From an uncultured Rhodobacterales bacterium (GTDB lineage: Bacteria; Pseudomonadota; Alphaproteobacteria; Rhodobacterales; Rhodobacteraceae): a stretch of 64,000 bases of DNA. The stretch spans positions 1 to 64,000 of the forward strand of contig CAIQOV010000021.1 of the NCBI GenBank assembly GCA_903873585.1. The letters run 5' to 3'. Below, in pieces: positions 1-64,000 of this stretch. Under the pieces are notes generated by a model. It saw nothing but the letters and a program-made list of their open reading frames with translations. It had not been told where the DNA came from and ran no database searches. Both the position numbers and the translations under genes were made by a program. How positions within the stretch are numbered: the first letter of the stretch is position 1; every line of letters begins with the position of its first letter.

Positions 1-2
1 TC

Positions 3-113
3 GGCAAGCACAACGCCAAGCCCAAGCCGTTCCACTGGACAAAGACCGCCGAAGACATCCTCACCCGAGAACGACGAGCGCTGGACAAACTCGATGAAAT
101 CAGAAAAAAATAG
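3..113 (+). CDS. IS630-type transposase, C-terminal fragment
   Basis: Frame 3 is open from the window edge and ends at a TAG at 111-113. The 36 readable residues begin GKHNAKPKPFHWTKTAEDIL, which matches the C-terminal signature of IS630-family DDE transposases (the HNANPKPFxWTKTADEIL type) followed by a short basic helix. The catalytic DDE core would lie to the left of the window. The element may end close by: a CTAG at 138-141 contains a TA of the sort IS630 elements use as target, but I cannot see the partner end. Recognition of the family is fairly firm; whether the transposase is intact is unknown. Confidence 0.7.
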   Translation, partial: GKHNAKPKPFHWTKTAEDILTRERRALDKLDEIRKK

Positions 114-932
114 GGAGCAAGCGTCAGACTCAGAACACTAGGGAGGCGAAATTTGTTTTGCCGGTTCAACCATTACAAGGGTTGGTCTTCTCGACATTTG
201 GGTACTTTTTCGGACGGCGAACACTAGAGGGTGGCAAAATGTTGCAGGGGCGTTTGATGGACCATGGGATTGGCGCAAGTCGCATTGATGCGCCAGAGGC
301 CCCTAGGAGTGCAACTTCAGCGGGATGATGGGAGGTGACTGTGGAAATCAAGGGTGGCTATCTGGCGGGCCGCTTATGAATCCTGCGGGCCTGCTGCCTT
401 TAGGGCGCGCACGCAGATAGCAGTCGGGTCTTGAACCAACGAGTGGTCACCAGTTGGCATGTCACCAATGTCCCTTGCAGGCCTGAGGCGGAATGTCCCT
501 GATCAGAAGAAAAGGGGTCAAACACATTTTGTATGCCGTGCGCGCAAGGGACAATGGTGACAATGCTCGGCAATCGCTCAGGCTTTCAAGATCCCCAACT
601 TGTTAAGACGACAAATATTAGGGGTGAACGCCTTACCTCATTGAAAGATGCAAACGACAACACAAATCTTGAACGCTCTCAAATCGCGATGATCGTTATT
701 GCCCCACCGAAGACCAAAAGACCCGTCCGTGCCAGTACACCCTACGGGGAACCCCTTCGCCGCGCAGAACTAACTCAAGAAACATTTCCATACAGTGCGG
801 TGAGCGCACTCCAAAAGTTGTAACTTTAAGGTGCTAAGCACTTATAGATTGTGCTTACAAAGAGGCAAGGGTACCGTTGTGATCCTAGGAGTTCGATCAC
901 GTGAGAAGCAACAAAATGATCTTGAGGATCAG
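114..932. other. Region without a convincing gene between the transposase end and the ClpP-like gene
   Basis: About 820 bases follow the transposase fragment. A 61-codon frame (166-351, minus) and a 96-codon frame (533-823, plus) are open, but neither translation shows a known motif, hydrophobic segment or convincing ribosome binding site, and the plus frame reads like random low-complexity translation. I see no tRNA, array or long repeat. Most likely this is decayed sequence of the accessory patch plus the promoter of the downstream gene. Confidence 0.4.
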
Positions 933-2054
933 ATGAACGGCTTATGCAAAGCGATAGCCAGAGCATTTCTGGCCTACATATCGGTAGCAAGCTCTGCGAA
1001 TGCATCACCTAACATTACTAACTATGGAAGCTTTGTCTTTTCCGATGGCGCGCCCGAGGTTTTGTTCTTGGTAGGCGAAATTCAGGACGGCGACTTTTTC
1101 GCGCTACGCCAAGCCATGCGTAGCCACGAGATCAAACTATTAGTAACCAGCAGCCTAGGCGGTAGTGTGAATGAAGCATTGCAGATTGCAACGGCCGTTC
1201 ATGACAACGGGATTGCTACTTATGTCCCGAAGGATGGAACTTGCGCATCAGCCTGTGCATTCGTCTTCTTTGGCGGCACTGAACGTGAAGCGGTCGGCGC
1301 ATTAGGCGTTCATCAGTTCTTTGCTGGCGGGTCTGAAGGAGATGGCGCAGTGTCATTGGACACTGGCCTAAGGGCTGCGCAATTCACGGCCGCTGAGATA
1401 ATTGGTTTTTTGAACGAGTACGATACACCGCCATTTGTTTATGAACTTATGTTTTCTACTGAAGGAATGCATTTTTTTTCGCAACAAGAAATAGAGCGGG
1501 TGAGCATCGTTAAAAATGACCCTAAAATTCATTCGCTAGCAGAAACAGTCGAAATGATTTTTGCGTCATTAATTGGAAGTAGTTCAACCGGCAAGGACCA
1601 AATAGCGACGAGCATGCCCGAAACACCCACACCTAAACCTACACCTACACCTACACCTACACCTTCTTTAGAAGAACGGGCTTTGTCCTTTTTGTTGTCA
1701 ATGAACGAAGTTTGGTCACAACCAAATCCACAAGCGTTGACATATATCTCAGAGTTTTACGCTTCGGACGTTAACTTTTATGGAAATCTAAAGTCGCAGC
1801 AAGATGTTTTATTTGAAAAACGCAAGTTTGCTGAGCGATGGCCGCTAAGAAATTACTATGTGGAGCCTAGCAGTGTTGAAGTGAATTGTAATCAAAATAG
1901 CTGCAATGTTTATTCTGTTATCCACTGGGACGCCAGTTCGCCCGCCAGAAAAGCTCACTCTGCAGGTCGTTCAACTTGGAACCTTACATTAGTGGCGACT
2001 GCCGGTGTGTTTCGGATCACAGATGAAAATGGGGAAGTCATAAGCCGAGAATAG
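933..2054 (+). CDS. Secreted ClpP-fold serine peptidase-like protein with C-terminal NTF2-like domain
   Basis: A 373-residue protein when started at the ATG at 933, which has a GAGGA ribosome site five bases upstream and opens with a signal peptide (MNGLCKAIARAFLAYISVA, cleavage near SSANA). An upstream in-frame ATG at 831 would bury that signal and is less likely. Residues ~35-190 look like the periplasmic ClpP-class family (COG3904 type): a SSLGGSVNEAL segment like the SPGGS loop, the nucleophile-like Ser in CASACAFVFFGG, and a His in LGVHQF. A (Thr-Pro)-rich linker follows, then ~125 residues resembling an NTF2/SnoaL-like fold ending ITDENGEVISRE. Base composition is AT-richer than the core genome (about 35% GC at 1441-1500 by hand count), suggesting transfer. 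The substrate is unknown. Confidence 0.75.
   Translation: MNGLCKAIARAFLAYISVASSANASPNITNYGSFVFSDGAPEVLFLVGEIQDGDFFALRQAMRSHEIKLLVTSSLGGSVNEALQIATAVHDNGIATYVPKDGTCASACAFVFFGGTEREAVGALGVHQFFAGGSEGDGAVSLDTGLRAAQFTAAEIIGFLNEYDTPPFVYELMFSTEGMHFFSQQEIERVSIVKNDPKIHSLAETVEMIFASLIGSSSTGKDQIATSMPETPTPKPTPTPTPTPSLEERALSFLLSMNEVWSQPNPQALTYISEFYASDVNFYGNLKSQQDVLFEKRKFAERWPLRNYYVEPSSVEVNCNQNSCNVYSVIHWDASSPARKAHSAGRSTWNLTLVATAGVFRITDENGEVISRE
1622..1664 (+). repeat. Tandem ACACCT-type hexamer repeat coding a Thr-Pro linker
   Basis: Five to six near-identical hexamers (ACACCT, with one AAACCT variant) lie in frame in the ClpP-like gene and encode a TPKPTPTPTPT linker between the peptidase-like and NTF2-like domains. 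Units are six bases, so slippage would change linker length by two residues without a frameshift. Confidence 0.8.
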
Positions 2055-2177
2055 AAATCACCACGTAGAGTGCAGAAGCGGCTAAAGTTTAAGAACTCAA
2101 CAATAGCGAATGATGGAGCTTTGGACTAACATCTGTAATAAACACGATCCGCATCCGGAATTGCCCAGCCACTGCTA

Positions 2178-2198
2178 ATGTGTTATATTATAACACAT
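2178..2198. promoter_or_regulatory. Perfect 21-bp palindrome resembling a Zur box, overlapping a start codon
   Basis: Two ten-base arms (ATGTGTTATA and its reverse complement) flank a single central T. The core GTTATATTATAAC fits the enterobacterial Zur consensus core GTTATANTATAAC exactly. The right arm includes the first two bases of the ATG at 2197, so a bound repressor would sit on the initiation region. Identification as a Zur site is by consensus only; a phage-type or local repressor operator is the alternative. Confidence 0.5.
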
Positions 2199-2385
2199 GT
2201 CATCCCTTGCCCGCCGTATTTCCAAGCTTGAAACACGCCGCCCAGCGCAGGGACCGGTGCAGTTGATCGATCCCAGCTTGCTTGATCCTGAAGTGCTGGC
2301 GCTTTGGTTGTCGGTAGACATCGGCCACATGACCCTCGCCCAGCTCGACATGCTGGAAGAGAACTTGAAAAGGATACCCGTATGA
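2197..2385 (+). CDS. Small protein of 62 residues, first gene of a phage-like pair
   Basis: Starts MSSLARRISKLETRRPAQGP, an amphipathic basic N-terminus seen in small proteins that precede DUF5681 genes in Rhodobacterales accessory regions (from memory of such loci). There are no known catalytic motifs. It has no obvious Shine-Dalgarno site because the 21-bp palindrome occupies that position, so it may be translated from a near-leaderless message. Its TGA overlaps the ATG of the next gene in an ATGA, so the two are almost certainly co-translated. GC is high, unlike both neighbours. Function unknown. Confidence 0.55.
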   Translation: MSSLARRISKLETRRPAQGPVQLIDPSLLDPEVLALWLSVDIGHMTLAQLDMLEENLKRIPV

Positions 2386-2789
2386 ACGGCAGATCAGCGG
2401 ATGGCACCTTCACGACTGGCAACACCGGCAGACCCGCAGGCGCGCGCAATCGCACTACCATGGCCGTTTTGGGGCTGCTGGAGGGGCAGGCGGAAGCCTT
2501 GACGCATCGGGCGGTCGAGTTGGCCTTAGGCGGCGACACGGTTGCCCTGCGGCTATGTCTTGACCGGATCGCACCACCCCGCAAAGACAACCCTGTCCAG
2601 TTCGCGTTGCCTCGCATGGCGACCGCCCACGATGCCGCACAGGCCGCTGGGGCAGTGCTGGAAGCGGTCGCAGAGGGTGAGCTTACACCGACCGAGGCCG
2701 TGCAGGTCATGGGGCTGGTGGACAGCTACCGGCGCACGCTGGAGACTTCAGAACTGGAAGCAAGGGTGGCGGCGTTGGAAGACCGTTAG
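2382..2789 (+). CDS. DUF5681-domain protein
   Basis: A 135-residue protein starting at the ATG that overlaps the preceding stop. The N-terminus shows the DUF5681 signature: a GTFTTGNTGRPAGARNRTT stretch followed by ALTHRAVELALGGDTVALRL and CLDRIAPP. These domains are small, phage- or mobile-element-associated and sometimes annotated near terminases; no biochemical function is firmly established. The C-terminal half is helical and ends SELEARVAALEDR. An upstream in-frame ATG at 2304 overlaps the previous gene and is not preferred. Its stop overlaps the end of the convergent WG-repeat gene by four bases. Confidence 0.7.
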   Translation: MNGRSADGTFTTGNTGRPAGARNRTTMAVLGLLEGQAEALTHRAVELALGGDTVALRLCLDRIAPPRKDNPVQFALPRMATAHDAAQAAGAVLEAVAEGELTPTEAVQVMGLVDSYRRTLETSELEARVAALEDR

Positions 2790-3805
2790 GGTACTAGGTC
2801 GCAGGTTGGGTCGACAAGGATTTGGCCCGAATGGTCAATCACAAAGTCACCTTCGGGGAGACCAACATGCGCTCTGCCGTTTTCAAAATCCATAGCGTAT
2901 TCATACTTTGGCTCAATAACAATATCACCGGCCTTACTCAGATAACCATAGTTTCCATCGATCCTCACCGAAGCCAACCCTTCTTTGAATGAAGTTGCTC
3001 CTTCCAAATTCGGTGGGATAACAAAATTACCAGAGTAATCTATGAACCCCATTTCACCATTATAACCCACGCGGGCTAATCCTTCAGAGAAGGGTTGCGC
3101 ATCGCCGAATTGCGGTTTAATTACAGTTCTGCCTGTGACATCAATAAATCCGTATTTCCCGTTGTTTGAAACGCTTGCTAACCCTTCTGAAAAACTGTCA
3201 GCCCATTCAAACACGGGAGCAATGACATAGTTGCCATAGACATCAATAAAACCGACTCTCGCCAAAGCGCCCATTGGGGCCAGTCCATCAGAAAATGATT
3301 GTAAGAACGTGTACTTCGGCGCTATCAAAAAATTACCTTCTTTATCGATAAGCCCCTTCATTGGAAACATACCTCCGTTCGGTTGATCCATCGCAACAAC
3401 CGCAAATCCCTCTGAAAAATCTTCAACTTGATTAAACGACGGCTTAATTGCAACTTCACCCTTTTGATCCACAAAACCCCATTTGAATCCAGAATTAGTA
3501 AAAAACTCTGCCTTAGCAAGCCCGTCGTGGAGGTCTCGAAGTTGCATTAAGTTTTTATCTATCGGAGGGGGAACGACGACATTGCCATCAAGATCTATGA
3601 ACCGCCACCCTCCTTTCGCAACGACAGATGCGAGACCTTCAGAAAATGGCCCCGCCTCATCAAACTGTGGCGCAACAACCCAGCAGTGGTTGTCATCAAC
3701 ATAGCCCCACTTCCCGTCAGAACGCTGAAACGGATAAGGGTCGCCCGCGAAGGCTGAAGTGCCAACCAAGGCGAACAGCAGGGGCAGAGTGGCAATGACG
3801 CGCAT
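2786..3805 (-). CDS. Secreted WG-repeat (KWG) protein
   Basis: A 339-residue protein. The chosen start has a strong GGAGGT site three bases upstream and opens with a signal peptide (MRVIATLPLLFALVGTSAFA); a longer in-frame start at 3832 would add nine residues. The rest is about eight repeats of roughly 40 residues of the WG type, e.g. KWGFVDQKGEVAIKPSFN, KYGFIDVTGRTVIKPQF, EMGFIDYSGNFVIPP, each followed by an F(S/K)(E/D)GLA motif. Such beta-rich repeats are thought to form solenoid or propeller-like surfaces; exact roles are unknown. Two Cys lie near the ends (DDNHCW and PTCDLVP). Composition is AT-richer than the core genome, matching the ClpP-like gene. Confidence 0.85.
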   Translation of the reverse strand: MRVIATLPLLFALVGTSAFAGDPYPFQRSDGKWGYVDDNHCWVVAPQFDEAGPFSEGLASVVAKGGWRFIDLDGNVVVPPPIDKNLMQLRDLHDGLAKAEFFTNSGFKWGFVDQKGEVAIKPSFNQVEDFSEGFAVVAMDQPNGGMFPMKGLIDKEGNFLIAPKYTFLQSFSDGLAPMGALARVGFIDVYGNYVIAPVFEWADSFSEGLASVSNNGKYGFIDVTGRTVIKPQFGDAQPFSEGLARVGYNGEMGFIDYSGNFVIPPNLEGATSFKEGLASVRIDGNYGYLSKAGDIVIEPKYEYAMDFENGRAHVGLPEGDFVIDHSGQILVDPTCDLVP

Positions 3806-4023
3806 GGGACCTCCAAGGGCTTTGACATCCAAACGATAGCCTTTTGGAGGCTGTGCTGCAACGGTCCGCCAAACGTGGCAAGTTAGCTGGCAAGCTGTAG
3901 GAATGATCCAAAATACGGTTAAGCCAGCCCTAGGTTCTTTCGGACCCAGCAGTTAAAGGTTTAGGGGCCAATTAGGGGCTAAAGCCAATCAAAAATCGCA
4001 ACACACTGATTTTAATGGATAAA

Positions 4024-4113
4024 TGGCGGACAGAGAGGGATTCGAACCCTCGAGACGGTTCCCCGCCTACACACTTTCCAGGCGTGCGCCTTCGACCACT
4101 CGGCCACCTGTCC
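4024..4113 (-). tRNA. tRNA-Ser(GGA)
   Basis: The minus strand gives a 90-nt class II tRNA: 5' acceptor GGACAGG pairing with TCTGTCC, discriminator G followed by encoded CCA, D-arm GGCCGAGTGG, anticodon loop CTGGAAA with GGA (complement at 4077-4079), a long variable arm and a GGTTCGAATCC T-loop. G73 and the long variable arm are serine identity features. Its 3' end points left into the accessory patch, the usual orientation for an integration target. Confidence 0.95.
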
Positions 4114-4122
4114 GTGCGGGGT

Positions 4123-4151
4123 GTTTAGCGCCATTGCCTTGGGGTGTGCAA
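4123..4151 (-). promoter_or_regulatory. Candidate promoter of tRNA-Ser
   Basis: Reading the minus strand, TTGCAC (complement 4146-4151) and CTAAAC (complement 4123-4128) are separated by 17 bases and would start transcription a few bases before the tRNA 5' end at 4113. Match to sigma-70 consensus is moderate, so this rests mostly on position. Confidence 0.35.
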
Positions 4152-4300
4152 GGGGGCGTGGTGGAAAATGTCTGTGGCAATTGGGGCAAAGAAATCGGCG
4201 CAAGCTTGGGGGCGTTAGGCATTTCTTAACCTTTGTCGGGCCTTATCACACGGGCAGCTTTTCGATTTTGCGGCTGCACGGCGTGTTTGAGAGGTGGATT

Positions 4301-5971
4301 TTGGCCCTGAATAGACTTGTGCAGCCCCAGCCGCAGAACCGGTTGTTTTATGGCGACAATCTTGATGTTTTGCGCCGCAAGATCGCGGATAATTCGGTTG
4401 ATTTGTGCTACATCGACCCGCCCTTCAACTCTAAGCGCAACTATTTCCAGATTTACAACAATCAAGGCAGCGAAGACCGCGCGCAGGCGCAGGCGTTTGT
4501 TGACACGTGGGAATGGGGCGAAGAGGCGGTTGCGGGGTTTGACTGGATCACCGACATTGAACGCCTGCACACGGGCCGGTTGACAGAGCAAACGGTTGAT
4601 CTGATCCGCGGCTTGGAAAAGGTTCTGAAACGCGGGGCTTTGCTGGCCTATCTGGTGCATATGACCCAGCGAATTGTCGAGATTCACCGCGTGCTGAAAC
4701 CCACGGGCAGTTTTTACCTGCACTGCGACCCGACGGCGAGCCATTATCTGAAACTGGTGCTTGATGCGGTGTTTTGTGGGCAAGGCGGGGATTATAAAAA
4801 TGAAGTTTCTTGGCGACGCACTTCCGGGCATAGTGACGCCTTGGGATATGGGCGGGTGCGTGATGTTGTTTTTTTCTACACAAAGTCTTTAAACGCAACA
4901 TGGAATGATACTTATCAGCCCTACAACCCTGATTATGTGGAACAATATTATCGCTATAAAGACGCAGATGGTCGCCGATGGATGTCAGCAGATTTAAGCG
5001 CAGCGGGTCTATCAGGCGGCGGATATACGTACGACTGGAATGGTCATACTAAGTATTGGCGATGTCCGATTGAAACGATGCAGAGGCTGCACGACGAGGG
5101 CAGCATTTATTACACAAAAAACGGAATCGCACGGCGCAAAAAATATTTAGACGAAGCTAAGGGAATTCCGGCGCAGGACTCATGGGACGATATCCAACCT
5201 CTACGTTCTTGGCATCAAGAAAAACTCGGCTACCCCACCCAAAAGCCCGAAGCCCTGCTAGAACGCATCCTCAAAGCCTCGTCCAACGAAGGCGACACGG
5301 TGCTTGATGCCTATTGCGGGTGTGGCACCACGGTGGCTGTGGCGCAAAGGTTGAACCGCAAGTGGATCGGGATTGACATCACCTATCAATCTATCTCGCT
5401 GATCCTTAAACGTTTGCAAGATAAATACCCTGACACTTGGAAACAGATCGAAGCGAATATCAAGCTTGACGGCGTGCCGCGCGATATTGAATCGGCGCGC
5501 GCTTTGGCCAATCGCCGCGATGACAAGACCCGCAAGGAATTTGAAAAATGGGCGGTGCTGACCTATTCGGCCAACCAAGCGCGCATCAATGACAAAAAGG
5601 GCGCGGATGGCGGGATTGATGGGATGGCCTATTTCTTGCTGAACAAAGACGAAAACGGCAAGGCGATTTTTCAGGTGAAATCGGGCGGGGCCAACCGCGC
5701 CACCTTGGCCACGCTCAATTCCGACCGCCAGCGCGAAAAGGCCGAGTTTGGCATTTTAATCTCGATGGATGCGCCAACCAAACCGATGAAGGATGAAATC
5801 GCGGCGGCGGGCAAGTTCAAACACCCGCTGTTGAACCGCGAGGATGATCGTTTGCAAATCGTCACCATCGAAGAAATTCTGGCAGGTGCGCAGATGGATC
5901 TGCCCATGGCGCGGTATGACGGCGTTAAATCTGCCAAGGCCGAACCAGAGGCGCAACCGAGGCTGATCTAA
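4301..5971 (+). CDS. Beta-class DNA methyltransferase fused to a PD-(D/E)XK nuclease-like domain
   Basis: I start at TTG 4301, with GAGG six bases upstream; the frame is open from ATG 4121 but the extra 60 residues look non-coding. The 556-residue product has FYGDN (16-20) and the catalytic DPPF (39-42) before the SAM-binding motif LDAYCGCGTT (~335-344), the order of beta-class N6-adenine/N4-cytosine methyltransferases. After ~400 a KWAV...GADGGIDG...FQVKSGG segment (Asp ~440, Gln-Val-Lys 458-460) has the spacing of a Mrr-like PD-(D/E)XK nuclease. Residues ~167-306, the expected target-recognition part, are encoded by clearly AT-richer DNA (33% GC at 4861-4920 against 58% at 4501-4560). It may be a single-chain restriction-modification enzyme or an epigenetic regulator. 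It ends tail to tail with the alaX-like gene. Confidence 0.85.
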   Translation: MALNRLVQPQPQNRLFYGDNLDVLRRKIADNSVDLCYIDPPFNSKRNYFQIYNNQGSEDRAQAQAFVDTWEWGEEAVAGFDWITDIERLHTGRLTEQTVDLIRGLEKVLKRGALLAYLVHMTQRIVEIHRVLKPTGSFYLHCDPTASHYLKLVLDAVFCGQGGDYKNEVSWRRTSGHSDALGYGRVRDVVFFYTKSLNATWNDTYQPYNPDYVEQYYRYKDADGRRWMSADLSAAGLSGGGYTYDWNGHTKYWRCPIETMQRLHDEGSIYYTKNGIARRKKYLDEAKGIPAQDSWDDIQPLRSWHQEKLGYPTQKPEALLERILKASSNEGDTVLDAYCGCGTTVAVAQRLNRKWIGIDITYQSISLILKRLQDKYPDTWKQIEANIKLDGVPRDIESARALANRRDDKTRKEFEKWAVLTYSANQARINDKKGADGGIDGMAYFLLNKDENGKAIFQVKSGGANRATLATLNSDRQREKAEFGILISMDAPTKPMKDEIAAAGKFKHPLLNREDDRLQIVTIEEILAGAQMDLPMARYDGVKSAKAEPEAQPRLI

Positions 5972-6684
5972 CTTTCCAACTGCAAGCTGACGCGGCGGTT
6001 TTGGCGGCCTTTGTTCTCGATCCGGCCCAGTGTGACCCGCCCGATTTCGCCGGTGCGCGCAACATGGGTGCCGCCGCAGGGTTGCAGATCAATCTGGCCC
6101 GCGCCCTGCCCGATGCGGATCAGGCGCACCCTGCCCTGCCCCGTGGGTGGGCGTACCGATAGGGTTTTGACCAGATCGGGGTTGGCGGCCAGATCGTCAT
6201 CGGTGATCCAGTCTTGGGTGACGGGCAGGTCACGGTCGATCAGGCGGTTGATCGCCTCTTCCCAATGCTCGGCATCGGCGGGCACTTCGGGCATGGCGAA
6301 ATCTAGCCGGCCGCGTTCGGCGCCAATCTGGCCGCCGGTGACGGGCAAGGGGATGACGACGGACAGCAGATGCAGCGCGGTATGCACGCGCATATGGCCA
6401 AAGCGGCGCTGCCAATCTAGGTGCTGGCGCACCGGCGCACCGATGGGCGGCATGGCGCGGGCTTCGGCCGGAACCAGCGCCACGTTGCCATCCACCTTTA
6501 ACGCAGTGGCAATCGCCAAGCGCGCGCCATCCCATTCCAGCCAGCCGCTGTCACCCGGTTGCCCGCCGCCCGTGGGGTAGAAGATGGAGGCCGACACAAC
6601 AATGCCCCCTTCGGGCGTATGGGCCAGAACGACCGCATCAGCCTGTGTCAGATAGGAGTCATCGCGAAACAGCAGTTCGGTCAT
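5968..6684 (-). CDS. Alanyl-tRNA editing protein, AlaX type
   Basis: A 238-residue stand-alone relative of the AlaRS editing and C-terminal region, expected to hydrolyse mischarged Ser-tRNA(Ala) or Gly-tRNA(Ala) in trans. The N-terminal part has the FYPTGGGQPGDSG motif, the zinc-binding HTALHLL (HxxxH) near residue 100 and CGGTHVARTGEIG near the C-terminus, together giving the usual HxxxH/CxxxH zinc site. Length and motif order fit the AlaX-M class. Its ATG overlaps the stop of the MscS gene, so it is the last gene of a cysK-mscS-alaX unit. The family is clear; the exact substrate is inferred. Confidence 0.92.
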   Translation of the reverse strand: MTELLFRDDSYLTQADAVVLAHTPEGGIVVSASIFYPTGGGQPGDSGWLEWDGARLAIATALKVDGNVALVPAEARAMPPIGAPVRQHLDWQRRFGHMRVHTALHLLSVVIPLPVTGGQIGAERGRLDFAMPEVPADAEHWEEAINRLIDRDLPVTQDWITDDDLAANPDLVKTLSVRPPTGQGRVRLIRIGQGAGQIDLQPCGGTHVARTGEIGRVTLGRIENKGRQNRRVSLQLES

Positions 6685-9245
6685 TTGGGCTTTCCTGCAG
6701 GCATTGGGGCGGGCATTGGGGCGGCCAAGATCGCTTCGACGGCGGCGATGTTGGCGGCTTCTTGCGCTAGGTCTTCCGCCTCGGCGGCATGTTCGTCGGC
6801 CATGCGCTTCAGGTGGTCGCGGTGGGCCGAGGTGAAGGGGATGGCTTCGGCCCGAAAGCGTGCTGCAATCTGATGGTTGATTTCGCTGCGCACTTCGACC
6901 TGAAAGTTCACATCGCGCAAGATCACGCGCAGTTCAAACTGCATCATCTCAGCCGCAAAGCCCATAAAGGCCACCAAGGGCGGCGGCGACAGCAAAACCA
7001 TCGGCTGCGCCTCGGCAATCTCGCGCAAGATTTTGGCGACGTGGCGGCTGTCTTCGGTATAGGGCACGCTGACGGCAACAATGACGCGGCCTGTCAGCGA
7101 AAAGCGGGTCCAGTTGGTCACGCGGCCTGAAATCAGGTCAGAATTGGGCACGATCACATCGGATCGGTCAAAGGTTTGAATGCGGGTCGAGCGGACAGAG
7201 ATGGACGAGACGATGCCCTGCACCGGCCCCACCTCGATCCAGTCGCCCTCGCTGATCGGGCGTTCGATCAGCAAGATGATGCCGGACACAAAGTTTGACA
7301 CCACGGTCTGTAGGCCAAACCCGATGCCGACCGACAGCGCACCCGCCACAATCGCGATGCCCGACAGGTCAATGCCGCTGGAATTGATCGCAACCAGCGC
7401 TGCGACAAAAATGCCGACATAGCCGGTGACAGATACAACAGCGTTCTGCCCGCCCTTATCAAGCGAGGTGCGCGGCAGGATCGACGATTTGAGCGCCCCC
7501 TGCAACAGCCGCGTCAACGACATGCCGATGCCAAAGATCACCGCGAACAGCACAAAGTCGGTGGGCGAAATGCGGGTGTCGCCCAGTTGGTAGCCTTCGG
7601 TGAAGCGAGTCCAAAGTTCGGTCAGGTCTGAAACCCGCGCGCCCCAGATCAGCGCGACGGCGGGCAGCATGGCCAGCGCCAAGGCAAAGCTGAGCAGCAC
7701 GGGCACCAGCGTGTCTTGCTCTTCCTCGGTGCGCATCAGCAGGCCGTAAACCTCGCTGATCAGCTGTTGTATCAGATACAGCAGCGCCACCAGCCCCAAG
7801 GTCAACGCGGTCGGAAAGACCAGTTGCGCTGCCGCCGAGATATAGCCCAGCACCGCCAAAATCGGGCCAAGCGTGCCAAAGGCAATCACACCGCGCGCCA
7901 AAAGGTCAAGCAAGCGGTTGCGGTAGGTCACGCTGCCCTGTTCGCCCGCAGCCGCCGGCGTTTGGCGCTTCAACCGCCCCAAACGCACCAGTATATAGGC
8001 CCCCGCCAAGATGGCCGGCAGGCTAAGAACTGACGTCGCGGCATCCGAGACGTCAACCTCGGCCATCGCAACACGGCGCAGCACATCCAGCGCCAGCAGC
8101 GCGCCAAAGGCGGTGGTCAAATCGCGGCCCTTGGCCCGCCGGTCTGCGGGCAGGTCAAGCAGCAGGCCAGCAGAGTTTGTGGCCGGAAAAATCCGCACGC
8201 CCAGCCAAGCGGCCCCGAACACAGCGCTGCCCATCGGCACCAAAGCGCCCGCGATCTGTAATCCCACAGGGCCAAGCATAGCGCTTAGGCGCAACGACTC
8301 GCCAAGGGCCGCACAGGCCAGAACCGGCACGATGATTTGCCCAAGCGAGGTGCCAAAGCCCAAAATCCGCTGTCCCCGCGCCGTGGCAGGCGCGCGCAGG
8401 CGCACCGCCAATCGGTCAGCCCAAAAGCGCCCGCGCCACAGGGCGATCAGCGCAAAGGCCAGCAGCGGGATGTTCAGCGGCAGCGTGTCAGCCAGTTTGG
8501 CACGCGCGCGCGGGTCGGCGGCTTTCTGCGCCGTCTCGTCCCACAGGGCCTTGGCTGTCGCACTTAGCGCTGTCGCTGCATCGCGCCAATTGCCCGGATA
8601 CAGCGGGTTGGGCCATAGTTTCAGCAGCGCATCGGCTTGGCGTTCGCGTAAAACGCGGTCAATCTCTCGGATAAGGCCATCGGCACGGCGATAGGCCTCG
8701 TCAGCGGCAAGGCCCGGCGCTTGCAGGCGGGTCATCTGCGCTGCCAATTCGGCGCGGCGGGTGGCGATTTCGGGGTCTTCGGTCGCGCCGTCGGCGGGCA
8801 CATCGCCCAAGGCCGCGATCTGGTCTTTGAGCGTGGCAATACGGGTAGAGTTCGCACTTTGCGCATCCAGCAACTGCGCGCGCCAGCGGGTCAGTTCCAG
8901 CCGTATCGTCTCTAGCCCTGCATCGGGGATGGCGGCATTGGCAAGGGCGGCTTCCGCCCGCGCAGCCATGCGCGCCCAGCCTTGATAATCCAAAGCCCCG
9001 CCACTTGCCCCGCCGCTGACCGCAACCTTGGGCTTGGCCCCGCCCTGCGGCGCAAAGCCGCCCGAGACGGGGGCTTGGGTGGCATCGGCTTGAACCTTTA
9101 CGGCGGGCGCTTGCGGGGCCACACCCCCCGCCGAACCGCCGCTGGTTTGCGCGCAAATTGGCGCGCCAAGGGCCAAAGTCAGCCCAAGGCTTAGCGCCCC
9201 CAAAAGGCGGATAAAATCGCAGACCCTTTGGCCTGCTTGGGTCAT
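6681..9245 (-). CDS. Large MscS-family mechanosensitive channel with DUF3772-type N-terminus
   Basis: An 854-residue inner-membrane protein. A signal-like N-terminus (FIRLLGALSLGLTLALGAPICA) leads into a Gly/Ala-rich stretch and a helical periplasmic region (DUF3772-like, ~90-200). About ten membrane segments follow from ~260 to ~660. The pore helix is recognisable as IAIVAGALSVGIGFGLQTVV, with NFVSGIILLIERPISEGDWI after it, the standard MscS TM3 and beta-domain entry. A charged C-terminal tail ends in Pro/Ala repeats (MPAPMPAGKPK). Such channels release solutes on hypo-osmotic shock. It shares ATGA overlaps with cysK upstream and alaX downstream. Confidence 0.92.
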   Translation of the reverse strand: MTQAGQRVCDFIRLLGALSLGLTLALGAPICAQTSGGSAGGVAPQAPAVKVQADATQAPVSGGFAPQGGAKPKVAVSGGASGGALDYQGWARMAARAEAALANAAIPDAGLETIRLELTRWRAQLLDAQSANSTRIATLKDQIAALGDVPADGATEDPEIATRRAELAAQMTRLQAPGLAADEAYRRADGLIREIDRVLRERQADALLKLWPNPLYPGNWRDAATALSATAKALWDETAQKAADPRARAKLADTLPLNIPLLAFALIALWRGRFWADRLAVRLRAPATARGQRILGFGTSLGQIIVPVLACAALGESLRLSAMLGPVGLQIAGALVPMGSAVFGAAWLGVRIFPATNSAGLLLDLPADRRAKGRDLTTAFGALLALDVLRRVAMAEVDVSDAATSVLSLPAILAGAYILVRLGRLKRQTPAAAGEQGSVTYRNRLLDLLARGVIAFGTLGPILAVLGYISAAAQLVFPTALTLGLVALLYLIQQLISEVYGLLMRTEEEQDTLVPVLLSFALALAMLPAVALIWGARVSDLTELWTRFTEGYQLGDTRISPTDFVLFAVIFGIGMSLTRLLQGALKSSILPRTSLDKGGQNAVVSVTGYVGIFVAALVAINSSGIDLSGIAIVAGALSVGIGFGLQTVVSNFVSGIILLIERPISEGDWIEVGPVQGIVSSISVRSTRIQTFDRSDVIVPNSDLISGRVTNWTRFSLTGRVIVAVSVPYTEDSRHVAKILREIAEAQPMVLLSPPPLVAFMGFAAEMMQFELRVILRDVNFQVEVRSEINHQIAARFRAEAIPFTSAHRDHLKRMADEHAAEAEDLAQEAANIAAVEAILAAPMPAPMPAGKPK

Positions 9246-10276
9246 GCGTCCTCAAACACCGTTGGGATGTTTGACGGCGCGCGGTCAAGCCAAGCGGGCA
9301 CGGGCAGGCCCTTTTCTTTCAAGAAAGTCGGGTTGTAGAGCTTGGATTGGTAGCGGTTGCCATAGTCGCACAGGATGGTGACGATGGTTTTGCCCGGCCC
9401 CATATCGCGCGCCATGCGGATGGCTCCGGCAATGTTGATACCCGAAGAACCACCCAAACAGATGCCCTCATCTTCCAGCATCTCAAACACCAAGGGCAAA
9501 GCCTCGGCATCGGGGATGCGGTAGCTGAAATCGGGGGTAAAGCCTTCTAGGTTGGCGGTGATGCGGCCTTGGCCGATGCCTTCGGTGATCGAAGTGCCGG
9601 GGCTTTCGAACTTGCCGGTCGAATAATAGGCGTGCAGGGCTGCCCCTTCGGGATCGGCAAGGCCGATCTTCACGCCCTTGGGCTGCAAGGCCATGCCCAC
9701 ACCCGCCATCGTGCCGCCTGATCCGACGGCACAGATAAAGCCATCAACCTTGCCGCCGGTCTGCTCCCAAATCTCGGGACCGGTGGTTTCGATATGGGCG
9801 GTGCGGTTGGCCAGATTGTCAAACTGGTTGGCCCAGATAGCGCCATTGGGTTCGGTGCGCGCCAACGCCTCGGCCAAGCGGCCAGAGTAGCGCACGTAAT
9901 TGTTGGGGTTCTTGTAGGGCACAGCCGGAACCTGCACCAGTTCTGCGCCCGCCAAACGGATCATGTCTTTCTTTTCTTGGGACTGGGTTTCAGGAATGAC
10001 GATGACGGTGCGAAAGCCCATGCTTGCCCCGACTAAAGCCAACCCAATCCCCGTGTTGCCCGCCGTCCCTTCGACAATCGTGCCACCGGGCTTAAGAAGC
10101 CCTTTGGCCACCGCATCCTTGATGATGTACAAGGCGGCGCGGTCTTTGACCGACTGGCCGGGGTTCAGAAACTCGCACTTGCCCAAGATCGTGCAGCCGG
10201 TCATCTGCGACGCACGTTTGAGTTTGAGAAGTGGCGTGTTGCCGATGGTGTCAGCCAGATCGCTGTGAATGCGCAT
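9242..10276 (-). CDS. cysK: Cysteine synthase A (O-acetylserine sulfhydrylase)
   Basis: A 344-residue fold-type II PLP enzyme making cysteine from O-acetylserine and sulfide. Visible motifs: PLP lysine in NPGQSVKDRAA (~residue 44), the substrate loop as GTAGNTGIGLA rather than the enteric TSGNTGI, the phosphate-binding GSGGTMAGVG and the late GGSSGINIAG. The TAGNTG form with a C-terminal LYNPTFL extension is, as far as I know, common in a cysteine-synthase branch of alphaproteobacteria. An AAGGGG site precedes the ATG. First gene of a three-gene minus-strand unit with four-base overlaps; a link between sulfur assimilation and the downstream channel is not evident. Confidence 0.93.
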   Translation of the reverse strand: MRIHSDLADTIGNTPLLKLKRASQMTGCTILGKCEFLNPGQSVKDRAALYIIKDAVAKGLLKPGGTIVEGTAGNTGIGLALVGASMGFRTVIVIPETQSQEKKDMIRLAGAELVQVPAVPYKNPNNYVRYSGRLAEALARTEPNGAIWANQFDNLANRTAHIETTGPEIWEQTGGKVDGFICAVGSGGTMAGVGMALQPKGVKIGLADPEGAALHAYYSTGKFESPGTSITEGIGQGRITANLEGFTPDFSYRIPDAEALPLVFEMLEDEGICLGGSSGINIAGAIRMARDMGPGKTIVTILCDYGNRYQSKLYNPTFLKEKGLPVPAWLDRAPSNIPTVFEDA

Positions 10277-10596
10277 GAAGGTCCCCTTAATCCTGTCGCC
10301 TGTTTAGCCATATAGGGCGGCAAACTCAAGCAAGCGTGGCCCTTGTGAGCAACCTTGATCCAAAAGAGCGCGTGCCGCGCCTTGTTTTTTTCCCAGCCTC
10401 TGGCGTGCCGCCAACCGGCTTGGGGTGGGGCTTTTGCGACAAGTTTGTGGCAAAGGGCACCTGATGGGGTGATTTTTGGTCAAAAAGCTGCAAAAAGGTC
10501 AGCCAAACGCCTTCCCCTTGGGGGTTTTCCCCGCTATAGCCCCCCAGTCGCGCCATGCACCCTTGGAGGATGGCGGACTTTAACAGGAGAACACCT
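10277..10596. other. Divergent intergenic region between cysK and rplY
   Basis: 320 bases hold the promoters of both divergent genes and the rplY leader. No gene is supported; the two overlapping small frames here (10326-10649 minus, 10355-10621 plus) run into rplY and carry no motif. A CTATAGC at about 10533-10539 is a possible -10 for rplY but has no convincing -35. No riboswitch fold was recognised. Confidence 0.4.
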
Positions 10597-11187
10597 ATGG
10601 CACGCCAGATCAACGATCTGAACGTCGAGGTACGTACGGGGACAGGCAAGGGGGCCGCCCGCCAAGCTCGTCGCGAGGGATACGTACCCGGAATCGTCTA
10701 CGGAGATGGGCAAGAGCCTATCGCCATCAACGTAGCGTATAATTACCTTTTGAAGCACCTGAAGGCCGGCCGCTTCTTGCAGACCCTTTTCAACCTGAAG
10801 GTTCCCGGCCATCCTGACGTTCACGTCATTTGCCGCGGTGTTCAGCGCGATGTGGTCCGCGACTTGCCGACCCACGTTGACTTCATGCGCCTGCACGACG
10901 AATCGCGTGTGGTGCTGCATGTGCACGTCACGTTCATCAACCACGAAGCAAGCCCCGGCTTGAAGCGCGGCGGCACCTTGACCGTTGTGCGCCCCGAAGT
11001 GGAGCTTGACGTGATGGCAGGCGACATTCCTGATCACATCACGGTCGATCTGGCCGGCAAGGTGATTGGCGATGTGATCCACATCAGCGACGCTATCCTG
11101 CCCGAAGGTGTCAAGCCCACAATCGCGCGCAACTTTGTGATCGCAAATATCGCGGCACCCGCCGGTTTGGTTTCGGCTGAGGCCTGA
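10597..11187 (+). CDS. rplY: Large ribosomal subunit protein bL25, CTC type
   Basis: A 196-residue L25 of the long CTC form. The N-terminal 5S-rRNA-binding domain ([26 protein letters not shown]) is followed by the TL5-type beta domain ([22 protein letters not shown]). I use ATG 10597, preceded by AGGAG; the in-frame ATG at 10555 would add 14 residues with no family match. It binds 5S rRNA in the central protuberance. A strong terminator follows at 11216, so the message is mainly monocistronic, with pth just beyond. Confidence 0.95.
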
Positions 11188-11215
11188 TCGTTCCCGATCT
11201 AAGGCGAGTTTAAAA

Positions 11216-11249
11216 GCGGGCGGCAAGCGATTGCCGCCCGCTTGTCTTT
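11216..11249 (+). terminator. Rho-independent terminator of rplY
   Basis: A perfect 11-bp stem, GCGGGCGGCAA at 11216-11226 and its complement at 11231-11241, closes a GCGA tetraloop and is followed by TTGTCTTTT. It lies 28 bases after the rplY stop and 58 bases before pth, so pth probably depends on read-through or its own promoter. Confidence 0.85.
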
Positions 11250-11298
11250 TGGGCGTCTTAGCGCCAAACTTGGGCGCATCGAATGGCGCGGGGGCTGC

Positions 11299-11994
11299 AT
11301 GAAACTTTTCGTTGGTCTGGGCAATCCGGGGCCCGACTATGCCGGCAACCGCCACAACATCGGTTTTATGGCGCTTGACCGCATTGCCGCCGACCACGGC
11401 TTTGGCCCGTGGCGCAAGGCGCATCATGGGCTGATGTCCGAAGGGCGCTTGGGGGCCGAGAAGGTTGCCTTGCTAAAGCCTGAAACCTTCATGAACCTGT
11501 CGGGCCAAGCCGTTCATGCGGCGGTGGCGTTTTACAAGCTGCCTTTGGCCGATGTCGTGGTGTTTCACGACGAGCTTGATCTTGCCCCCGGCAAGCTGCG
11601 CACCAAGATGGGCGGGGGCCATGCGGGGCATAACGGCTTGCGCTCAATCCACGCGCATCTGGGCGAGGCTTATGGCCGCGTGCGCTTGGGCATTGGCCAC
11701 CCCGGCCATAAAGACGCCGTGGCGGGCTATGTGCTGCACGACTTTTCCAAGGCGGATCGAGACTGGCTTGATCCGTTGATGGACGGCATTTCTGATGCGG
11801 CTTTGGCCTTGGCTGCGGGTGATACGGCGGGGTTCTTGAACTTGGTGGCGCTGCGGGTATCGCCGCCGCGCAAAGTGCCACGCGCTGCGCCTGAAGCAGC
11901 GGCCCCAGCCCCTGCCCCGTCTAAGCCGCTGGAAGAACCAGCGCCAAGCCCTTTCAGCGCCTTGCAAAAACTGGCGCAGAAGTTTCGCCCTTAG
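11299..11994 (+). CDS. pth: Peptidyl-tRNA hydrolase
   Basis: A 231-residue enzyme that releases tRNA from peptidyl-tRNA dropped by ribosomes. Opens MKLFVGLGNPGPDYAGNRHNIGF, the family signature with the catalytic His of NRHNIGF; later KPETFMNLSG, VVFHDELDLAPGKLR and GGGHAGHNGLRSI are all intact. The ORF is open upstream to 11242, but that start would add unrelated residues and overlap the terminator. The last ~45 residues are a Pro/Ala-rich tail (AAPAPAPSKPLEEPAPSP) ending in FSALQKLAQKF, a short C-terminal extension beyond the enteric enzyme. It converges with the YcjF-like gene ten bases away. Confidence 0.95.
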   Translation: MKLFVGLGNPGPDYAGNRHNIGFMALDRIAADHGFGPWRKAHHGLMSEGRLGAEKVALLKPETFMNLSGQAVHAAVAFYKLPLADVVVFHDELDLAPGKLRTKMGGGHAGHNGLRSIHAHLGEAYGRVRLGIGHPGHKDAVAGYVLHDFSKADRDWLDPLMDGISDAALALAAGDTAGFLNLVALRVSPPRKVPRAAPEAAAPAPAPSKPLEEPAPSPFSALQKLAQKFRP

Positions 11995-12004
11995 CGTTGC
12001 AGGG

Positions 12005-13006
12005 TTAGGCGGGATCGCCTGTCTCGGCTTTGCGGCTGACCAATCCGGCCAAGGCTTGCGCAACCGTGGCGGAAACCCCCGGACGTTGGGCTGCCACAAA
12101 GGGCAAAGGCCGGCACAGCTCCATCGCGGCCACGCCCACCCGTGCCGTCAGCGCCCCGTTCACCACCCCTTCGCCAAACCGCCGCGACAGGCGCGCCAAA
12201 ATGCCGCCCCCCGCGAAAGAGCCGATCAGATCATCGGTCAAAGCCACCGCCCCCGTGGCCAGCAGCGACACAAACACCTTGCGCAACAAGCGCCACGACC
12301 CCAAGGTTCCCGCCCGCCCGCCGTAAATCTCGGCCAAGCGGCGGATCATGCGCAGGTTGGCCAAAAGCGCTGCCACAACATCGGCCAAGGCAAGCGGGAT
12401 CAGCGCTGTCACAACCGCCACTTGGCGGGTGGCGGCCATGATCTCGGCCCGGGCGAGGGTATCAAGCGGCAGGATAAGGGCGTCTTCGGTCAAGCGCAGC
12501 AGGGTGTCAGCATCAAACACATCGCCTTGCGATTGGGCAAGCGTGGCGCGCGCCGCAGCCATATCGGGGCGCGGGGCGTAAAGCCTATCCAGCCGCGCCA
12601 CAACTTTGCGCGCTTGGGCCAGATCAGCGCTTGCATGGGCGCGCAGTGCTGCTTGGCGGATGGCATCCAACTGGCCAAGGCGCACAAAGGCCAACCCCTC
12701 ACGCAAAGCTTGCACGCCCGCCACGCCAAGCGCCAGAACCAGCAAGCCAAGCGCCAGATACCCCAGCCAAGCAGAGGTACCCCAAAGGCCCGTCACAAAC
12801 CGCCACGCCTGAACCGCCAGCACCAAGGCAAACAGCAGACCAAACACCCATAGGCCAAAGCGCGCAAAGGCCGACGGGCCGCGCGCTATTTTCGCCAGCA
12901 ACGGGGCTTGGGCCAAATCGGCAAAGTCCTCTGCTCCGGGGTCAAACTCACCCGAAACCTCGATCACAGCGGGGGCCTTCAAAGGGTCTTCAAGATGCAG
13001 CACCAT
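12005..13006 (-). CDS. YcjF/TIGR01620-family membrane protein (DUF697)
   Basis: A 333-residue protein with an acidic N-terminus, two adjacent membrane helices (~47-100: FGLWVFGLLFALVLAVQAW and LALGLLVLALGVAGVQAL), a soluble helical middle and a C-terminal DUF697-type part (LIPLALADVVAALLANLRMI, LIGSFAGGGILARLSRRFGEG). This is the arrangement of YcjF-like proteins, of uncertain function but regularly paired with YcjX, as here (19-base gap, same strand). Probably an inner-membrane partner of the YcjX GTPase-like protein. Confidence 0.88.
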   Translation of the reverse strand: MVLHLEDPLKAPAVIEVSGEFDPGAEDFADLAQAPLLAKIARGPSAFARFGLWVFGLLFALVLAVQAWRFVTGLWGTSAWLGYLALGLLVLALGVAGVQALREGLAFVRLGQLDAIRQAALRAHASADLAQARKVVARLDRLYAPRPDMAAARATLAQSQGDVFDADTLLRLTEDALILPLDTLARAEIMAATRQVAVVTALIPLALADVVAALLANLRMIRRLAEIYGGRAGTLGSWRLLRKVFVSLLATGAVALTDDLIGSFAGGGILARLSRRFGEGVVNGALTARVGVAAMELCRPLPFVAAQRPGVSATVAQALAGLVSRKAETGDPA

Positions 13007-13025
13007 GGCGCTTTCCTTTTTGGCA

Positions 13026-14402
13026 TCACAACAGATCGCCGAACAGAAACTCTGCCGCGCGGTCTAGGCGGATATGGGGCGGGCCTGCGCCTGCGCGCGC
13101 CGCAAAGCGCGCCGGTTCAAAGGCCATCAGCGCATAGTCGGCGTTTAGCCAGCGGGTGGCCCCTTCGCGGGCAGGGGCCAAAAGGCGGGCAGGATCGCTG
13201 GGCAACTCACCCGGATAAAGCGCAATGCGCCGCCCGTCAGCCAAACGGCCACGCACGGCATCTAGCACCGCACCGTCGCGGGGAATTTCATCTTCAACCG
13301 TGCAGCGCAGGCTGGCCAGCGACAGCGCCGCCGTCGCAGCGCCCGCAAAATCGGCTCGGGTCTTGGCCTCGTCCAGCAGCGCCTCGGTCAGGGTGGTCAG
13401 GTTGGGGTGCTGGTGGTGGTGCAAGTGATCGGCTTTGGTCGCGGCGAACAAAATCCGCTCGACCCGCTTGGTGCCCATGATCCGGTCCAACCAGCCGCGC
13501 TTGCCGGGGCGAAAGGCCCCCAGCACCGCAGCCAAAGTGCGGCGCAGGTCTTCCAGGGCAGCGGGGCCACGGTGAACGGCGTCCATCACATCGACCAGCA
13601 CGATTTGCCGGTCAATCTTGGCGAAATGATCGCGAAAGAAGGGGCGGATGATTTGGGTCTTATACGCCTCAAACCGCGCCTGCATGGCGGACCATTGGCA
13701 CCCTTTGGGCAGGCTTGCGGGCTTGGGCAAGGGGGCAAAGGTTAAGGCCGGCGCGCCTGCCAGATCGCCGGGCAGCAAAAAGCGCCCCGGCGTGCAGTCT
13801 GACAGGCCAGCTTGGCGCGCAGCTTGCAGATAGGCGGTGAAGGCAAGTGCCAAGGCCGCAGCCTTGGGTTCATCCAGCGGCAAGGCCCCATCCTCGGCCC
13901 GCGCAAGGGCCAAATACGCCGCCCCCTCGTCACGCTTGGCAAGACGCGCCAAGACGCCCTCGGACCAGTTCTCATAGGTCTTATCCAACAGGCCAAGGTC
14001 CAACAGCCACTCACCGGGGTAATCGACGATATCCAGATGCAGCACTTGCGGCCCCAGCACAGCCATCACACCGCGCCCGCGCATCCGAAAGCTTATCCGC
14101 AGTTCCGACACAGCGCGGGTCGACTGTGGCCAGCGCGGATGATCGCCCGTCATCGCGGCCAAATGCGCTTCATAGGCAAAGCGCGGCAGGGTCATGTCGG
14201 GCTGCGGATGCAGATACACCGCCTCGATCCGATCGCGCGCGCTTAACGCGGGCATCCGCCCCCGCGCCAGCAGATTCGCGACCAAGTTGGTGATAAACAC
14301 CGTCTTGCCCGCCCGCGACAGGCCCGTCACCCCAAGGCGCACCACACGGTCAGGCAGCACCCGCCCGCGCATCACACCCTCGACCAGATCGCCAATAGCC
14401 AC
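13026..14402 (-). CDS. YcjX-family P-loop protein (DUF463)
   Basis: A 458-residue protein with a P-loop GLSRAGKTVFITNLV near residue 27, a Walker-B-like DIVDYPGEWLLDL near 125, and the family stretches RIEAVYLHPQ, DRQIVLVDVMDAVHRGP and FAATKADHLHHHQH, where NKxD is replaced by TKAD. DUF463/YcjX proteins are predicted nucleotide-binding proteins induced in stress regulons in enterics; biochemical function is not settled. Co-directional with the YcjF gene and divergent from truA; the 171-base gap must hold both promoters. Confidence 0.9.
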   Translation of the reverse strand: MAIGDLVEGVMRGRVLPDRVVRLGVTGLSRAGKTVFITNLVANLLARGRMPALSARDRIEAVYLHPQPDMTLPRFAYEAHLAAMTGDHPRWPQSTRAVSELRISFRMRGRGVMAVLGPQVLHLDIVDYPGEWLLDLGLLDKTYENWSEGVLARLAKRDEGAAYLALARAEDGALPLDEPKAAALALAFTAYLQAARQAGLSDCTPGRFLLPGDLAGAPALTFAPLPKPASLPKGCQWSAMQARFEAYKTQIIRPFFRDHFAKIDRQIVLVDVMDAVHRGPAALEDLRRTLAAVLGAFRPGKRGWLDRIMGTKRVERILFAATKADHLHHHQHPNLTTLTEALLDEAKTRADFAGAATAALSLASLRCTVEDEIPRDGAVLDAVRGRLADGRRIALYPGELPSDPARLLAPAREGATRWLNADYALMAFEPARFAARAGAGPPHIRLDRAAEFLFGDLL

Positions 14403-14573
14403 ATCCGCCCCCTGCCCCGACAGCCCTTACATAAGCACCGATAGCGGCAAAAGTAGCCCCCCCGTTGCGAAACCCGCCCCAAGCGGCTAGGGGATTGGTG
14501 ACATCTTCATCTTGGCCTAACTCCTCATCTAAGGGTCGGGGCAAGGTGAACCCCTACGGCTTGGTCCCACACG

Positions 14574-15344
14574 ATGCCCCGCTTTGCACTGAAGATCGAA
14601 TATGACGGTGCCCCTTTCAACGGGTGGCAAAGGCAAGCGCAAGGCCAACCGTCGGTGCAAGCGGCGGTTGAAGCAGCGCTGGCCCTGCTTGAACCCGGCC
14701 CCCACACCATCGCCGCCGCAGGGCGCACTGATACCGGCGTGCATGGCACGGGTCAGGTGGCGCATATTGATCTGGTCAAGCCTTGGGATCCTTTCCGGCT
14801 GTCACAAGCGCTGAACCACCACTTGCGCCCGCTGCCCGTCGCCATTCTGGCCTGCGCGCAGGTGCCTGATGAGTTTCACGCCCGCTTTAGCGCGGTAGAG
14901 CGGCGCTACCTTTACCGCATCCTTACCCGCCGCGCACCGCCCGTGCTGGATAAGGGCCAAGTGTGGCATCTGCTTACCCCGCTGGATCTGGCGGCGATGC
15001 AGCAAGGGGCTGCGCATTTGGTGGGGCACCATGATTTCACCACCTTCCGCTCGGCGCTGTGCCAAGCCAACAGCCCGATGAAAACGCTCGATGAGGTGAC
15101 AATCACCGCCCACCCCGTGCCCCACGGCACCGAATACCGCTTTGCTTTGCGCGCGCGGTCGTTCTTGCACAATCAGGTCCGCTCTATGGTGGGCAGCTTG
15201 ATGCGGGTTGGCAGCGGCGCTTGGGCACCTGAGCGGGTGGGTCAAGCACTCGCGGCGCGCGACCGTGCCGCCTGTGGCAGCGTGGCCCCGCCGCAAGGGC
15301 TGTGCTTGACAGGGGTGCGCTATCTGGATGATCCTTTCGCCTAA
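14574..15344 (+). CDS. truA: tRNA pseudouridine(38-40) synthase
   Basis: A 256-residue enzyme converting uridines 38-40 of the anticodon stem-loop. Begins [21 protein letters not shown], has the catalytic Asp in [15 protein letters not shown] (~residue 51), then [12 protein letters not shown] and [18 protein letters not shown], all in the normal places. Full length for the family. No strong ribosome site is visible before the ATG. The SulP gene follows 86 bases downstream in the same direction. Confidence 0.95.
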
Positions 15345-15430
15345 GGCATTTGTTCCAAATTTTTGCGTCACACCCCCTTTGCACCACCAAGCCGCCCCCC
15401 TGACCGGAGCCCCAGTATGGGGACAAACCT

Positions 15431-17056
15431 ATGGCCGACCCAATCCATCCCGCTCCGCAGCGCCCCGCTGCCGAGTTTCTGCCCAAACTGATCACCGTCT
15501 GGCGAGAAGGCTATCATTGGTCCGACCTGCGCGCCGATGCGATGGCGGGGCTGTCGGTGGCAATTGTCGCACTGCCCCTGTCGATGGCCATCGCCATCGC
15601 TTCGGGCCTTGGGCCAGAGCGGGGGTTGTTTACGGCGATTGTCGGCGGGTTCATCGTGTCAGCCTTGGGCGGGTCGCGCTATCAGATCGGCGGGCCTGCG
15701 GGGGCGTTTATCGTGGGCGTGTCAGCCTGCGTGGCGCAAATTGGTGTGCCGGGTCTGATGGTGGCGACCTTTCTGTCAGGCTTTATCCTGATGGCGGCGG
15801 GCGGGCTAAAGCTGGGCAGTTACGTGAAATTCCTGCCCTATCCAGTGACGATCGGCTTCACATCGGGCATCGCGGTCATCATCTTCACCAGCCAGATCAA
15901 AGAGCTTTTGGGCCTGCACCTTGCAGGGGCTGAACCACCCGCTGTGCTGGATAAGTTGGGCGCGTTGTGGGCGGCGCGTGATACCGTGTCACTTCAAGCC
16001 ATAGCCGTTGCCTTGGTGACAATCTTTGCTCTGCAAACCATCAAGAAACTGCGCCCGCATTGGCCCAATTTGGCCATGGCGGTTGTGGGGGTGAGCCTAG
16101 CCGTCTGGGCGCTGCATCTGCCGCTTGATCTGGTGGGCGACCGCTTTGGCACCCTGCCCCGCTTTTTGCCCGCCCCTGTCTGGCCTGATCTGTCGTGGGC
16201 GATGATCCAACGCAGCCTGCCCTTTGCTTTGCAGTTCAGCCTGCTGGGGGCGATCACCGGCCTGTTGTCAGCCCAAGTGGCCGATGGCCTTTCAGGCAAC
16301 CACCACCGCCCCGCGATAGAGCTGTTTGCCGAAGGGGCCGCCAATATCGCCGTGTCGTTCTTTGGCGGGGTTTATGCCACGGGGGCTGTGGCACGCACGG
16401 TTACCAACCACAGCGCGGGGGCCAAGGGGCCGGTGGCGGGAATGCTGCACGCGGTCTTTGTGCTGGGGTTTATGGTCGCCCTTGCCCCCTTGGTGTCATT
16501 CGTGCCCATGGCGGTCTTTGCAGGGCTGTTAAGCGTGGTGGCATGGAATATGGCGGGCAAGGCGCAGTTCTGGATGCTACTACGCACCTCGCGCAGCGAT
16601 GCGCTGATCGTGGTCGCAACCTTTCTGCTGGTGGTGTTTCGTGATCTGACCGAAGGCATCGTGGTGGGCTTTGCGCTGGCCGGCTTGGTGTTTTTGCAGC
16701 GCATGTCGCACAGTGCCGTGATTGACACCGGCGAAGACGGCGACCGTGCTGACCGCGTGGTCGTGCGCCTGTCTGGCCCCTATTTCTTCGGCGCTGCCGC
16801 CCAAACCGGCGCGGTGCTTGACCAAATCGCCGAACACCCGCGCCATTTCGTGCTCGACCTGACAGCACTTGATTATGTCGACAGCTCTGGTGCACGCGCC
16901 TTGGATCTGCTGGCCCTGCGCACCCAGCGCAAGGGCGGGCAAATGGTGCTGCTGGGCGTGCGCCCCAGCCAGCGGCGCATCTTGGAAAAAGCCGGCCTCG
17001 CCCCGCCCTTGGTGCGCTACATCGAAACGCTTGATGCGCTTGATTCGGCGAAATGA
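15431..17056 (+). CDS. SulP-family inorganic anion transporter with STAS domain
   Basis: A 541-residue membrane transporter. About a dozen hydrophobic segments run from residue 35 to ~420 and include the SulP landmarks GLSVAIVALPLSMAIAIASGL, GGSRYQIGGPAGAFIVGV and GGVYATGAVARTVTNHSAGAKGP. A cytoplasmic STAS domain fills ~430-541 (HFVLDLTALDYVDSSGARAL). Substrates in the family include sulfate, bicarbonate, dicarboxylates and molybdate; nothing nearby fixes which. A longer read beginning in truA is not supported. Confidence 0.92.
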   Translation: MADPIHPAPQRPAAEFLPKLITVWREGYHWSDLRADAMAGLSVAIVALPLSMAIAIASGLGPERGLFTAIVGGFIVSALGGSRYQIGGPAGAFIVGVSACVAQIGVPGLMVATFLSGFILMAAGGLKLGSYVKFLPYPVTIGFTSGIAVIIFTSQIKELLGLHLAGAEPPAVLDKLGALWAARDTVSLQAIAVALVTIFALQTIKKLRPHWPNLAMAVVGVSLAVWALHLPLDLVGDRFGTLPRFLPAPVWPDLSWAMIQRSLPFALQFSLLGAITGLLSAQVADGLSGNHHRPAIELFAEGAANIAVSFFGGVYATGAVARTVTNHSAGAKGPVAGMLHAVFVLGFMVALAPLVSFVPMAVFAGLLSVVAWNMAGKAQFWMLLRTSRSDALIVVATFLLVVFRDLTEGIVVGFALAGLVFLQRMSHSAVIDTGEDGDRADRVVVRLSGPYFFGAAAQTGAVLDQIAEHPRHFVLDLTALDYVDSSGARALDLLALRTQRKGGQMVLLGVRPSQRRILEKAGLAPPLVRYIETLDALDSAK

Positions 17057-17327
17057 CCGCCGATGCCGCAGCGCAGAACCTGCCAGCGCGCAAAAGATTC
17101 GGTCGCGCTTGCACCCCGCTAACAAATTATCTTGCGCGCGCGATAGGTTGGCTTCTAATGACCGTGCCAAAGAACCAGTGTTTGCTATTCGGTATGCGAT
17201 GGTATACATGAGCGCAACTTTGGCTTTCTGACAGGCCAAACCTTGTGATAGATTTGAAACTTAGAATATGAAGACAAGACCCGCCGTCGGGAAAACGGGG
17301 CTGCGGGGCTGACCTAGGGGGGATACC

Positions 17328-19286
17328 ATGGACGATCGCGCGCCAACGCTTTACACGGCAACCGCAGACTTTATCGCTAAGGCCAACGTCACTCCGGCGG
17401 GCTATGTGTCGCGGTACACGGCGTCAATGGCCGATCCAGATACGTTCTGGGCGGCCGAGGGGCGGCGGATTGACTGGATCAAGCCTTTCACCAAGGTCAA
17501 GAATTCCACCTTCAAGCTGGGCGAAGTCTCGATCAAATGGTACGAAGACGGCACCACCAACGTCTCGGCCAATTGTATCGACCGCCACATGGTCAAGCGC
17601 GCCAACCAGACCGCGATCATCTGGGAACCCGATGATCCCAAAACCCCCACCCGCCACATCACCTATGCCGAACTGCTAGAGCAGACCAGCCGCTTGGCCA
17701 ACGTGCTGAAAGCGCACGGCGTGACCAAGGGCGACCGCGTTGTGCTGTATATGCCGATGATCCCCGAAGCGGCCTATGCCATGCTGGCCTGCGCGCGGAT
17801 CGGGGCCATTCATTCGGTGGTGTTTGGCGGCTTCTCGCCGGATGCTTTGGCCAACCGCATCAACGATTCCGAAGCCAAGCTGGTGATCACCGCCGACTTT
17901 GGCCCCCGCGCAGGCAAAAAGACTCCGCTGAAATCCAACGCCGATCAGGCCCTGTTGCATTGCAAGGATTCGGTCAAATGCTTGGTCGTCAAACACACCG
18001 GCGATGAAACCCATTGGACCGAAGGCCGCGATTTTGACTTGAAAGCCGAAATGGCCCTAGCCGCGCCCTATTGCCCCTATACCGAAATGGGCGCGGAAGA
18101 CCCGCTGTTTATCCTTTACACCTCAGGTTCGACCGGCAAGCCCAAGGGCGTGGTTCATACAACGGCGGGCTATCTGGTCTATGCGGCCATGACGCATGAG
18201 ATGACCTTTGATTACAAAGACGGCGATGTGTTTTGGTGCACGGCTGATGTGGGTTGGGTCACGGGGCACAGCTATATCGTCTATGGCCCCTTGGCCAATG
18301 GGGCGACAACCGTGATGTTTGAAGGCGTGCCCACCTTCCCCGACGCTGGCCGCTTCTGGGAGGTGATTGCCAAGCACAAAGTCACCCAGTTCTACACCGC
18401 CCCCACCGCGATCCGCAGCCTGATGGCGATGGGCACCGAACCAATCGAAAAGCACGATCTGTCGTCGCTGCGCTTGCTGGGGTCGGTCGGTGAACCGATC
18501 AACCCCGAAGCGTGGAACTGGTATTTCACCAACATCGGCAAGGGCAAGTGCCCCATCGTTGACACCTTTTGGCAAACCGAAACGGGCGGGCATATCATCA
18601 CCCCCCTCCCCGGTGCGATTGCGCAAAAGCCCGGCTCGGCCACCAAGCCCTTCTTCGGTGTGCGCGCTGAAGTGCTAGATGCGGCAACCGGTGCGGTGCA
18701 AACCGCCACCGAAACAGACGGCGTGTTGTGCATCGCTGACAGCTGGCCGGGCCAGATGCGCACGCTGTGGGGCGACCACCAGCGCTTTGAAGAGGCGTAT
18801 TTTGCGCAATATCCGGGCTATTACTTCACCGGCGACGGCTGCCGCCGCGATGCGGACGGCTACTATTGGATCACGGGCCGTGTGGATGACGTCTTGAACG
18901 TGTCGGGCCACCGCTTGGGCACCGCCGAGGTCGAATCCGCCCTTGTCGCCCATCCCAAGGTCGCCGAAAGCGCCGTTGTGGGCTACCCGCATGACATCAA
19001 AGGCCAAGGCATCTACGCCTATGTCACCTTGATGCGCGGGATAGAGCCTTCGGAAGACCTGCGCAAAGAGCTGGTCAAATGGGTGCGCACCGAGATCGGG
19101 CCGATCGCCACGCCCGACCTGATCCAATGGGCCCCCGGCCTGCCCAAGACCCGCTCTGGCAAGATCATGCGCCGCATTCTGCGCAAGATCGCCGAGAATG
19201 ATTTTGGCGCGATGGGCGACACCTCGACCTTGGCAGACCCTGCCGTGGTGGATGATCTGATCGCCAACCGCATGAATAAAGTTTGA
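17328..19286 (+). CDS. acs: Acetyl-CoA synthetase
   Basis: A 652-residue AMP-forming ligase making acetyl-CoA from acetate, ATP and CoA. Motifs: [15 protein letters not shown] (P-loop-like A3), [32 protein letters not shown], the hinge region [18 protein letters not shown] and the acetylation-controlled lysine in [18 protein letters not shown] tract lies just before the ATG. The 271-base upstream region has no gene and probably carries a regulated promoter. The MHS-family permease directly downstream may supply acetate or another monocarboxylate. Confidence 0.96.
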
Positions 19287-19318
19287 CCGGATCGTAAGAT
19301 ACGATTTGGCTAAAGACT

Positions 19319-19340
19319 TCCGGCCCCGCAATGGGCCGGA
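19319..19340 (+). terminator. Hairpin after acs, weak terminator or attenuator
   Basis: TCCGGCCC and its complement form an eight-bp stem around a CGCAAT loop, 32 bases after the acs stop. It lacks a U-tract, so it would at most reduce read-through into the permease gene 78 bases further on, or stabilise the acs 3' end. Confidence 0.4.
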
Positions 19341-19417
19341 GTGAGAAGAGCAGACGCGTAAGACCGACTGTTTTGTAAGCCTGCTGCATAAGGCAGGCCC
19401 AATGGGAGAGAGACACA

Positions 19418-21493
19418 ATGGCAAAACAACCAGCCGACGTGAGCACACGCTCGCGTCCTATGAGTGCCGCAGAGAGAAAGGTCATTCTGGCCTCCTCGAT
19501 GGGGACGATCTTTGAATGGTATGACTTCTACCTTTACGGCTCGCTGTCGGCCTATATCGGCGCGCAGTTCTTCACGCCCTTCCCCGAAGCCGCGCGCAAT
19601 ATCTTCGCGCTGCTGGCCTTTGCGGCAGGCTTCTTGGTGCGCCCGTTTGGCGCGCTGGTGTTCGGCTCGCTCGGTGACTTGATCGGCCGGAAATACACCT
19701 TCTTGGTGACGATCTTGATCATGGGTCTGTCGACCTTCTTGGTCGGTTTGCTGCCCGGCTATCAAAGCTGGGGCATTGTGGCACCGGTCATCCTGATCGC
19801 GCTGCGGATGCTGCAAGGTTTGGCTTTGGGCGGTGAATATGGTGGCGCTGCGGTCTATGTGGCCGAACACGCACCGCAAAACCGTCGCGGCTATTACACC
19901 TCGTTCATCCAGACAACGGCGACCATGGGTCTGCTGTTGTCGCTGGTTGTGATCTTGGCTGTGACCCCGATCATCAACAACAACTTCGCACCTGTGGCCC
20001 AGTTCGGTCTGGACGGCGCGGCGATTTTGGATGCCAAAGGCCAACCGGTGGTTCTGGCCGCTTGGAACGCTTGGGGCTGGCGCGTACCGTTCTTGCTGTC
20101 GGCAGGGTTGCTATTGGTCTCGCTGTATATCCGCCTGACCATGGAAGAAAGCCCGGTCTTCAAGAAGATGAAGCAAGAGGGTGCAGAATCCAAAGCGCCG
20201 CTGCGTGAAGCTTTTGGCACTTGGAAAAACGGCAAGATCGCCCTGATCGCGCTGTTTGGTCTGACCATGGGGCAAGCGGTTGTGTGGTATTCGGGCCAGT
20301 TCTATGCGCTGACCTTCCTGCAATCTATCGTGAAAGTTGACAGCTTTACCGCCAACGTCTTTGTCGCCTGCTCGCTGATCTTGGGCACTTGGGGCTTCAT
20401 CTTCTTTGGGGGCCTGTCTGACCGTATTGGCCGTAAGCCGATCATTCTGGCGGGCTGCTTGCTGGCTGCGATCACCTACTTCCCGGTGTTCAAGTTCATC
20501 ACCGCCACGGCCAACCCGGCCCTGTATGCCGCCCAACAAACCGTCATCACCGTGACGGCCGATCCGGCGGATTGCTCGTTCCAGTTCAACCCGGTCGGCA
20601 CGGCCAAGTTCACGCATTCTTGCGACGTTCTGAAGGCTGTGCTGCTCAAAGGCTCGGCCAATTCGACCACGGTCGATGCACCGGCGGGCACTGTGGCCAG
20701 CGTGAAGATTGGCGAGACGGAAATCTCGTCTTATGACGGCGCTGCCAACAAAGCCGACATCGACGCTGCCAAGGCCGCGCTTGATGCCGCCAAAGCAGCC
20801 ATCGACGCCGGTTTGATGACCACGCTGGGCGATGCGCAAAAGGCCAATGACGGGGCGAAAGCTGCCGCCGCAGATGCGGACAAGGCGCTGAAAGCCGCCG
20901 CCGATGACGCGGCGAAAGCCACGGCCCAAACCGCGCTTGACGCGGCCAACGCCGCCCTACCCGCAGCCCAAGCCGCACTGGATGCAGCCCGTGCTGCGGT
21001 TCCGGCTGACCTGCTGGCCACGTTAGATGCCGCCCAAGCCGCCTTTGGCAAAGCCAATGGCGTGAAGGGTGCCTTCGAGAAAGCCGTCAACGACGCCCTG
21101 CTGGCAGCGGGGTATCCGCTGGTGGCCAAGGACAACACCACTGTCGCCAAGGTTAACACGCTATCTGACGTGTTCACCGCGCAAAACCTGACGGTCATCC
21201 TCACGCTGACCTATCTGATCTTGCTGGTGACGATGGTTTACGGCCCGATTGCAGCGCAACTGGTGGAACTGTACCCGACCCGTATCCGCTACTCTGGCCT
21301 GTCCTTGCCCTACCACATCGGCAACGGTTGGTTCGGCGGCTTGCTGCCTGCGACGGTTCTGGCCATCTCGGCCCAGACGGGCAACATCTACTCGGGCCTG
21401 TGGTATCCCATCGTGGTGGCCCTTGCGACGGTTGTGATCGGCGTGTTGCTGGTGCCGAACGCGACGCACAAGAAGTCGATCTTCTCGGAATAA
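19418..21493 (+). CDS. MHS-family MFS transporter with a large extramembrane insertion
   Basis: A 691-residue permease; typical MHS members have 430-550. The N-terminal half is orthodox (SSMGTIFEWYDFYLYG, FGSLGDLIGRKYTFL, RMLQGLALGGEYGGA), as is GGLSDRIGRKPII near 331-343. Residues ~363-588 are then an insertion between two membrane helices: first a small domain with two Cys (ADPADCSFQFNPVGTAKFTHSCDV), then a very Ala-rich, probably coiled-coil helix at ~446-547 with repeated DAAKAAL/DAANAAL units. The last helices (LTLTYLILLVTMVYGPIAAQLVELYPTRIRYSG) resume at ~590. Topology suggests a periplasmic insert. Position after acs suggests acetate or a related acid; this is inference. A terminator follows. 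Confidence 0.88.
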   Translation: MAKQPADVSTRSRPMSAAERKVILASSMGTIFEWYDFYLYGSLSAYIGAQFFTPFPEAARNIFALLAFAAGFLVRPFGALVFGSLGDLIGRKYTFLVTILIMGLSTFLVGLLPGYQSWGIVAPVILIALRMLQGLALGGEYGGAAVYVAEHAPQNRRGYYTSFIQTTATMGLLLSLVVILAVTPIINNNFAPVAQFGLDGAAILDAKGQPVVLAAWNAWGWRVPFLLSAGLLLVSLYIRLTMEESPVFKKMKQEGAESKAPLREAFGTWKNGKIALIALFGLTMGQAVVWYSGQFYALTFLQSIVKVDSFTANVFVACSLILGTWGFIFFGGLSDRIGRKPIILAGCLLAAITYFPVFKFITATANPALYAAQQTVITVTADPADCSFQFNPVGTAKFTHSCDVLKAVLLKGSANSTTVDAPAGTVASVKIGETEISSYDGAANKADIDAAKAALDAAKAAIDAGLMTTLGDAQKANDGAKAAAADADKALKAAADDAAKATAQTALDAANAALPAAQAALDAARAAVPADLLATLDAAQAAFGKANGVKGAFEKAVNDALLAAGYPLVAKDNTTVAKVNTLSDVFTAQNLTVILTLTYLILLVTMVYGPIAAQLVELYPTRIRYSGLSLPYHIGNGWFGGLLPATVLAISAQTGNIYSGLWYPIVVALATVVIGVLLVPNATHKKSIFSE

Positions 21494-21520
21494 TCCGGCA
21501 AGATTAAGGCTGAATTGGCA

Positions 21521-21554
21521 CGGGCCGAGGAGCAATCCTCGGCCCGTTGCTTTT
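21521..21554 (+). terminator. Rho-independent terminator of the MHS permease gene
   Basis: CGGGCCGAGGA (21521-21531) pairs fully with 21536-21546 around a GCAA tetraloop and is followed by TTGCTTTT. It sits 28 bases after the stop in a convergent junction. Confidence 0.85.
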
Positions 21555-21610
21555 GGCGGTGCTGTCGCACCCACGCCAAAGAGCGGGGGTTTCACACCCC
21601 CGCACCCCCG

Positions 21611-21635
21611 TGGGATATTTGGGCACGTATGAAAG
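21611..21635 (+). repeat. Dispersed intergenic repeat, copy 1
   Basis: TGGGATATTTGGGCACGTATGAAAG matches copy 2 at 47550-47574 with about three differences. Both copies lie just after a GC-rich hairpin in the gap between converging genes. From memory, GGATATTT...ATGAAA-like tails are common at gene ends in Rhodobacteraceae. Confidence 0.6.
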
Positions 21636-21637
21636 CG

Positions 21638-22057
21638 TTAAAGACCAAGGCGGGGGATTTCGATGGCGGGGCACCGGTTCATCACCACATCAAGCCCTGC
21701 GGCGCGGGCGGCATGGGCTGCGGCGTCGTTCACCACACCCAACTGCATCCAGATGGCGCGGGGGCCGCTGAGGTGGGCAATCGCCTCATCCACCACCGCG
21801 CCCACTTCGGCGGGGGCGCGGAAGATGTCGACCATATCGACAGGCTCGGTGATGTCAGACAGTGCAGCGCGCACCACCTCGCCCCAAGCGGTGACGACAC
21901 CGGCTTGACCGGGGTTGACCGGAAGGACGCGGTAGCCCCGCGCGGCAAGGTAAGCGGCCACGCGGTGGCTGGGGCGGTCGGGCTTGGGCGACCAACCGAC
22001 CAAGGCAATCACCTTGGTTTGGGTCAAGATCTGCGTGATGAGGGCATCTTGTGTCAT
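21638..22057 (-). CDS. CoA-binding domain protein (YccU type)
   Basis: A 139-residue Rossmann-fold protein. Started at the ATG at 22057, preceded by GCAGG; the frame is open to 22114 but the longer start would run through the upstream hairpin. Family landmarks: KVIALVGWSPKPDRPSHRVAAYL, GYRVLPVNPG, EPVDMVDIFRAPAEV and IWMQLGVVNDAAAHAARAAG, ending with CPAIEIPRL. Homologs bind CoA, but a catalytic role is not established. The gene lies only 14 bases past a strong intrinsic terminator on its own strand, so its expression probably depends on read-through or attenuation. Confidence 0.88.
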   Translation of the reverse strand: MTQDALITQILTQTKVIALVGWSPKPDRPSHRVAAYLAARGYRVLPVNPGQAGVVTAWGEVVRAALSDITEPVDMVDIFRAPAEVGAVVDEAIAHLSGPRAIWMQLGVVNDAAAHAARAAGLDVVMNRCPAIEIPRLGL

Positions 22058-22071
22058 GTTGTACCTGCAAG

Positions 22072-22101
22072 AAAAAAGCACCCGAACCGTAATTCGGGTG
22101 C
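22072..22101 (-). terminator. Intrinsic terminator between rlmB and the CoA-binding gene
   Basis: On the minus strand GCACCCGAA and TTCGGGTGC form a nine-bp stem with a six-base loop, followed by TTTTTT. It is 134 bases after the rlmB stop and ends 14 bases before the next start codon, a layout that suits an attenuator or the end of a short leader or small RNA as well as a simple terminator. Confidence 0.75.
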
Positions 22102-22234
22102 CAGTCTGGAACAAGGGACAGTGAATGAAGCGGCGTTCCGGGCCGGCCTCGATCTTTAAGATAGCCTGTTAGCGGTAACTTTAAAGGGGCGATCCTTTAA
22201 ACTTAAAGAAATCTTTAGATTGTAATTGAATGAC

Positions 22235-23029
22235 TTACCGCACCGAAGCCGCATAAAGTGCAATCGCTGCCGCGTTTGACACGTTCAGCGACCCGAAGGC
22301 ATCGGCAAAGGGAATGCGCGCAATAACATCGCAGGTTTCGCGCGTCTTTTCGCGCAAGCCCGGCCCTTCGGCCCCCATCACAATCGCCACAGCCCGCGTG
22401 CCCGCATCGGCCATGGCTTGCGACAGGGTGACACTGCCTTCACCATCAAGACCGATCAGCACATAGCCCATTTCGCGCAGCGTGTTCATCGCATCCGACA
22501 GGTTGGTCACGCGCAAATAGGGCTGGCGTTCCAAAGCGCCCGAGGCTGTCTTGGCCAAGGCACCGGTTTCAGGCGCGGAATGGTGGCGCGGGGCGATCAC
22601 AGCGCGTGCGCCAAACACCTCGGCCGAGCGTAAAACAGCGCCGGCATTGTGCGGATCGGTCACACGGTCAAGGCAGACGACCAGCGCATTGCCCTTGCCC
22701 GAAATGCACACATCTTCCAGCTTGCCCCAGTTCAGCGGGCGCACTTCCATCGCCGCCCCTTGGTGGACCGAATCTTCCGCAATCGGCACCTGAAATTTGC
22801 GCGGATCTACAATCTCAGGCTCGATCCCCGCATGGGGCAGCGCATCGGCCAAGCGGTCGGCGGCGTTCTTGGTCAGGACAAGGCGCAATTTCTCGCGGTT
22901 GGGGTTTAGCAGCGCATCGCGCACGGCGTGGATGCCAAACAGCCACAGAGTCTCTTTCGCTTCGGCGCGTTTGGTGCGTTCTTTATCAACCACCCAGGTG
23001 GGTTTGGTGTTGCCGCTATAGCCAGTCAT
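22235..23029 (-). CDS. rlmB: 23S rRNA 2'-O-methyltransferase RlmB / TrmH family
   Basis: A 264-residue SPOUT methyltransferase. The start at 23029 has GAGGG seven bases upstream; a frame extension to 23095 is not conserved in appearance. The N-terminal substrate-binding domain (LWLFGIHAVRDALLNPNREKL) is followed by the SPOUT motifs LDRVTDPHNAGAVLRSAEVFG, IVMGAEGPGLRE and FGSLNVSNAAAIALYA. It should methylate a guanosine of 23S rRNA (G2251 in E. coli); group-3 TrmH members have this length. Divergent from the tRNA-Tyr gene. Confidence 0.93.
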   Translation of the reverse strand: MTGYSGNTKPTWVVDKERTKRAEAKETLWLFGIHAVRDALLNPNREKLRLVLTKNAADRLADALPHAGIEPEIVDPRKFQVPIAEDSVHQGAAMEVRPLNWGKLEDVCISGKGNALVVCLDRVTDPHNAGAVLRSAEVFGARAVIAPRHHSAPETGALAKTASGALERQPYLRVTNLSDAMNTLREMGYVLIGLDGEGSVTLSQAMADAGTRAVAIVMGAEGPGLREKTRETCDVIARIPFADAFGSLNVSNAAAIALYAASVR

Positions 23030-23103
23030 GGTGCCCTCGTCTTTTCTCTCATTTGGCGCGCCTTGGGCTTTGGTGCAAGCTGAAACCTTCTGCATTGCCC
23101 CCC

Positions 23104-23132
23104 TTGACGCCCCCCTTTGGCTTGGGTATTCC
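23104..23132 (+). promoter_or_regulatory. Candidate promoter of tRNA-Tyr
   Basis: TTGACG at 23104-23109 (five of six to consensus) and TATTCC at 23127-23132 are 17 bases apart, and the predicted start falls just before the tRNA 5' end at 23144. The -10 is weak but spacing and position are right. Confidence 0.5.
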
Positions 23133-23143
23133 CCTGCCTCAGT

Positions 23144-23227
23144 GGGCGATATGCTACAAGGTGTGGCAGCGGACTGTAACTCCGCCGAGGCGACTCGTGC
23201 CTGGTTCGATTCCAGGATCGCCCACCA
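23144..23227 (+). tRNA. tRNA-Tyr(GTA), unusual core
   Basis: An 84-nt class II tRNA. Acceptor GGGCGAT pairs perfectly with ATCGCCC, then A73 and encoded CCA. The anticodon stem GCGGA/TCCGC holds loop CTGTAAC with GTA at 23176-23178. The variable arm CGAG-GCGA-CTCG forms a four-bp hairpin and the T-arm CCTGG/CCAGG with TTCGATT is perfect. Long variable arm, A73 and GUA anticodon all say tyrosine. Odd: with this alignment position 8 is A and position 14 is C, breaking the usual U8-A14 pair; shifting by one restores them but removes position 26 and the discriminator. Confidence 0.85.
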
Positions 23228-23283
23228 TATTCTTATGCAAAATCAACCTGTTACAGCGCCGTTGCGGTGCTTTTTGCGGCCAC

Positions 23284-24195
23284 TTAGCCTGCAAAAGGCT
23301 GGCCGAGTGAGGCCACAGTGTTCAGCCGCATCCTGCGGCGGTTGGATGAAATCACCGCCAGCATCAAAATCGTCACCCCGTAGGGCAGCGATGCCAAAAG
23401 CTGCGAGGGCAATGCCACCCCCGCCGCCTGCGCAATCAGCCCGCCCAAAGACAGCGCGCCAAACAGCAGCGCACCGAAGACGATTCGCCCCGCGGCCCAA
23501 GTGCCAAACACCACAAGCGCCACGGCAATCCAGCCACGCCCCGCGATCATGCCATCCGCCCAAAGTGGGGTGTAAATGGTCGAGGCATAGGCCCCCGCCA
23601 TCCCCGCCATCGCCCCGCCAAAAGCCACAGCCGCCAGCCTGATACGCAGCACACGAAAGCCCAGCGCCCGCGCCGCTGATGGGTTTTCGCCCACCGCGCG
23701 GATGATCAGGCCCAGTTTGGAATGGTTCAGAACGGCCCAGATCACCACCGCCAAGGCCAGCGTCAAGAACACCACCAGATCCTGTTCGAACAAGGCCCCG
23801 ATCACCGGCAGATCGGCCAACAGCGGTATCGCAAGTTTGGCCGGCGCATCCAGCGTTTGGCTTTCCAGTGGCTTACCGATCAAGGATGACAGCCCCAGCC
23901 CCAGCACCCCAATCGCCAGCCCCGCAGCCACCTGATTGGCCATAAAACCCAAGGCGAGCATGGCAAAGACCAGCGACAGGGCCAGCCCCGCCAAAGCCGC
24001 AGCGGCAAAGCCCAAGACGGGGGCGTGGGTGTTGTAGGTGACAACAAAGCCCACAGCCGCGCCTAGGGCCATCATGCCCTCGATGCCAAGGTTCAAGACA
24101 CCGGCGCGTTCGGTGATAAGCTCTCCAAGGGCGGCCAGCAGCAGGGGGGTGGCGGCGGCTAGGGTTCCGGCAAGGATAAAGGCTAAGATCGTCAT
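23284..24195 (-). CDS. BMP-system ABC transporter permease, second subunit
   Basis: A 303-residue inner-membrane permease of the branched-chain/ribose-like class used in nucleoside and purine importers. It carries the family segment ITERAGVLNLGIEGMMALGA (residues 27-46) and NPSAARALGF in the cytoplasmic coupling region, with about eight to nine hydrophobic segments. Last gene of the eight-gene purine-type operon; its start overlaps the stop of the first permease. It should form a heterodimeric channel with that protein. Confidence 0.92.
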   Translation of the reverse strand: MTILAFILAGTLAAATPLLLAALGELITERAGVLNLGIEGMMALGAAVGFVVTYNTHAPVLGFAAAALAGLALSLVFAMLALGFMANQVAAGLAIGVLGLGLSSLIGKPLESQTLDAPAKLAIPLLADLPVIGALFEQDLVVFLTLALAVVIWAVLNHSKLGLIIRAVGENPSAARALGFRVLRIRLAAVAFGGAMAGMAGAYASTIYTPLWADGMIAGRGWIAVALVVFGTWAAGRIVFGALLFGALSLGGLIAQAAGVALPSQLLASLPYGVTILMLAVISSNRRRMRLNTVASLGQPFAG

Positions 24196-25262
24196 GCGCG
24201 CCGTGTCCAGTTCAAGATCACCCGATGGCGGATGAAGGTTAGGCTGGCAAGGTAGAACACCAACAGCAGCCCCTGAAAGACAAACACCGCCGCGACCGGC
24301 AAATCGGCCGACACCATCGCATTGTCACCGCCGATAAAGAGTGCTGCCATCAAAAAGGCCGACACCACGATGCCCAAGGGGTTCAGCCCGCCAAGATAAG
24401 CCACGATGATCGCCGAATAGCCGTAGCCGGTGGAGACTGAGCGTTGCAATTGTCCCAAAGGCCCTGCGACCTCGCAAGCGCCCGCAAGGCCCGCCATCAA
24501 CCCACCCAGCAGCAGGCTGACCCACACGGCCCGCGCTTCGGTGAAGCCTGCATAGCGCGCCGCACGCGGCGCAAGGCCGCCGACCAGCAGTTGATAGCCC
24601 GAAAAGCGGTGGCGCATCATCACATAGGCCAAAGCGCTCACGAGCAGCGCGGCGAGCAGCGAGATATTCACCCGCGTGCCCGTCAGCAGAATGGGCAGAA
24701 GGGCGGCATCGGGGAAGGTCACGCTTTGGGGGAAGTTAAAGCCGTGCGGGTCTTTCCACGGGCCAAGCAGCAGATAGTTCAGCACTTGGGTGGCGATCAG
24801 CGTCAGCATCAAGGTGACAAGGATTTCATTGGCATTGAACCGCACCCGCAAGCCTGCCGCTATGCCTGCCCAAGCCGCCCCGCCCAAAGCGCCCATTGCT
24901 ATCATAGCGGGCAGCATCAAGGGCGATGATCCTTCGGGGAAATACACCGGCAAAGCACTGGCACACAGCGCCCCGATGATAAGCTGCCCTTCCGCCCCGA
25001 TGTTGAACACATTGGCGCGAAAGCCAATCGCCAGCCCTTGGGCGATCAGCATCAAAGGCCCCATTTTCAGCAAGACTTCCGAGATATTGTACCAGCCCAC
25101 AAAGGGTTCTAGCAGCAGCGAATACAGCGCTTGGCCTGCGGGTTTGCCGAGGGCGGCGAACAAGATCAGGCTGGTCAGCATGGCCAGACTCAAGGCGATG
25201 ACGGGGGCCGCAAACAGCACAGGCCGCGACAGGGCAGCGCGGCGTTCAAAGGTGATTTTCAT
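24192..25262 (-). CDS. BMP-system ABC transporter permease, first subunit
   Basis: A 356-residue permease with around ten membrane segments. Diagnostic stretches are IAQGLAIGFRANVFNIGAEGQ (written here in part: FRANVFNIGAEGQLIIGAL), FNANEILVTLMLTLIATQ and GGLAPRAARYAGF, as in YufP/NupP-like nucleoside permeases. The ATG overlaps the stop of the ATPase gene and its own stop overlaps the next permease, so all three are translationally coupled. Substrate follows from the operon: probably a purine base, nucleoside or related heterocycle. Confidence 0.92.
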   Translation of the reverse strand: MKITFERRAALSRPVLFAAPVIALSLAMLTSLILFAALGKPAGQALYSLLLEPFVGWYNISEVLLKMGPLMLIAQGLAIGFRANVFNIGAEGQLIIGALCASALPVYFPEGSSPLMLPAMIAMGALGGAAWAGIAAGLRVRFNANEILVTLMLTLIATQVLNYLLLGPWKDPHGFNFPQSVTFPDAALLPILLTGTRVNISLLAALLVSALAYVMMRHRFSGYQLLVGGLAPRAARYAGFTEARAVWVSLLLGGLMAGLAGACEVAGPLGQLQRSVSTGYGYSAIIVAYLGGLNPLGIVVSAFLMAALFIGGDNAMVSADLPVAAVFVFQGLLLVFYLASLTFIRHRVILNWTRRA

Positions 25263-26755
25263 GCCGCAGCCCCGATCATATAGGTGCCGATCTGTTCCAC
25301 ACTGGTCGCCGCCACATCAAGCGAGGGCGACAGGTGCCCCTTGTGCAGCACCTGCAAGCGGTCGCAGATTTCAAACAGCTCGTCGATCTCTTCCGAGATC
25401 ACCACAATCGCAGCCCCTGCGTTGCGCATCGCAACCAATCGTTGGCGAATTTCTGATGCAGCGCCGATATCCACACCCCACGTCGGTTGGGCCACCAGCA
25501 GCACAGACGGGTTCAACATCATCTCGCGGCCCATGATGAACTTTTGCAGATTGCCGCCCGAAAGGGATCCCGCCTCGGCCTGCGGGCCTGCCGTGCGCAC
25601 ATCGAACCTTGTGATACACTCTGCCGTAAAGGCGCGTTCGGCCTTGCGGTTGATAAAGCCGTTTTGCACCAACCCACGGGAATGGGCGGTGAGCAGCGCG
25701 TTGTCGGCCAGTGACATATCCGGCACAGCCCCGCGCCCAAGCCGGTCTTCGGGCACAAAGGCCAACCCGCGCTTGCGCCGTGCAGCAGCGCCCAGATCGC
25801 CCACGGGGTGGCTCATTAATGTCACGCTAGAAGCGCTTGATTTCAATGCAATCTCACCCGAAATCAGCGCGGCCAATTCTTGCTGGCCATTGCCCGAAAT
25901 GCCCGCGATGCCCAAAATCTCTCCACCCCGCACCGAAAGCGAGACATCTTTCAGTGACACGCCGAACGGGTCTTCGTTGGCAAAACTTAAGGCCGTCAGC
26001 GCCAGCCGCTCTTCTCCTAACCCATGCGGGGTGGGATGCACGGGGGGCGGCATGGGGCGGCCGATCATCAAGGTGGCAAGGTCGTGGGCTGTGCCTTGGC
26101 GCGGGTCAAGACGCGCTGTCACGCGACCTTGGCGCAGGATCGTGGCGCAATCGCACAACTCGCGGATTTCTTCCAGTTTGTGGCTGATGAACAAAATCGC
26201 CATGCCCTTGGCCCGCAGCGCACGCAACGTGTCAAACAGCAGGGCCACAGATTGCGGCGGCAGAACGGATGTTGGCTCGTCCAAGATCAACAGCTTGGGG
26301 TTCAACAGCAGGCAGCGGATAATCTCGACCCTTTGGCGTTCGCCCACCGACAGCGAATGCACCATGGCTTGCGGGTCAACCGACAGGCCAAAGGCTGCGC
26401 CAAGGTCGCGGATGCGCGTGGCGAGTTCGGCCTTAGACCCCGGCACGATCAGCGCCATGTTTTGTACGACACTGAGCGTTTCGAACAAGGAAAAGTGCTG
26501 AAACACCATGCCAATGCCCAAACGCCGCGCATCAGACGGGCTGGATAGGGCAACCGCCTGACCCTGCCAGAACACCTGCCCCTCATCGGGGCGTTCCACG
26601 CCATAGATCAGCTTCATCAGCGTGGATTTGCCCGCGCCATTTTCGCCCAAAATCGCGTGGATCGTGCCGGCATCAACCCTAAGGTCGATGCCGGCATTGG
26701 CTTGCACCCCGCCATAGCGTTTGGAGACGCCAGAAAGCTGCAACAGCGGGGCCAT
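25259..26755 (-). CDS. BMP-system ABC transporter ATP-binding protein with two ABC domains
   Basis: A 498-residue tandem ATPase. Domain 1 has Walker A GENGAGKST, the LSVGERQRVEIIRCL signature and Walker B LLILDEPTSVL. Domain 2 (from ~250) has a degenerate nucleotide loop GISGNGQQELA and the signature LSGGNLQKFIMGREM, typical of ribose/nucleoside-type importers (YufO/RbsA layout). Powers uptake through the two permeases encoded immediately downstream. Nine bases separate its ATG from the stop of the binding-protein gene. Confidence 0.94.
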   Translation of the reverse strand: MAPLLQLSGVSKRYGGVQANAGIDLRVDAGTIHAILGENGAGKSTLMKLIYGVERPDEGQVFWQGQAVALSSPSDARRLGIGMVFQHFSLFETLSVVQNMALIVPGSKAELATRIRDLGAAFGLSVDPQAMVHSLSVGERQRVEIIRCLLLNPKLLILDEPTSVLPPQSVALLFDTLRALRAKGMAILFISHKLEEIRELCDCATILRQGRVTARLDPRQGTAHDLATLMIGRPMPPPVHPTPHGLGEERLALTALSFANEDPFGVSLKDVSLSVRGGEILGIAGISGNGQQELAALISGEIALKSSASSVTLMSHPVGDLGAAARRKRGLAFVPEDRLGRGAVPDMSLADNALLTAHSRGLVQNGFINRKAERAFTAECITRFDVRTAGPQAEAGSLSGGNLQKFIMGREMMLNPSVLLVAQPTWGVDIGAASEIRQRLVAMRNAGAAIVVISEEIDELFEICDRLQVLHKGHLSPSLDVAATSVEQIGTYMIGAAA

Positions 26756-26764
26756 GCTTACCTC

Positions 26765-27853
26765 TTACTTCGGCAGGGGCGTGGTGACGCCCTTCACGTG
26801 CCAATCCATCGACAAGATCATATCGTCGCCCAAGGTCACGCCCGCTGCAACCTGTTCTGCGCCATCTTGGTTTGTGATGGGGCCTGTGAAGGGAGAGAAA
26901 GCGCCCGATTCAATGGCAGCTTGCATTTCTGTGATCTTAGCCACGATATCGGCGGGGATATCGGGGTTCCAATCGGCGACAAACACGCATTTATCGGCCA
27001 TGCTCAGCCAAGCCGACGCGCCTGCAAAGGTGCCCGCCAGATGCGCTTCGACCGATTGCAGGAAGTAAGGCGCCCAATCGGTGCCTACAACGCCTAAGTA
27101 CTTGGTCGGCGCATAGGCTTTCATCGAAGAGTTGAGGTTAAACGCATAAACCCCCGCCTCTTCCGCCGTCTGGATCACCGAAGGCGTGTCTTGCGCGTTC
27201 GAGAAGATCACATCCACGCCCTGCGAGATCAGCGCCTTGGCCGCTTGCTGTTCTGACGCCGGATCGAACCACGAGTTCACCCAGACAACCGACACTTCAA
27301 TCGACGGGTCAACCGATTGCGCGCCCAAGGTAAAGGCGTTGATCGAGGTGATCAGTTCGGGGATAGCAAAGGCCCCAACGCAGCCCAGTTTCTTAGACTT
27401 GGTCAGCGAGGCGGCCGCCATGCCCATCAGATACGTGCCCTGATAGTAGCGCGCACCGAAGGGCGAGAAGTTCTCCGCCGTCTTATAGCCCGAAGCGTGC
27501 AAGATCGACATTTCGGGATGGGCCTTGGCCAGCTTTAGCCCACCTTCCATGTAACCAAACGAGCCCAAGATCAGGAACGTGGTCCCATCCGCTGCGGTCT
27601 TGTTCATGATGCGGTCGGCATCGGGGCCTTCGGCGATGTTTTCCAGAAGGGTCACTTTGACCTTGTCACCATATTTGGCTTCAAGCGCCTTGGTGCCCAG
27701 TTCCAGCGTATGCGACCAACCCACATCAGCGGCGGGCGAGGGCACGATCAGCGCGACGTTCAGCACATCCGCGGCGAAGGCCGGCATGGGCAGGGCAAGG
27801 GCTGTGCTGGCAGCCAGAGACGTTTTCAGAAAGCTGCGGCGGTTCAAAGACAT
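26765..27853 (-). CDS. BMP-family substrate-binding protein of ABC importer
   Basis: A 362-residue periplasmic binding protein (basic membrane protein / PnrA class). The N-terminus MSLNRRSFLKTSLAASTAL is a twin-arginine signal (RRSFLK), cleaved after MPAFA, so it is probably exported folded. Core motifs: VALIVPSPAADVGWSHTLELG, FLILGSFGYMEGGLK, YLMGMAAASLTKSKKLGCVGAF and VDVIFSNAQDTPSVIQTA. BMP proteins of this type bind nucleosides or purine-like ligands. It lies 31 bases after the deaminase gene, tying uptake to the catabolic genes. Confidence 0.92.
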   Translation of the reverse strand: MSLNRRSFLKTSLAASTALALPMPAFAADVLNVALIVPSPAADVGWSHTLELGTKALEAKYGDKVKVTLLENIAEGPDADRIMNKTAADGTTFLILGSFGYMEGGLKLAKAHPEMSILHASGYKTAENFSPFGARYYQGTYLMGMAAASLTKSKKLGCVGAFAIPELITSINAFTLGAQSVDPSIEVSVVWVNSWFDPASEQQAAKALISQGVDVIFSNAQDTPSVIQTAEEAGVYAFNLNSSMKAYAPTKYLGVVGTDWAPYFLQSVEAHLAGTFAGASAWLSMADKCVFVADWNPDIPADIVAKITEMQAAIESGAFSPFTGPITNQDGAEQVAAGVTLGDDMILSMDWHVKGVTTPLPK

Positions 27854-27884
27854 AGCATTCTCCGTTTAAGGTTAGGGGTTAAGG

Positions 27885-29255
27885 TTAAGTCAAGGTGCGG
27901 TGCAGGGCGGCTTCAGCTTCGGCAAACAATTTGCCCTCGTCAAGGCCGGGGAATGTGCCGTTTTGCCAAAGGATGCGGCCATTGGCCATGGTCAGATCGG
28001 TGGTCGAACCGATACCGACTTTGGCAATCAAGCTGACAGGATCATGACGGGTTCCCACATAGTCCATTTTGCGGGTGTCGATGGCGAACAGGTCTGCTGC
28101 CATGCCCACGCCCAAGCGGCCAATATCGCGCCGCCCCAAAAGGTCAGCCCCGCCTTGGGTGGCATAGTGCAGGAATTGCCCCGGATCTGGCACAGGATGT
28201 TTGCGCCCTGATGCCACCAAGCATTGCAGCATATAGGCCGAATGGATGCAGTGCATCAGGTTGGAATTGTCATTCGACGCCGCCCCATCCACCCCCAGCC
28301 CAATGCGCAACCCCATGGCCTGCATCGCGGGGATATCGGTCACTTCGGCCCCCACCAGATAAACTGGTTCGGGGCAATGCGACACGCCGGTGTTAGTTGC
28401 CGCCAACTGCGCCAGTTCGGTATGGGTTAACTCCCACGCATGGGCATAGAAGGTGTCGGGGCCGCAAAAGCCCATCTCTTCCAGATAATCCACTGTGCGT
28501 TTGCCGGTGCGGGCCTGCATCACGGGGCTTTCGCCCTCGCCCACATGGGAATGTAAGAACACCCCCTTATCCCGCGCCAGCCGCACCGATTCGACAAAGG
28601 TTTCGCGGTAGCAATTGACCGGCTGACATGGCGAAATCACCACCTGCCGCAGGCTGAATTCGCCCGCATCGTGGTATTGGTCGATCACCCTTTCGCAATC
28701 GGCCAGAAATCCATCGGTGGATTCGAGCATCTCGTCAGGGATGGTGGAGCCTTCGGCCTTGGGCAGCGTATTGCCGCCCCTTCCGGCATGAAAGCGCAGG
28801 CCAAACAGGTCGGCGGCTTCAAACTGGCGGTCGATGATGCGCGAACCGGCGTGGCGGGGGAAGTTGTACTGATGGTCAAACGCCGTGGTGCAGCCGTGTT
28901 TGATCAGCTCTGCCATCGCCACAACCGACGAATGGTAAAAGCAGTCTTCCGTCAGGCGGGCGAAGATTGGATAGATGCGGTCCAGCCATTGCAGCACCGA
29001 CAGCTTGGTCCAATCCAGATCGGCGCGGTTGCGCACGAAGGTTTGGAAGAAATGGTGATGCGTGTTGATCAGGCCGGGGTAGACAAACCAGCCTGTGGCG
29101 TCGATCACTTGCGTGCCTTGGGGCAAAGGGCCTGCCGACAGGTTGGGGCCGATGGCCGTAATGGCGGGGCCTTGGATCAAGATATCTTGATCGCGCAGCA
29201 CCGGCAGATGGGATGATCGCACAATCGCAGCACAGGATTTCAGCAGATATCCCAT
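27885..29255 (-). CDS. Amidohydrolase, 8-oxoguanine/isoxanthopterin deaminase type
   Basis: A 456-residue metal-dependent deaminase of the cytosine/guanine-deaminase-like amidohydrolase superfamily. Metal and catalytic motifs: NTHHHFFQ (64-71), LHSHVGEGE, SHCPEPVY and GLGVDGAASNDNSN. The combination with VISPCQPVNCYRE and WLDRIYPIF is what I associate with 8-oxoguanine deaminases (Pa0142-like) and the close isoxanthopterin deaminases; residues that separate the two cannot be judged by eye. It would convert an amino-oxopurine or pterin to the oxo form. Its ATG overlaps the TGA of the GST gene by one base. Confidence 0.88.
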   Translation of the reverse strand: MGYLLKSCAAIVRSSHLPVLRDQDILIQGPAITAIGPNLSAGPLPQGTQVIDATGWFVYPGLINTHHHFFQTFVRNRADLDWTKLSVLQWLDRIYPIFARLTEDCFYHSSVVAMAELIKHGCTTAFDHQYNFPRHAGSRIIDRQFEAADLFGLRFHAGRGGNTLPKAEGSTIPDEMLESTDGFLADCERVIDQYHDAGEFSLRQVVISPCQPVNCYRETFVESVRLARDKGVFLHSHVGEGESPVMQARTGKRTVDYLEEMGFCGPDTFYAHAWELTHTELAQLAATNTGVSHCPEPVYLVGAEVTDIPAMQAMGLRIGLGVDGAASNDNSNLMHCIHSAYMLQCLVASGRKHPVPDPGQFLHYATQGGADLLGRRDIGRLGVGMAADLFAIDTRKMDYVGTRHDPVSLIAKVGIGSTTDLTMANGRILWQNGTFPGLDEGKLFAEAEAALHRTLT

Positions 29256-29905
29256 CAGGCCACCTTTGGTGCAGGGCTAAGTTCGTGCAAACGGTGAATG
29301 CCGGGCATTTCGATAAACCGGTCCAAAGCGCGGATGCGCCGCGTCCATAGGCGCACGCTTGGATAGGCATCAAGGCTAACGCCGCCGTCTTGGCTTAGGG
29401 CCACGTTGGGAAAACAGGCGATGTCGGCGATAGAGGGCGTATCCCCCACCAGCCACTCGCCGCCCGCAAAGCGCCGCTCGGTCAATGCCGCTTCCAACTC
29501 GCGCAGCGCGGCGTGACCTTGCTCGCGCCAAACGACAATATCGCCCTGATACAGCAGCATATCATGCAGCCGCGCCATTCCCAAACTTGCCGCCAAGCGG
29601 CCCGAAAAGGCCAGCCAGTGCTGCACCTGTGCGGCGGCTTTGGCGTCCACTGGCCCCAACCAGTCTGGCCCTGCTAGCTTTGCCAGATACACCAGCATCG
29701 CGGTGCTTTCGGTCAAGATCATCGCGCCATCAACCATCACGGGCAGCGTGCCTGCGGGGTTCAACTGGGCAAACGCCACCGACTTATGCGCCCGACCGGG
29801 GTGAAAATCGACCGCTTCATGGTCCATCTTCACACCCAGCAAAGCCGCCATCAGCCGGATTTTGTAGCAACTGGCACTGAGCACATAATCATAAAGCTTA
29901 ATCAT
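29255..29905 (-). CDS. Glutathione S-transferase-like protein, NdmE-like by context
   Basis: A 216-residue GST. The thioredoxin-like N-terminal domain (MIKLYDYVLSASCYKIRLMAALLG, NPAGTLPVMVDGAMILTESTAMLVYL) and all-helical C-terminal domain (WLVGDTPSIADIACFPNVAL) are intact, with Ser/Cys at the usual active site (SASCYK). GST homologs next to Rieske-less oxygenase subunits have a precedent: NdmE, a structural partner in the NdmCDE N7-demethylase of caffeine degradation. Translation is coupled to the oxygenase gene (four-base overlap) and to the deaminase gene. The NdmE-like role is inference from context, not from a residue signature. Confidence 0.88.
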   Translation of the reverse strand: MIKLYDYVLSASCYKIRLMAALLGVKMDHEAVDFHPGRAHKSVAFAQLNPAGTLPVMVDGAMILTESTAMLVYLAKLAGPDWLGPVDAKAAAQVQHWLAFSGRLAASLGMARLHDMLLYQGDIVVWREQGHAALRELEAALTERRFAGGEWLVGDTPSIADIACFPNVALSQDGGVSLDAYPSVRLWTRRIRALDRFIEMPGIHRLHELSPAPKVA

Positions 29906-30744
29906 GCTGCCACCATCTGCGCGCCATACGTTAGCCCGCGTTTCTTAAGCCAACGGCGATACGCGATCGAGGTGAGGTCGGCCTGTGTGGGAATCTCCAT
30001 CCCCGGATCCAGCGGCAACAGGCGGGGGATCTGGTTTTCCAAGATCGAGCGGTCTTGCAAGAAGATCATCTGCTGAAAGGCGATCAGTTCGGCTTGCGGG
30101 GTGACATCGTCATACAGCGCCATCCACGGCCACACATCGCACAACTCTTCGGTCAGGGGCTGCACAAAAATGCCAATCACATCCCAAGCATCCGTTCTAT
30201 TGGGGCAGGTTTTATAAAGCACCGCCGCCGTGGGGGCGGGCACGCGGTACATATATTGGGTCACAATCCCGCCTTCAGCCGATTTGGCGGCTTGGGGTTG
30301 ATAGAAGGTGACTTTGGTGGCCCAAACCTCGTCACTATCCTCGCGGATTTGCACCTCGTAGCGGTTCACCTCGGTGTGGGGTTCAGCGCCCAGAACATCG
30401 GTGTGAACAAAGGGGAAATGCGCGATGTCCAGAAAGTTTTCCACCGCCCGCAAGGGCGAGCATTTGACCCGCACCACCCCCACATCCACCAAGCGGCGAC
30501 CGGGTTCTAGCGCTTCGGGGATGGGGAACAGATCATGCGCAGGGGTGCCGGGGCAGGCCCAGACATGGCCGAAGGCTTCGGTGACATGCAGCGCGCCACC
30601 CTGCCCTGTCACCACAATCGCGCCCTTTTGCAGATCAACCGTGATCGGTTGGCCCAACAACTGCGTCACCCGCCGCTGGCCTGCGCGGATTTGGGCGGCC
30701 ATGGCCACGGGATACCATTCGTTCAAAACCTGTTGCGCGATCAT
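29902..30744 (-). CDS. Rieske-type oxygenase catalytic subunit lacking its own [2Fe-2S] domain
   Basis: A 280-residue protein from the ATG at 30744, which overlaps the stop of the Rieske gene; the open frame to 30789 is rejected. It keeps the N-terminal NEWYPVA strand of ring-hydroxylating oxygenases, but the CxH and CxxH cluster loops are missing. The mononuclear iron site is intact: VENFLDIAHFPFVH (Asn103, Asp106, His109, His114), with Asp231 in FLQDRSILENQIP as the third ligand. This is the design of NdmC, the N7-demethylase subunit of caffeine degradation that borrows electrons from a Rieske domain on another chain. I infer a monooxygenase or N-demethylase acting on a purine-like substrate; the substrate itself is unknown. 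Confidence 0.85.
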   Translation of the reverse strand: MIAQQVLNEWYPVAMAAQIRAGQRRVTQLLGQPITVDLQKGAIVVTGQGGALHVTEAFGHVWACPGTPAHDLFPIPEALEPGRRLVDVGVVRVKCSPLRAVENFLDIAHFPFVHTDVLGAEPHTEVNRYEVQIREDSDEVWATKVTFYQPQAAKSAEGGIVTQYMYRVPAPTAAVLYKTCPNRTDAWDVIGIFVQPLTEELCDVWPWMALYDDVTPQAELIAFQQMIFLQDRSILENQIPRLLPLDPGMEIPTQADLTSIAYRRWLKKRGLTYGAQMVAA

Positions 30745-31367
30745 GCGGCCACCTTCATTTCCGCGCGGCGGCGCAGATCTTCCACCCAACGCGAGACGGC
30801 AACCTTATCCGCCCCCACCCCGCACAAAGCGTGCAGCGTCAGGCCAGCGGGGCCCTCTTGCGCCACAAGGCAAACCTGTTGCCCCTGCTCGCCGATCTGA
30901 ACCGTTGCGCGCAAGATATCTTGGCCTTGCAACGCGGGTTCAGCAGCTAACACAGCCGCCACATCGCAAGTCAGGCTGATGCTGCGCAGCGGTTGCAGAT
31001 CACTTAGCACAGGCGGCGCGCCGGCCATATCGGCAGGTGCTACCCAGATCACGCCGTCTTGTTCCACACAGGCAAAACTTGCCACCGTGATCGTCGCAGG
31101 CGGGGTCAGCGCGGGATGGGCGGGAATGTGCTTGCACCCGCCATCCGCCCCGTAAACCCAACCGTGATAGATACAGGCCAAAGTCTCACCGCGCACAAAG
31201 CCGTGCGACAGGCGCATCCCGCGATGCGGGCAGCGGTCGTTCCATGCCTGCAATCGGCCCGTGGCACTGCGCCAAACGGCCAGATCATGACCCTGCCAAT
31301 GGCCTGCCATGACCACCGCCTTGGGCAGATCTTGTGACAGGCCGGTGGCGATCCAACGCGGTGTCAT
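30741..31367 (-). CDS. Stand-alone Rieske [2Fe-2S] protein, electron donor to the adjacent oxygenase
   Basis: A 208-residue protein; start at ATG 31367 with AAGGAG upstream (the frame is open to 31586 but that part is not protein-like). The Rieske site is complete: Cys46-x-His48 in RCPHRGMRLSHG and Cys65-x2-His68 in CIYHGWVYG. The C-terminal ~100 residues have no mononuclear-iron ligands, so it cannot be an oxygenase alone. First gene of the operon, overlapping the cluster-less oxygenase subunit by four bases: together they look like one Rieske oxygenase split in two. A reductase is not encoded nearby. Confidence 0.87.
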   Translation of the reverse strand: MTPRWIATGLSQDLPKAVVMAGHWQGHDLAVWRSATGRLQAWNDRCPHRGMRLSHGFVRGETLACIYHGWVYGADGGCKHIPAHPALTPPATITVASFACVEQDGVIWVAPADMAGAPPVLSDLQPLRSISLTCDVAAVLAAEPALQGQDILRATVQIGEQGQQVCLVAQEGPAGLTLHALCGVGADKVAVSRWVEDLRRRAEMKVAA

Positions 31368-31497
31368 GCAACACTCCTTACTGATGGCGCAGTCTTTCGG
31401 CTTGGCGCGTCCCGCTCTAGCCTTGTCGGGGTGAATGACAGGGCTTGCGGCGCATATGCCCAAGAATGCGGCAGATTGGGGCAAAGTTGTACATGTT

Positions 31498-31836
31498 TCA
31501 GGCAGCGGGTGAAGAGGATTCCGCATCCATGCGATCATTTGCCCTGCGCCGATCCACCTGATCCACCCAAACCTCTTGCGGGCCAAGGCTGCACGCCAAG
31601 GCCATAGCGTCGAGCAAATCGGGCGGGCCGGACACGATCATATCCAGCCGCGCCCCGCTTTGTGCCACAAAGCGCAAGCCCAACCCCAACCGCGCGGCGT
31701 GCCGCGTGATCCACCACGGAAAGACCGCAGCGCCCACCTGCCCGCAAAGGGCGAAATGTTCGGTGACATCGGCAGAGGGTGGCGCTGCGGGCATAGCGGG
31801 CGATCCTTGGGCGTTCGGGGCGCATCCTTGCGGCAT
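31498..31836 (-). CDS. Degenerate acylphosphatase-like protein
   Basis: A 112-residue protein when started at 31836 (AAGGGG site upstream); a much longer frame to 32490 is only an antisense shadow of the carboxypeptidase gene. Residues ~25-95 (FALCGQVGAAVFPWWITRHA, LGLGLRFVAQSGARLDMIV, PPDLLDAMALAC, VDQVDRR) follow the acylphosphatase pattern of strand, helix and strands. The catalytic Arg of GxVQGVxFR is Pro here and the catalytic Asn position reads Gln, so enzymatic activity is doubtful. It could instead be a ligand-binding relative. Divergent from the carboxypeptidase gene and 130 bases upstream of the Rieske operon on the same strand. Confidence 0.6.
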   Translation of the reverse strand: MPQGCAPNAQGSPAMPAAPPSADVTEHFALCGQVGAAVFPWWITRHAARLGLGLRFVAQSGARLDMIVSGPPDLLDAMALACSLGPQEVWVDQVDRRRANDRMDAESSSPAA

Positions 31837-31996
31837 TTGGCCCCTTTGACCAGACCAAAGCAGCGCCCCGCCGCGCCAAACTTGCCCCGCCGATGCCCAA
31901 GGCGCGCCCTTCCCTGCGGCGCGGCTTGGCGCTATGGTGGCCTTGAAAACCGCGCCGCACGCCCGTCCCCCTTCTTGCTGAAAGGCCTTTTCTGTC

Positions 31997-33148
31997 ATGT
32001 CGCTGTTCAGCCGCTTTGCCTGCCTTGCCACCCTTGCCATTGCCACGGCCTTTCCTGCGCAAGCCTTTGAAACGGCAGCGACCCATGCGTGGGTATATGA
32101 CATGACCACCCACACCGTTTTGCTCGACAAATCGGGGGACGAGTCTGTTCCGCCGGCGTCGATGTCAAAACTCATGACGATTGAGATGCTGTTTGAAGCC
32201 CTCGCCGATAAGCGCGTGCAGATGGACACAACCTTTGGCGTCTCTGACAAAGCGGTCAGCTTCACCGCCCAAGGCGGGTCAACCATGTACCTGCAACAAG
32301 GCGACAGGCCGACCGTGGCCGACCTGATCAAAGGCATGATCGTGAATTCCGGCAATGACGCCTGCACCGCCGTGGCCGAGGGGTTAGAGGGGTCAGAAGA
32401 AGAATTTGCCCGCAAGATGACCGAACGGGCCAAAACCTTGGGGCTAGAGCATTCCAGCTTTGCCAACTCCTCGGGGTGGCCCGACCCCAATCAGCGGATG
32501 AGCATGCGCGACCTTGCGATGCTGTCGGTGCATATCATCACCACCTATCCCGAGCTTTACCCAAGCTTTGCCGAAACCGAATTCAACTACAAAAACCGCG
32601 CTCCGGCGAATGCCGACAACCGCAACCCGATTTTGGGCGTGGTGTCGGGGGCTGACGGGCTGAAAACCGGCCACACCAGTGAAGCGGGCTATGGCATGGT
32701 CGGGTCGGTCAAACAGGGCGACCGGCGGATTGTCTTTGCCTTTTCGGGCCTCACCTCAACCAGTGACCGCGCCAAAGAGGCCGAAACCATCGCCAACTGG
32801 GCCTTCCGGCAGTTTTCGCTGAAAACCGTCGCCAAGGCAGGGGATTCCATCGCCCAAGCGCCGGTATTTCTGGGTGATGCCGATACGGTGGGATTGGTGA
32901 CGGCGCAAGACCTGCGCCTGTTGCTGCCAGCGGGGGCTGCGGCCACTGTGTCAGGCGATGTGGTCTACACCGGACCGATCAAGGCCCCCATCGCCAAGGG
33001 CACCAAGCTGGGCGAGTTGATCGTGCATGTCCCCGATTTGGGCGACCAACGCTTTGATCTGATGGCCGCCTCCGACATCGGGCCTGCCGGATTTGCCAGC
33101 CGCCTGTCGGTGGCCGTGTCTTATCTGCGCGCCCGATACGGCCTGTAA
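31997..33148 (+). CDS. D-alanyl-D-alanine carboxypeptidase (penicillin-binding protein 5/6 type)
   Basis: A 383-residue periplasmic peptidase that trims the terminal D-Ala from peptidoglycan stem peptides. Signal peptide MSLFSRFACLATLAIATAFPAQA; active-site SxxK at Ser55-Lys58 (PASMSKLM), SGN at 118-120 and GLKTGHT near 218. The C-terminal beta domain and an amphipathic end (SRLSVAVSYLRARYGL) suit membrane anchoring. First gene of a plus-strand run: tmk starts three bases after its stop. Confidence 0.93.
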   Translation: MSLFSRFACLATLAIATAFPAQAFETAATHAWVYDMTTHTVLLDKSGDESVPPASMSKLMTIEMLFEALADKRVQMDTTFGVSDKAVSFTAQGGSTMYLQQGDRPTVADLIKGMIVNSGNDACTAVAEGLEGSEEEFARKMTERAKTLGLEHSSFANSSGWPDPNQRMSMRDLAMLSVHIITTYPELYPSFAETEFNYKNRAPANADNRNPILGVVSGADGLKTGHTSEAGYGMVGSVKQGDRRIVFAFSGLTSTSDRAKEAETIANWAFRQFSLKTVAKAGDSIAQAPVFLGDADTVGLVTAQDLRLLLPAGAAATVSGDVVYTGPIKAPIAKGTKLGELIVHVPDLGDQRFDLMAASDIGPAGFASRLSVAVSYLRARYGL

Positions 33149-33151
33149 TTC

Positions 33152-33769
33152 ATGGCCGGACGGTTTTGGTCATTTGAGGGCATCGACGGATCGGGCAAAT
33201 CGACCCAAGCCCGCTTGCTGGCCGACGCTTTGCGCCGTTCGGGGCACGAGGTGGTTTTAACCCGCGAACCGGGTGGCAGCGCGGGGGCCGAAGAAATCCG
33301 CCGTCTGGTGCTGGAAGGCGCTGCCGACCGCTGGTCAGCCGAGACTGAGATTTTGCTGTTCACCGCCGCGCGGCGCGACCATCTGGAAAAGACCATCCGC
33401 CCCGCTTTGACGCGCGGGGCTGTGGTGATCACCGACCGCTTTGCCGACAGCACGCGGATGTATCAAGGCATCTCGCGCGGGGATTTGGGCCAAGTGGTTG
33501 ATGACCTGCACGCGCTAATGATCGGGGTGGAACCTGACCTGACCTTTCTGGTCGACCTGCCCGCCGAGATGGGCTTGGCGCGTGCGCAAAGCCGCGCGGG
33601 GGCCGAAATGCGGTTTGAAGAGATGGGCCTTGCCCTGCAAAGCCAAATGCGCAGCGGTTTTCTCGCCCTCGCCGCCAAGCACCCGCGCTTTGCCGTGATC
33701 GACGGCACAGGCGCGCAAGACACCATCGCCGCGCAAATTTTGGCCATAGCCCAAGCGCATCTGGCATGA
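33152..33769 (+). CDS. tmk: Thymidylate kinase
   Basis: A 205-residue dTMP kinase. P-loop FEGIDGSGKSTQARLL at the N-terminus, the DR(Y/F) substrate motif in TDRFADSTRMYQG, and the lid region with RAQSRAG. Full length. Its TGA overlaps the ATG of holB (ATGA), the classic tmk-holB arrangement coupling nucleotide supply with the clamp loader. Confidence 0.96.
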   Translation: MAGRFWSFEGIDGSGKSTQARLLADALRRSGHEVVLTREPGGSAGAEEIRRLVLEGAADRWSAETEILLFTAARRDHLEKTIRPALTRGAVVITDRFADSTRMYQGISRGDLGQVVDDLHALMIGVEPDLTFLVDLPAEMGLARAQSRAGAEMRFEEMGLALQSQMRSGFLALAAKHPRFAVIDGTGAQDTIAAQILAIAQAHLA

Positions 33770-34887
33770 GCGATGTGCCCGAACCCGATTGCCTAGACGG
33801 CGCGCCGCATCCGCGCCAAACAGCGCAAGTCTTTGGCCACAAAGCGGCTGAGGCTGTGTTTTTAGATGCCTTTAACGCCGACCGTTTGCACCACGCTTGG
33901 CTGATCAGCGGCCCCAAGGGCGTGGGCAAGGCCACCCTCGCATGGCGCTTGGCGCGGTTCTTGCTGGCAACCCCCGAAGACGACGGCGGTTTTCTGGCAC
34001 CGCCCAAGCCCGAAACGCTGAACATTCCTGACAGCGACCCCGTTGCCCACCGCCTGCTGGCCCTGTCAGAACCGCGCCTGTTCTTGCTGCGCAGGCCCTA
34101 TGATGAGAAAACCGAACGCCTGCGCGGCGACATCACGGTGGATGAAACCCGCATCCTGCGTAACTTCCTAAGCCTGTCGGCGGCAGACGGCGGGCGGCGC
34201 GTGGTGATTATTGACAGCGCGGATGAGATGAACCGCTCTGCCGCAAATGGCATTTTGAAACTGCTGGAAGAGCCGCCCGCCAAGGTGACCTTCCTGATCA
34301 TCAGCCACCAACCGGCTGACCTGTTGCCCACCATCCGCTCGCGCTGTCGCGATCTGCGGTTGGCGCCTTTGTCGCCCGCTGACCTGTCTGACGCTTTGAC
34401 CCAAGCGGGCGCTGCGATTGACGCCGCCGACCGCGAAGGGTTGGCACAGCTTGCGGGTGGTTCGGTGGGCGAGGCGTTTCGCCTGTCGCACCTTGACGGG
34501 TTGAAACTCTACGCCGCCCTGATCCGCCTGCTGGCGACCCTGCCCAAGCTTGACCGCCCCCTTGCCCGTGCTGTGGCCGACAACGGGGCCAACCGCAAAA
34601 CACCCGAGGCGTTTGATTTAACCGTCACCCTGCTTGATGCGCTTTTGGCGCGCACCGCCCGTGCTGCCGCCACCCGCACCCTGCCGCCCGAAGCGGCCAA
34701 GGGCGAAGCCGCCCTGATCGAACGCTTGGCGCAAATCCCCGATGCAGCGCTGGTTTGGGCCGATCTGGCGCAACATTTGGGCCTGCGCGCGCGCAAGGGC
34801 AAAGCGGTCAATCTTGACCCTGCCGCCCTTCTGATGGATATGCTTTTGAAGGTCGACGAGACGGCGGCACAGGTCGTCAACAGGTGA
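33766..34887 (+). CDS. holB: DNA polymerase III subunit delta'
   Basis: A 373-residue clamp-loader subunit. AAA+ features: HHAWLISGPKGVGKATLAWRLA, DSADEMNRSAANGILKLLEEPPAKVTFLIIS and the sensor-1/SRC-like IRSRCRDLRLAPL. The segment between the P-loop and the Asp box is long, as in other alphaproteobacterial delta' proteins. It assists loading of the beta clamp. Coupled to tmk upstream and followed four bases later by the TatD-type gene. Confidence 0.94.
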   Translation: MSDVPEPDCLDGAPHPRQTAQVFGHKAAEAVFLDAFNADRLHHAWLISGPKGVGKATLAWRLARFLLATPEDDGGFLAPPKPETLNIPDSDPVAHRLLALSEPRLFLLRRPYDEKTERLRGDITVDETRILRNFLSLSAADGGRRVVIIDSADEMNRSAANGILKLLEEPPAKVTFLIISHQPADLLPTIRSRCRDLRLAPLSPADLSDALTQAGAAIDAADREGLAQLAGGSVGEAFRLSHLDGLKLYAALIRLLATLPKLDRPLARAVADNGANRKTPEAFDLTVTLLDALLARTARAAATRTLPPEAAKGEAALIERLAQIPDAALVWADLAQHLGLRARKGKAVNLDPAALLMDMLLKVDETAAQVVNR

Positions 34888-34891
34888 CAAA

Positions 34892-35698
34892 ATGAACGCC
34901 CCTTATGAACTGGTCGACAGCCACTGCCACCTCGACTTCGCCGATTTCGCAGAGGAGCGCGACGCCGTCATCGCCCGTGCACGCGCCGCAGGTGTCACGC
35001 GCATGGTGACGATCTGCACCAAGTTGCACCAAGAACCCACCGTGCGCGCGATTGCCGAAACCTATGACGGCGTCTTTTACGCCGCAGGCACCCATCCGAT
35101 GAGCGCTGCCGCCGAACCCATGGCCACGGTTGACCAGTTGGTGGCCCTTGCGCGGCACCCCAAGTTTGTCGGCATTGGCGAGACGGGGCTAGATTACCAC
35201 TATTCCGCTGACAGTGCGCAGGTGCAAAAAACCTCGCTGCGCGTGCATATTGAAGCGGCACAAGAAACCGGCCTGCCGCTGATCATCCATGCCCGCGCAG
35301 CGGATGACGACATAGCTGCGATTTTGGCCGAAGGGATGCGCGCCAAGCCCTATACTTGCGTGATGCACTGCTTTTCTTCGGGGCCAAATCTGGCCAAGGC
35401 AGCCCTTGAGATGGGCTTTTATCTGTCGATGTCGGGCATCGCCACTTTCCCCAAAAGCGGCGATCTGCGCGACATCTTCGCTTCCGCCCCGCTGAACCGC
35501 ATCTTGGTGGAAACCGACAGCCCCTATCTGGCCCCGATCCCGCATCGCGGCAAACGCAATGAACCGGCCTATACGGCCTTCACCGCCAAGACCGGTGCCG
35601 CGATTTACGGTGTGAGCGAGGCTGAATTTGCCGCCGCGACCTGTGCCAACTTTGACCGCCTGTTCACCCGTGCCGCGCGCACGGCCAAGGCCGCATGA
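34892..35698 (+). CDS. TatD-family metal-dependent deoxyribonuclease
   Basis: A 268-residue TIM-barrel hydrolase of the YcfH group. Metal ligands in VDSHCHLDF (HxH), the GETGLDYHY Glu, IIHARAAD, CVMHCFSSG and LVETDSPYLAPIPHRGKRNEP are all present and in order. Commonly encoded after holB, as here. Probably a 3'-5' or AP-site-directed nuclease; in vivo role unclear. Its stop overlaps the start of the next gene in an ATGATGG. Confidence 0.94.
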   Translation: MNAPYELVDSHCHLDFADFAEERDAVIARARAAGVTRMVTICTKLHQEPTVRAIAETYDGVFYAAGTHPMSAAAEPMATVDQLVALARHPKFVGIGETGLDYHYSADSAQVQKTSLRVHIEAAQETGLPLIIHARAADDDIAAILAEGMRAKPYTCVMHCFSSGPNLAKAALEMGFYLSMSGIATFPKSGDLRDIFASAPLNRILVETDSPYLAPIPHRGKRNEPAYTAFTAKTGAAIYGVSEAEFAAATCANFDRLFTRAARTAKAA

Positions 35699-36504
35699 TG
35701 GCCAGCTTGCGCTTTACCATTTTGGGCTGCGGATCGTCGGGCGGCGTGCCGCGCCTTGGGGGGGATTGGGGGACCTGTGATCCGACCAACGCCAAAAACC
35801 GCCGCCGCCGCTGTTCGATGCTGGTGGAACGCATTTCAGGTGATGCGCGCACAAGGGTGTTGATCGACACCTCACCCGATATGCGCGAGCAGTTGCTAGA
35901 TGCGGGGGTTGGCGAACTGGACGGGGTGGTTTTCACCCATTCGCACGCCGACCATACCCACGGTATCGACGATCTGCGCCAGATTGTGTTCAACACCGGC
36001 AACCGCCTGCCCGTCTGGGCGGATGGGCCGACAGAAAACGCCCTGATCGCGCGGTTTGGCTATGCCTTTGTGCAGCCGCAAGGGTCACCCTATCCGCCGA
36101 TTTTAGACTTGAACGCCATCACAGATGCACCCTTTAGCGTCGATGGCCCCGCAGGCCCCATCCGCTTTGCCCCCTTCACCGCAGACCACGGCGCGATGCA
36201 GGCTTTGGGCTTTCGCATCGGCAATCTGGCCTACCTGCCCGATGCTGTCGCCCTGCCGCAAGAAAGCTGGGATTGTTTGCACGGGCTAGAGGTGTGGGTG
36301 GTCGACGCGCTGCGCCGCAAGCCGCACCCGACCCATGCGCATCTGGCCATGACGATGGACTGGATCGCCCGCGCCAAACCCGCCCGCGCGGTGTTGACCA
36401 ATATGCACTTGGATATGGATTACGAAACCCTGCGCGCCGAATTGCCCAAGGGGATCACCCCCGCCTATGACGGCATGACGATCACGCTTGAAGACATCGC
36501 CTGA
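35695..36504 (+). CDS. MBL-fold metallo-hydrolase (PhnP-like)
   Basis: A 269-residue beta-lactamase-fold hydrolase. ILGCGSSGGVPRLGGDWGTC, the zinc motif FTHSHADHTHGIDD (HxHxDH), TADHGAMQALGFRIG and VDALRRKPHPTHAH match the PhnP/cyclic-phosphate phosphodiesterase group that commonly follows tatD-like genes in this lineage. No phn genes are nearby, so a role in phosphonate breakdown is not indicated. Two adjacent ATGs (35695 and 35698) are possible starts; both overlap the TatD stop. Confidence 0.9.
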   Translation: MMASLRFTILGCGSSGGVPRLGGDWGTCDPTNAKNRRRRCSMLVERISGDARTRVLIDTSPDMREQLLDAGVGELDGVVFTHSHADHTHGIDDLRQIVFNTGNRLPVWADGPTENALIARFGYAFVQPQGSPYPPILDLNAITDAPFSVDGPAGPIRFAPFTADHGAMQALGFRIGNLAYLPDAVALPQESWDCLHGLEVWVVDALRRKPHPTHAHLAMTMDWIARAKPARAVLTNMHLDMDYETLRAELPKGITPAYDGMTITLEDIA

Positions 36505-36505
36505 T

Positions 36506-37441
36506 ATGGGCCTGTTGCTTGATGTGATCCTGCCGGTCTTTGTCGTGATCGGCTTTGGCTATAGCATGGCCAAATGGGGCGGCATGAGCGAAAGCATGGT
36601 CGATGCGCTGATGTGGTTTGCCCAAAGCATTGCCGTGCCCGCTTTGCTGTTTCGCCAAATAGCACTGCTTGACCTTTCCACCAGCTTTCACGTCGGCCTG
36701 ATTGGCAGCTTTTATGGCGGGGCCTTTTTGTGCTTTGCCGTGGGCTTTTTCGGCGCTTGGAAGCTGTTCAACCGCCCGCTGGAAGAGGCTGTGACGACCG
36801 GCTTTGCCTGTATGTTTTCCAACTCGTTGCTGCTGGGCCTGTCGATCACCGAACGCGCCTATGGGTCTGCGGCTTTGACGGGCAACTACGCCATCATCGC
36901 CATGCATTCACCCATGTTTTACGCGCTTGGCATCACGCTGATGGAACTGGTGCGCAGCCATGGGCAAGGGCTGTCGGGGCGGGTTTTGACGGTGAAGGTG
37001 GTTCGGGCGATTTTCAGCCAATCGTTGGTTTTGGCGATTACCTTGGGCTTTATCGTGAACCTGTCGGGCATTGCCCTGCCCGGTGCCCTTGATGCGGCTT
37101 CGGAAATGCTGGGCAAAGCCGGCCTGCCTGCGGCCCTGTTTGGCTTGGGCGGCGTGCTGAACCGCTATCGGCCAAAGGGCGACAAGGGCCTGATCGCGCT
37201 GATTGTGGGTGTGTCACTGGTGGTGCATCCGGTGGTCACTTACGGGCTGGCGATAGTGTTTCAGTTGGATGTTGCCAGCCTGCGGTCGGCCACCGTCACG
37301 GCCGCCATGCCGCCGGGGGCGAATGCCTATTTGTTTGCGCATCTTTATGCGACGGGGCGCAGGGCCAATGCCTCGGCCGTGTTGATCGCCACGGCGCTTT
37401 CGATTTTCACCGCTTGGATCTGGTTGCAGATATTGCCCTAA
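36506..37441 (+). CDS. AEC-family permease (auxin efflux carrier type)
   Basis: A 311-residue membrane protein with about ten hydrophobic segments in the two five-helix halves typical of AEC permeases; segments such as ILPVFVVIGFGYSMAKWGG, VPALLFRQIA and VTAAMPPGANAYLFA (helix 9/10 motif) are characteristic. I use ATG 36506, one base after the previous stop, instead of the in-frame TTG at 36488. Substrates of bacterial members include malate and malonate; unknown here. Its stop abuts the stop of the convergent ureohydrolase gene. Confidence 0.9.
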   Translation: MGLLLDVILPVFVVIGFGYSMAKWGGMSESMVDALMWFAQSIAVPALLFRQIALLDLSTSFHVGLIGSFYGGAFLCFAVGFFGAWKLFNRPLEEAVTTGFACMFSNSLLLGLSITERAYGSAALTGNYAIIAMHSPMFYALGITLMELVRSHGQGLSGRVLTVKVVRAIFSQSLVLAITLGFIVNLSGIALPGALDAASEMLGKAGLPAALFGLGGVLNRYRPKGDKGLIALIVGVSLVVHPVVTYGLAIVFQLDVASLRSATVTAAMPPGANAYLFAHLYATGRRANASAVLIATALSIFTAWIWLQILP

Positions 37442-38398
37442 TCACCGCGCGCCGCGCGCGTGGAAGATGAAGCCTAGAAAGTTCAGCAAGACCTGTGCCG
37501 CCAAGATCGCGGTCGATTGGCTGTGGTCGTAATCGGGCGCCACCTCGACCAGATCAATCCCCACGATGTCATGCGCCTTTGCCACCTGTTGCAGCAGTTC
37601 CAGCACCTCGTAATACAAGAACCCGCCGTGGCTGGGCGTGCCTGTGCCCGGCGCGATAGAGGGGCAAAAGCCGTCGATGTCGATCGTCACATAAAGCCGC
37701 GCGCCTTTGGGGATGCGGGCGGCCACGCCTTGCGGGCCAAGGGCGCGGAATTGGCGCACAGACAGAATGTCAGACCCCATGGCGCGGGCCGCTTCATACC
37801 CATCACGCGCGGTCGATGACACGTTGCGAATGCCCACTTGCGTCATGCCCGTGACATAAGCCTTTTCCGCTGCACGCCGCAGCGGCGAGCCGTGGCCCAC
37901 CTTGACCCCGTGGCGTTCATCGACAAAATCCAGATGCGCGTCGATTTGCAGGATGTGGATCGGGCCTTGGTCGGCAAAGGCCTCGATACAGGGGATGTTG
38001 ATGGAATGGTCGCCGCCAATCACCACGGGCAAGGCCCCCGCGCGCAAAATCGCCTGAACACCGCTGCGAATGTTGGCATGGCTTTGCGCCGTGTCAGTAT
38101 GCACGATGTCGGCATCGCCGATATCGACGATGCGCACCGATTGCGGCAGATAGGTCGCGTCATCCTCGTGGTCATAGGCCCCCGCATGGCCAAAGCTGAA
38201 CAGGGTTGACGCTTCGCGCACCGCGCGCGGGCCAAAGCGGGCACCGGCGCGAAACTGGGTGCCAAAGTCATAAGGCGCGCCCATCACCGCCACATCGGCG
38301 TCGATGGCGGACCAATCCTCGACATAGGGGCGCTTGCCAAAGGTAGAGATGCCCACAAAGGGCAGGTTCAAACGGCCAGTGTCGTAGCTATGCGCCAT
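37442..38398 (-). CDS. Agmatinase-family ureohydrolase
   Basis: A 318-residue enzyme of the arginase/agmatinase superfamily, expected to cleave a guanidino compound to urea and an amine. Manganese ligands: GGDHSI, QIDAHLDF and TIDIDGFCPSIAPGTGTPSHGG. Two differences from textbook agmatinase: DAHLDFVDE replaces DAHTDT, and the DxDxxDP box reads DIDGFCP, with Cys in place of the third Asp. The substrate may be agmatine, guanidinobutyrate or another guanidine. Last gene of the polyamine-type ABC operon, ten bases after the second permease. Confidence 0.88.
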   Translation of the reverse strand: MAHSYDTGRLNLPFVGISTFGKRPYVEDWSAIDADVAVMGAPYDFGTQFRAGARFGPRAVREASTLFSFGHAGAYDHEDDATYLPQSVRIVDIGDADIVHTDTAQSHANIRSGVQAILRAGALPVVIGGDHSINIPCIEAFADQGPIHILQIDAHLDFVDERHGVKVGHGSPLRRAAEKAYVTGMTQVGIRNVSSTARDGYEAARAMGSDILSVRQFRALGPQGVAARIPKGARLYVTIDIDGFCPSIAPGTGTPSHGGFLYYEVLELLQQVAKAHDIVGIDLVEVAPDYDHSQSTAILAAQVLLNFLGFIFHARGAR

Positions 38399-38408
38399 GG
38401 GTTTGCCT

Positions 38409-39380
38409 TTAATGCGGGGTAATGCCGCGCAAGCGTTCTGACCTGCGCCGCAGCAATTCCACCGTGGCCAAAAGCGCCACAGACACGATCACCAAAATCG
38501 TAGCGACCGCCAGAATGGCCGGAGAAATCGCCTCACGGATGCCGTTGAACATCTGGCGCGGGATGGTTTGCTGATCGGGGCCTGCGATGAACAGCACGGC
38601 CACCACCTCGTCAAACGAGGTGACAAAGGCGAACAAGGCCCCAGAGATCACCCCCGGCAGGATCAGCGGCATCACCACTTTGAAGAACGTGGTCCTAGGA
38701 TTTGCGCCCAAAGAATGCGCGGCACGGATCAGCGATTGGTCAAACCCCGACAGCGTCGCTGTCACCGTGATGATCACGAACGGAATGCCAAGCACCGCAT
38801 GCGCCACAATCACCCCCAGATGCGAATTGGCCAGACACCCTTTTTCCGACAGGAACGGCCCTACGAGGGGGGCAAACACGCTATCGGGCGGCACACAGGC
38901 TTGGGCGTAAAAAAAGCTCATCCCGACCGCGATGATGATGATTGGCACGATCATCGGACTGACGAGGATCGCCATAATCAGCCCACGATAGGGCATTTCG
39001 CGGCGCGATAGGCCAAGCGCTGCAGTGGTGCCCAAAACCGTGGCCAAAACGGTTGCCCAAAGCCCGACCCAGAAGGAATTCTTGGCCGCCTGCACCCAAG
39101 TTGCGCGCTCCCAGACCAAAGCCCACCAAGCGCTGTCGCGCGGCGTGTCTGGCGATGGGTGGCCCAGCGTTAACAGCGTGTCATACCAGCGCAGCGAATA
39201 GCCTTGCGGATCAAACGACAGCATCTTTTCGGTAAAGCTGAAATAGGGTTCTGCGTTGAACGACAACGGCACGACCAGCAGGATCGGCGCTATCAGAAAG
39301 ATGAAGATCAGCGTGCAGATCACCAGATAGGCATAGTGCCAGATCCGTTCCAAAGGCGATGCGTAAGTTGGAAGTGCCAT
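38409..39380 (-). CDS. Polyamine-type ABC transporter permease (PotC-like)
   Basis: A 323-residue permease with six main membrane segments. The coupling motif RAAHSLGANPRTTFFKVVMPLILPG (EAA loop) lies at about 225-250. A periplasmic loop between the first and second helices is longer than in PotC (FSFTEKMLSFDPQGYSLRWY and onward). Belongs with the PotB-, PotD- and PotA-like genes upstream on the minus strand and the ureohydrolase downstream, so it probably imports a polyamine or guanidino-amine. Confidence 0.9.
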   Translation of the reverse strand: MALPTYASPLERIWHYAYLVICTLIFIFLIAPILLVVPLSFNAEPYFSFTEKMLSFDPQGYSLRWYDTLLTLGHPSPDTPRDSAWWALVWERATWVQAAKNSFWVGLWATVLATVLGTTAALGLSRREMPYRGLIMAILVSPMIVPIIIIAVGMSFFYAQACVPPDSVFAPLVGPFLSEKGCLANSHLGVIVAHAVLGIPFVIITVTATLSGFDQSLIRAAHSLGANPRTTFFKVVMPLILPGVISGALFAFVTSFDEVVAVLFIAGPDQQTIPRQMFNGIREAISPAILAVATILVIVSVALLATVELLRRRSERLRGITPH

Positions 39381-39390
39381 GATATGCTCC

Positions 39391-40644
39391 TTAACCCAAC
39401 TTCAGCCGGTCAATGCCGACTAAGCGATCATATATCCAATACAAAAGCAGGATCGCTGCCAGCAACATTGCCGCAAGCGCCGCAGCCAGCGACCAGTTTG
39501 ATTTGTTCATGTGAAAGCTGATCAGGTTGGAAATCAGTTGCCCTTCGGCCCCCCCAACCAAGGCTGGGGTGATGTAGTAGCCCACAGCCAGAATAAACAC
39601 CAACAAGGAGCCAGCCGCTATTCCGGGCAAAGTCTGCGGCAGATAGATGCGCCGAAACGTGGTCCATGATGTGGCCCCAAGGCTGCGCGCTGCGCGTGCA
39701 TAAGATGGCGGAATAACCCGCATCACCGAATAAAGCGGCAAAATCATGAAGGGCAGCAACACATGGGTCATCGCCACGATCGTGCCCGTCATGTTGTACA
39801 TCATCGAAAGGCGGTTCTCGTTTGACACGACCCCCAAAGCCACCAGAGCGTCATTGACGATCCCCTGTTCCTGCAACAAGGCAATCCACGCGGTTGTGCG
39901 CACCAAAAGCGATGTCCAAAACGGCAAGAGCACCAGGATCATCAAAAGCGATGATTTTGACATCGGCAGTACGGCCAGCAGATGCGCCACAGGAAAGGCC
40001 AGCACCATGCAGATCAAGGTGATGATGCCTGACACAAGGAAGGTCTTGAAGAAGAGATAAAGGTAAATTCGCTGCTTGTCGTCGCCCCGTTCCCATCCGG
40101 TTGCGGTCAGCTTGCGGTCGGCGGCGACCTGATAGAAATCTGTGGTCCACTTTGACGCTGCCGATTCCATTCCATACCACAACGCAGGGTCGCCCCATGC
40201 GGGGTCTAGCTTGAGCATCGCCTCTTTGAACGGCGGTTGCATATCGCCCGCCTCGCGCGCGCCCTTCTTGAACAGGCTGATGCTGCCGGGCACGGTGTAG
40301 TTGATGCGCGTTCCCGCCATGCCGGTGTTCTTGTCGGCTTGCATTTGGGCAAGGTCTGTCACCAAGGCGGCAAAGGCGCCTTCGGGTGGGTTCATATGGT
40401 CAAACTCTGGGTTGGCGTGAAACCATGCGGTCAGGGTCGGCGAGGATTTGGAAAACCCATCATGCTCGACCGAGCGTTTCAACATATAGCCAATCGGGAT
40501 CAGAAAGGTCAAAAGCACAAACACCAGCAAAGGCAACACAAGCAAAAATGCCTTGCGCTTTGAGCGGGCTTGGGCCGCAACAAGCGCCTCGCGCAAAGGC
40601 CGGCCATCGGCGGTTTTCAAAAGCTCTGGTGTGGCCGGGATCAT
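39391..40644 (-). CDS. Polyamine-type ABC transporter permease (PotB-like) with large periplasmic loop
   Basis: A 417-residue permease; I start at ATG 40644 (AAGGAA upstream) instead of the ATG seven codons earlier. The first helix (FLLVLPLLVFVLLTFLIPIGYML) is followed by ~140 extramembrane residues rich in charged and aromatic residues, about 100 more than E. coli PotB, before the second helix. The EAA loop YARAARSLGATSWTTFRRIYLPQTLPG is normal. It probably pairs with the PotC-like protein; the big loop may dock the binding protein. Confidence 0.9.
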   Translation of the reverse strand: MIPATPELLKTADGRPLREALVAAQARSKRKAFLLVLPLLVFVLLTFLIPIGYMLKRSVEHDGFSKSSPTLTAWFHANPEFDHMNPPEGAFAALVTDLAQMQADKNTGMAGTRINYTVPGSISLFKKGAREAGDMQPPFKEAMLKLDPAWGDPALWYGMESAASKWTTDFYQVAADRKLTATGWERGDDKQRIYLYLFFKTFLVSGIITLICMVLAFPVAHLLAVLPMSKSSLLMILVLLPFWTSLLVRTTAWIALLQEQGIVNDALVALGVVSNENRLSMMYNMTGTIVAMTHVLLPFMILPLYSVMRVIPPSYARAARSLGATSWTTFRRIYLPQTLPGIAAGSLLVFILAVGYYITPALVGGAEGQLISNLISFHMNKSNWSLAAALAAMLLAAILLLYWIYDRLVGIDRLKLG

Positions 40645-40714
40645 GCCGCGTTCCTTTTTGTGCAAATTGGGCGCGGAGATTCCCCCCCGCGCCCTGCTTT
40701 GGGCTTTTGCCCGA

Positions 40715-41785
40715 TTACTGCGCCAACCAAGCCTGGAAGCGCTCGTTCAGTTCTGCGTCGTGGTCGACCCAGAATTCTGCCGATGACAGCAGAGCGTTGG
40801 TCAGGTTTGCAGGCGCGGTCGGCAGGTGCGGTGCCATCACCGTCTTACCGTCTTTGTACAGGATCTCTTCAGCCATCGACGACTTGCGGGCCGGGCCGTA
40901 AGAGATTTGCTGTGCGGAAGCACGCAGGCCTTCGGTCGAGGTTGCGAAGGCAATGAATTCCATCGCATCGGCCTTGTTCGGAGCGCCCTTCGGAACAACG
41001 AACATTTCGTTTTCGTAGACCTGACCATCCCAGACGATCTGGAACGGCTTGCCTTCATTCATCGCAGCAGCGAACAGACGGCCGTTATAAGCGGTGGTCA
41101 TGACAACTTCGCCGTCAGCCAGAAGCTGCGGAGCCTGAGAGCCTGCTTCCCACCAAACAACGTCAGCTTTGATGCTGTCGAGTTTGGCGAAGGCACGATC
41201 AACACCCTCGGGGGTCGACAGAACCGAGTAAACGTCAGCAACCGGAACGCCGTCACCGATCAAAGCAAATTCCAAAACAGCTTTGGCCGACTTGTGCAGA
41301 CCGCGCTTGCCCGGGAACTTAGCAAGGTCGAAGAAGTCAGCAGCGGTCTTGGGGACATCGCCGGTGAACTTGGTGGTGTCATAGCCGTAGACGTTGGCCC
41401 AGATGTCGGTCGACACGGCGCATTCTGTCACAGCTCCAGCCAAGAAGTCGTCGGCTGCGGGGGTGCCATCGGGGGCAGCCGGCAGGCTAGCCACGTCGAT
41501 CGGCTCAAGCACGCCTTCGTCGCAAAGACGAATACCGTCAGCATATTCAACCGAGGCGACGTCAACCGTAACGTTGCCAGCTTCGACCATCGCCTTGATC
41601 GCCGGAGCGGGGTTGTCGCTATCCACCATAATAGTGGCTTTGCCGGTGGCCGCGATGAACGGCTTCACGAAGGCTTCGGTCTGGGCTTCGCCATAAGCGC
41701 CGCCCCACGACATCACCGTGATGTCCGCATTTGCCGCAAAGGCAAAACCGGTCAGCGCGGTGGACAGGATTAGAATCTTCTTCAT
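40715..41785 (-). CDS. Polyamine-type ABC substrate-binding protein (PotD-like)
   Basis: A 356-residue periplasmic protein. Sec signal MKKILILSTALTGFAFAANA, then ITVMSWGGAYGEAQTEAFVKPF, the family opening. DVASVEYADGIRLCDEGVLEPID and WWEAGSQAPQLLADGEVVMTTAYNGR fit the spermidine/putrescine group, including aromatic and acidic residues expected to hold amines. Two Cys (LCDEG and VTECAVS) could form a disulfide. The ligand is inferred from family and the neighbouring ureohydrolase. Confidence 0.92.
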   Translation of the reverse strand: MKKILILSTALTGFAFAANADITVMSWGGAYGEAQTEAFVKPFIAATGKATIMVDSDNPAPAIKAMVEAGNVTVDVASVEYADGIRLCDEGVLEPIDVASLPAAPDGTPAADDFLAGAVTECAVSTDIWANVYGYDTTKFTGDVPKTAADFFDLAKFPGKRGLHKSAKAVLEFALIGDGVPVADVYSVLSTPEGVDRAFAKLDSIKADVVWWEAGSQAPQLLADGEVVMTTAYNGRLFAAAMNEGKPFQIVWDGQVYENEMFVVPKGAPNKADAMEFIAFATSTEGLRASAQQISYGPARKSSMAEEILYKDGKTVMAPHLPTAPANLTNALLSSAEFWVDHDAELNERFQAWLAQ

Positions 41786-41846
41786 TCAAGTCTCCATGTT
41801 GGATTTTGGTTCAGTTTCTTGGCAGCCAATTGCTTGGCCACACGTC

Positions 41847-42974
41847 TCAAGGGTCAAGCGCGCGGGCATCTTGGGGATGCCAGCCGACCTTGATCTTTTC
41901 GCCCGGCACCAAGACACGTTGGCCTTGGGCGTTGCGGGCTTTGATGACGAAATCGTCCGAGCCTGCCACGCGCAGACGGGTGCGGAACAAATCGCCCATA
42001 TAGATGAATTCCAGCACTTCGGCTTCGATTGTATGGGTGCCTTCGGGCATCATCTCGGGCTTGAACTCAACCCGCTCGGGGCGAATCGACACCACGGTTT
42101 TCGCGCCGATGGTGGTGACGTTCACGGGGGTTGCGTCAATCACCTCGCCGGTGGCCAAACGCACAAGGCAGCGCCCGCCGCTGATGTCTTCAATAACGCC
42201 GGCCAAGCGGTTGTTTTCGCCGATAAATTGCGCAACAAAGCTGTTGTCGGGGCGTTCGTACAGGTCTTGCGGGGTGGCAAGCTGCTGGATGCGGCCATCG
42301 TTGAACACGGCAACACGGTCTGACATCGTCAGCGCCTCACCCTGATCGTGGGTGACGTAAACCACCGTGATGCCAAGGCTTTCGTGCAGGTGCTTGATTT
42401 CAAACTGCATATGCTCGCGCAGTTGCTTGTCCAACGCACCCAAGGGTTCGTCCATCAAGACCAAAGCGGGGTCAAACACCAAAGCGCGCGCTAAGGCGAT
42501 GCGCTGTTGCTGGCCGCCCGAAAGCTGGGCGGGACGGCGGTTCAAGAACGCCCCCATCTGCACCATATCCAAGGCGCGTTTCACTTTGGCTTCGCGCTGA
42601 TCGCGCGCCATGCCGCGCACTTCCAAGGGGAAAGACAGGTTTTCCCCCACCGTCATATGGGGAAACAGCGCGTAATTCTGAAACACCATCCCAATGCCGC
42701 GCTTGTGCGGTGGCACTTGGTTGATCGGGCGACCGTCCAGCGTGATTTCACCGTGCGTTGCGGTTTCAAACCCCGCCAGCATCATCAGGCACGTCGTCTT
42801 GCCCGACCCTGACGGCCCCAGCATCGTCAGAAATTCGCCTTTGCCGATGGCAAGGTTCAAATCCTTCACAACCAGCGACACGCCGTCGTAGCTTTTTTGC
42901 ACATGATCGAACACGACAAACGCCGTGCTTGCGCTCTGCTTGCCACCCAATTGAGCGCCGGATTGTGACACCAT
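41847..42974 (-). CDS. Polyamine-type ABC transporter ATP-binding protein (PotA-like)
   Basis: A 375-residue ATPase. Walker A GPSGSGKTTCLMM, signature LSGGQQQRIALARAL, Walker B LVLMDEPLGALD, the H-loop TVVYVTHDQGEAL and a C-terminal TOBE domain (VVSIRPERVEF, YMGDLFRTRLRV). First gene of the five-gene minus-strand operon (ATPase, binding protein, two permeases, ureohydrolase). A 15-bp palindrome lies 37 bases upstream of the ATG and may be its operator. Confidence 0.93.
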   Translation of the reverse strand: MVSQSGAQLGGKQSASTAFVVFDHVQKSYDGVSLVVKDLNLAIGKGEFLTMLGPSGSGKTTCLMMLAGFETATHGEITLDGRPINQVPPHKRGIGMVFQNYALFPHMTVGENLSFPLEVRGMARDQREAKVKRALDMVQMGAFLNRRPAQLSGGQQQRIALARALVFDPALVLMDEPLGALDKQLREHMQFEIKHLHESLGITVVYVTHDQGEALTMSDRVAVFNDGRIQQLATPQDLYERPDNSFVAQFIGENNRLAGVIEDISGGRCLVRLATGEVIDATPVNVTTIGAKTVVSIRPERVEFKPEMMPEGTHTIEAEVLEFIYMGDLFRTRLRVAGSDDFVIKARNAQGQRVLVPGEKIKVGWHPQDARALDP

Positions 42975-43324
42975 CTTCTCCCCATCGTCGCGGCCGTTGG
43001 TCGGCCTTGTTGCTTAAGTCTTAAGCCGATGCCTAGGCTGATGGCAATTGGCTTTCATCTGAACAAGGCTAGCCGTGGCAGATGCCCGCCAATCGGTCTT
43101 TTTGCGCCCAATTTGCCGCCTATCGCGCCAAAGTGATCATAAATGAGGCGTTTGGCAAGCGATCAGGCCAAGCCTTTGGGCAAGGGCAATTTGACCGATG
43201 CCTGAAACAGCACGATTCGTGGGCACATTGGAACGCCACCGAAAAAAACCGCGTCGCAGGCCAAAAAGGCACGACCCGACCATTTTCAGTCACTTTAACA
43301 ATTTTTGGGAAATCCCGGCCAGAT
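42975..43324. other. Regulatory intergenic region upstream of the polyamine operon
   Basis: About 350 bases between the PotA-like gene and tRNA-Leu. An 84-codon frame at 43082-43336 runs into the tRNA and has no motif or ribosome site, so I do not call it. The region is moderately AT-richer than the genes and contains the palindrome at 43012-43026. No other structure was recognised. Confidence 0.4.
43012..43026. promoter_or_regulatory. Perfect 15-bp palindrome upstream of the polyamine operon
   Basis: GCTTAAG and its reverse complement CTTAAGC flank one T. It lies 37 bases before the ATG of the PotA-like gene, a suitable place for a dimeric regulator. I do not recognise the consensus; no regulator gene is adjacent. 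Confidence 0.4.
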
Positions 43325-43411
43325 TGGTGCGGATGAAAGGACTCGAACCTTCACTCCGATTAAAGAACAGCGACCTCAACGCTGCGCGTCTACCAATTCC
43401 GCCACATCCGC
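43325..43411 (-). tRNA. tRNA-Leu(GAG)
   Basis: The minus strand gives an 87-nt class II tRNA: acceptor GCGGATG/CATCCGC, A73 and encoded CCA, D-arm GGCGGAATTGGTAGAC, anticodon stem CAGCG/CGCTG with loop TTGAGGT (anticodon GAG), a long variable arm and T-loop GGTTCGAGTCC. A73 and the class II arm support leucine. Confidence 0.95.
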
Positions 43412-43548
43412 ATTGATCCGGCTCGGGTGTGGGGGTGATAGCGAAGGGCGCGGGCGAAGGGAAGGGGTTTTGTGGGAAATTCCCGCAGCTTTCGCCAGAA
43501 CGGGCCAGCGCACTGGACGGGGGCGGTTTGCAGCGATATTCAAGTGAT

Positions 43549-44199
43549 ATGCCACAGATCACCACCCTGCCCGGCCTTGCGCCTTACGCCGAAACCTTGG
43601 CCGCGATGGAAGCGCGCGTCGCCGCCATTGCCGCAGGCACGGCAGAGGAGGGGGTTTGGTTGTTGGAACACCCGCCGCTGTATACGGCTGGCACCTCATC
43701 GCGCCTTGAAGATTTGACCGACCCGACCCGCTTTCCCGTGCATGTCGCAGGGCGCGGCGGACAATACACCTACCACGGCCCCGGCCAACGTGTGGCTTAT
43801 GTCATGCTAGACCTGAACAAGCGCGGGCGCGATGTGCGCCAGTTTGTTTGCGCGCTCGAGGCTTGGGTGATCGGCACTTTGGCCAGCTTTAACGTCAAGG
43901 GCGAACGCAGGGCTGGCCGTGTGGGGGTTTGGGTCACACGGCCCGATCAGCCCGCCAACGCCGACGGGTCGATGCGCGAAGATAAGATCGCAGCCATCGG
44001 CGTGAAGCTGCGCCGCTGGGTCAGCTTTCACGGCATCTCGATCAACGTGGAACCTGACTTGCGCCATTTTTCCGGCATCGTGCCCTGCGGCATTCGCGAC
44101 CACGGCGTCACCTCTTTGGTCGATCTGGGCCTGCCTGTCACTATGGCCGATCTGGACGCAGCGCTTTTGGCCGAATTCCCCCGCCACTTCCCATCCTAG
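43549..44199 (+). CDS. lipB: Octanoyltransferase, lipoate biosynthesis
   Basis: A 216-residue enzyme that moves octanoyl from ACP to lipoyl domains. Signature [21 protein letters not shown], the catalytic Cys/Lys region with [22 protein letters not shown] and [15 protein letters not shown] are intact. Start at ATG 43549; the frame is open to 43429, but the extra 40 residues are unlike the family and no strong ribosome site decides the matter. Upstream of ctaD on the same strand with a 229-base gap. Confidence 0.94.
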
Positions 44200-44428
44200 C
44201 ATGGCGCGCCCTTGGCAAAAACGACCAAGGTTCTTGTCGCAATCGGGCAGCTTGGGGCGCACCAACCCGCAAATTGCAAAAAAAGTAACGCCAGCCTGAC
44301 ATTTTCTAAGCGAAGCCCCAAGTCTGACATTGCCCTATAGCGGCGTGCAAACTAAACACTCTAGCAATCGGGGCAGAGTCTTGCACGACCGCGCGCCGAA
44401 CCTGACACGCAATACACGGGAGACGCCA

Positions 44429-46105
44429 ATGGCTGACGCAGCCCTCCATGGCCACGACCATGACCATGAGCACAAAGGGTTCTTTACCCGCTGGTTCATG
44501 TCGACGAACCATAAAGACATCGGTATTTTGTACCTGTTCACCGGCGGGCTTGTGGGCCTGATCTCGGTCATCTTCACCGTTTATATGCGGATGGAGCTGA
44601 TGTACCCCGGCGTGCAATACCTTTGCACCGAAGGCCTGCGCTTTGTCGCAGATGCCAGCCAGCCCTGCACACCTGACGGCCACCAGTGGAACGTGATCAT
44701 CACGGGCCACGGGGTCTTGATGATGTTCTTCGTGGTGATCCCCGCGCTGTTTGGCGGCTTTGGCAACTACTTCATGCCGCTACAAATCGGCGCGCCGGAT
44801 ATGGCGTTTCCGCGCATGAACAACCTGTCGTATTGGATGTATGTGGCTGGCGCCACGCTGGGCATCTTATCGGTCTTCGCCCCGGGTGGTGAAGGCGGCA
44901 CGGGTGCGGGCGTTGGTTGGGTGCTTTACCCGCCGCTGTCGGCCAAAGAAGATGGCTACGCGATGGACCTTGCGATTTTCGCGGTTCACTTGTCGGGCGC
45001 TTCGTCGATCTTGGGGGCGATCAACATGATCACCACCTTCCTGAACATGCGCGCACCGGGCATGACGATGCACAAAGTGCCGTTGTTTGCTTGGTCAATC
45101 TTTGTGACCGCATGGTTGATCTTGCTGTCGCTGCCGGTTCTGGCGGGTGCGATCACCATGCTGCTGACCGACCGCAACTTTGGCACCACCTTCTTTGACC
45201 CCGCAGGCGGCGGCGACCCGATCTTGTATCAGCACATCTTGTGGTTCTTCGGCCACCCAGAAGTGTATATCATCGTCATTCCGGCCTTCGGCATCATCAG
45301 CCACGTCATCGCGACCTTCTCGAAAAAGCCGGTGTTTGGCTATCTGCCGATGGTTTACGCCATGGTGGCGATTGGGGTTCTGGGCTTTGTTGTCTGGGCG
45401 CACCATATGTACACGGTGGGCATGTCGCTGACCCAGCAAAGCTACTTCATGATGGCCACGATGGTCATCGCGGTTCCGACCGGCGTGAAGGTATTCAGCT
45501 GGATCGCGACGATGTGGGGCGGCTCGATCGAGTTCAAGACGCCGATGCTTTGGGCCTTTGGCTTCTTGTTTCTGTTCACCGTCGGCGGGGTTACGGGCAT
45601 CATGCTCAGCCAAGCGCCGGTCGACCGGATGTATCACGACACCTATTACGTGGTGGCGCACTTTCACTATGTGATGAGCTTGGGCGCGGTGTTTGGCATC
45701 TTCGCGGGCATCTACTTCTGGTTCGGCAAGATGTCGGGCCGCGAGTATCCGGAATGGGCGGGCAAGCTGCACTTCTGGACGATGTTCATCGGTGCGAACC
45801 TGACCTTCTTCCCGCAGCACTTCTTGGGTCGTCAGGGCATGCCGCGCCGTTACATCGACTATCCGGAAGCCTTCGCCTACTGGAACCAAATCTCGTCTTA
45901 CGGCGCGTTCCTAAGCTTTGCTTCGTTCGTGTTCTTCCTAGTGATGATTTTCTACGCGATGTTCTATGGCAAGAAGATCACTGTGAACAACTACTGGAAC
46001 GAGTACGCCGACACGCTGGAATGGACCCTGCCCTGCCCGCCGCCCGAACACACGTTCGAGCAGTTGCCCAAGCGGGAAGACTGGGATCACGCCCACAACC
46101 ACTAA
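44429..46105 (+). CDS. ctaD: Cytochrome c oxidase subunit I, aa3 type
   Basis: A 558-residue heme-copper oxidase core subunit. A His-rich N-terminus ([12 protein letters not shown]) precedes [10 protein letters not shown]. The D-channel Glu in [16 protein letters not shown], the CuB ligands AHHMYTVGM and the heme ligands [12 protein letters not shown] are intact, marking an A1-type oxidase pumping protons at the inner membrane. I choose ATG 44429; the ORF open to 44330 is upstream leader. The 229-base region before it has no gene. A strong terminator follows at 46111, so subunits II and III are encoded elsewhere. Confidence 0.96.
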
Positions 46106-46110
46106 GACCC

Positions 46111-46137
46111 AAAGGCCCCGGGAAACCGGGGCCTTTT
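46111..46137 (+). terminator. Rho-independent terminator of ctaD
   Basis: AAAGGCCCCGG (46111-46121) pairs with 46126-46136 around a GAAA tetraloop; the 3' arm runs into TTTT. Five bases after the ctaD stop. Confidence 0.88.
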
Positions 46138-46219
46138 GCTTTGGGGCAAAGCCGTTTAACATGCCAAAAGACGTAAACAGATTGTTTTCCCGTTTCCCTT
46201 TTCCCACAGCAAGTTTTTC

Positions 46220-46936
46220 ATGATGCGTTTCGGTGCAGCCCTTTTTATCATGATGATCGGCTTGCCCTTGCGGGCAGATCGCCTTCCCCCCTTGTTGATG
46301 TTCCCCGCGCCCCTTGCCCCTGACCTAGCATCCCTGCCAAGGATTGCAGGCAGCGACCCTGTTGCGGTGAAAATCAACCAAGCCCTCAAGCAAGAGGAAG
46401 AGAATATTCTGCTCGGCAGACAAGAATGTCTTGCAAAGCCCAACTCCGATTTTGCCGCTTGGTCAAACGTTACGATGAACGGCCCAGAGTTTCTAAGCAT
46501 CTGGCAAAGCCGTGATTTTTCTTGCGGTGGACCCCATCCGGACAACGCCCAATTTGTATTGCTGTTTGACCTGAAAACCGGTGAGGCGCTGGACCCTTAC
46601 ACGCTTTTGCCGCGAGAGATGCGGCCAGACAAACCAAAGCTGGGCAGGTATCCAGGGGATGAAACCTCTTTCATCCTCTACCGTCCCTTGCAAAACCTGT
46701 ATACCAGCCGTGCGGTGCTGGACCCGCTTATGCCCGAAGAGTGCTTGGACATCTTTGCCAATGATCGCTGGATGCGTTTCCTTTTATGGCCCGACGCCAA
46801 AGAACATGCCTTGATAATCCAGCCCCACGGCTTGGCCCATGCCGAGGCTTATTGCGCCGAGGCGCTGCCAGTTCCGTTAGACGTGCTGCGGCAACTTCAT
46901 GCCCCGCTGCGCTTGATTGACGCTTTGGCACGATAA
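46220..46936 (+). CDS. Secreted hypothetical protein, DUF3298-like
   Basis: A 238-residue protein with a signal peptide (MMRFGAALFIMMIGLPLRA). The stretch SDPVAVKINQALKQEEENIL and, later, FSCGGPHPDNAQFVLLFDLK with TGEALDPYTLL resemble the DUF3298/RsiV-type extracellular domain (pattern: GGAHxN...FDLKTGKxL). Four Cys could form disulfides. Two ATGs in tandem (46220 and 46223) are possible starts; the ribosome site is weak. Function unknown; probably a periplasmic or surface protein unrelated to the oxidase upstream, from which it is separated by a terminator. Confidence 0.7.
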   Translation: MMRFGAALFIMMIGLPLRADRLPPLLMFPAPLAPDLASLPRIAGSDPVAVKINQALKQEEENILLGRQECLAKPNSDFAAWSNVTMNGPEFLSIWQSRDFSCGGPHPDNAQFVLLFDLKTGEALDPYTLLPREMRPDKPKLGRYPGDETSFILYRPLQNLYTSRAVLDPLMPEECLDIFANDRWMRFLLWPDAKEHALIIQPHGLAHAEAYCAEALPVPLDVLRQLHAPLRLIDALAR

Positions 46937-47029
46937 CACCAAGCGTGGGACATTTGCGGTTTCCCCATCTTGGGGCTGGGAAATGGGATGGGCCACGCTA
47001 TGATTTGGCTATAGCTAGATTTGGTCAAA

Positions 47030-47518
47030 ATGCCCTATCACTGGTCCCCTACCCCGCCGTCTGAACCACACCGATTGCACCTATGGGCACATCAGTCGCT
47101 TAGCCCGCGCGGGTTTGTGGGGTTTTTGGGGGTGACGTCGATCATGCTGGCCCTGCCCCTGATCACGCAAATCGGCCATCCGGGCTTGTGGGTGCTGTTG
47201 CCGTGTTTGCTGGCAGCACTCGCGGGATTGTGGGCGGCGCTGGCGCGCAATGCGCGGGATCGTGCGATCACCGAGGATGTGACCCTGTCGGCAGAAGACA
47301 TCACCCTAATCCGCCACGGCCCGCATGGGCGTCGGCAAGATTGGCAGGCCAACCCGCATTGGCTGCGGCTAACGCTGCACGAATCGGGCGGGCCTGTGCC
47401 GCAGTATCTGACCCTGTCCGGCGGCGGGCGGGTGGTAGAGTTGGGGGCGTTCTTGACCGAGGCCGAACGTGTTACGCTGAAGGGCGAGATTGAACGTTTG
47501 CTGGTCACCCTGCGCTAG
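47030..47518 (+). CDS. DUF2244-domain membrane protein
   Basis: A 162-residue protein with two membrane helices (~29-68: FVGFLGVTSIMLALPLI and LWVLLPCLLAALAGLWAAL) and a C-terminal cytoplasmic beta-rich part (DITLIRHGPHGRRQDWQANPHWLRL). DUF2244 proteins are often encoded near cytochrome oxidase genes in Rhodobacterales, as here. Their function is unknown. Start at ATG 47030; an in-frame TTG three codons earlier is possible. A hairpin follows the stop directly. Confidence 0.88.
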   Translation: MPYHWSPTPPSEPHRLHLWAHQSLSPRGFVGFLGVTSIMLALPLITQIGHPGLWVLLPCLLAALAGLWAALARNARDRAITEDVTLSAEDITLIRHGPHGRRQDWQANPHWLRLTLHESGGPVPQYLTLSGGGRVVELGAFLTEAERVTLKGEIERLLVTLR

Positions 47519-47519
47519 G

Positions 47520-47542
47520 CTGGAGGGCTGCGCGCCCTCCAG
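47520..47542 (+). terminator. Hairpin between converging DUF2244 and YqeY-like genes
   Basis: CTGGAGGGC (47520-47528) and its complement (47534-47542) enclose a five-base loop immediately after the DUF2244 stop. There is no U-tract, so termination would be factor-assisted or the hairpin protects 3' ends. The dispersed repeat copy follows. Confidence 0.5.
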
Positions 47543-47549
47543 ACCTCTG

Positions 47550-47574
47550 CGGGATATTTGCGCAAGTATGAAAG
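47550..47574 (+). repeat. Dispersed intergenic repeat, copy 2
   Basis: CGGGATATTTGCGCAAGTATGAAAG, about three differences from copy 1 at 21611-21635, in the same context: after a hairpin in a convergent gap. A G-run follows here. Confidence 0.6.
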
Positions 47575-47591
47575 GGGGGTGCGGGGGGGGC

Positions 47592-48044
47592 TTAGGCGAG
47601 GCGGGCTTTGATGAGGGCACCGACAGAGCCGAAATCCATCGAACCGGTGTATTTGGCTTTGAGCACCGCCATCACACGGCCCATGTCTTTGACCGAAGTG
47701 GCCCCCACCTCGGCCACGGCAGCGGCGATGGCGGCTTCGACTTCGGATGTGGTCAGTTGCTTGGGCAGGAATTCTTCGATCACCTTGATCTCGGCGATCT
47801 CTTTATCCGCCAAGTCTTGCCGCGCGCCTTCGATGTAAACTTTGACCGATTCTTGGCGCTGTTTGACCATCTTGGCCAGAACGGCCAACTCATCCGCATC
47901 GCTGATCACCACGCCATCACCGCGCAGGGCAATCTCGCGCTCTTTCAAGCCGTTCAGAATCAGGCGCAAGGCTGAGAGGCGATCTGCCGCTTTGGCCTTC
48001 ATCGCCTCTTTAATCTCGCCCATCAGATCATCGCGCAGTGCCAT
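47592..48044 (-). CDS. GatB/YqeY-domain protein
   Basis: A 150-residue helical protein. MALRDDLMGEIKEAMKAKAA at the N-terminus, then RLSALRLILNGLKEREIALRG, KMVKQRQESVKVYIEGARQDL and VKDMGRVMAVLKAKYTGSMDF are standard YqeY features. Related to the tail domain of GatB, which binds tRNA, but YqeY proteins are of unknown role. An alternative start four codons upstream (48056) is less conserved. Convergent with the DUF2244 gene and divergent from carA. Confidence 0.93.
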   Translation of the reverse strand: MALRDDLMGEIKEAMKAKAADRLSALRLILNGLKEREIALRGDGVVISDADELAVLAKMVKQRQESVKVYIEGARQDLADKEIAEIKVIEEFLPKQLTTSEVEAAIAAAVAEVGATSVKDMGRVMAVLKAKYTGSMDFGSVGALIKARLA

Positions 48045-48226
48045 TTTCGCCCCCATTTGTGCTTGAAACCCACCATAGCTGTCACACCCCCGTCACGCAA
48101 CCAAGCTGCGCAAAATCAACCTGCTGAAATCACACCATATTCTTAAATGCAGCCCACCTTGACCCCACAGGCCACAACCCTTAGGTTCCGCCCGTTTCCC
48201 GCCCCCCGCCCCTAGGAGTTGCCCCC

Positions 48227-49384
48227 ATGCCGCATCAAGCCGAAAAACCCACCGCTTGTCTGGCTTTGGCCGATGGCACGCTGTTCTTCGGCCATGGCTT
48301 TGGGGCTGTTGGGGAAACGGTGGCCGAGCTGGTGTTTAACACCGCGATGACCGGCTATCAGGAGATTATGACCGACCCGTCCTATGCGGGCCAAGTGGTG
48401 ACCTTTACCTTCCCGCATATCGGCAACACCGGCATCACCGACGAAGATGATGAAACCGCAACGCCGGTGGCGGCGGGCATGGTGGTGAAATGGGATCCGA
48501 CAGAGCCGTCAAACTGGCGCGCGACGGGCGATCTGGTGGCGTGGATGGCAGCCAAGGGGCGCATCGGGATTGGCGGACTAGACACCCGCCGCCTGACCCG
48601 CGCCATTCGCCAACAAGGTGCGCCGCATGTGGCCCTAGCCCACGACCCTTCGGGCAATTTTGACATTGCACGGTTGGTGGCCAAGGCGCGGGCTTGGAAG
48701 GGGTTGGTGGGGCTGGATTTGGCCAAGGATGTGTCTTGCGCGCAATCTTACCGCTGGGACGAGCAGCTTTGGGCTTGGCCGCAAGGCTACACCAAGCGCC
48801 AAGGCCCCGGCCTGCGTGTGGTGGCGATTGACTACGGCGCAAAGCGCAACATCCTGCGCTGCCTTGCTTCAACGGGGTGCGAGGTGACAGTGTTGCCCGC
48901 CACCGCCACAGCCGAAGATGTTCTGGCGCTGAACCCCGAAGGCGTGTTCCTGTCGAACGGTCCGGGCGATCCGGCGGCGACGGGGGCCTATGCTGTGCCG
49001 ATGATTCAAGGCGTGCTGCAAGCCGATCTGCCGCTGTTTGGCATTTGCCTTGGCCATCAGATGCTGGCCCTTGCCTTGGGGGCGACCACCGTCAAGATGA
49101 ACCACGGCCACCACGGCGCGAACCATCCGGTGAAAGACCTCACGACGGGCAAGGTCGAGATTACCTCGATGAACCACGGCTTCACGGTGGATAGCCAAAC
49201 CCTGCCCAAGGGCGTGTCAGAAACCCATGTCAGCCTGTTTGACGGGTCAAACTGTGGCATCGCGGTGGATGGCAAGCCGATCTTTTCGGTGCAATACCAC
49301 CCCGAGGCGTCACCCGGCCCGCAAGACAGTTTCTATCTGTTCGAGCGGTTTGCCGCCGCGATGCGCGCACGGCGCGCGGCCTAA
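48227..49384 (+). CDS. carA: Carbamoyl-phosphate synthase small subunit
   Basis: A 385-residue glutaminase subunit supplying ammonia for carbamoyl phosphate in arginine and pyrimidine synthesis. N-terminal domain with GTLFFGHGFGAVGETVAELVF and NTAMTGYQEIMTDPSY; C-terminal class I amidotransferase with nucleophile Cys in FGICLGHQMLA and His-Glu in YHPEASPGP. A TAGGAG sits ahead of the ATG. carB is not in the window. Confidence 0.96.
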   Translation: MPHQAEKPTACLALADGTLFFGHGFGAVGETVAELVFNTAMTGYQEIMTDPSYAGQVVTFTFPHIGNTGITDEDDETATPVAAGMVVKWDPTEPSNWRATGDLVAWMAAKGRIGIGGLDTRRLTRAIRQQGAPHVALAHDPSGNFDIARLVAKARAWKGLVGLDLAKDVSCAQSYRWDEQLWAWPQGYTKRQGPGLRVVAIDYGAKRNILRCLASTGCEVTVLPATATAEDVLALNPEGVFLSNGPGDPAATGAYAVPMIQGVLQADLPLFGICLGHQMLALALGATTVKMNHGHHGANHPVKDLTTGKVEITSMNHGFTVDSQTLPKGVSETHVSLFDGSNCGIAVDGKPIFSVQYHPEASPGPQDSFYLFERFAAAMRARRAA

Positions 49385-49519
49385 GGGGTGCGCGCTGATC
49401 ACAGCGGCTTGTGGATAAATTCGGTATTAAACTTGTATTGCGCGGTTTTTGTTAAGCCGGTCTTAACCTTGAGCCGGTGATGCTGACCCCAAGGCCCAAG
49501 TCTGGGCCAAGGGGATTTC

Positions 49520-51502
49520 ATGGCAATCGCGCAGCGCCCGTCAGACCTTCGCCCCGCCTTTGTGGCAGGCCCAAGGGTCTTGCATCCGTTTCGCGCTGAC
49601 ACGGCTCCCCCAGCCGCGCCGACCGCGGTCGAGGCGGACCAACGCCTTGCCGCCACCTTGCTGCGCGACGGGCTTGTGCCACCCCACCGCCTTATTCAGG
49701 CGCTGACCCATGTCAAAGACGGGCAAGGCCATCGGCTGGTCGATGTGCTGCTAGAGCGCGAGGTGATGGGCGAAGGGCCACTTTTTGCCACCTTGCAGCG
49801 GCAGACGGGGTTGGGGCGGGCCAATCTGGTGGCTGCCTTCGACCCAAGCCTGATCGACCAGTTGGGCGCATCGTTTTGCTTGGCAGAACGCTTGGTGCCT
49901 TTGCGCCGGATGGGGGGGGCCACGCTGATTGCCGCAGGCCACCCTGACAGCTTTGCGCGCCATCACCACAGGCTGGCGCAGGTCTTTGGCAAAGTTCTGC
50001 CCAGCCTTGCCCCCTCTGCCCAGATCGAGGCGCGGATACTGGCGGCGCGTGGCCCCGCTATGGCGCAGGCGGCCGAAACCACCGTAGCGCTTGACCTGTC
50101 GTGCCGCAGCTACACAAAGCCCAGCCCCAGCACGCTGCGCCTTTGGGCGGTGGGGGCTGCGCTGTCGCTGTTGGTGTTCAAGCCATTGTTGGCGGTGCTG
50201 GCCCTGTGCGCGGTACTGACGCTGGCGCTGTCCACCGGCCTGAAACTGGCCGCCCTGATCGCCAGCCTGCGCCCTGCCCCGCCCCAAGCGCCAAACCCCG
50301 CGCATCTCGCCCGATTGCCCACCGTGTCGATCCTTGTGGCGCTGTACCGTGAAAGCGACATCGCCGCGCGTCTGGTGCAGCGCTTGGGCCGGCTCGACTA
50401 TCCGCGCGCTTTGTTGGATGTGGTTTTGGTGGTGGAAGAGGACGACAGCCTGACCCGCCAAGCCCTGTTGCGCGCCGATCTGCCGGGGTGGATGCGCGTT
50501 GTCGTCACCCCCGCCGGACGGGTGAAAACCAAGCCCCGCGCCCTGAACCATGCGCTGACGCAGTGCAAAGGCACAATTGTGGGGGTCTATGATGCCGAAG
50601 ATGCCCCCGCCCCCGACCAGATCGCCCAAGTGGTGAACCGCTTTGCCCAAAGAGGGCCACAGGTCGCCTGCCTGCAAGGCGCGCTGGATTTTTACAACCC
50701 GACCAAGACATGGCTGTCGCGCTGCTTTACGCTGGAATACGCCGCTTGGTTTCGCGTAATCTTGCCGGGCTTGCAACGGTTGGGCCTGCCCCTGCCCCTA
50801 GGGGGGACAACCTTGTTCTTTCGGCGCGAGGTGTTGGAAAAACTGGGCGCTTGGGATGCTTACAATGTGACCGAAGACGCCGATCTGGGCATTCGCTTGG
50901 CCCGATGCGGGTATCGCACCGAAATTCTTCCCTCGACCACGTTAGAAGAGGCGACCTGCCACGCGCGCCCTTGGGTCAAGCAACGCTCGCGCTGGGTGAA
51001 GGGGTATATGATGACCTACCTGACCCATATGCGCGACCCCGCCCGCCTGTACCGCGATTTGGGCCTGCGCGGGTTTGCGGGATTTCAAATCTTGTTCTTA
51101 GGCTCTATCGCGCAAGCACTGCTGGCGCCTGTGTTATGGTCGTTTTGGGCCTTTTGCTTGGGGCTTGGCCATCCGCTTTCGGGCATCATCGCCCCGCAAG
51201 CCCTGCACGGCCTGACGCTGGCCTTTGTGACCTGCGAGGTCGTTTCCATCGCGGTGGGCATCTTGGGGCTGAAACGGTCGGGGCAAAACATCGCAGCCCT
51301 GTGGGTGCCCACGCTGGCGTTATATTTTCCGCTGCAAACCTTGGCCGCTTATAAAGCGGCTTACGAGATGTTGGTGAACCCGTTCTTTTGGGACAAAACC
51401 TCGCACGGGGCGTTTCACCAAGCGACGACGTTTAGCGCAGCTTCAACTCTCCCGCATCGACGCGCAGGCGTGTTTCATAGGCTTTCGAGATGTGCATCTT
51501 AA
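49520..51502 (+). CDS. GT2-family glycosyltransferase with type II secretion ATPase-like N-terminal domain
   Basis: A 660-residue membrane protein. Residues ~38-160 resemble the GSPII_E/MshEN N-terminal domain of secretion ATPases (LLRDGLVPPHRLIQALTH, PLFATLQRQTGLGRANL), a domain known elsewhere to bind c-di-GMP. Two helices (~208-250) precede a processive-type GT2 domain: VEEDDS (~306), DAEDAP (358-363), TEDADLG (451-457) and QRSRWVKGY (488-496), then helices at ~520-610. This is the layout of cellulose-synthase-like enzymes; the polymer is unknown. After the usual end PFFWDKTSHG (621-630) about 30 odd residues follow that are translated from the antisense of gntR, implying a lost or displaced stop. 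Confidence 0.87.
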   Translation: MAIAQRPSDLRPAFVAGPRVLHPFRADTAPPAAPTAVEADQRLAATLLRDGLVPPHRLIQALTHVKDGQGHRLVDVLLEREVMGEGPLFATLQRQTGLGRANLVAAFDPSLIDQLGASFCLAERLVPLRRMGGATLIAAGHPDSFARHHHRLAQVFGKVLPSLAPSAQIEARILAARGPAMAQAAETTVALDLSCRSYTKPSPSTLRLWAVGAALSLLVFKPLLAVLALCAVLTLALSTGLKLAALIASLRPAPPQAPNPAHLARLPTVSILVALYRESDIAARLVQRLGRLDYPRALLDVVLVVEEDDSLTRQALLRADLPGWMRVVVTPAGRVKTKPRALNHALTQCKGTIVGVYDAEDAPAPDQIAQVVNRFAQRGPQVACLQGALDFYNPTKTWLSRCFTLEYAAWFRVILPGLQRLGLPLPLGGTTLFFRREVLEKLGAWDAYNVTEDADLGIRLARCGYRTEILPSTTLEEATCHARPWVKQRSRWVKGYMMTYLTHMRDPARLYRDLGLRGFAGFQILFLGSIAQALLAPVLWSFWAFCLGLGHPLSGIIAPQALHGLTLAFVTCEVVSIAVGILGLKRSGQNIAALWVPTLALYFPLQTLAAYKAAYEMLVNPFFWDKTSHGAFHQATTFSAASTLPHRRAGVFHRLSRCAS

Positions 51503-52067
51503 GCGCCAAATAAGCGGCGTCGCCATCGCGCGCTTCAATCGCGGCCACGATGCCGTCATGCTCGGCCAAGGCAGGGCCATCGCGGCCTTCGGCGGCAAAG
51601 GATGTGTTGGTCATCAGCGCCATAGACCGATGCACCAGATCAAGCTGTTGCACCAAAAAGCGGTTGTGGCTGGCCAAGTGGATTTGCTTATGAAAGCGCT
51701 TGTTGGCGCGTGACAGCGCGCGCGGGTCACCGCCCAGCAGGGCCTTATCCTCGGCCACCATAGAACGCAAAACGCGCACCTCTTCATCGGTGGCATGGCG
51801 CGCGGCGAGGCGGGCGGCCAAACCCTCCAACTCGGTGCGCACGGCGTAAAGTTCGGCCAACTGGTTGTGATCTAACGAGGCGACAATCAAACTGCGCCCG
51901 TCACGTGTGAGCATCGCTTGGGTTTCCATGCGCTGCAACGCTTCGCGCACGGGGGTGCGGCTGACACCGAAGCGGTCCGCCAGATCAGATTCCACCAAAC
52001 GGTCGCCGGGTTTGTAAACGCCCGCCTCAATCGCCTCTAGGATCAGTGTATAGGCATCTTTGGCCAT
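51432..52067 (-). CDS. GntR-family transcriptional regulator (FadR/FCD subgroup)
   Basis: A 211-residue regulator. N-terminal winged helix: AYTLILEAIEAGVYKPGDRL, VESDLADRFGVSRTPVREAL; C-terminal FCD-type all-helical ligand domain with ELYAVRTELEGLAARLAA, FHKQIHLASHNRFLVQQ and EHDGIVAAIEARD (the His residues usually hold a metal). Start at 52067 with a G-rich site upstream; the frame is open to 52514 only as a shadow of the next gene. Divergent from the HAD phosphatase gene; target genes are not evident. The last 71 bases overlap the end of the glycosyltransferase gene. Confidence 0.9.
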   Translation of the reverse strand: MAKDAYTLILEAIEAGVYKPGDRLVESDLADRFGVSRTPVREALQRMETQAMLTRDGRSLIVASLDHNQLAELYAVRTELEGLAARLAARHATDEEVRVLRSMVAEDKALLGGDPRALSRANKRFHKQIHLASHNRFLVQQLDLVHRSMALMTNTSFAAEGRDGPALAEHDGIVAAIEARDGDAAYLALKMHISKAYETRLRVDAGELKLR

Positions 52068-52157
52068 GAGCCCCCCAATTTTGGCGCAAAGACTAGCGAA
52101 GCGCATGGCAAGGCACAACCCATGGACGCGGGCCTTGACACGGGTTAGCGTGCCCGC

Positions 52158-52799
52158 ATGCGCGATGAGTTTTCCCATATCGAAACTTGGGTCTTTGACC
52201 TTGATAACACGCTCTACCCGCCGCAGTTTCGCCTGTTCGACCAGATCGAGGTGAAGATGACGGCGTGGGTGATGCGCGAATTGGGCGTGGGGGCCACCGA
52301 AGCCAGCCGCCTGCGCCAGCATTACTGGGACAAGTATGGCACAACCTTGGCAGGGCTGATGCGCGAACATGGCGCTGATCCGGCCCCCTATCTGACCGAA
52401 GTGCATGACATCGACTTTAGCGTGCTGCCCGCCGATCCGCCCTTGGCAGCGGCGATTGCAGCCCTGCCCGGTCGGCGGATTGTCTACACCAACGGCAGCG
52501 CGCCCTATGCGCATCAGGTGCTAAAGGCGCGCGGGCTTTCGGGCCTGTTTGACGCGGTCTACGGCATTGCAGAGGCGGGCTTTCTGCCCAAGCCCGAACG
52601 CGCCGCGTTTGAGGTGATCTTTGCTACCGACGGGCTTGATCCGCAAAAAGCCGCGATGTTTGAAGACGACCCGCGCAACCTTTCCGCCCCCCACGCCATG
52701 GGTATGCGCACTGTGCACGTGGCCCCCAAGCCGCTTAAGGCGTTGCATATTCACCATCACACCGACGATCTGGCAGGATTTCTGGCCAAAGTGATCTGA
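52158..52799 (+). CDS. HAD-family pyrimidine 5'-nucleotidase-like phosphatase
   Basis: A 213-residue HAD hydrolase. Motif I FDLDNTLYPP (catalytic Asp pair), motif II IVYTNGSAPYA, motif III Lys in PKPERAAFE and motif IV MFEDDPRNL. The NTLYPP loop and cap sequence match the SDT1/Phm8-like pyrimidine 5'-nucleotidase subgroup that is common in alphaproteobacteria. Probably dephosphorylates UMP/CMP or related phosphates. No strong ribosome site precedes the ATG. Confidence 0.9.
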   Translation: MRDEFSHIETWVFDLDNTLYPPQFRLFDQIEVKMTAWVMRELGVGATEASRLRQHYWDKYGTTLAGLMREHGADPAPYLTEVHDIDFSVLPADPPLAAAIAALPGRRIVYTNGSAPYAHQVLKARGLSGLFDAVYGIAEAGFLPKPERAAFEVIFATDGLDPQKAAMFEDDPRNLSAPHAMGMRTVHVAPKPLKALHIHHHTDDLAGFLAKVI

Positions 52800-52853
52800 C
52801 CCCTTCGCTTTGCCCCCCGCACGCCCTAGATATATCTGGAACGGAGGCGAGCC

Positions 52854-54044
52854 ATGCGCAAAACAACCGACATCCTGATTTCCGGCGGCGGCGTTGCGGG
52901 CCTGACGGCGGCGGCGGCGTTTGGCTCTGCCGGATTTGACGTGCTGTGCATCGAACCCACCCCGCCCGTAACCGATGCCGCCGCCCCCGGCGCTGATCTG
53001 CGCACCACGGCGTTTCTGACGCCTTCTATCGCGGTGCTTGAAGCCGCTGGCCTGTGGCAGCGTTTGGCCCCGCAGGCGGCGGCTTTGCAGATCATGCGGA
53101 TCGTCGATGCGGGTGGAACGCTGCAAGAACCCCGCCAAATCAAAGACTTTGACGCAGGCGAAGTGTCAGACCATCCCTTTGGCTGGAACCTGCCCAACTG
53201 GCTGTTGCGCCGCGAAATGCTGGCGCGTTTGGGCGAATTGCCCAACGTCACCCTGCGCACCGGCGTATCGACCACCGACCTTGTCACCCGTGAGGATGAA
53301 GCCCTTGTAACCCTGTCAGACGGCACCCAAATCGCCGCGCGCTTGGTTGTGGCGGCGGATGGGCGCAATTCTACCATGCGCACGGCGGCGGGCATTGGCG
53401 TCAAAACCTTCCGCTACGGGCAAAAGGCTTTGACCTTTGCTGTGACCCATCTGGTGCCACACCAGAATATCTCGACCGAAATCCACCGCTCTGGCGGGCC
53501 GTTCACGCTGGTGCCGCTGCCCGATGTGGATGGCAAACCCGCCTCGGCCGTGGTGTGGATGGAGCGGGGGCCCGAAGCGCTGCGCCTATCAACCTTGCCG
53601 CAAGCAGAGTTTGAGGCGGAGATCAACGCGCGCTCTTGCCTGATCTTGGGGCCGCTGACCCTCGCCTCAAAGCGCATGGTCTGGCCGATGATCGCGCAAC
53701 TGGCGCAGGCCATGTCAGCGCAGCGCGTGGCCCTGATGGCCGAAGCAGCGCATGTTGTGCCCCCCATCGGCGCGCAGGGCTTGAACATGAGCTTGGCCGA
53801 TCTGGCCTGCCTGCTGGAATTGGCCCAAACCATGCCCTTGGGCAGCGCCCAAATGCTGCAAACCTACCACCGCCGCCGCCATACCGACGTGACAGCCCGC
53901 GTCTTGGGGATAGATGCGCTCAACCGCGCCTCGATGGCGCAGGCCCCATTGCTGCGCGATTTGCGGGCGGCAGGGTTGAACTTATTGCACGGCCTGCCCC
54001 CCCTGCGCCGCATTCTGATGCGGGCAGGATTAGGCCTGCGCTGA
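52854..54044 (+). CDS. UbiH/UbiF-family FAD-dependent monooxygenase, ubiquinone biosynthesis
   Basis: A 396-residue flavoprotein. FAD-binding GxGxxG at the N-terminus (TDILISGGGVAGLTAAAAFG), the DG motif VVAADGRNSTMR (~165) and the third motif MAEAAHVVPPIGAQGLNMSL (~290), where the usual GDAAH reads AEAAH, a variant I believe is frequent in this lineage. It should hydroxylate the ring of a ubiquinone intermediate (C5, C6 or C1 not decidable). A CGGAGG site lies before the ATG. Convergent with the aminotransferase gene. Confidence 0.9.
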   Translation: MRKTTDILISGGGVAGLTAAAAFGSAGFDVLCIEPTPPVTDAAAPGADLRTTAFLTPSIAVLEAAGLWQRLAPQAAALQIMRIVDAGGTLQEPRQIKDFDAGEVSDHPFGWNLPNWLLRREMLARLGELPNVTLRTGVSTTDLVTREDEALVTLSDGTQIAARLVVAADGRNSTMRTAAGIGVKTFRYGQKALTFAVTHLVPHQNISTEIHRSGGPFTLVPLPDVDGKPASAVVWMERGPEALRLSTLPQAEFEAEINARSCLILGPLTLASKRMVWPMIAQLAQAMSAQRVALMAEAAHVVPPIGAQGLNMSLADLACLLELAQTMPLGSAQMLQTYHRRRHTDVTARVLGIDALNRASMAQAPLLRDLRAAGLNLLHGLPPLRRILMRAGLGLR

Positions 54045-54130
54045 AATCGCATTGTTCGGGCTAAGCCTAAGGCGGCAGGCGATGGAAAAAGGGCAAGACA
54101 GCCTGCCTTGCCCCTGCCCCATTGAAGCGC

Positions 54131-55261
54131 TTAGGCGGGCATGGCGGCATCCAGCCCTGCTGTCAGGCGCGCCACCGTCGCGGGCACATCTTTCAACTTA
54201 TCCAAGCCAAACAGCCCCAAGCGGAAGCTGCGATACTCTGCCCCCTCGCCCACTTGCAGCGGCACGCCGGCGGCGATTTGATAGCCCGCCGCACGGAATT
54301 TGGCACCGGTTTGAATGTCGGGGTCTTCGGTAAAGCTGACCACCACGCCGGGGGCGGTAAAGCCCTCGGCGGCAACCGAAACTACGCCGCGCGCGGCCAG
54401 CAAGGCGCGCACCTGACGGCCCAGATCCCACTGCGCGGCCTTAGCGGCATCAAACCCCATCGCCTTGGTTTCCAGCATCGCATCGCGAAAGCCCACCAAA
54501 GCATCGGTCGGCATCGTGGCATGATAGGCATGCCCGCCGCCTTCATAAGCCGCCATCATGGCGCGCCATTTCTTCAGATCGACCGCGAAAGAGTTGGAAT
54601 TCGTCTCAGCCAACCGCGCCTCGGCCAAGGGGCTCATCACCACAACGCCTGCGGCAGGCGAGGCCGACCAGCCCTTTTGCGGGGCCGAGATCAGCACATC
54701 CACCCCCGTCGCCGCCATATCCACCCAAATGCACCCGCTTGCAATGCAATCAAGCACCATCAGCGCGCCAACCTCATGCGCCGCCGCAGCCATGGCCGCA
54801 ATATAGCCATCGGGCAGGATGATGCCAGACGATGTTTCGACATGCGGCGCAAAGACCGCTTCGGGCTTCACTTCCCTGATCTTGGCCACCACCTCTTCAA
54901 TCGGCGGCGGCGCAAACGGCGCGCGCGGCGCGTTGCCTGCGCGCTTTGCCATAATCACATGGGTTTCACCGGCAAATCCACCGGCTTCGAAAATCTGGGT
55001 CCAGCGATAGGAAAACCACCCATTGCGCACGATCAGCACTTTGCCTTGGCCAAACTGCCGCGCCACAGCTTCCATCGCATAGGTGCCACCACCGGGGATC
55101 AGGGCGGTGGCCGTGCCGTGATAAACCTCTTTCAACAGGGCCGAGATGTCGCGCATCACCCCTTGAAACCGCGTCGACATATGGTTCAACGAGCGGTCGG
55201 TGAACACGACCGAGAATTCTTGCAATCCCTGCGGGTCGATATGGGCATGCGGCAATGTCAT
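54131..55261 (-). CDS. Class V PLP-dependent aminotransferase (alanine/serine-glyoxylate type)
   Basis: A 376-residue enzyme from the ATG at 55261 (GGGAGG upstream; the open frame to 55318 is dropped). Class V motifs: ALIPGGGTYAMEAVARQFG (cofactor phosphate loop), APHVETSSGIILP, LDCIASGCIWVD (Asp stacking on PLP) and the PLP lysine in SAPQKGWSASPA. Related enzymes move amino groups to glyoxylate or pyruvate; substrate not decidable. It is 69 bases downstream of two Lrp/AsnC genes on the same strand, so it is a likely target of them. Confidence 0.88.
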   Translation of the reverse strand: MTLPHAHIDPQGLQEFSVVFTDRSLNHMSTRFQGVMRDISALLKEVYHGTATALIPGGGTYAMEAVARQFGQGKVLIVRNGWFSYRWTQIFEAGGFAGETHVIMAKRAGNAPRAPFAPPPIEEVVAKIREVKPEAVFAPHVETSSGIILPDGYIAAMAAAAHEVGALMVLDCIASGCIWVDMAATGVDVLISAPQKGWSASPAAGVVVMSPLAEARLAETNSNSFAVDLKKWRAMMAAYEGGGHAYHATMPTDALVGFRDAMLETKAMGFDAAKAAQWDLGRQVRALLAARGVVSVAAEGFTAPGVVVSFTEDPDIQTGAKFRAAGYQIAAGVPLQVGEGAEYRSFRLGLFGLDKLKDVPATVARLTAGLDAAMPA

Positions 55262-55330
55262 CGGAACCTCCCTGTTTTGCGCAAAGCTAGCGCAAGTTTC
55301 CTGCGCCACAAACCTCATTTCCGACAGATT

Positions 55331-55789
55331 TCATCCAATTGGCCCCGCGCGGCGTTCTTCTGTCAGCAAAACATTGGCCTCCACATTGCCCACGCCGGGC
55401 AAGGTCATGATCCGGCGGCGCAGCACACGTTCAAAGTCAGCGATGTCGCGGGCGACCACGCGCAAGCGGTAATCGAACAGGCCCAAGACGTGCTGCACTA
55501 CCTGCACTTCGGGAATGGCGGCGACAGCGCGTTCAAAGTCTTCCAGCGAGACACGGCCCTTCGCGGCCAGTTTGACGCCCAAAAACACCGTCACCCCAAA
55601 GCCAAGTGCTGCGCGGTCAACCTCTAACCGCAGCCCCTTGATCACCCCCGCCTCTTCCAACCGCTTTTGACGGCGCCAAGCCGCAGGCTGCGACAGGCCC
55701 AAACGGCGGCCCAATTCCCCTGCCGATAGCGCGCCGTCCAAAGCCAAAGCCCGCAACATCGCGCGGTCTAGATCATCAAGGTCAATCAC
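55331..55789 (-). CDS. Lrp/AsnC-family regulator, second of a tandem pair
   Basis: A 152-residue regulator. Helix-turn-helix DLDDLDRAMLRALALDGALS, LGRRLGLSQPAAWRRQKRLE; RAM ligand domain from ~65 (VFLGVKLAAKGRVSLEDFE, VQVVQHVLGLFDYRLRVVARD). Its ATG overlaps the stop of the first paralog in an ATGA. Usually such proteins sense an amino acid and form dimers or octamers. The two paralogs are similar in plan but clearly diverged in sequence, so hetero-oligomers are possible. Confidence 0.92.
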   Translation of the reverse strand: MIDLDDLDRAMLRALALDGALSAGELGRRLGLSQPAAWRRQKRLEEAGVIKGLRLEVDRAALGFGVTVFLGVKLAAKGRVSLEDFERAVAAIPEVQVVQHVLGLFDYRLRVVARDIADFERVLRRRIMTLPGVGNVEANVLLTEERRAGPIG

Positions 55790-56240
55790 AGCGGCAATCC
55801 TTCGGTGTCTTTGATCGTCGCAATCAGCATCAGCGCTTCGACTTCGGCGATATGGGGCAAGGCCAGAATGCGGTTGCGGTAGATCTCTTGATACTGCGCC
55901 ATATCGCGGGCGATCACGTTCAGGCGCACATCGACACGGCCCAAAAACGTTTCAATCCCGATGACTTCCGGCACCAACCGCGCTGCGTCGATGAATTCAT
56001 CAAAGGCGCGCGGGTTGGTTTTATCCAGCGTAAAGCGCAGCGACACTTCCACCGCATAGCCCGTGGCACGCCAGTCAATCACCGCGCGCAGCCCTTTGAC
56101 AGCGCCTTGATCACCCAACCGCTCCATCCGCCGCCACAGTGTTGCGGGGGTGACACCCGCCCGTTCCGCCAAGATAGCCCTGCTGGCCGCAGGGTCAGCC
56201 AGATAGTGGCGCAGAATGCGGCGGTCGGTTTCGTCGATCA

Positions 56241-56244
<4 letters not shown>
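55786..56244 (-). CDS. Lrp/AsnC-family regulator, first of a tandem pair
   Basis: A 152-residue regulator with DETDRRILRHYLADPAASRA, ILAERAGVTPATLWRRMERLG (HTH) and the RAM domain (VEVSLRFTLDKTNPRAFDEF, VIGIETFLGRVDVRLNVIARD). Divergent from ilvC with 123 bases between. The start codon lies inside the first copy of a GCATGATTTTTC repeat, so autoregulation is likely. Together with the second paralog and the aminotransferase it makes a probable three-gene operon concerned with amino-acid metabolism. Confidence 0.92.
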
Positions 56245-57390
<1,146 letters not shown>

Positions 57391-57394
57391 CAGC

Positions 57395-57414
57395 GGTGCG
57401 TGGAACCACGCACC
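57395..57414 (+). terminator. Hairpin immediately after ilvC
   Basis: GGTGCGTGG and its complement lie around AA, four bases past the ilvC stop. With such a short loop the real fold opens the inner pairs. There is no U-tract; the true terminator is the next hairpin. Confidence 0.4.
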
Positions 57415-57448
57415 CTACCGTCGCCTAGGGTGCATCCCACCAAATCTT

Positions 57449-57476
57449 AAGGCCGAAGCGCAAGCTTCGGCCTTTT
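57449..57476 (+). terminator. Rho-independent terminator of ilvC
   Basis: AAGGCCGAAGC pairs over 11 bp around a GCAA tetraloop (57460-57463) and ends in TTTT. Sits 59 bases after the ilvC stop. Confidence 0.85.
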
Positions 57477-57583
57477 GCACATTCCCACACGTCGTTCAGG
57501 CAGCCGTCAGCTTTCGGGCGCATACCCATCCTTAAGGCCATGTGGCGCAAAGCCGCAGACCGCCCTGAACCGATGAGGATGAC

Positions 57584-57829
57584 ATGCGTTTCAAACTGAC
57601 CATCGCGGCCTTGGCCCTAGGCTTGGCCCTGCCCGCCGCCGCAGCCACTATCGCAACCATCGCCCCGCCCGCCACCCTACCGCCCTGCGTGACAAGTGGC
57701 AAAGACGCGACACCCAAAGCAGCAGACCCCACCTGCACGCCCGTCGCCTTGGGCGCAAATATCATTCCGCTGGCCCCCAGCGGCGATGAAGAGTCTGACG
57801 AGGATGGCGAAGGCGGCGATAATGACTAA
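57584..57829 (+). CDS. Small secreted acidic protein, function unknown
   Basis: An 81-residue protein with GAGGATGAC just before its ATG and a clear signal peptide (MRFKLTIAALALGLALPAAAA). The mature part has two Cys (LPPCVTSGK and DPTCTPV), a Pro/Thr-rich middle and a strongly acidic tail, GDEESDEDGEGGDND, which could bind cations. I do not recognise a family. Start, signal and codon bias make it a credible gene; alone between the ilvC terminator and the convergent pseudoprotease gene. Confidence 0.6.
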   Translation: MRFKLTIAALALGLALPAAAATIATIAPPATLPPCVTSGKDATPKAADPTCTPVALGANIIPLAPSGDEESDEDGEGGDND

Positions 57830-57863
57830 CGCCGCGCGCTAAGTCGCCCGGTAAACACTGGCA

Positions 57864-57881
57864 GGGGGCGCGAAAGCCCCC
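57864..57881. terminator. GC-rich hairpin in the convergent gap
   Basis: GGGGGC and its complement close a GCGAAA loop between the small secreted protein gene and the end of the pseudoprotease gene. It may serve both strands; no U-tract is seen. Confidence 0.4.
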
Positions 57882-57885
57882 CGCC

Positions 57886-59652
57886 TTAGTCCCAGCAAGA
57901 CACCAGCACGGTCATATCGCGCACCGCTGCCGTCTGCGCATCGGCTGTAAGGGCACCCCCCCCACTGGAGGCAGACAGTGTCAGGCCCTGCGCCTTGGCC
58001 AAAACTCCCGCAATCGCCGTGGCCGAGGCGGCAAAGGCCACCCCTTCGGGCAGTTGCTTGCCACCCTTGGCCTGCGCGGGCAGCAACATGCCCACCACCG
58101 CACCCGCGCTGTCTAGCACCGGCCCGCCCGCATCACCGGGCATGGCTTGCAACGTCAGACGCGACAGGCCCTTTTCGCCGTTCAGGCCCTGCGCCTCTTC
58201 CAGCGTGCCTTGGGTCAGCACCGGCGCAGGCAGGCGCGCGCCGTAGCTGTAGCCCGACACCGCAATGGCAGATCCGACCTGTGGCGCGACCGAGGCAAAA
58301 GCCGCCACGCTGCGCGGGGCAATCGCCGTATCGGGCGTCAGCACAGCCAAACCGCTGGCCTTATCGGTGAACGCCACTTTGGCCCCATGGCTTTGATCTA
58401 GCGTGATCGTGCCGCATTGGTCTACGGCCTCGATCGTGGTCAGAACCGATCCGGCCTGATCAATAAAGAACCCCGTGCGCGACAGTTTGGGCTGTTTGAC
58501 GGAAAGCCCCGCCAAAAGCCCGCGCTTGGCTGCTTCGTCCAAGGGCACCAGCCCCGGGTCCAAGGCCACATCGCCCGAGGCGCGGAACGAGGCTTGCACA
58601 ATCTCGACCACACGCTGCATCTGCGCGCCCTTGGTGACATCCCATGACAAAACATAGCCCTTCACCGCCCGACCCACGATCTGCGCATAGGCCAGCGTTT
58701 CGATCTGGTCGTTGCGGCCATGGATGGTGAAAGAGCGGTCCTCTAGCGCGCGGTCCCCAACCACGGGCATAATATCCAGCGTTTGCAGCAGATCATACAG
58801 CGCCGACAGGGTGGCCTTGGTGCCCCCCGGCTGCGAGATCAGCAGCGCTGTCACCCCCGACCCGTCTTTGGCACCGTAGCGCACGAAGGGCGGGGTGGTG
58901 CTGTCAAAGCTGACCATCGCCATCGGCAGGCTGATTTCAACCCCTGAGGCCGGATCGTTCACCGTCTCAAACCCAAAGGCGGTTTGTTCGGCGCGGTAGC
59001 TGGCAACCAAAGCGGCGCGTTGGCCCGTGGTAAGAACGCCTGTCGGCTCAAAGCCTTGGGTGGTTTGCCAATTGGCCATTGCGGCACGGCTACCGCTTCC
59101 GATGCTGCCATCCACCAGCCCGCCATAAAAGCCGAACCATTTCAGCGCCGTTTGCACTTCGCGCCGGTCGTTTTCATCTAGGCCCACTTCCGACGCTTTG
59201 GCATCGCCCAAGCTTTGATAGGCAGGCACCTCAACCAGCGCAGGTTGTTCGGTCAGTGTTTGATCTAACGGGGCCAAAACTGCTGCGCTTTGATCAACGG
59301 CCTCCACCGTCGGGCTAACCGCCTGCGCCCCCACCGGCCAGAACTGCGCGCCAAAGGCTTGCCCATCGGCCAAGGCACTGTCAGCCGCGATCATGTTCTG
59401 CGCCATCAGGCTGTGCAACGTGGCCACGGCCGTGTCTGTGTCCATCGGGCCCAAGACCACCGCATAACCGCCCGAGGGCAAACGGTACCCTTGCACCTGA
59501 TCCAACAACGCGCCGTAAGCCCGCGCGCGGTCCATCGCGGCAGACAGGGTGGACTGCGCATCAATCTGCACCCAGACCTTTTGCTGCTGCGCTTGCGCGA
59601 CACCGCCCAGAACGCACACAATCAGCCCCAGAATGATCCCGAAAACCCGCAT
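57886..59652 (-). CDS. Secreted SPOR/peptidoglycan-binding protein with inactive trypsin-like domain
   Basis: A 588-residue protein from the ATG at 59652, which opens a signal peptide (MRVFGIILGLIVCVLGGVAQA); the ORF to 59871 overlaps the glyQ start and is not used. Residues ~25-105 look like a SPOR/sporulation-type repeat (KVWVQIDAQSTLSAAMDRAR, GYAVVLGPMD), ~157-215 a peptidoglycan-binding helix bundle (VQTALKWFGFYGGLVDGSIG), and ~385-560 a trypsin/DegP-like barrel. The triad is gone: the His region reads VLTTIEAV, the Asp before LAVL is Gly434, and GNSGGPV reads GDAGGPV with Ala508 for Ser. Probably a cell-wall-localised pseudoprotease with a binding or scaffold role. Confidence 0.82.
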   Translation of the reverse strand: MRVFGIILGLIVCVLGGVAQAQQQKVWVQIDAQSTLSAAMDRARAYGALLDQVQGYRLPSGGYAVVLGPMDTDTAVATLHSLMAQNMIAADSALADGQAFGAQFWPVGAQAVSPTVEAVDQSAAVLAPLDQTLTEQPALVEVPAYQSLGDAKASEVGLDENDRREVQTALKWFGFYGGLVDGSIGSGSRAAMANWQTTQGFEPTGVLTTGQRAALVASYRAEQTAFGFETVNDPASGVEISLPMAMVSFDSTTPPFVRYGAKDGSGVTALLISQPGGTKATLSALYDLLQTLDIMPVVGDRALEDRSFTIHGRNDQIETLAYAQIVGRAVKGYVLSWDVTKGAQMQRVVEIVQASFRASGDVALDPGLVPLDEAAKRGLLAGLSVKQPKLSRTGFFIDQAGSVLTTIEAVDQCGTITLDQSHGAKVAFTDKASGLAVLTPDTAIAPRSVAAFASVAPQVGSAIAVSGYSYGARLPAPVLTQGTLEEAQGLNGEKGLSRLTLQAMPGDAGGPVLDSAGAVVGMLLPAQAKGGKQLPEGVAFAASATAIAGVLAKAQGLTLSASSGGGALTADAQTAAVRDMTVLVSCWD

Positions 59653-59851
59653 AGGCCCTGCACCTTTTTCCTGCCACGGCTTAGGGTAAGGCTCTTTGGC
59701 CCTATCCCCTAGCACTTTGGTCGACAATACCATGCTGCAAAGCGGATGCACCCCCCCAAATTGCGCGCAAAGCCCATGTCCAAGCCATCGCTTCCATTGA
59801 CCCTGTGCCCCGCCGTGCTTATGGAGAGGGCGCACCGCGAAAAGGCCCAAG

Positions 59852-60793
59852 ATGACCGTGACAGCCCCCACACCGCCCCGCAGTTTTCAAGAGATCATCT
59901 TGCGTTTGCAAAGCTATTGGGCCGCCCAAGGCTGTGCGGTCTTGCAGCCCTACGATATGGAAGTGGGCGCGGGCACCTTTCACCCCGCCACCACGCTGCG
60001 GTCTTTGGGCACCAAACCTTGGGCTGCGGCCTATGTGCAGCCGTCTCGCCGGCCCACCGATGGGCGCTACGGCGAAAACCCCAACCGGTTGCAGCATTAC
60101 TACCAATATCAAGTCATCATCAAACCCTCGCCCCCCAACCTGCAAGAGCTTTACCTAGGCTCGCTGCGCGCCATTGGCCTTGACCCCGCATTGCACGACA
60201 TCCGCTTTGTCGAAGACGACTGGGAAAGCCCGACCCTTGGCGCCTGGGGCCTAGGCTGGGAGATTTGGTGTGACGGCATGGAAGTGTCGCAGTTCACTTA
60301 TTTCCAACAGGTCGGCGGCCATGATTGCCGCCCCGTGTCGGGCGAGTTGACCTATGGGCTGGAACGTTTGGCGATGTATGTCTTGGGCATTGACCATGTC
60401 ATGACCATGCCCTTCAACGACCCGCAATCGCCCATCGCGCTGACCTACGGCGACATCTTCCGCCAGACCGAGGAAGAATATTCCCGCCACAACTTTGACG
60501 GGGCCGACACCGCCCAACTGCTGCGCCACTTTGAAGACGCCGAAGCTGAATGCCAACGCCTGCTCGATTTCGCCCCCGATGATCCCAAATCGGGCAAGCG
60601 CATCATCATGGCCCATCCGGCCTATGACCAAACGATCAAGGCCAGCCATCTCTTCAACCTGCTCGACGCGCGCGGGGTGATTTCTGTCACCGAACGCCAA
60701 GCCTATATCGGCCGTGTGCGCGCCTTGGCCAAGAAATGCGCCGATGCGTTCCGGCTGACCGAAGCGGGCAAAGACGCCGAGGGTGTGGCGTGA
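59852..60793 (+). CDS. glyQ: Glycyl-tRNA synthetase alpha subunit
   Basis: A 313-residue catalytic subunit of the bacterial alpha2beta2 glycyl-tRNA synthetase. [60 protein letters not shown] and [20 protein letters not shown] are highly conserved family stretches. Its TGA overlaps the GTG of the next gene. The beta-subunit gene lies 1.2 kb downstream with two genes between. Confidence 0.97.
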
Positions 60794-61263
60794 ACGGCAA
60801 ACTGGTTGCAGGGTTCATCGTTTTGGCTGCGATCGTCGCGGGCGTTGGGGTCTATTACACCCAAGAATACGCCTATTATCGGCCAGTCGTGTTCACCGCA
60901 GACAACGCAATCAAGCTGACCTCGCTCAACTCTGACACAGCGGAACCCATCGCTGTGTCCGATCTTCAGGCGATTGACGCCGCCTCGTCCCCTCTGCGCT
61001 TTCGCGCTTGCTTTACAACCGAACTCGACCAAGCTACCCTTTTGAAGACGTATAAAACTTACGATAAAGCGGTGCCTTTATATGCGCCCAGTTGGTTTGA
61101 CTGTTTTGACGCCAAAAAAATTGATGATGCCCTGACCTCGGGCGAGGCGGTTGCCTTTCTTGCCCAAGCCAACATCGCACCTGATATTGACCGTGTCATC
61201 GCCGTTTTTCGCACTGGAGAGGCTTATGCCTGGCATCAAGTCAACCCCAACGCGCAGGAGTGA
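60790..61263 (+). CDS. DUF6446-type membrane-anchored protein
   Basis: A 157-residue protein starting with GTG 60790, which overlaps the glyQ stop (GTGA). One N-terminal membrane helix ([20 protein letters not shown]) leads to a periplasmic domain with [32 protein letters not shown] and [15 protein letters not shown]; two Cys (ACF, DCF) may pair. I associate this family with the position between glyQ and glyS in Rhodobacterales. Function unknown. Confidence 0.85.
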
Positions 61264-61265
61264 CC

Positions 61266-61973
61266 ATGACCGTGGAGAACCTCAATAAACCCACCACAGC
61301 GCAGACCCCCTTGCCTGCGACCTTAGCAGAACTGCAAGCCATGCTGAAAAAGCGCGGGCGGGTCAGATATGCCGCAGGCCTGATCGACGGCGTGGCATCC
61401 ATGCTGCAAGCGGGCGATGTGGTATGTGATTGCGGCGCAAATGTCGGGGCTGTGACTGGCGTTTTGCTGGCAAGCGGGGCCACCGTGCACGCCTTTGAAC
61501 CCGACCCGCATGGCAGCAAAATCTTGGCCGAAAAGTTCGGCCATCTGCCCAATTTCATCTTGCACAGCGTGGCCGTCGGCACCGCTGCGGGAAAAGCCAC
61601 GTTTTACCGTGATGCCAACAACGACCACCCCGACAAATCAGGTCTGGGCCACACCATCTTCGACCAATCACGCTTTGTGCAAATCAACAAACAGCGCAGC
61701 CAGATCGAGGTTGATGTGATCGACTTTCCGGCCTTCTTGGCTGATCTTCTTGACAAAGGTCACAACCTGCCCTTCGTCAAACTGGATGTCGAAGGCGCAG
61801 AACTTGGCATCGTGCGCCGGATGCTGGACATGGCCCTGTTTGACCGCATCCGCCTGACTTTGGCCGAAACCCATGAACGCATCATCCCTGATTGGGCTGA
61901 TGATTACGCCCGCCTGCGCCGCGATGTTGCAGCGCGCTATCCCAAGAGCCGCGTCAATCTTGACTGGATCTAA
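61266..61973 (+). CDS. FkbM-family methyltransferase
   Basis: A 235-residue SAM-dependent methyltransferase starting at ATG 61266 (GGAG five bases upstream; a GTG two codons earlier is less likely). Motif I is VVCDCGANVGAVTGVLLASG, followed by HAFEPDPHGSKIL, and VKLDVEGAELGIVRRML is the FkbM family signature. FkbM members methylate hydroxyls of sugars or polyketides; the substrate here is not indicated. It lies between glyQ and glyS, probably in one transcript with them. Confidence 0.88.
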   Translation: MTVENLNKPTTAQTPLPATLAELQAMLKKRGRVRYAAGLIDGVASMLQAGDVVCDCGANVGAVTGVLLASGATVHAFEPDPHGSKILAEKFGHLPNFILHSVAVGTAAGKATFYRDANNDHPDKSGLGHTIFDQSRFVQINKQRSQIEVDVIDFPAFLADLLDKGHNLPFVKLDVEGAELGIVRRMLDMALFDRIRLTLAETHERIIPDWADDYARLRRDVAARYPKSRVNLDWI

Positions 61974-61991
61974 GCCTGAACGGAACTTTGC

Positions 61992-64000
61992 ATGCCTGAC
62001 CTTCTGATCGAACTGTTCTCTGAAGAAATCCCCGCCCGGATGCAGGCCCGCGCGCGCGAAGACCTGAAGGCGCTTGTGACCAATGGCTTGGTCGAGGCGG
62101 GGTTGACCTATGCCTCGGCAGGCGTTTTCTCAACGCCGCGCCGCCTGACCTTGACGCTCGATGGCTTGTCATCCGAAAGCCGCCCCGTGAAGGAAGAACG
62201 CAAAGGCCCCCGCGCCGATGCGCCTGCGGCGGCACTCGAAGGGTTCTTACGCTCGACTGGATTAACGCTTGATCAGCTGGAACGCCGCGAAGACAAAAAG
62301 GGCGGTGTGACCCTGTTTGCCGTGCTGGAAAAGCCCGGCCGCCAAGCCGCCGCGATCATTGCCGAGGTCTTGGAAACCACGATCCGCACGTTCCCTTGGC
62401 CCAAGTCCATGCGCTGGGGCAGCGGCAATTTGCGCTGGGTGCGCCCGCTGCATTCGATCTTGTGCATCTTGGTTGACGAGGCGGGGGCCACCACCGTCCC
62501 CCTAACCGTCGACGGCATCCAAGCCGCCAACACCACCGCTGGCCACCGCTTCCTGTCACCTGCCCGCTTCGCCGTCACCTCGTTTGACGACTATGTCGTG
62601 AAGCTTAAGCGCGCCCATGTTGTGCTCGACAGTGCCGAACGCGAAGCGGCCATCTGGCAAGGCGCATCCAATCTGGCCTTCGCCGCAGGGCTGGAACTGG
62701 TCGAAGACCGCGCTTTGTTGACCGAGGTTGCGGGCCTTGTCGAATGGCCCGTGCCCCTGATGGGCCGCATCGGGGCTGATTTCTTGCACCTGCCGCCCGA
62801 AGTGCTGCAAACCTCAATGAAAGAGCATCAAAAGTTCTTCTCGGTGCGCAATCCCAAAACGGGCCGGATCGAAGGCTTTGTCACCGTCGCCAATACCGAA
62901 ACCGCCGACCACGGGGCGACGATCCTGAAGGGCAACCAAAAGGTGCTCTCCGCCCGCCTGTCAGATGCGCGTTTCTTTTGGGAGAACGACCTGCGCGTGG
63001 CAAAGGCGGGGATGGGCGAATGGTTGGATGGGCTGAAAGCGGTGACCTTCCACAACAAACTCGGCTCCCAAGCCGACCGCATCGCCCGCATCGCGTCGCT
63101 GGCGCGTCACATCGCCCCCTTGGTGGGCGCTGATGCTGACGTGGCCCACCAAGCTGCCACCGTCGCCAAAGCTGACCTGCGCAGCGCCATGGTCGGCGAA
63201 TTCCCCGAATTGCAAGGCCTGATGGGCATGTATTACGCCAAAGCCGCTGGCCTGCCCGACGCCGTAGCCCATGCCGCGCGCGACCACTACTCCCCCCTCG
63301 GCCCGACCGACACCGTCCCCACCGACCCCGTTTCCATCGCAGTGGCGCTGGCCGATAAGATTGACACCCTGGCAGGCTTTTGGGCGATTGACGAAAAGCC
63401 CACAGGGTCGAAAGACCCCTTCGCTTTGCGCCGCGCCGCCCTTGGCGTGATCCGCCTGATCCTGTCGAACACCCTCCGCCTTGACCTGCGCGCCCTGCGC
63501 CAGATCGCCGACAGCGCCTTTCCAGCTGCCTTGAAATCTGGCGCGGGCAATGACGACAGCCTCCTCTCCTTCTTCCACGACCGCCTCAAAGTCTTCCTCA
63601 AAGACCAAGGCATCCGCCATGATCTGATCGACGCCTGCTTGGCCATGCCCGGCCATGATGACCTGACCCTGCTTGTCAAACGCGCCGAGGCGCTGGCGGC
63701 TTTCCTCAAAACCGAAGACGGGCCGAACCTTCTGGCAGGCTTCAAACGCGCCAACGCGATCCTTTCCCAAGCCGAGGCGAAAGACGGTGTCGAATATTCC
63801 TACGGGGCCGACATCAAATTCGCCGAAAGCCCCGCAGAGCGCGACCTGTTCGCCAAGCTCGACATGGCCGAAGCCACCATCGCCCCCGCCGTCTCTCGCG
63901 AAGATTTTAACGAGGCGATGTGGGCCATGGCCGCCCTACGCGCCCCGATTGATGCCTTCCTTGATGCGACCCAAATCAACACCGACAACGCCATCTTGCG
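61992..64000 (+). CDS. glyS: Glycyl-tRNA synthetase beta subunit, 3' end outside the window
   Basis: Open from ATG 61992 to the window end without a stop: 669 codons plus two bases. The N-terminus MPDLLIELFSEEIPARMQAR, then VFSTPRRLTLTLDGL, WPKSMRWGSGNLRWVRPLHS and the FWENDLRVAKAG and FHNKLGSQADRIARI stretches identify GlyS. The beta subunit carries tRNA-binding and HD-like domains and completes the alpha2beta2 enzyme with GlyQ. At about 690-700 residues for the family, only a few dozen codons are missing at the right edge. Confidence 0.95.
   Translation, partial: MPDLLIELFSEEIPARMQARAREDLKALVTNGLVEAGLTYASAGVFSTPRRLTLTLDGLSSESRPVKEERKGPRADAPAAALEGFLRSTGLTLDQLERREDKKGGVTLFAVLEKPGRQAAAIIAEVLETTIRTFPWPKSMRWGSGNLRWVRPLHSILCILVDEAGATTVPLTVDGIQAANTTAGHRFLSPARFAVTSFDDYVVKLKRAHVVLDSAEREAAIWQGASNLAFAAGLELVEDRALLTEVAGLVEWPVPLMGRIGADFLHLPPEVLQTSMKEHQKFFSVRNPKTGRIEGFVTVANTETADHGATILKGNQKVLSARLSDARFFWENDLRVAKAGMGEWLDGLKAVTFHNKLGSQADRIARIASLARHIAPLVGADADVAHQAATVAKADLRSAMVGEFPELQGLMGMYYAKAAGLPDAVAHAARDHYSPLGPTDTVPTDPVSIAVALADKIDTLAGFWAIDEKPTGSKDPFALRRAALGVIRLILSNTLRLDLRALRQIADSAFPAALKSGAGNDDSLLSFFHDRLKVFLKDQGIRHDLIDACLAMPGHDDLTLLVKRAEALAAFLKTEDGPNLLAGFKRANAILSQAEAKDGVEYSYGADIKFAESPAERDLFAKLDMAEATIAPAVSREDFNEAMWAMAALRAPIDAFLDATQINTDNAIL

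Follow-up and report, generated by a model that had tools for sequence, protein, structure and literature searches.

Results and Discussion

The window, i.e. the whole stretch of 64,000 nucleotides that was analysed, contains an operon of nine genes on the reverse strand, in the middle of which lie three tightly packed genes. A Rieske chain of 208 amino acids (30741..31367; PF00355, 71.6 bits) is followed by a catalytic chain of 280 amino acids without a Rieske domain (29902..30744; PF19112 VanA_C, 72.9 bits) and by an NdmE-like GST-like chain of 216 amino acids (29255..29905; GST_N/GST_C). Both junctions, Rieske/catalytic and catalytic/GST, overlap by 4 bases, and the GST reading frame shares 1 base with the next one, an amidohydrolase at 27885-29255. 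The coordinates, the strand and the overlaps in the first-pass annotation were correct in the ORF check.

The Rieske domain is the sole Pfam domain matched in the first protein, VanA_C the sole one in the second. In the Rieske chain the [2Fe-2S] ligands are C46, H48, C65 and H68, and its C-terminal domain (about 124-207) has no iron site. The catalytic chain carries the iron ligands H109, H114 and D231 as well as the bridging D106, but is devoid of the cluster-binding loops; the stretch bearing both loops in two aligned full-length relatives is missing from it. All nine positions (N103/D106/H109/H114/D231 and C46/H48/C65/H68) are invariant in 81/81 sequences, i.e. the window and 80 related loci. 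Pfam and the ligand alignment thus bear out the original observation of one protein with CxH/CxxH but no mononuclear iron site and a second with the N-D-H-H motif and a later Asp but no cluster loops. The features that define a Rieske non-heme iron oxygenase, CxH...CxxH with a 2-His-1-Asp site and a bridging Asp, are all present, spread over two chains; neither Pfam nor the alignment placed both centres on one alpha chain in the window proteins. From these sequence features, the iron centres of the oxygenase appear to sit on two separate proteins.

The 80 loci are those that ranked highest, by the catalytic chain, among 514 confirmed relatives. The Rieske and GST genes adjoin the catalytic gene in every one of them (80/80), with 4-base overlaps at the Rieske/catalytic junction in 68/80 and at the catalytic/GST junction in 67/80, so that the arrangement is not due to chance. 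The earlier proposal of a three-protein complex had been made dependent on the genes co-occurring in other genomes, and such co-occurrence is seen in these loci. The complete order of acylphosphatase-like, Rieske, catalytic, GST, amidohydrolase, BMP, ABC and two permease genes, with no gap above 1.2 kb, was found in 59 of the 82 sequences examined. A scan revealed the split form in many rhizobial and rhodobacterial genomes.

Downstream of the amidohydrolase, all on the reverse strand, lie a BMP/PnrA-type substrate-binding protein of an ABC transporter (26765..27853; PF02608, 135.9 bits), an ATP-binding protein of 498 amino acids (25259..26755) and two permeases (24192..25262 and 23284..24195). 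The last three were assigned from the reading frames and the conserved order, with Rhizobium counterparts annotated in the same way. Upstream, a small acylphosphatase-like protein (31498..31794, reverse strand; 98 amino acids from the chosen ATG) has 41% identity to its Rhizobium johnstonii counterpart. Its gene is present in 78/80 of the best loci, and G, G and LGP are invariant in 89/89 aligned sequences. Inspection of 22 sequences by eye showed no catalytic Arg at its usual place in acylphosphatases, and the Rhizobium counterpart scored 20.7 bits, under the Pfam gathering score of 22.5. The small protein is probably not an acylphosphatase.

Comparison with the caffeine proteins, using NdmC, NdmD and NdmE sequences from a genuine ndm cluster, gave 42.8% identity over 278 amino acids for the catalytic chain and NdmC, 39% over 130 amino acids for the Rieske chain and the Rieske end of NdmD (residues 8-137), and 41.3% over 206 amino acids for the GST chain and NdmE. 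The kinship with these three proteins noticed in the first pass therefore holds chain by chain, at 39-43%. Full-length relatives are more distant from the catalytic chain (HpxD 29%, NdmB and an NdmA-like protein 23-24%). In a tree built from 16 of the 80 loci and from short loci with a match above 200 amino acids, in which the "shared" labels were set by hand, the catalytic chain is on one branch with NdmC (support 97/98), and the Rieske-less catalytic chains including NdmC are separate from five full-length oxygenases (97/98). The phylogeny named as a check in the first-pass annotation hence turned out in its favour. Standalone Rieske chains and NdmD Rieske ends are likewise set apart from full-length oxygenases (100/100) in a tree of 15 of the 80 loci, from which identical rows were dropped.

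Structure predictions, which drew on 35 and 41 of the 80 loci, reached a mean pLDDT of 95.5 for the Rieske chain (AlphaFold2) and of 85.0 for the catalytic chain, with values below 50 at 111-123. With Foldseek, the best matches of the Rieske chain were full-length Rieske oxygenases (TMq ≤0.77), and the catalytic chain matched such oxygenases with TMq up to 0.84. These matches of the predicted folds, on which the proposal rests, suggest that the two chains arose by complementary loss from full-length oxygenases. Sequence proof of the C-terminal domain of the Rieske chain as a remnant catalytic domain was not obtained: profile comparison with the catalytic chains gave a probability of 9% (P 9e-4), that with full-length oxygenases nothing, and in the tool's own comparison 40 N-terminal columns were aligned and no more. 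An ancestral split with NdmD as a later fusion was also considered. Most fused rows are nested among split ones in the catalytic tree, with long branches as a caveat, but the opposite topology is not rejected by the AU test (p 0.352), and NdmD rows fall outside the standalone chains in the Rieske tree (89/75).

No Fer2, NAD_binding_1 or VanB-type match was found on the window's contig, which agrees with the first half of the earlier claim of a missing, shared reductase. A linked VanB-type reductase, as in PDR/VanB two-component systems, is absent from the window operon; the source genome contains one VanB-type match (E 1e-5) on another contig, and among the 82 sequences, each at most about 20 kb long, there was one weak match (25%, L142). 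As a general donor, a VanB/DmmB-type reductase was discarded: among the 24 genomes that matched the catalytic chain, 18 also had a VanB-type match at E 1e-20 and six had none (G112, G137 and G164, printed without a match, and G254, G394 and G426, deduced from their absence in the hit list); all six contain the split trio. In the order sample as a whole, 254/390 genomes have such a match. Some of the 18 VanB-positive genomes have NdmD-like genes or a VanB gene within the cluster, which would match as well. We infer that the electrons come from an unlinked carrier.

The neighbouring amidohydrolase (27885..29255, reverse strand; 456 amino acids, PF01979) is of the NdmH type. It carries 13/13 of the residues named for poNdmH (PMC13054789), i.e. 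CQNN together with Q74, W85, W93, Y98, Y133, E243, H275, P300 and D326 in poNdmH numbering, and the set is kept in 73/73 aligned sequences; in the Pleomorphomonas relative L087 the residues stand at exactly the published numbers. An identity as 8-oxoguanine deaminase (PRK08203) was dismissed, as the score of 363 bits compares with an NCBIfam equivalog cut-off of 532 and the NdmH residues are found instead. The 8-oxoguanine-type protein of P. alcaliphilus departs from the NdmH set at 5/13 positions. NdmH is an N2,N2-dimethylguanine hydrolase, with activity shown for relatives of the window protein, and this substrate class was reported in 2026 (PMC13054789). The residues point to the same hydrolase type in the window, with methylated guanine as the predicted substrate. 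The main text of that report uses none of the terms Rieske, operon or ABC transporter, and the word 7-methyl is absent from its text; NdmH is the type of the neighbour enzyme, not of the oxygenase.

In three loci of the window's own 40-row branch (L137, L145, L170) a guanine deaminase above the curated cut-off takes the place of the NdmH type; L032 and L158, which are more distant, contain an 8-oxoguanine deaminase above its cut-off. The amidohydrolase of L163 is slightly under the guanine deaminase cut-off, and one in L158 reaches none. Guanine and 8-oxoguanine deaminases both act on the group that a guanine carries at C2.

Proposed function

Taken together, we propose a GST-dependent two-chain Rieske oxygenase that serves as N-demethylase of methylated guanines with an unlinked electron supply, an assignment for which we see about even chances. 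The 208-amino-acid protein would bear the [2Fe-2S] cluster and the 280-amino-acid protein the mononuclear iron, and electrons would travel from the cluster histidines to the iron by way of D106 on the partner chain. In ordinary Rieske oxygenases, electrons pass between neighbouring subunits in this manner. The GST-like protein would keep the Rieske and catalytic chains together, and an unlinked, shared ferredoxin or reductase would feed the cluster. Methylated guanine, as base or nucleoside, would be brought in by the BMP/ABC transporter; the oxygenase may then strip a ring N-methyl group, most likely at N7, released as formaldehyde, and the NdmH-type hydrolase would remove the exocyclic N2-dimethylamine to give xanthine for the purine pathway, the two steps being possible in either order. 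We infer the complex, the electron path, the N7 chemistry, the substrate and the reductase of the oxygenase. In contrast to the ndm cluster, no formaldehyde gene is present among the nine operon genes.

Since NdmH by itself converts dimethylguanine to xanthine (PMC13054789), the oxygenase could act on another compound. A methylxanthine would be taken as by NdmCDE, either 7-methylxanthine formed by the NdmH type from 7-methylated guanine or plant methylxanthines from outside. This is rather unlikely in our estimation: NdmC, of the 7-methylxanthine N7-demethylase, is the closest characterised relative found, and split modules occur beside NdmA/NdmB homologues in a kombucha isolate, but another substrate would be compatible with 43% identity to NdmC, and the window operon has a guanine-type hydrolase and no adjoining full-length oxygenase. 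Little credence is given to hydroxylation of a guanine-type base at C8, in the way HpxD acts on xanthine, instead of demethylation at the neighbouring ring position N7. One of the full-length relatives, HpxD, bears the annotation of a molybdenum-cofactor-independent xanthine hydroxylase, and two related clusters have the 8-oxoguanine deaminases mentioned above; the catalytic chain is nevertheless nearer to NdmC (43%) than to HpxD (29%), and the window hydrolase is NdmH-like, not 8-oxoguanine-type, at the 5/13 distinguishing positions. That the oxygenase works on another N-alkylated ring, e.g. an s-triazine or pterin, seems very improbable. AtzB and NdmH do belong to one promiscuous cluster of broad substrate range (PMC13054789), yet the neighbour carries the residue set CQNN, where AtzB has SSII, and the module is repeatedly accompanied by BMP-type transporters and guanine-type hydrolases.

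Returning to the demethylation of methylguanines, a wider scheme can be drawn, which we regard as doubtful in its full extent. It would comprise a pathway, widespread in alphaproteobacteria, that breaks down methylguanines from RNA, among them the N7-methylated cap types 7-methylguanine and N2,N2,7-trimethylguanine, with N7 demethylation by two paralogous chains with mutual loss of metal centres, held by the GST, removal of dimethylamine by NdmH, the acylphosphatase-like protein as an additional, fourth subunit, and several catalytic chains able to share one Rieske/GST pair.

Here the Rieske domain is a protein of its own, in an operon conserved in many alphaproteobacteria beside an NdmH-type hydrolase. 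With such a neighbour and its likely substrate class, an orphan oxygenase family gains a testable substrate. The module also represents a natural system with cluster and iron on separate, exchangeable chains, through which the role of the GST becomes testable. The first-pass annotation regarded it as a possibly undescribed variant. Neither a description nor a link around the split module and its neighbours was found in the literature searched; a local oddity it is not, given its spread in rhizobia and Rhodobacterales and a review that already mentions rhizobial ndmCDE homologues of unknown function.

Comparison with known systems

SxtT/GxtA, NdmA/NdmB and HpxD have like folds and like iron and cluster ligands, but combine both centres in a single chain, whereas each of the two window chains has one. 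In the modules of Paracoccus alcaliphilus and Komagataeibacter nataicola, Rieske, catalytic and GST proteins are likewise encoded by separate genes; a PDR/VanB reductase is linked there, whereas the window operon has none. The Komagataeibacter cluster, from the kombucha isolate, combines split modules and a linked VanB-type reductase with NdmA/NdmB homologues. NdmCDE, the N7-demethylase of 7-methylxanthine in Pseudomonas putida CBB5, shares the Rieske-less catalytic chain, the GST-like partner in the same operon and the Rieske domain on another chain. In NdmD, however, this domain is fused to a flavin/2Fe-2S reductase, whereas the window Rieske is a separate 208-amino-acid protein without fused reductase, and the window module is accompanied by the acylphosphatase-like protein, the NdmH-type hydrolase and the BMP/ABC transporter. 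The window-type GSTs mostly retain a T-E-S motif in place of the R-D-A of NdmE and may therefore have a different role. Overall, the split oxygenase seems to be a relative of NdmCDE that has received little study.

Results and Discussion

The separation of the Rieske and iron sites on two overlapping genes accompanied by a GST, as proposed in the first-pass annotation, was confirmed. The minus strand encodes a Rieske chain (30741-31367, 208 aa), a catalytic chain (29902-30744, 280 aa) and the GST (29255-29905, 216 aa), with overlaps of 4 bases each (30741-30744 and 29902-29905). Domain matches were restricted to Rieske for the first, VanA_C for the second and GST domains for the third protein. 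The nine ligand positions examined are invariant in 81/81 sequences (the window and the best 80 of 514 relatives). Among solved structures, the two halves share their full-length oxygenase matches: in SxtDIOX, residues 11-122 align with Rieske-chain residues 4-113, and residues 101-333 with catalytic-chain residues 46-275. The catalytic chain also weakly resembles SxtDIOX residues 8-36, and the missing part is therefore the stretch with the cluster loops.

AlphaFold2 models of the catalytic and Rieske chains, built from 36 and 42 aligned sequences, reached mean pLDDT values of 85.0 and 95.5, respectively; the catalytic model is poorly predicted at residues 111-123, where one iron ligand lies. 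Both match full-length Rieske oxygenases, with TMq values up to 0.84 (catalytic) and 0.77 (Rieske chain). Since the Rieske domain makes up only slightly more than half of the 208 residues, the latter value points to partial superposition of the C-terminal domain as well, a reading taken from TMq itself, as aligned ranges are not part of the fold-match output. At the sequence level, this domain's kinship to oxygenases leaves a weak trace. From these models we infer that the two chains may be paralogues of an oxygenase alpha chain, one retaining the cluster and the other the iron. Much of the C-terminal domain is gone from the second Komagataeibacter Rieske chain (locus L031, 6787-7320), which has only 177 aa, so one lineage may be able to do without it.

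The claimed kinship to NdmC, the Rieske domain of NdmD and NdmE proved right in essence. Reference was made to locus L182, a caffeine-type cluster on the Pseudomonas putida plasmid pTmex-577K, in which one oxygenase matches solved NdmB end to end (785 bits), the second full-length oxygenase was taken for NdmA, and S-(hydroxymethyl)glutathione dehydrogenase, S-formylglutathione hydrolase and a nucleobase symporter are annotated. Identities were 42.8% to its NdmC (278 aa), 39.2% to NdmD residues 8-137 (130 aa) and 41.3% to NdmE (206 aa). Full-length oxygenases are more distant from the window's catalytic chain, with 29% for HpxD and 23-24% for the two Ndm oxygenases of this cluster over shorter spans. 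A catalytic-chain tree (79 rows) separates Rieske-less chains, including NdmC, from five full-length ones (support 97/98) and places the window in a 40-row branch of split forms (99/99). A Rieske tree (68 rows) likewise sets standalone chains and NdmD ends apart from full-length ones (100/100).

The expected co-occurrence in other genomes was borne out by a scan of named genomes, neighbourhoods being counted for the best 80 of 514 confirmed relatives, which include Pseudorhodobacter, Rhizobium, Mesorhizobium, Paracoccus, Marivita, Pleomorphomonas and Granulosicoccaceae. Rieske and GST genes adjoin the catalytic gene in 80/80 of these loci, and an amidohydrolase of the window type is found in 71/80, some contigs ending early. 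An acylphosphatase-like small protein, encoded upstream of the Rieske gene (31498-31794, minus strand, in the window), occurs in 78/80 and also beside distant split modules. Its G, G and LGP are invariant and the catalytic Arg is apparently absent; possibly it is a further subunit. No feature annotated as acylphosphatase was seen in the ndm-type regions viewed. The order acylphosphatase-like gene, Rieske, catalytic, GST, amidohydrolase, BMP, ABC and two permease genes is kept, with no gap above 1.2 kb, by 59 of the 82 sequences examined (the best 80 of 514 together with the window and the plasmid locus L033). Deviations in the remaining 23 are contig ends, an extra end match, a missing match, overlapping-frame sorting or a different amidohydrolase (3). 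L033 is without the Rieske gene and has its GST gene on the opposite strand.

The catalytic chain has matches at E 1e-5 in 306 of 72,556 plasmid records, with identities of 60-80% in 125 of these; four annotated records of this near kind carry the operon as in the window, one of the four, from Rhizobium etli, having a 'hypothetical protein' at the acylphosphatase-like position. Within the window's genus, matches were found in 10/16 genomes, its own included, G006 matching more distant forms only. At E 1e-20, 24/390 genomes of the order sample and 10/385 of the class sample match, counts that include the own genome and fused forms; the class count also takes in two full-length oxygenases.

Other arrangements occur. 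Three genomes (loci L158-L160) hold two different catalytic genes flanking a single Rieske/GST/acylphosphatase-like set, together with a BMP/ABC transporter and three amidohydrolases, and in Sinorhizobium meliloti one NdmD-like gene follows a pair of catalytic genes; several catalytic chains may thus share a single electron-delivery pair. An apparent GMC oxidoreductase was noticed by eye in L159. The Komagataeibacter nataicola cluster (plasmid pKNA08, L031 4908-16973), from a kombucha culture, combines two split trios with two full-length oxygenases, whose best solved matches are NdmB (434 bits; NdmA 418) and NdmA (559 bits). G365, a genome of the window's family (locus L157), shares this cluster at 94-99% protein identity, which reflects either recent transfer or contamination.

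In Paracoccus alcaliphilus and Komagataeibacter nataicola, a VanB-type reductase gene is linked to the split trio. As a general partner this reductase was rejected, since 6 of the 24 order-sample genomes with a catalytic-chain match are without any VanB-type match at E 1e-20. The window's contig contains neither Fer2 nor NAD_binding_1 at E 0.001. The only VanB-type match of its genome at E 1e-5 is located on contig 33, in a cluster (L156, ~4000-18000, G000) that looks like one for trimethylamine/dimethylamine breakdown. Dimethylamine is released in the NdmH reaction, according to PMC13054789. Candidate electron donors are one protein of ferredoxin type on contig 33 and one of ferredoxin-reductase type on contig 37.

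For the amidohydrolase adjoining the GST (27885-29255, minus strand), identity as 8-oxoguanine deaminase was dismissed, its 363 bits lying under the cut-off of 532. The same paper (PMC13054789, 2026) describes NdmH enzymes, which hydrolyse N2,N2-dimethylguanine, from Pleomorphomonas oryzae, Haliea and a member of the Rhodobacteraceae, and names key residues. All 13 are present at the published numbers in Pleomorphomonas locus L087, and all 13 in the window protein and 73/73 aligned clade members; 5/13 positions differ in the 8-oxoguanine-type protein of Paracoccus alcaliphilus. Elsewhere in the window, a gene at 37442-38398(-) exceeds the agmatinase cut-off and adjoins two genes (38409-40665, minus strand) resembling, by eye, ABC permeases that may transport polyamines.

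The deaminase models were also run on seven amidohydrolases of other module clusters. Three (L137, L145 and L170, all within the window's 40-row branch) exceed the curated cut-off for guanine deaminase, L163 lies just under it (373.9 of 375.4), L032 and one of L158 exceed that for 8-oxoguanine deaminase, and the second of L158 reached none. Judged by sequence, their shared feature is predicted action on the guanine C2 substituent. Such neighbours would suit an NdmC-like N7-demethylase, which would convert 7-methylguanine into guanine, the substrate of a guanine deaminase, and would yield the NdmH substrate from N2,N2,7-trimethylguanine.

Open-access literature searches gave no link of dimethylguanine or 8-oxoguanine deaminase with Rieske proteins and, among the matches listed, nothing relevant on 7-methylguanine catabolism or on a standalone or split Rieske form. 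Within this literature, the split trio with a standalone Rieske chain is undescribed, and to this extent the suggestion of a new variant stands; the wider family, however, had been noticed before, as a review lists ndmCDE homologues of unknown function for both Sinorhizobium and Mesorhizobium (PMC4408171). A paper on coffee borer bacteria also lists ndm homologues (PMC8055839). The finding is wider than the first-pass annotation stated, being a recurrent operon that is likely to have a role in methylguanine metabolism. Compared with the caffeine system, NdmE and six kin carry R-(D/E)-(A/S) at the positions of GST T65-E66-S67, whereas window-type GSTs mostly have T-E-S (T65 78/82, E66 69/82, S67 73/82) and, on this motif, may still bind glutathione.
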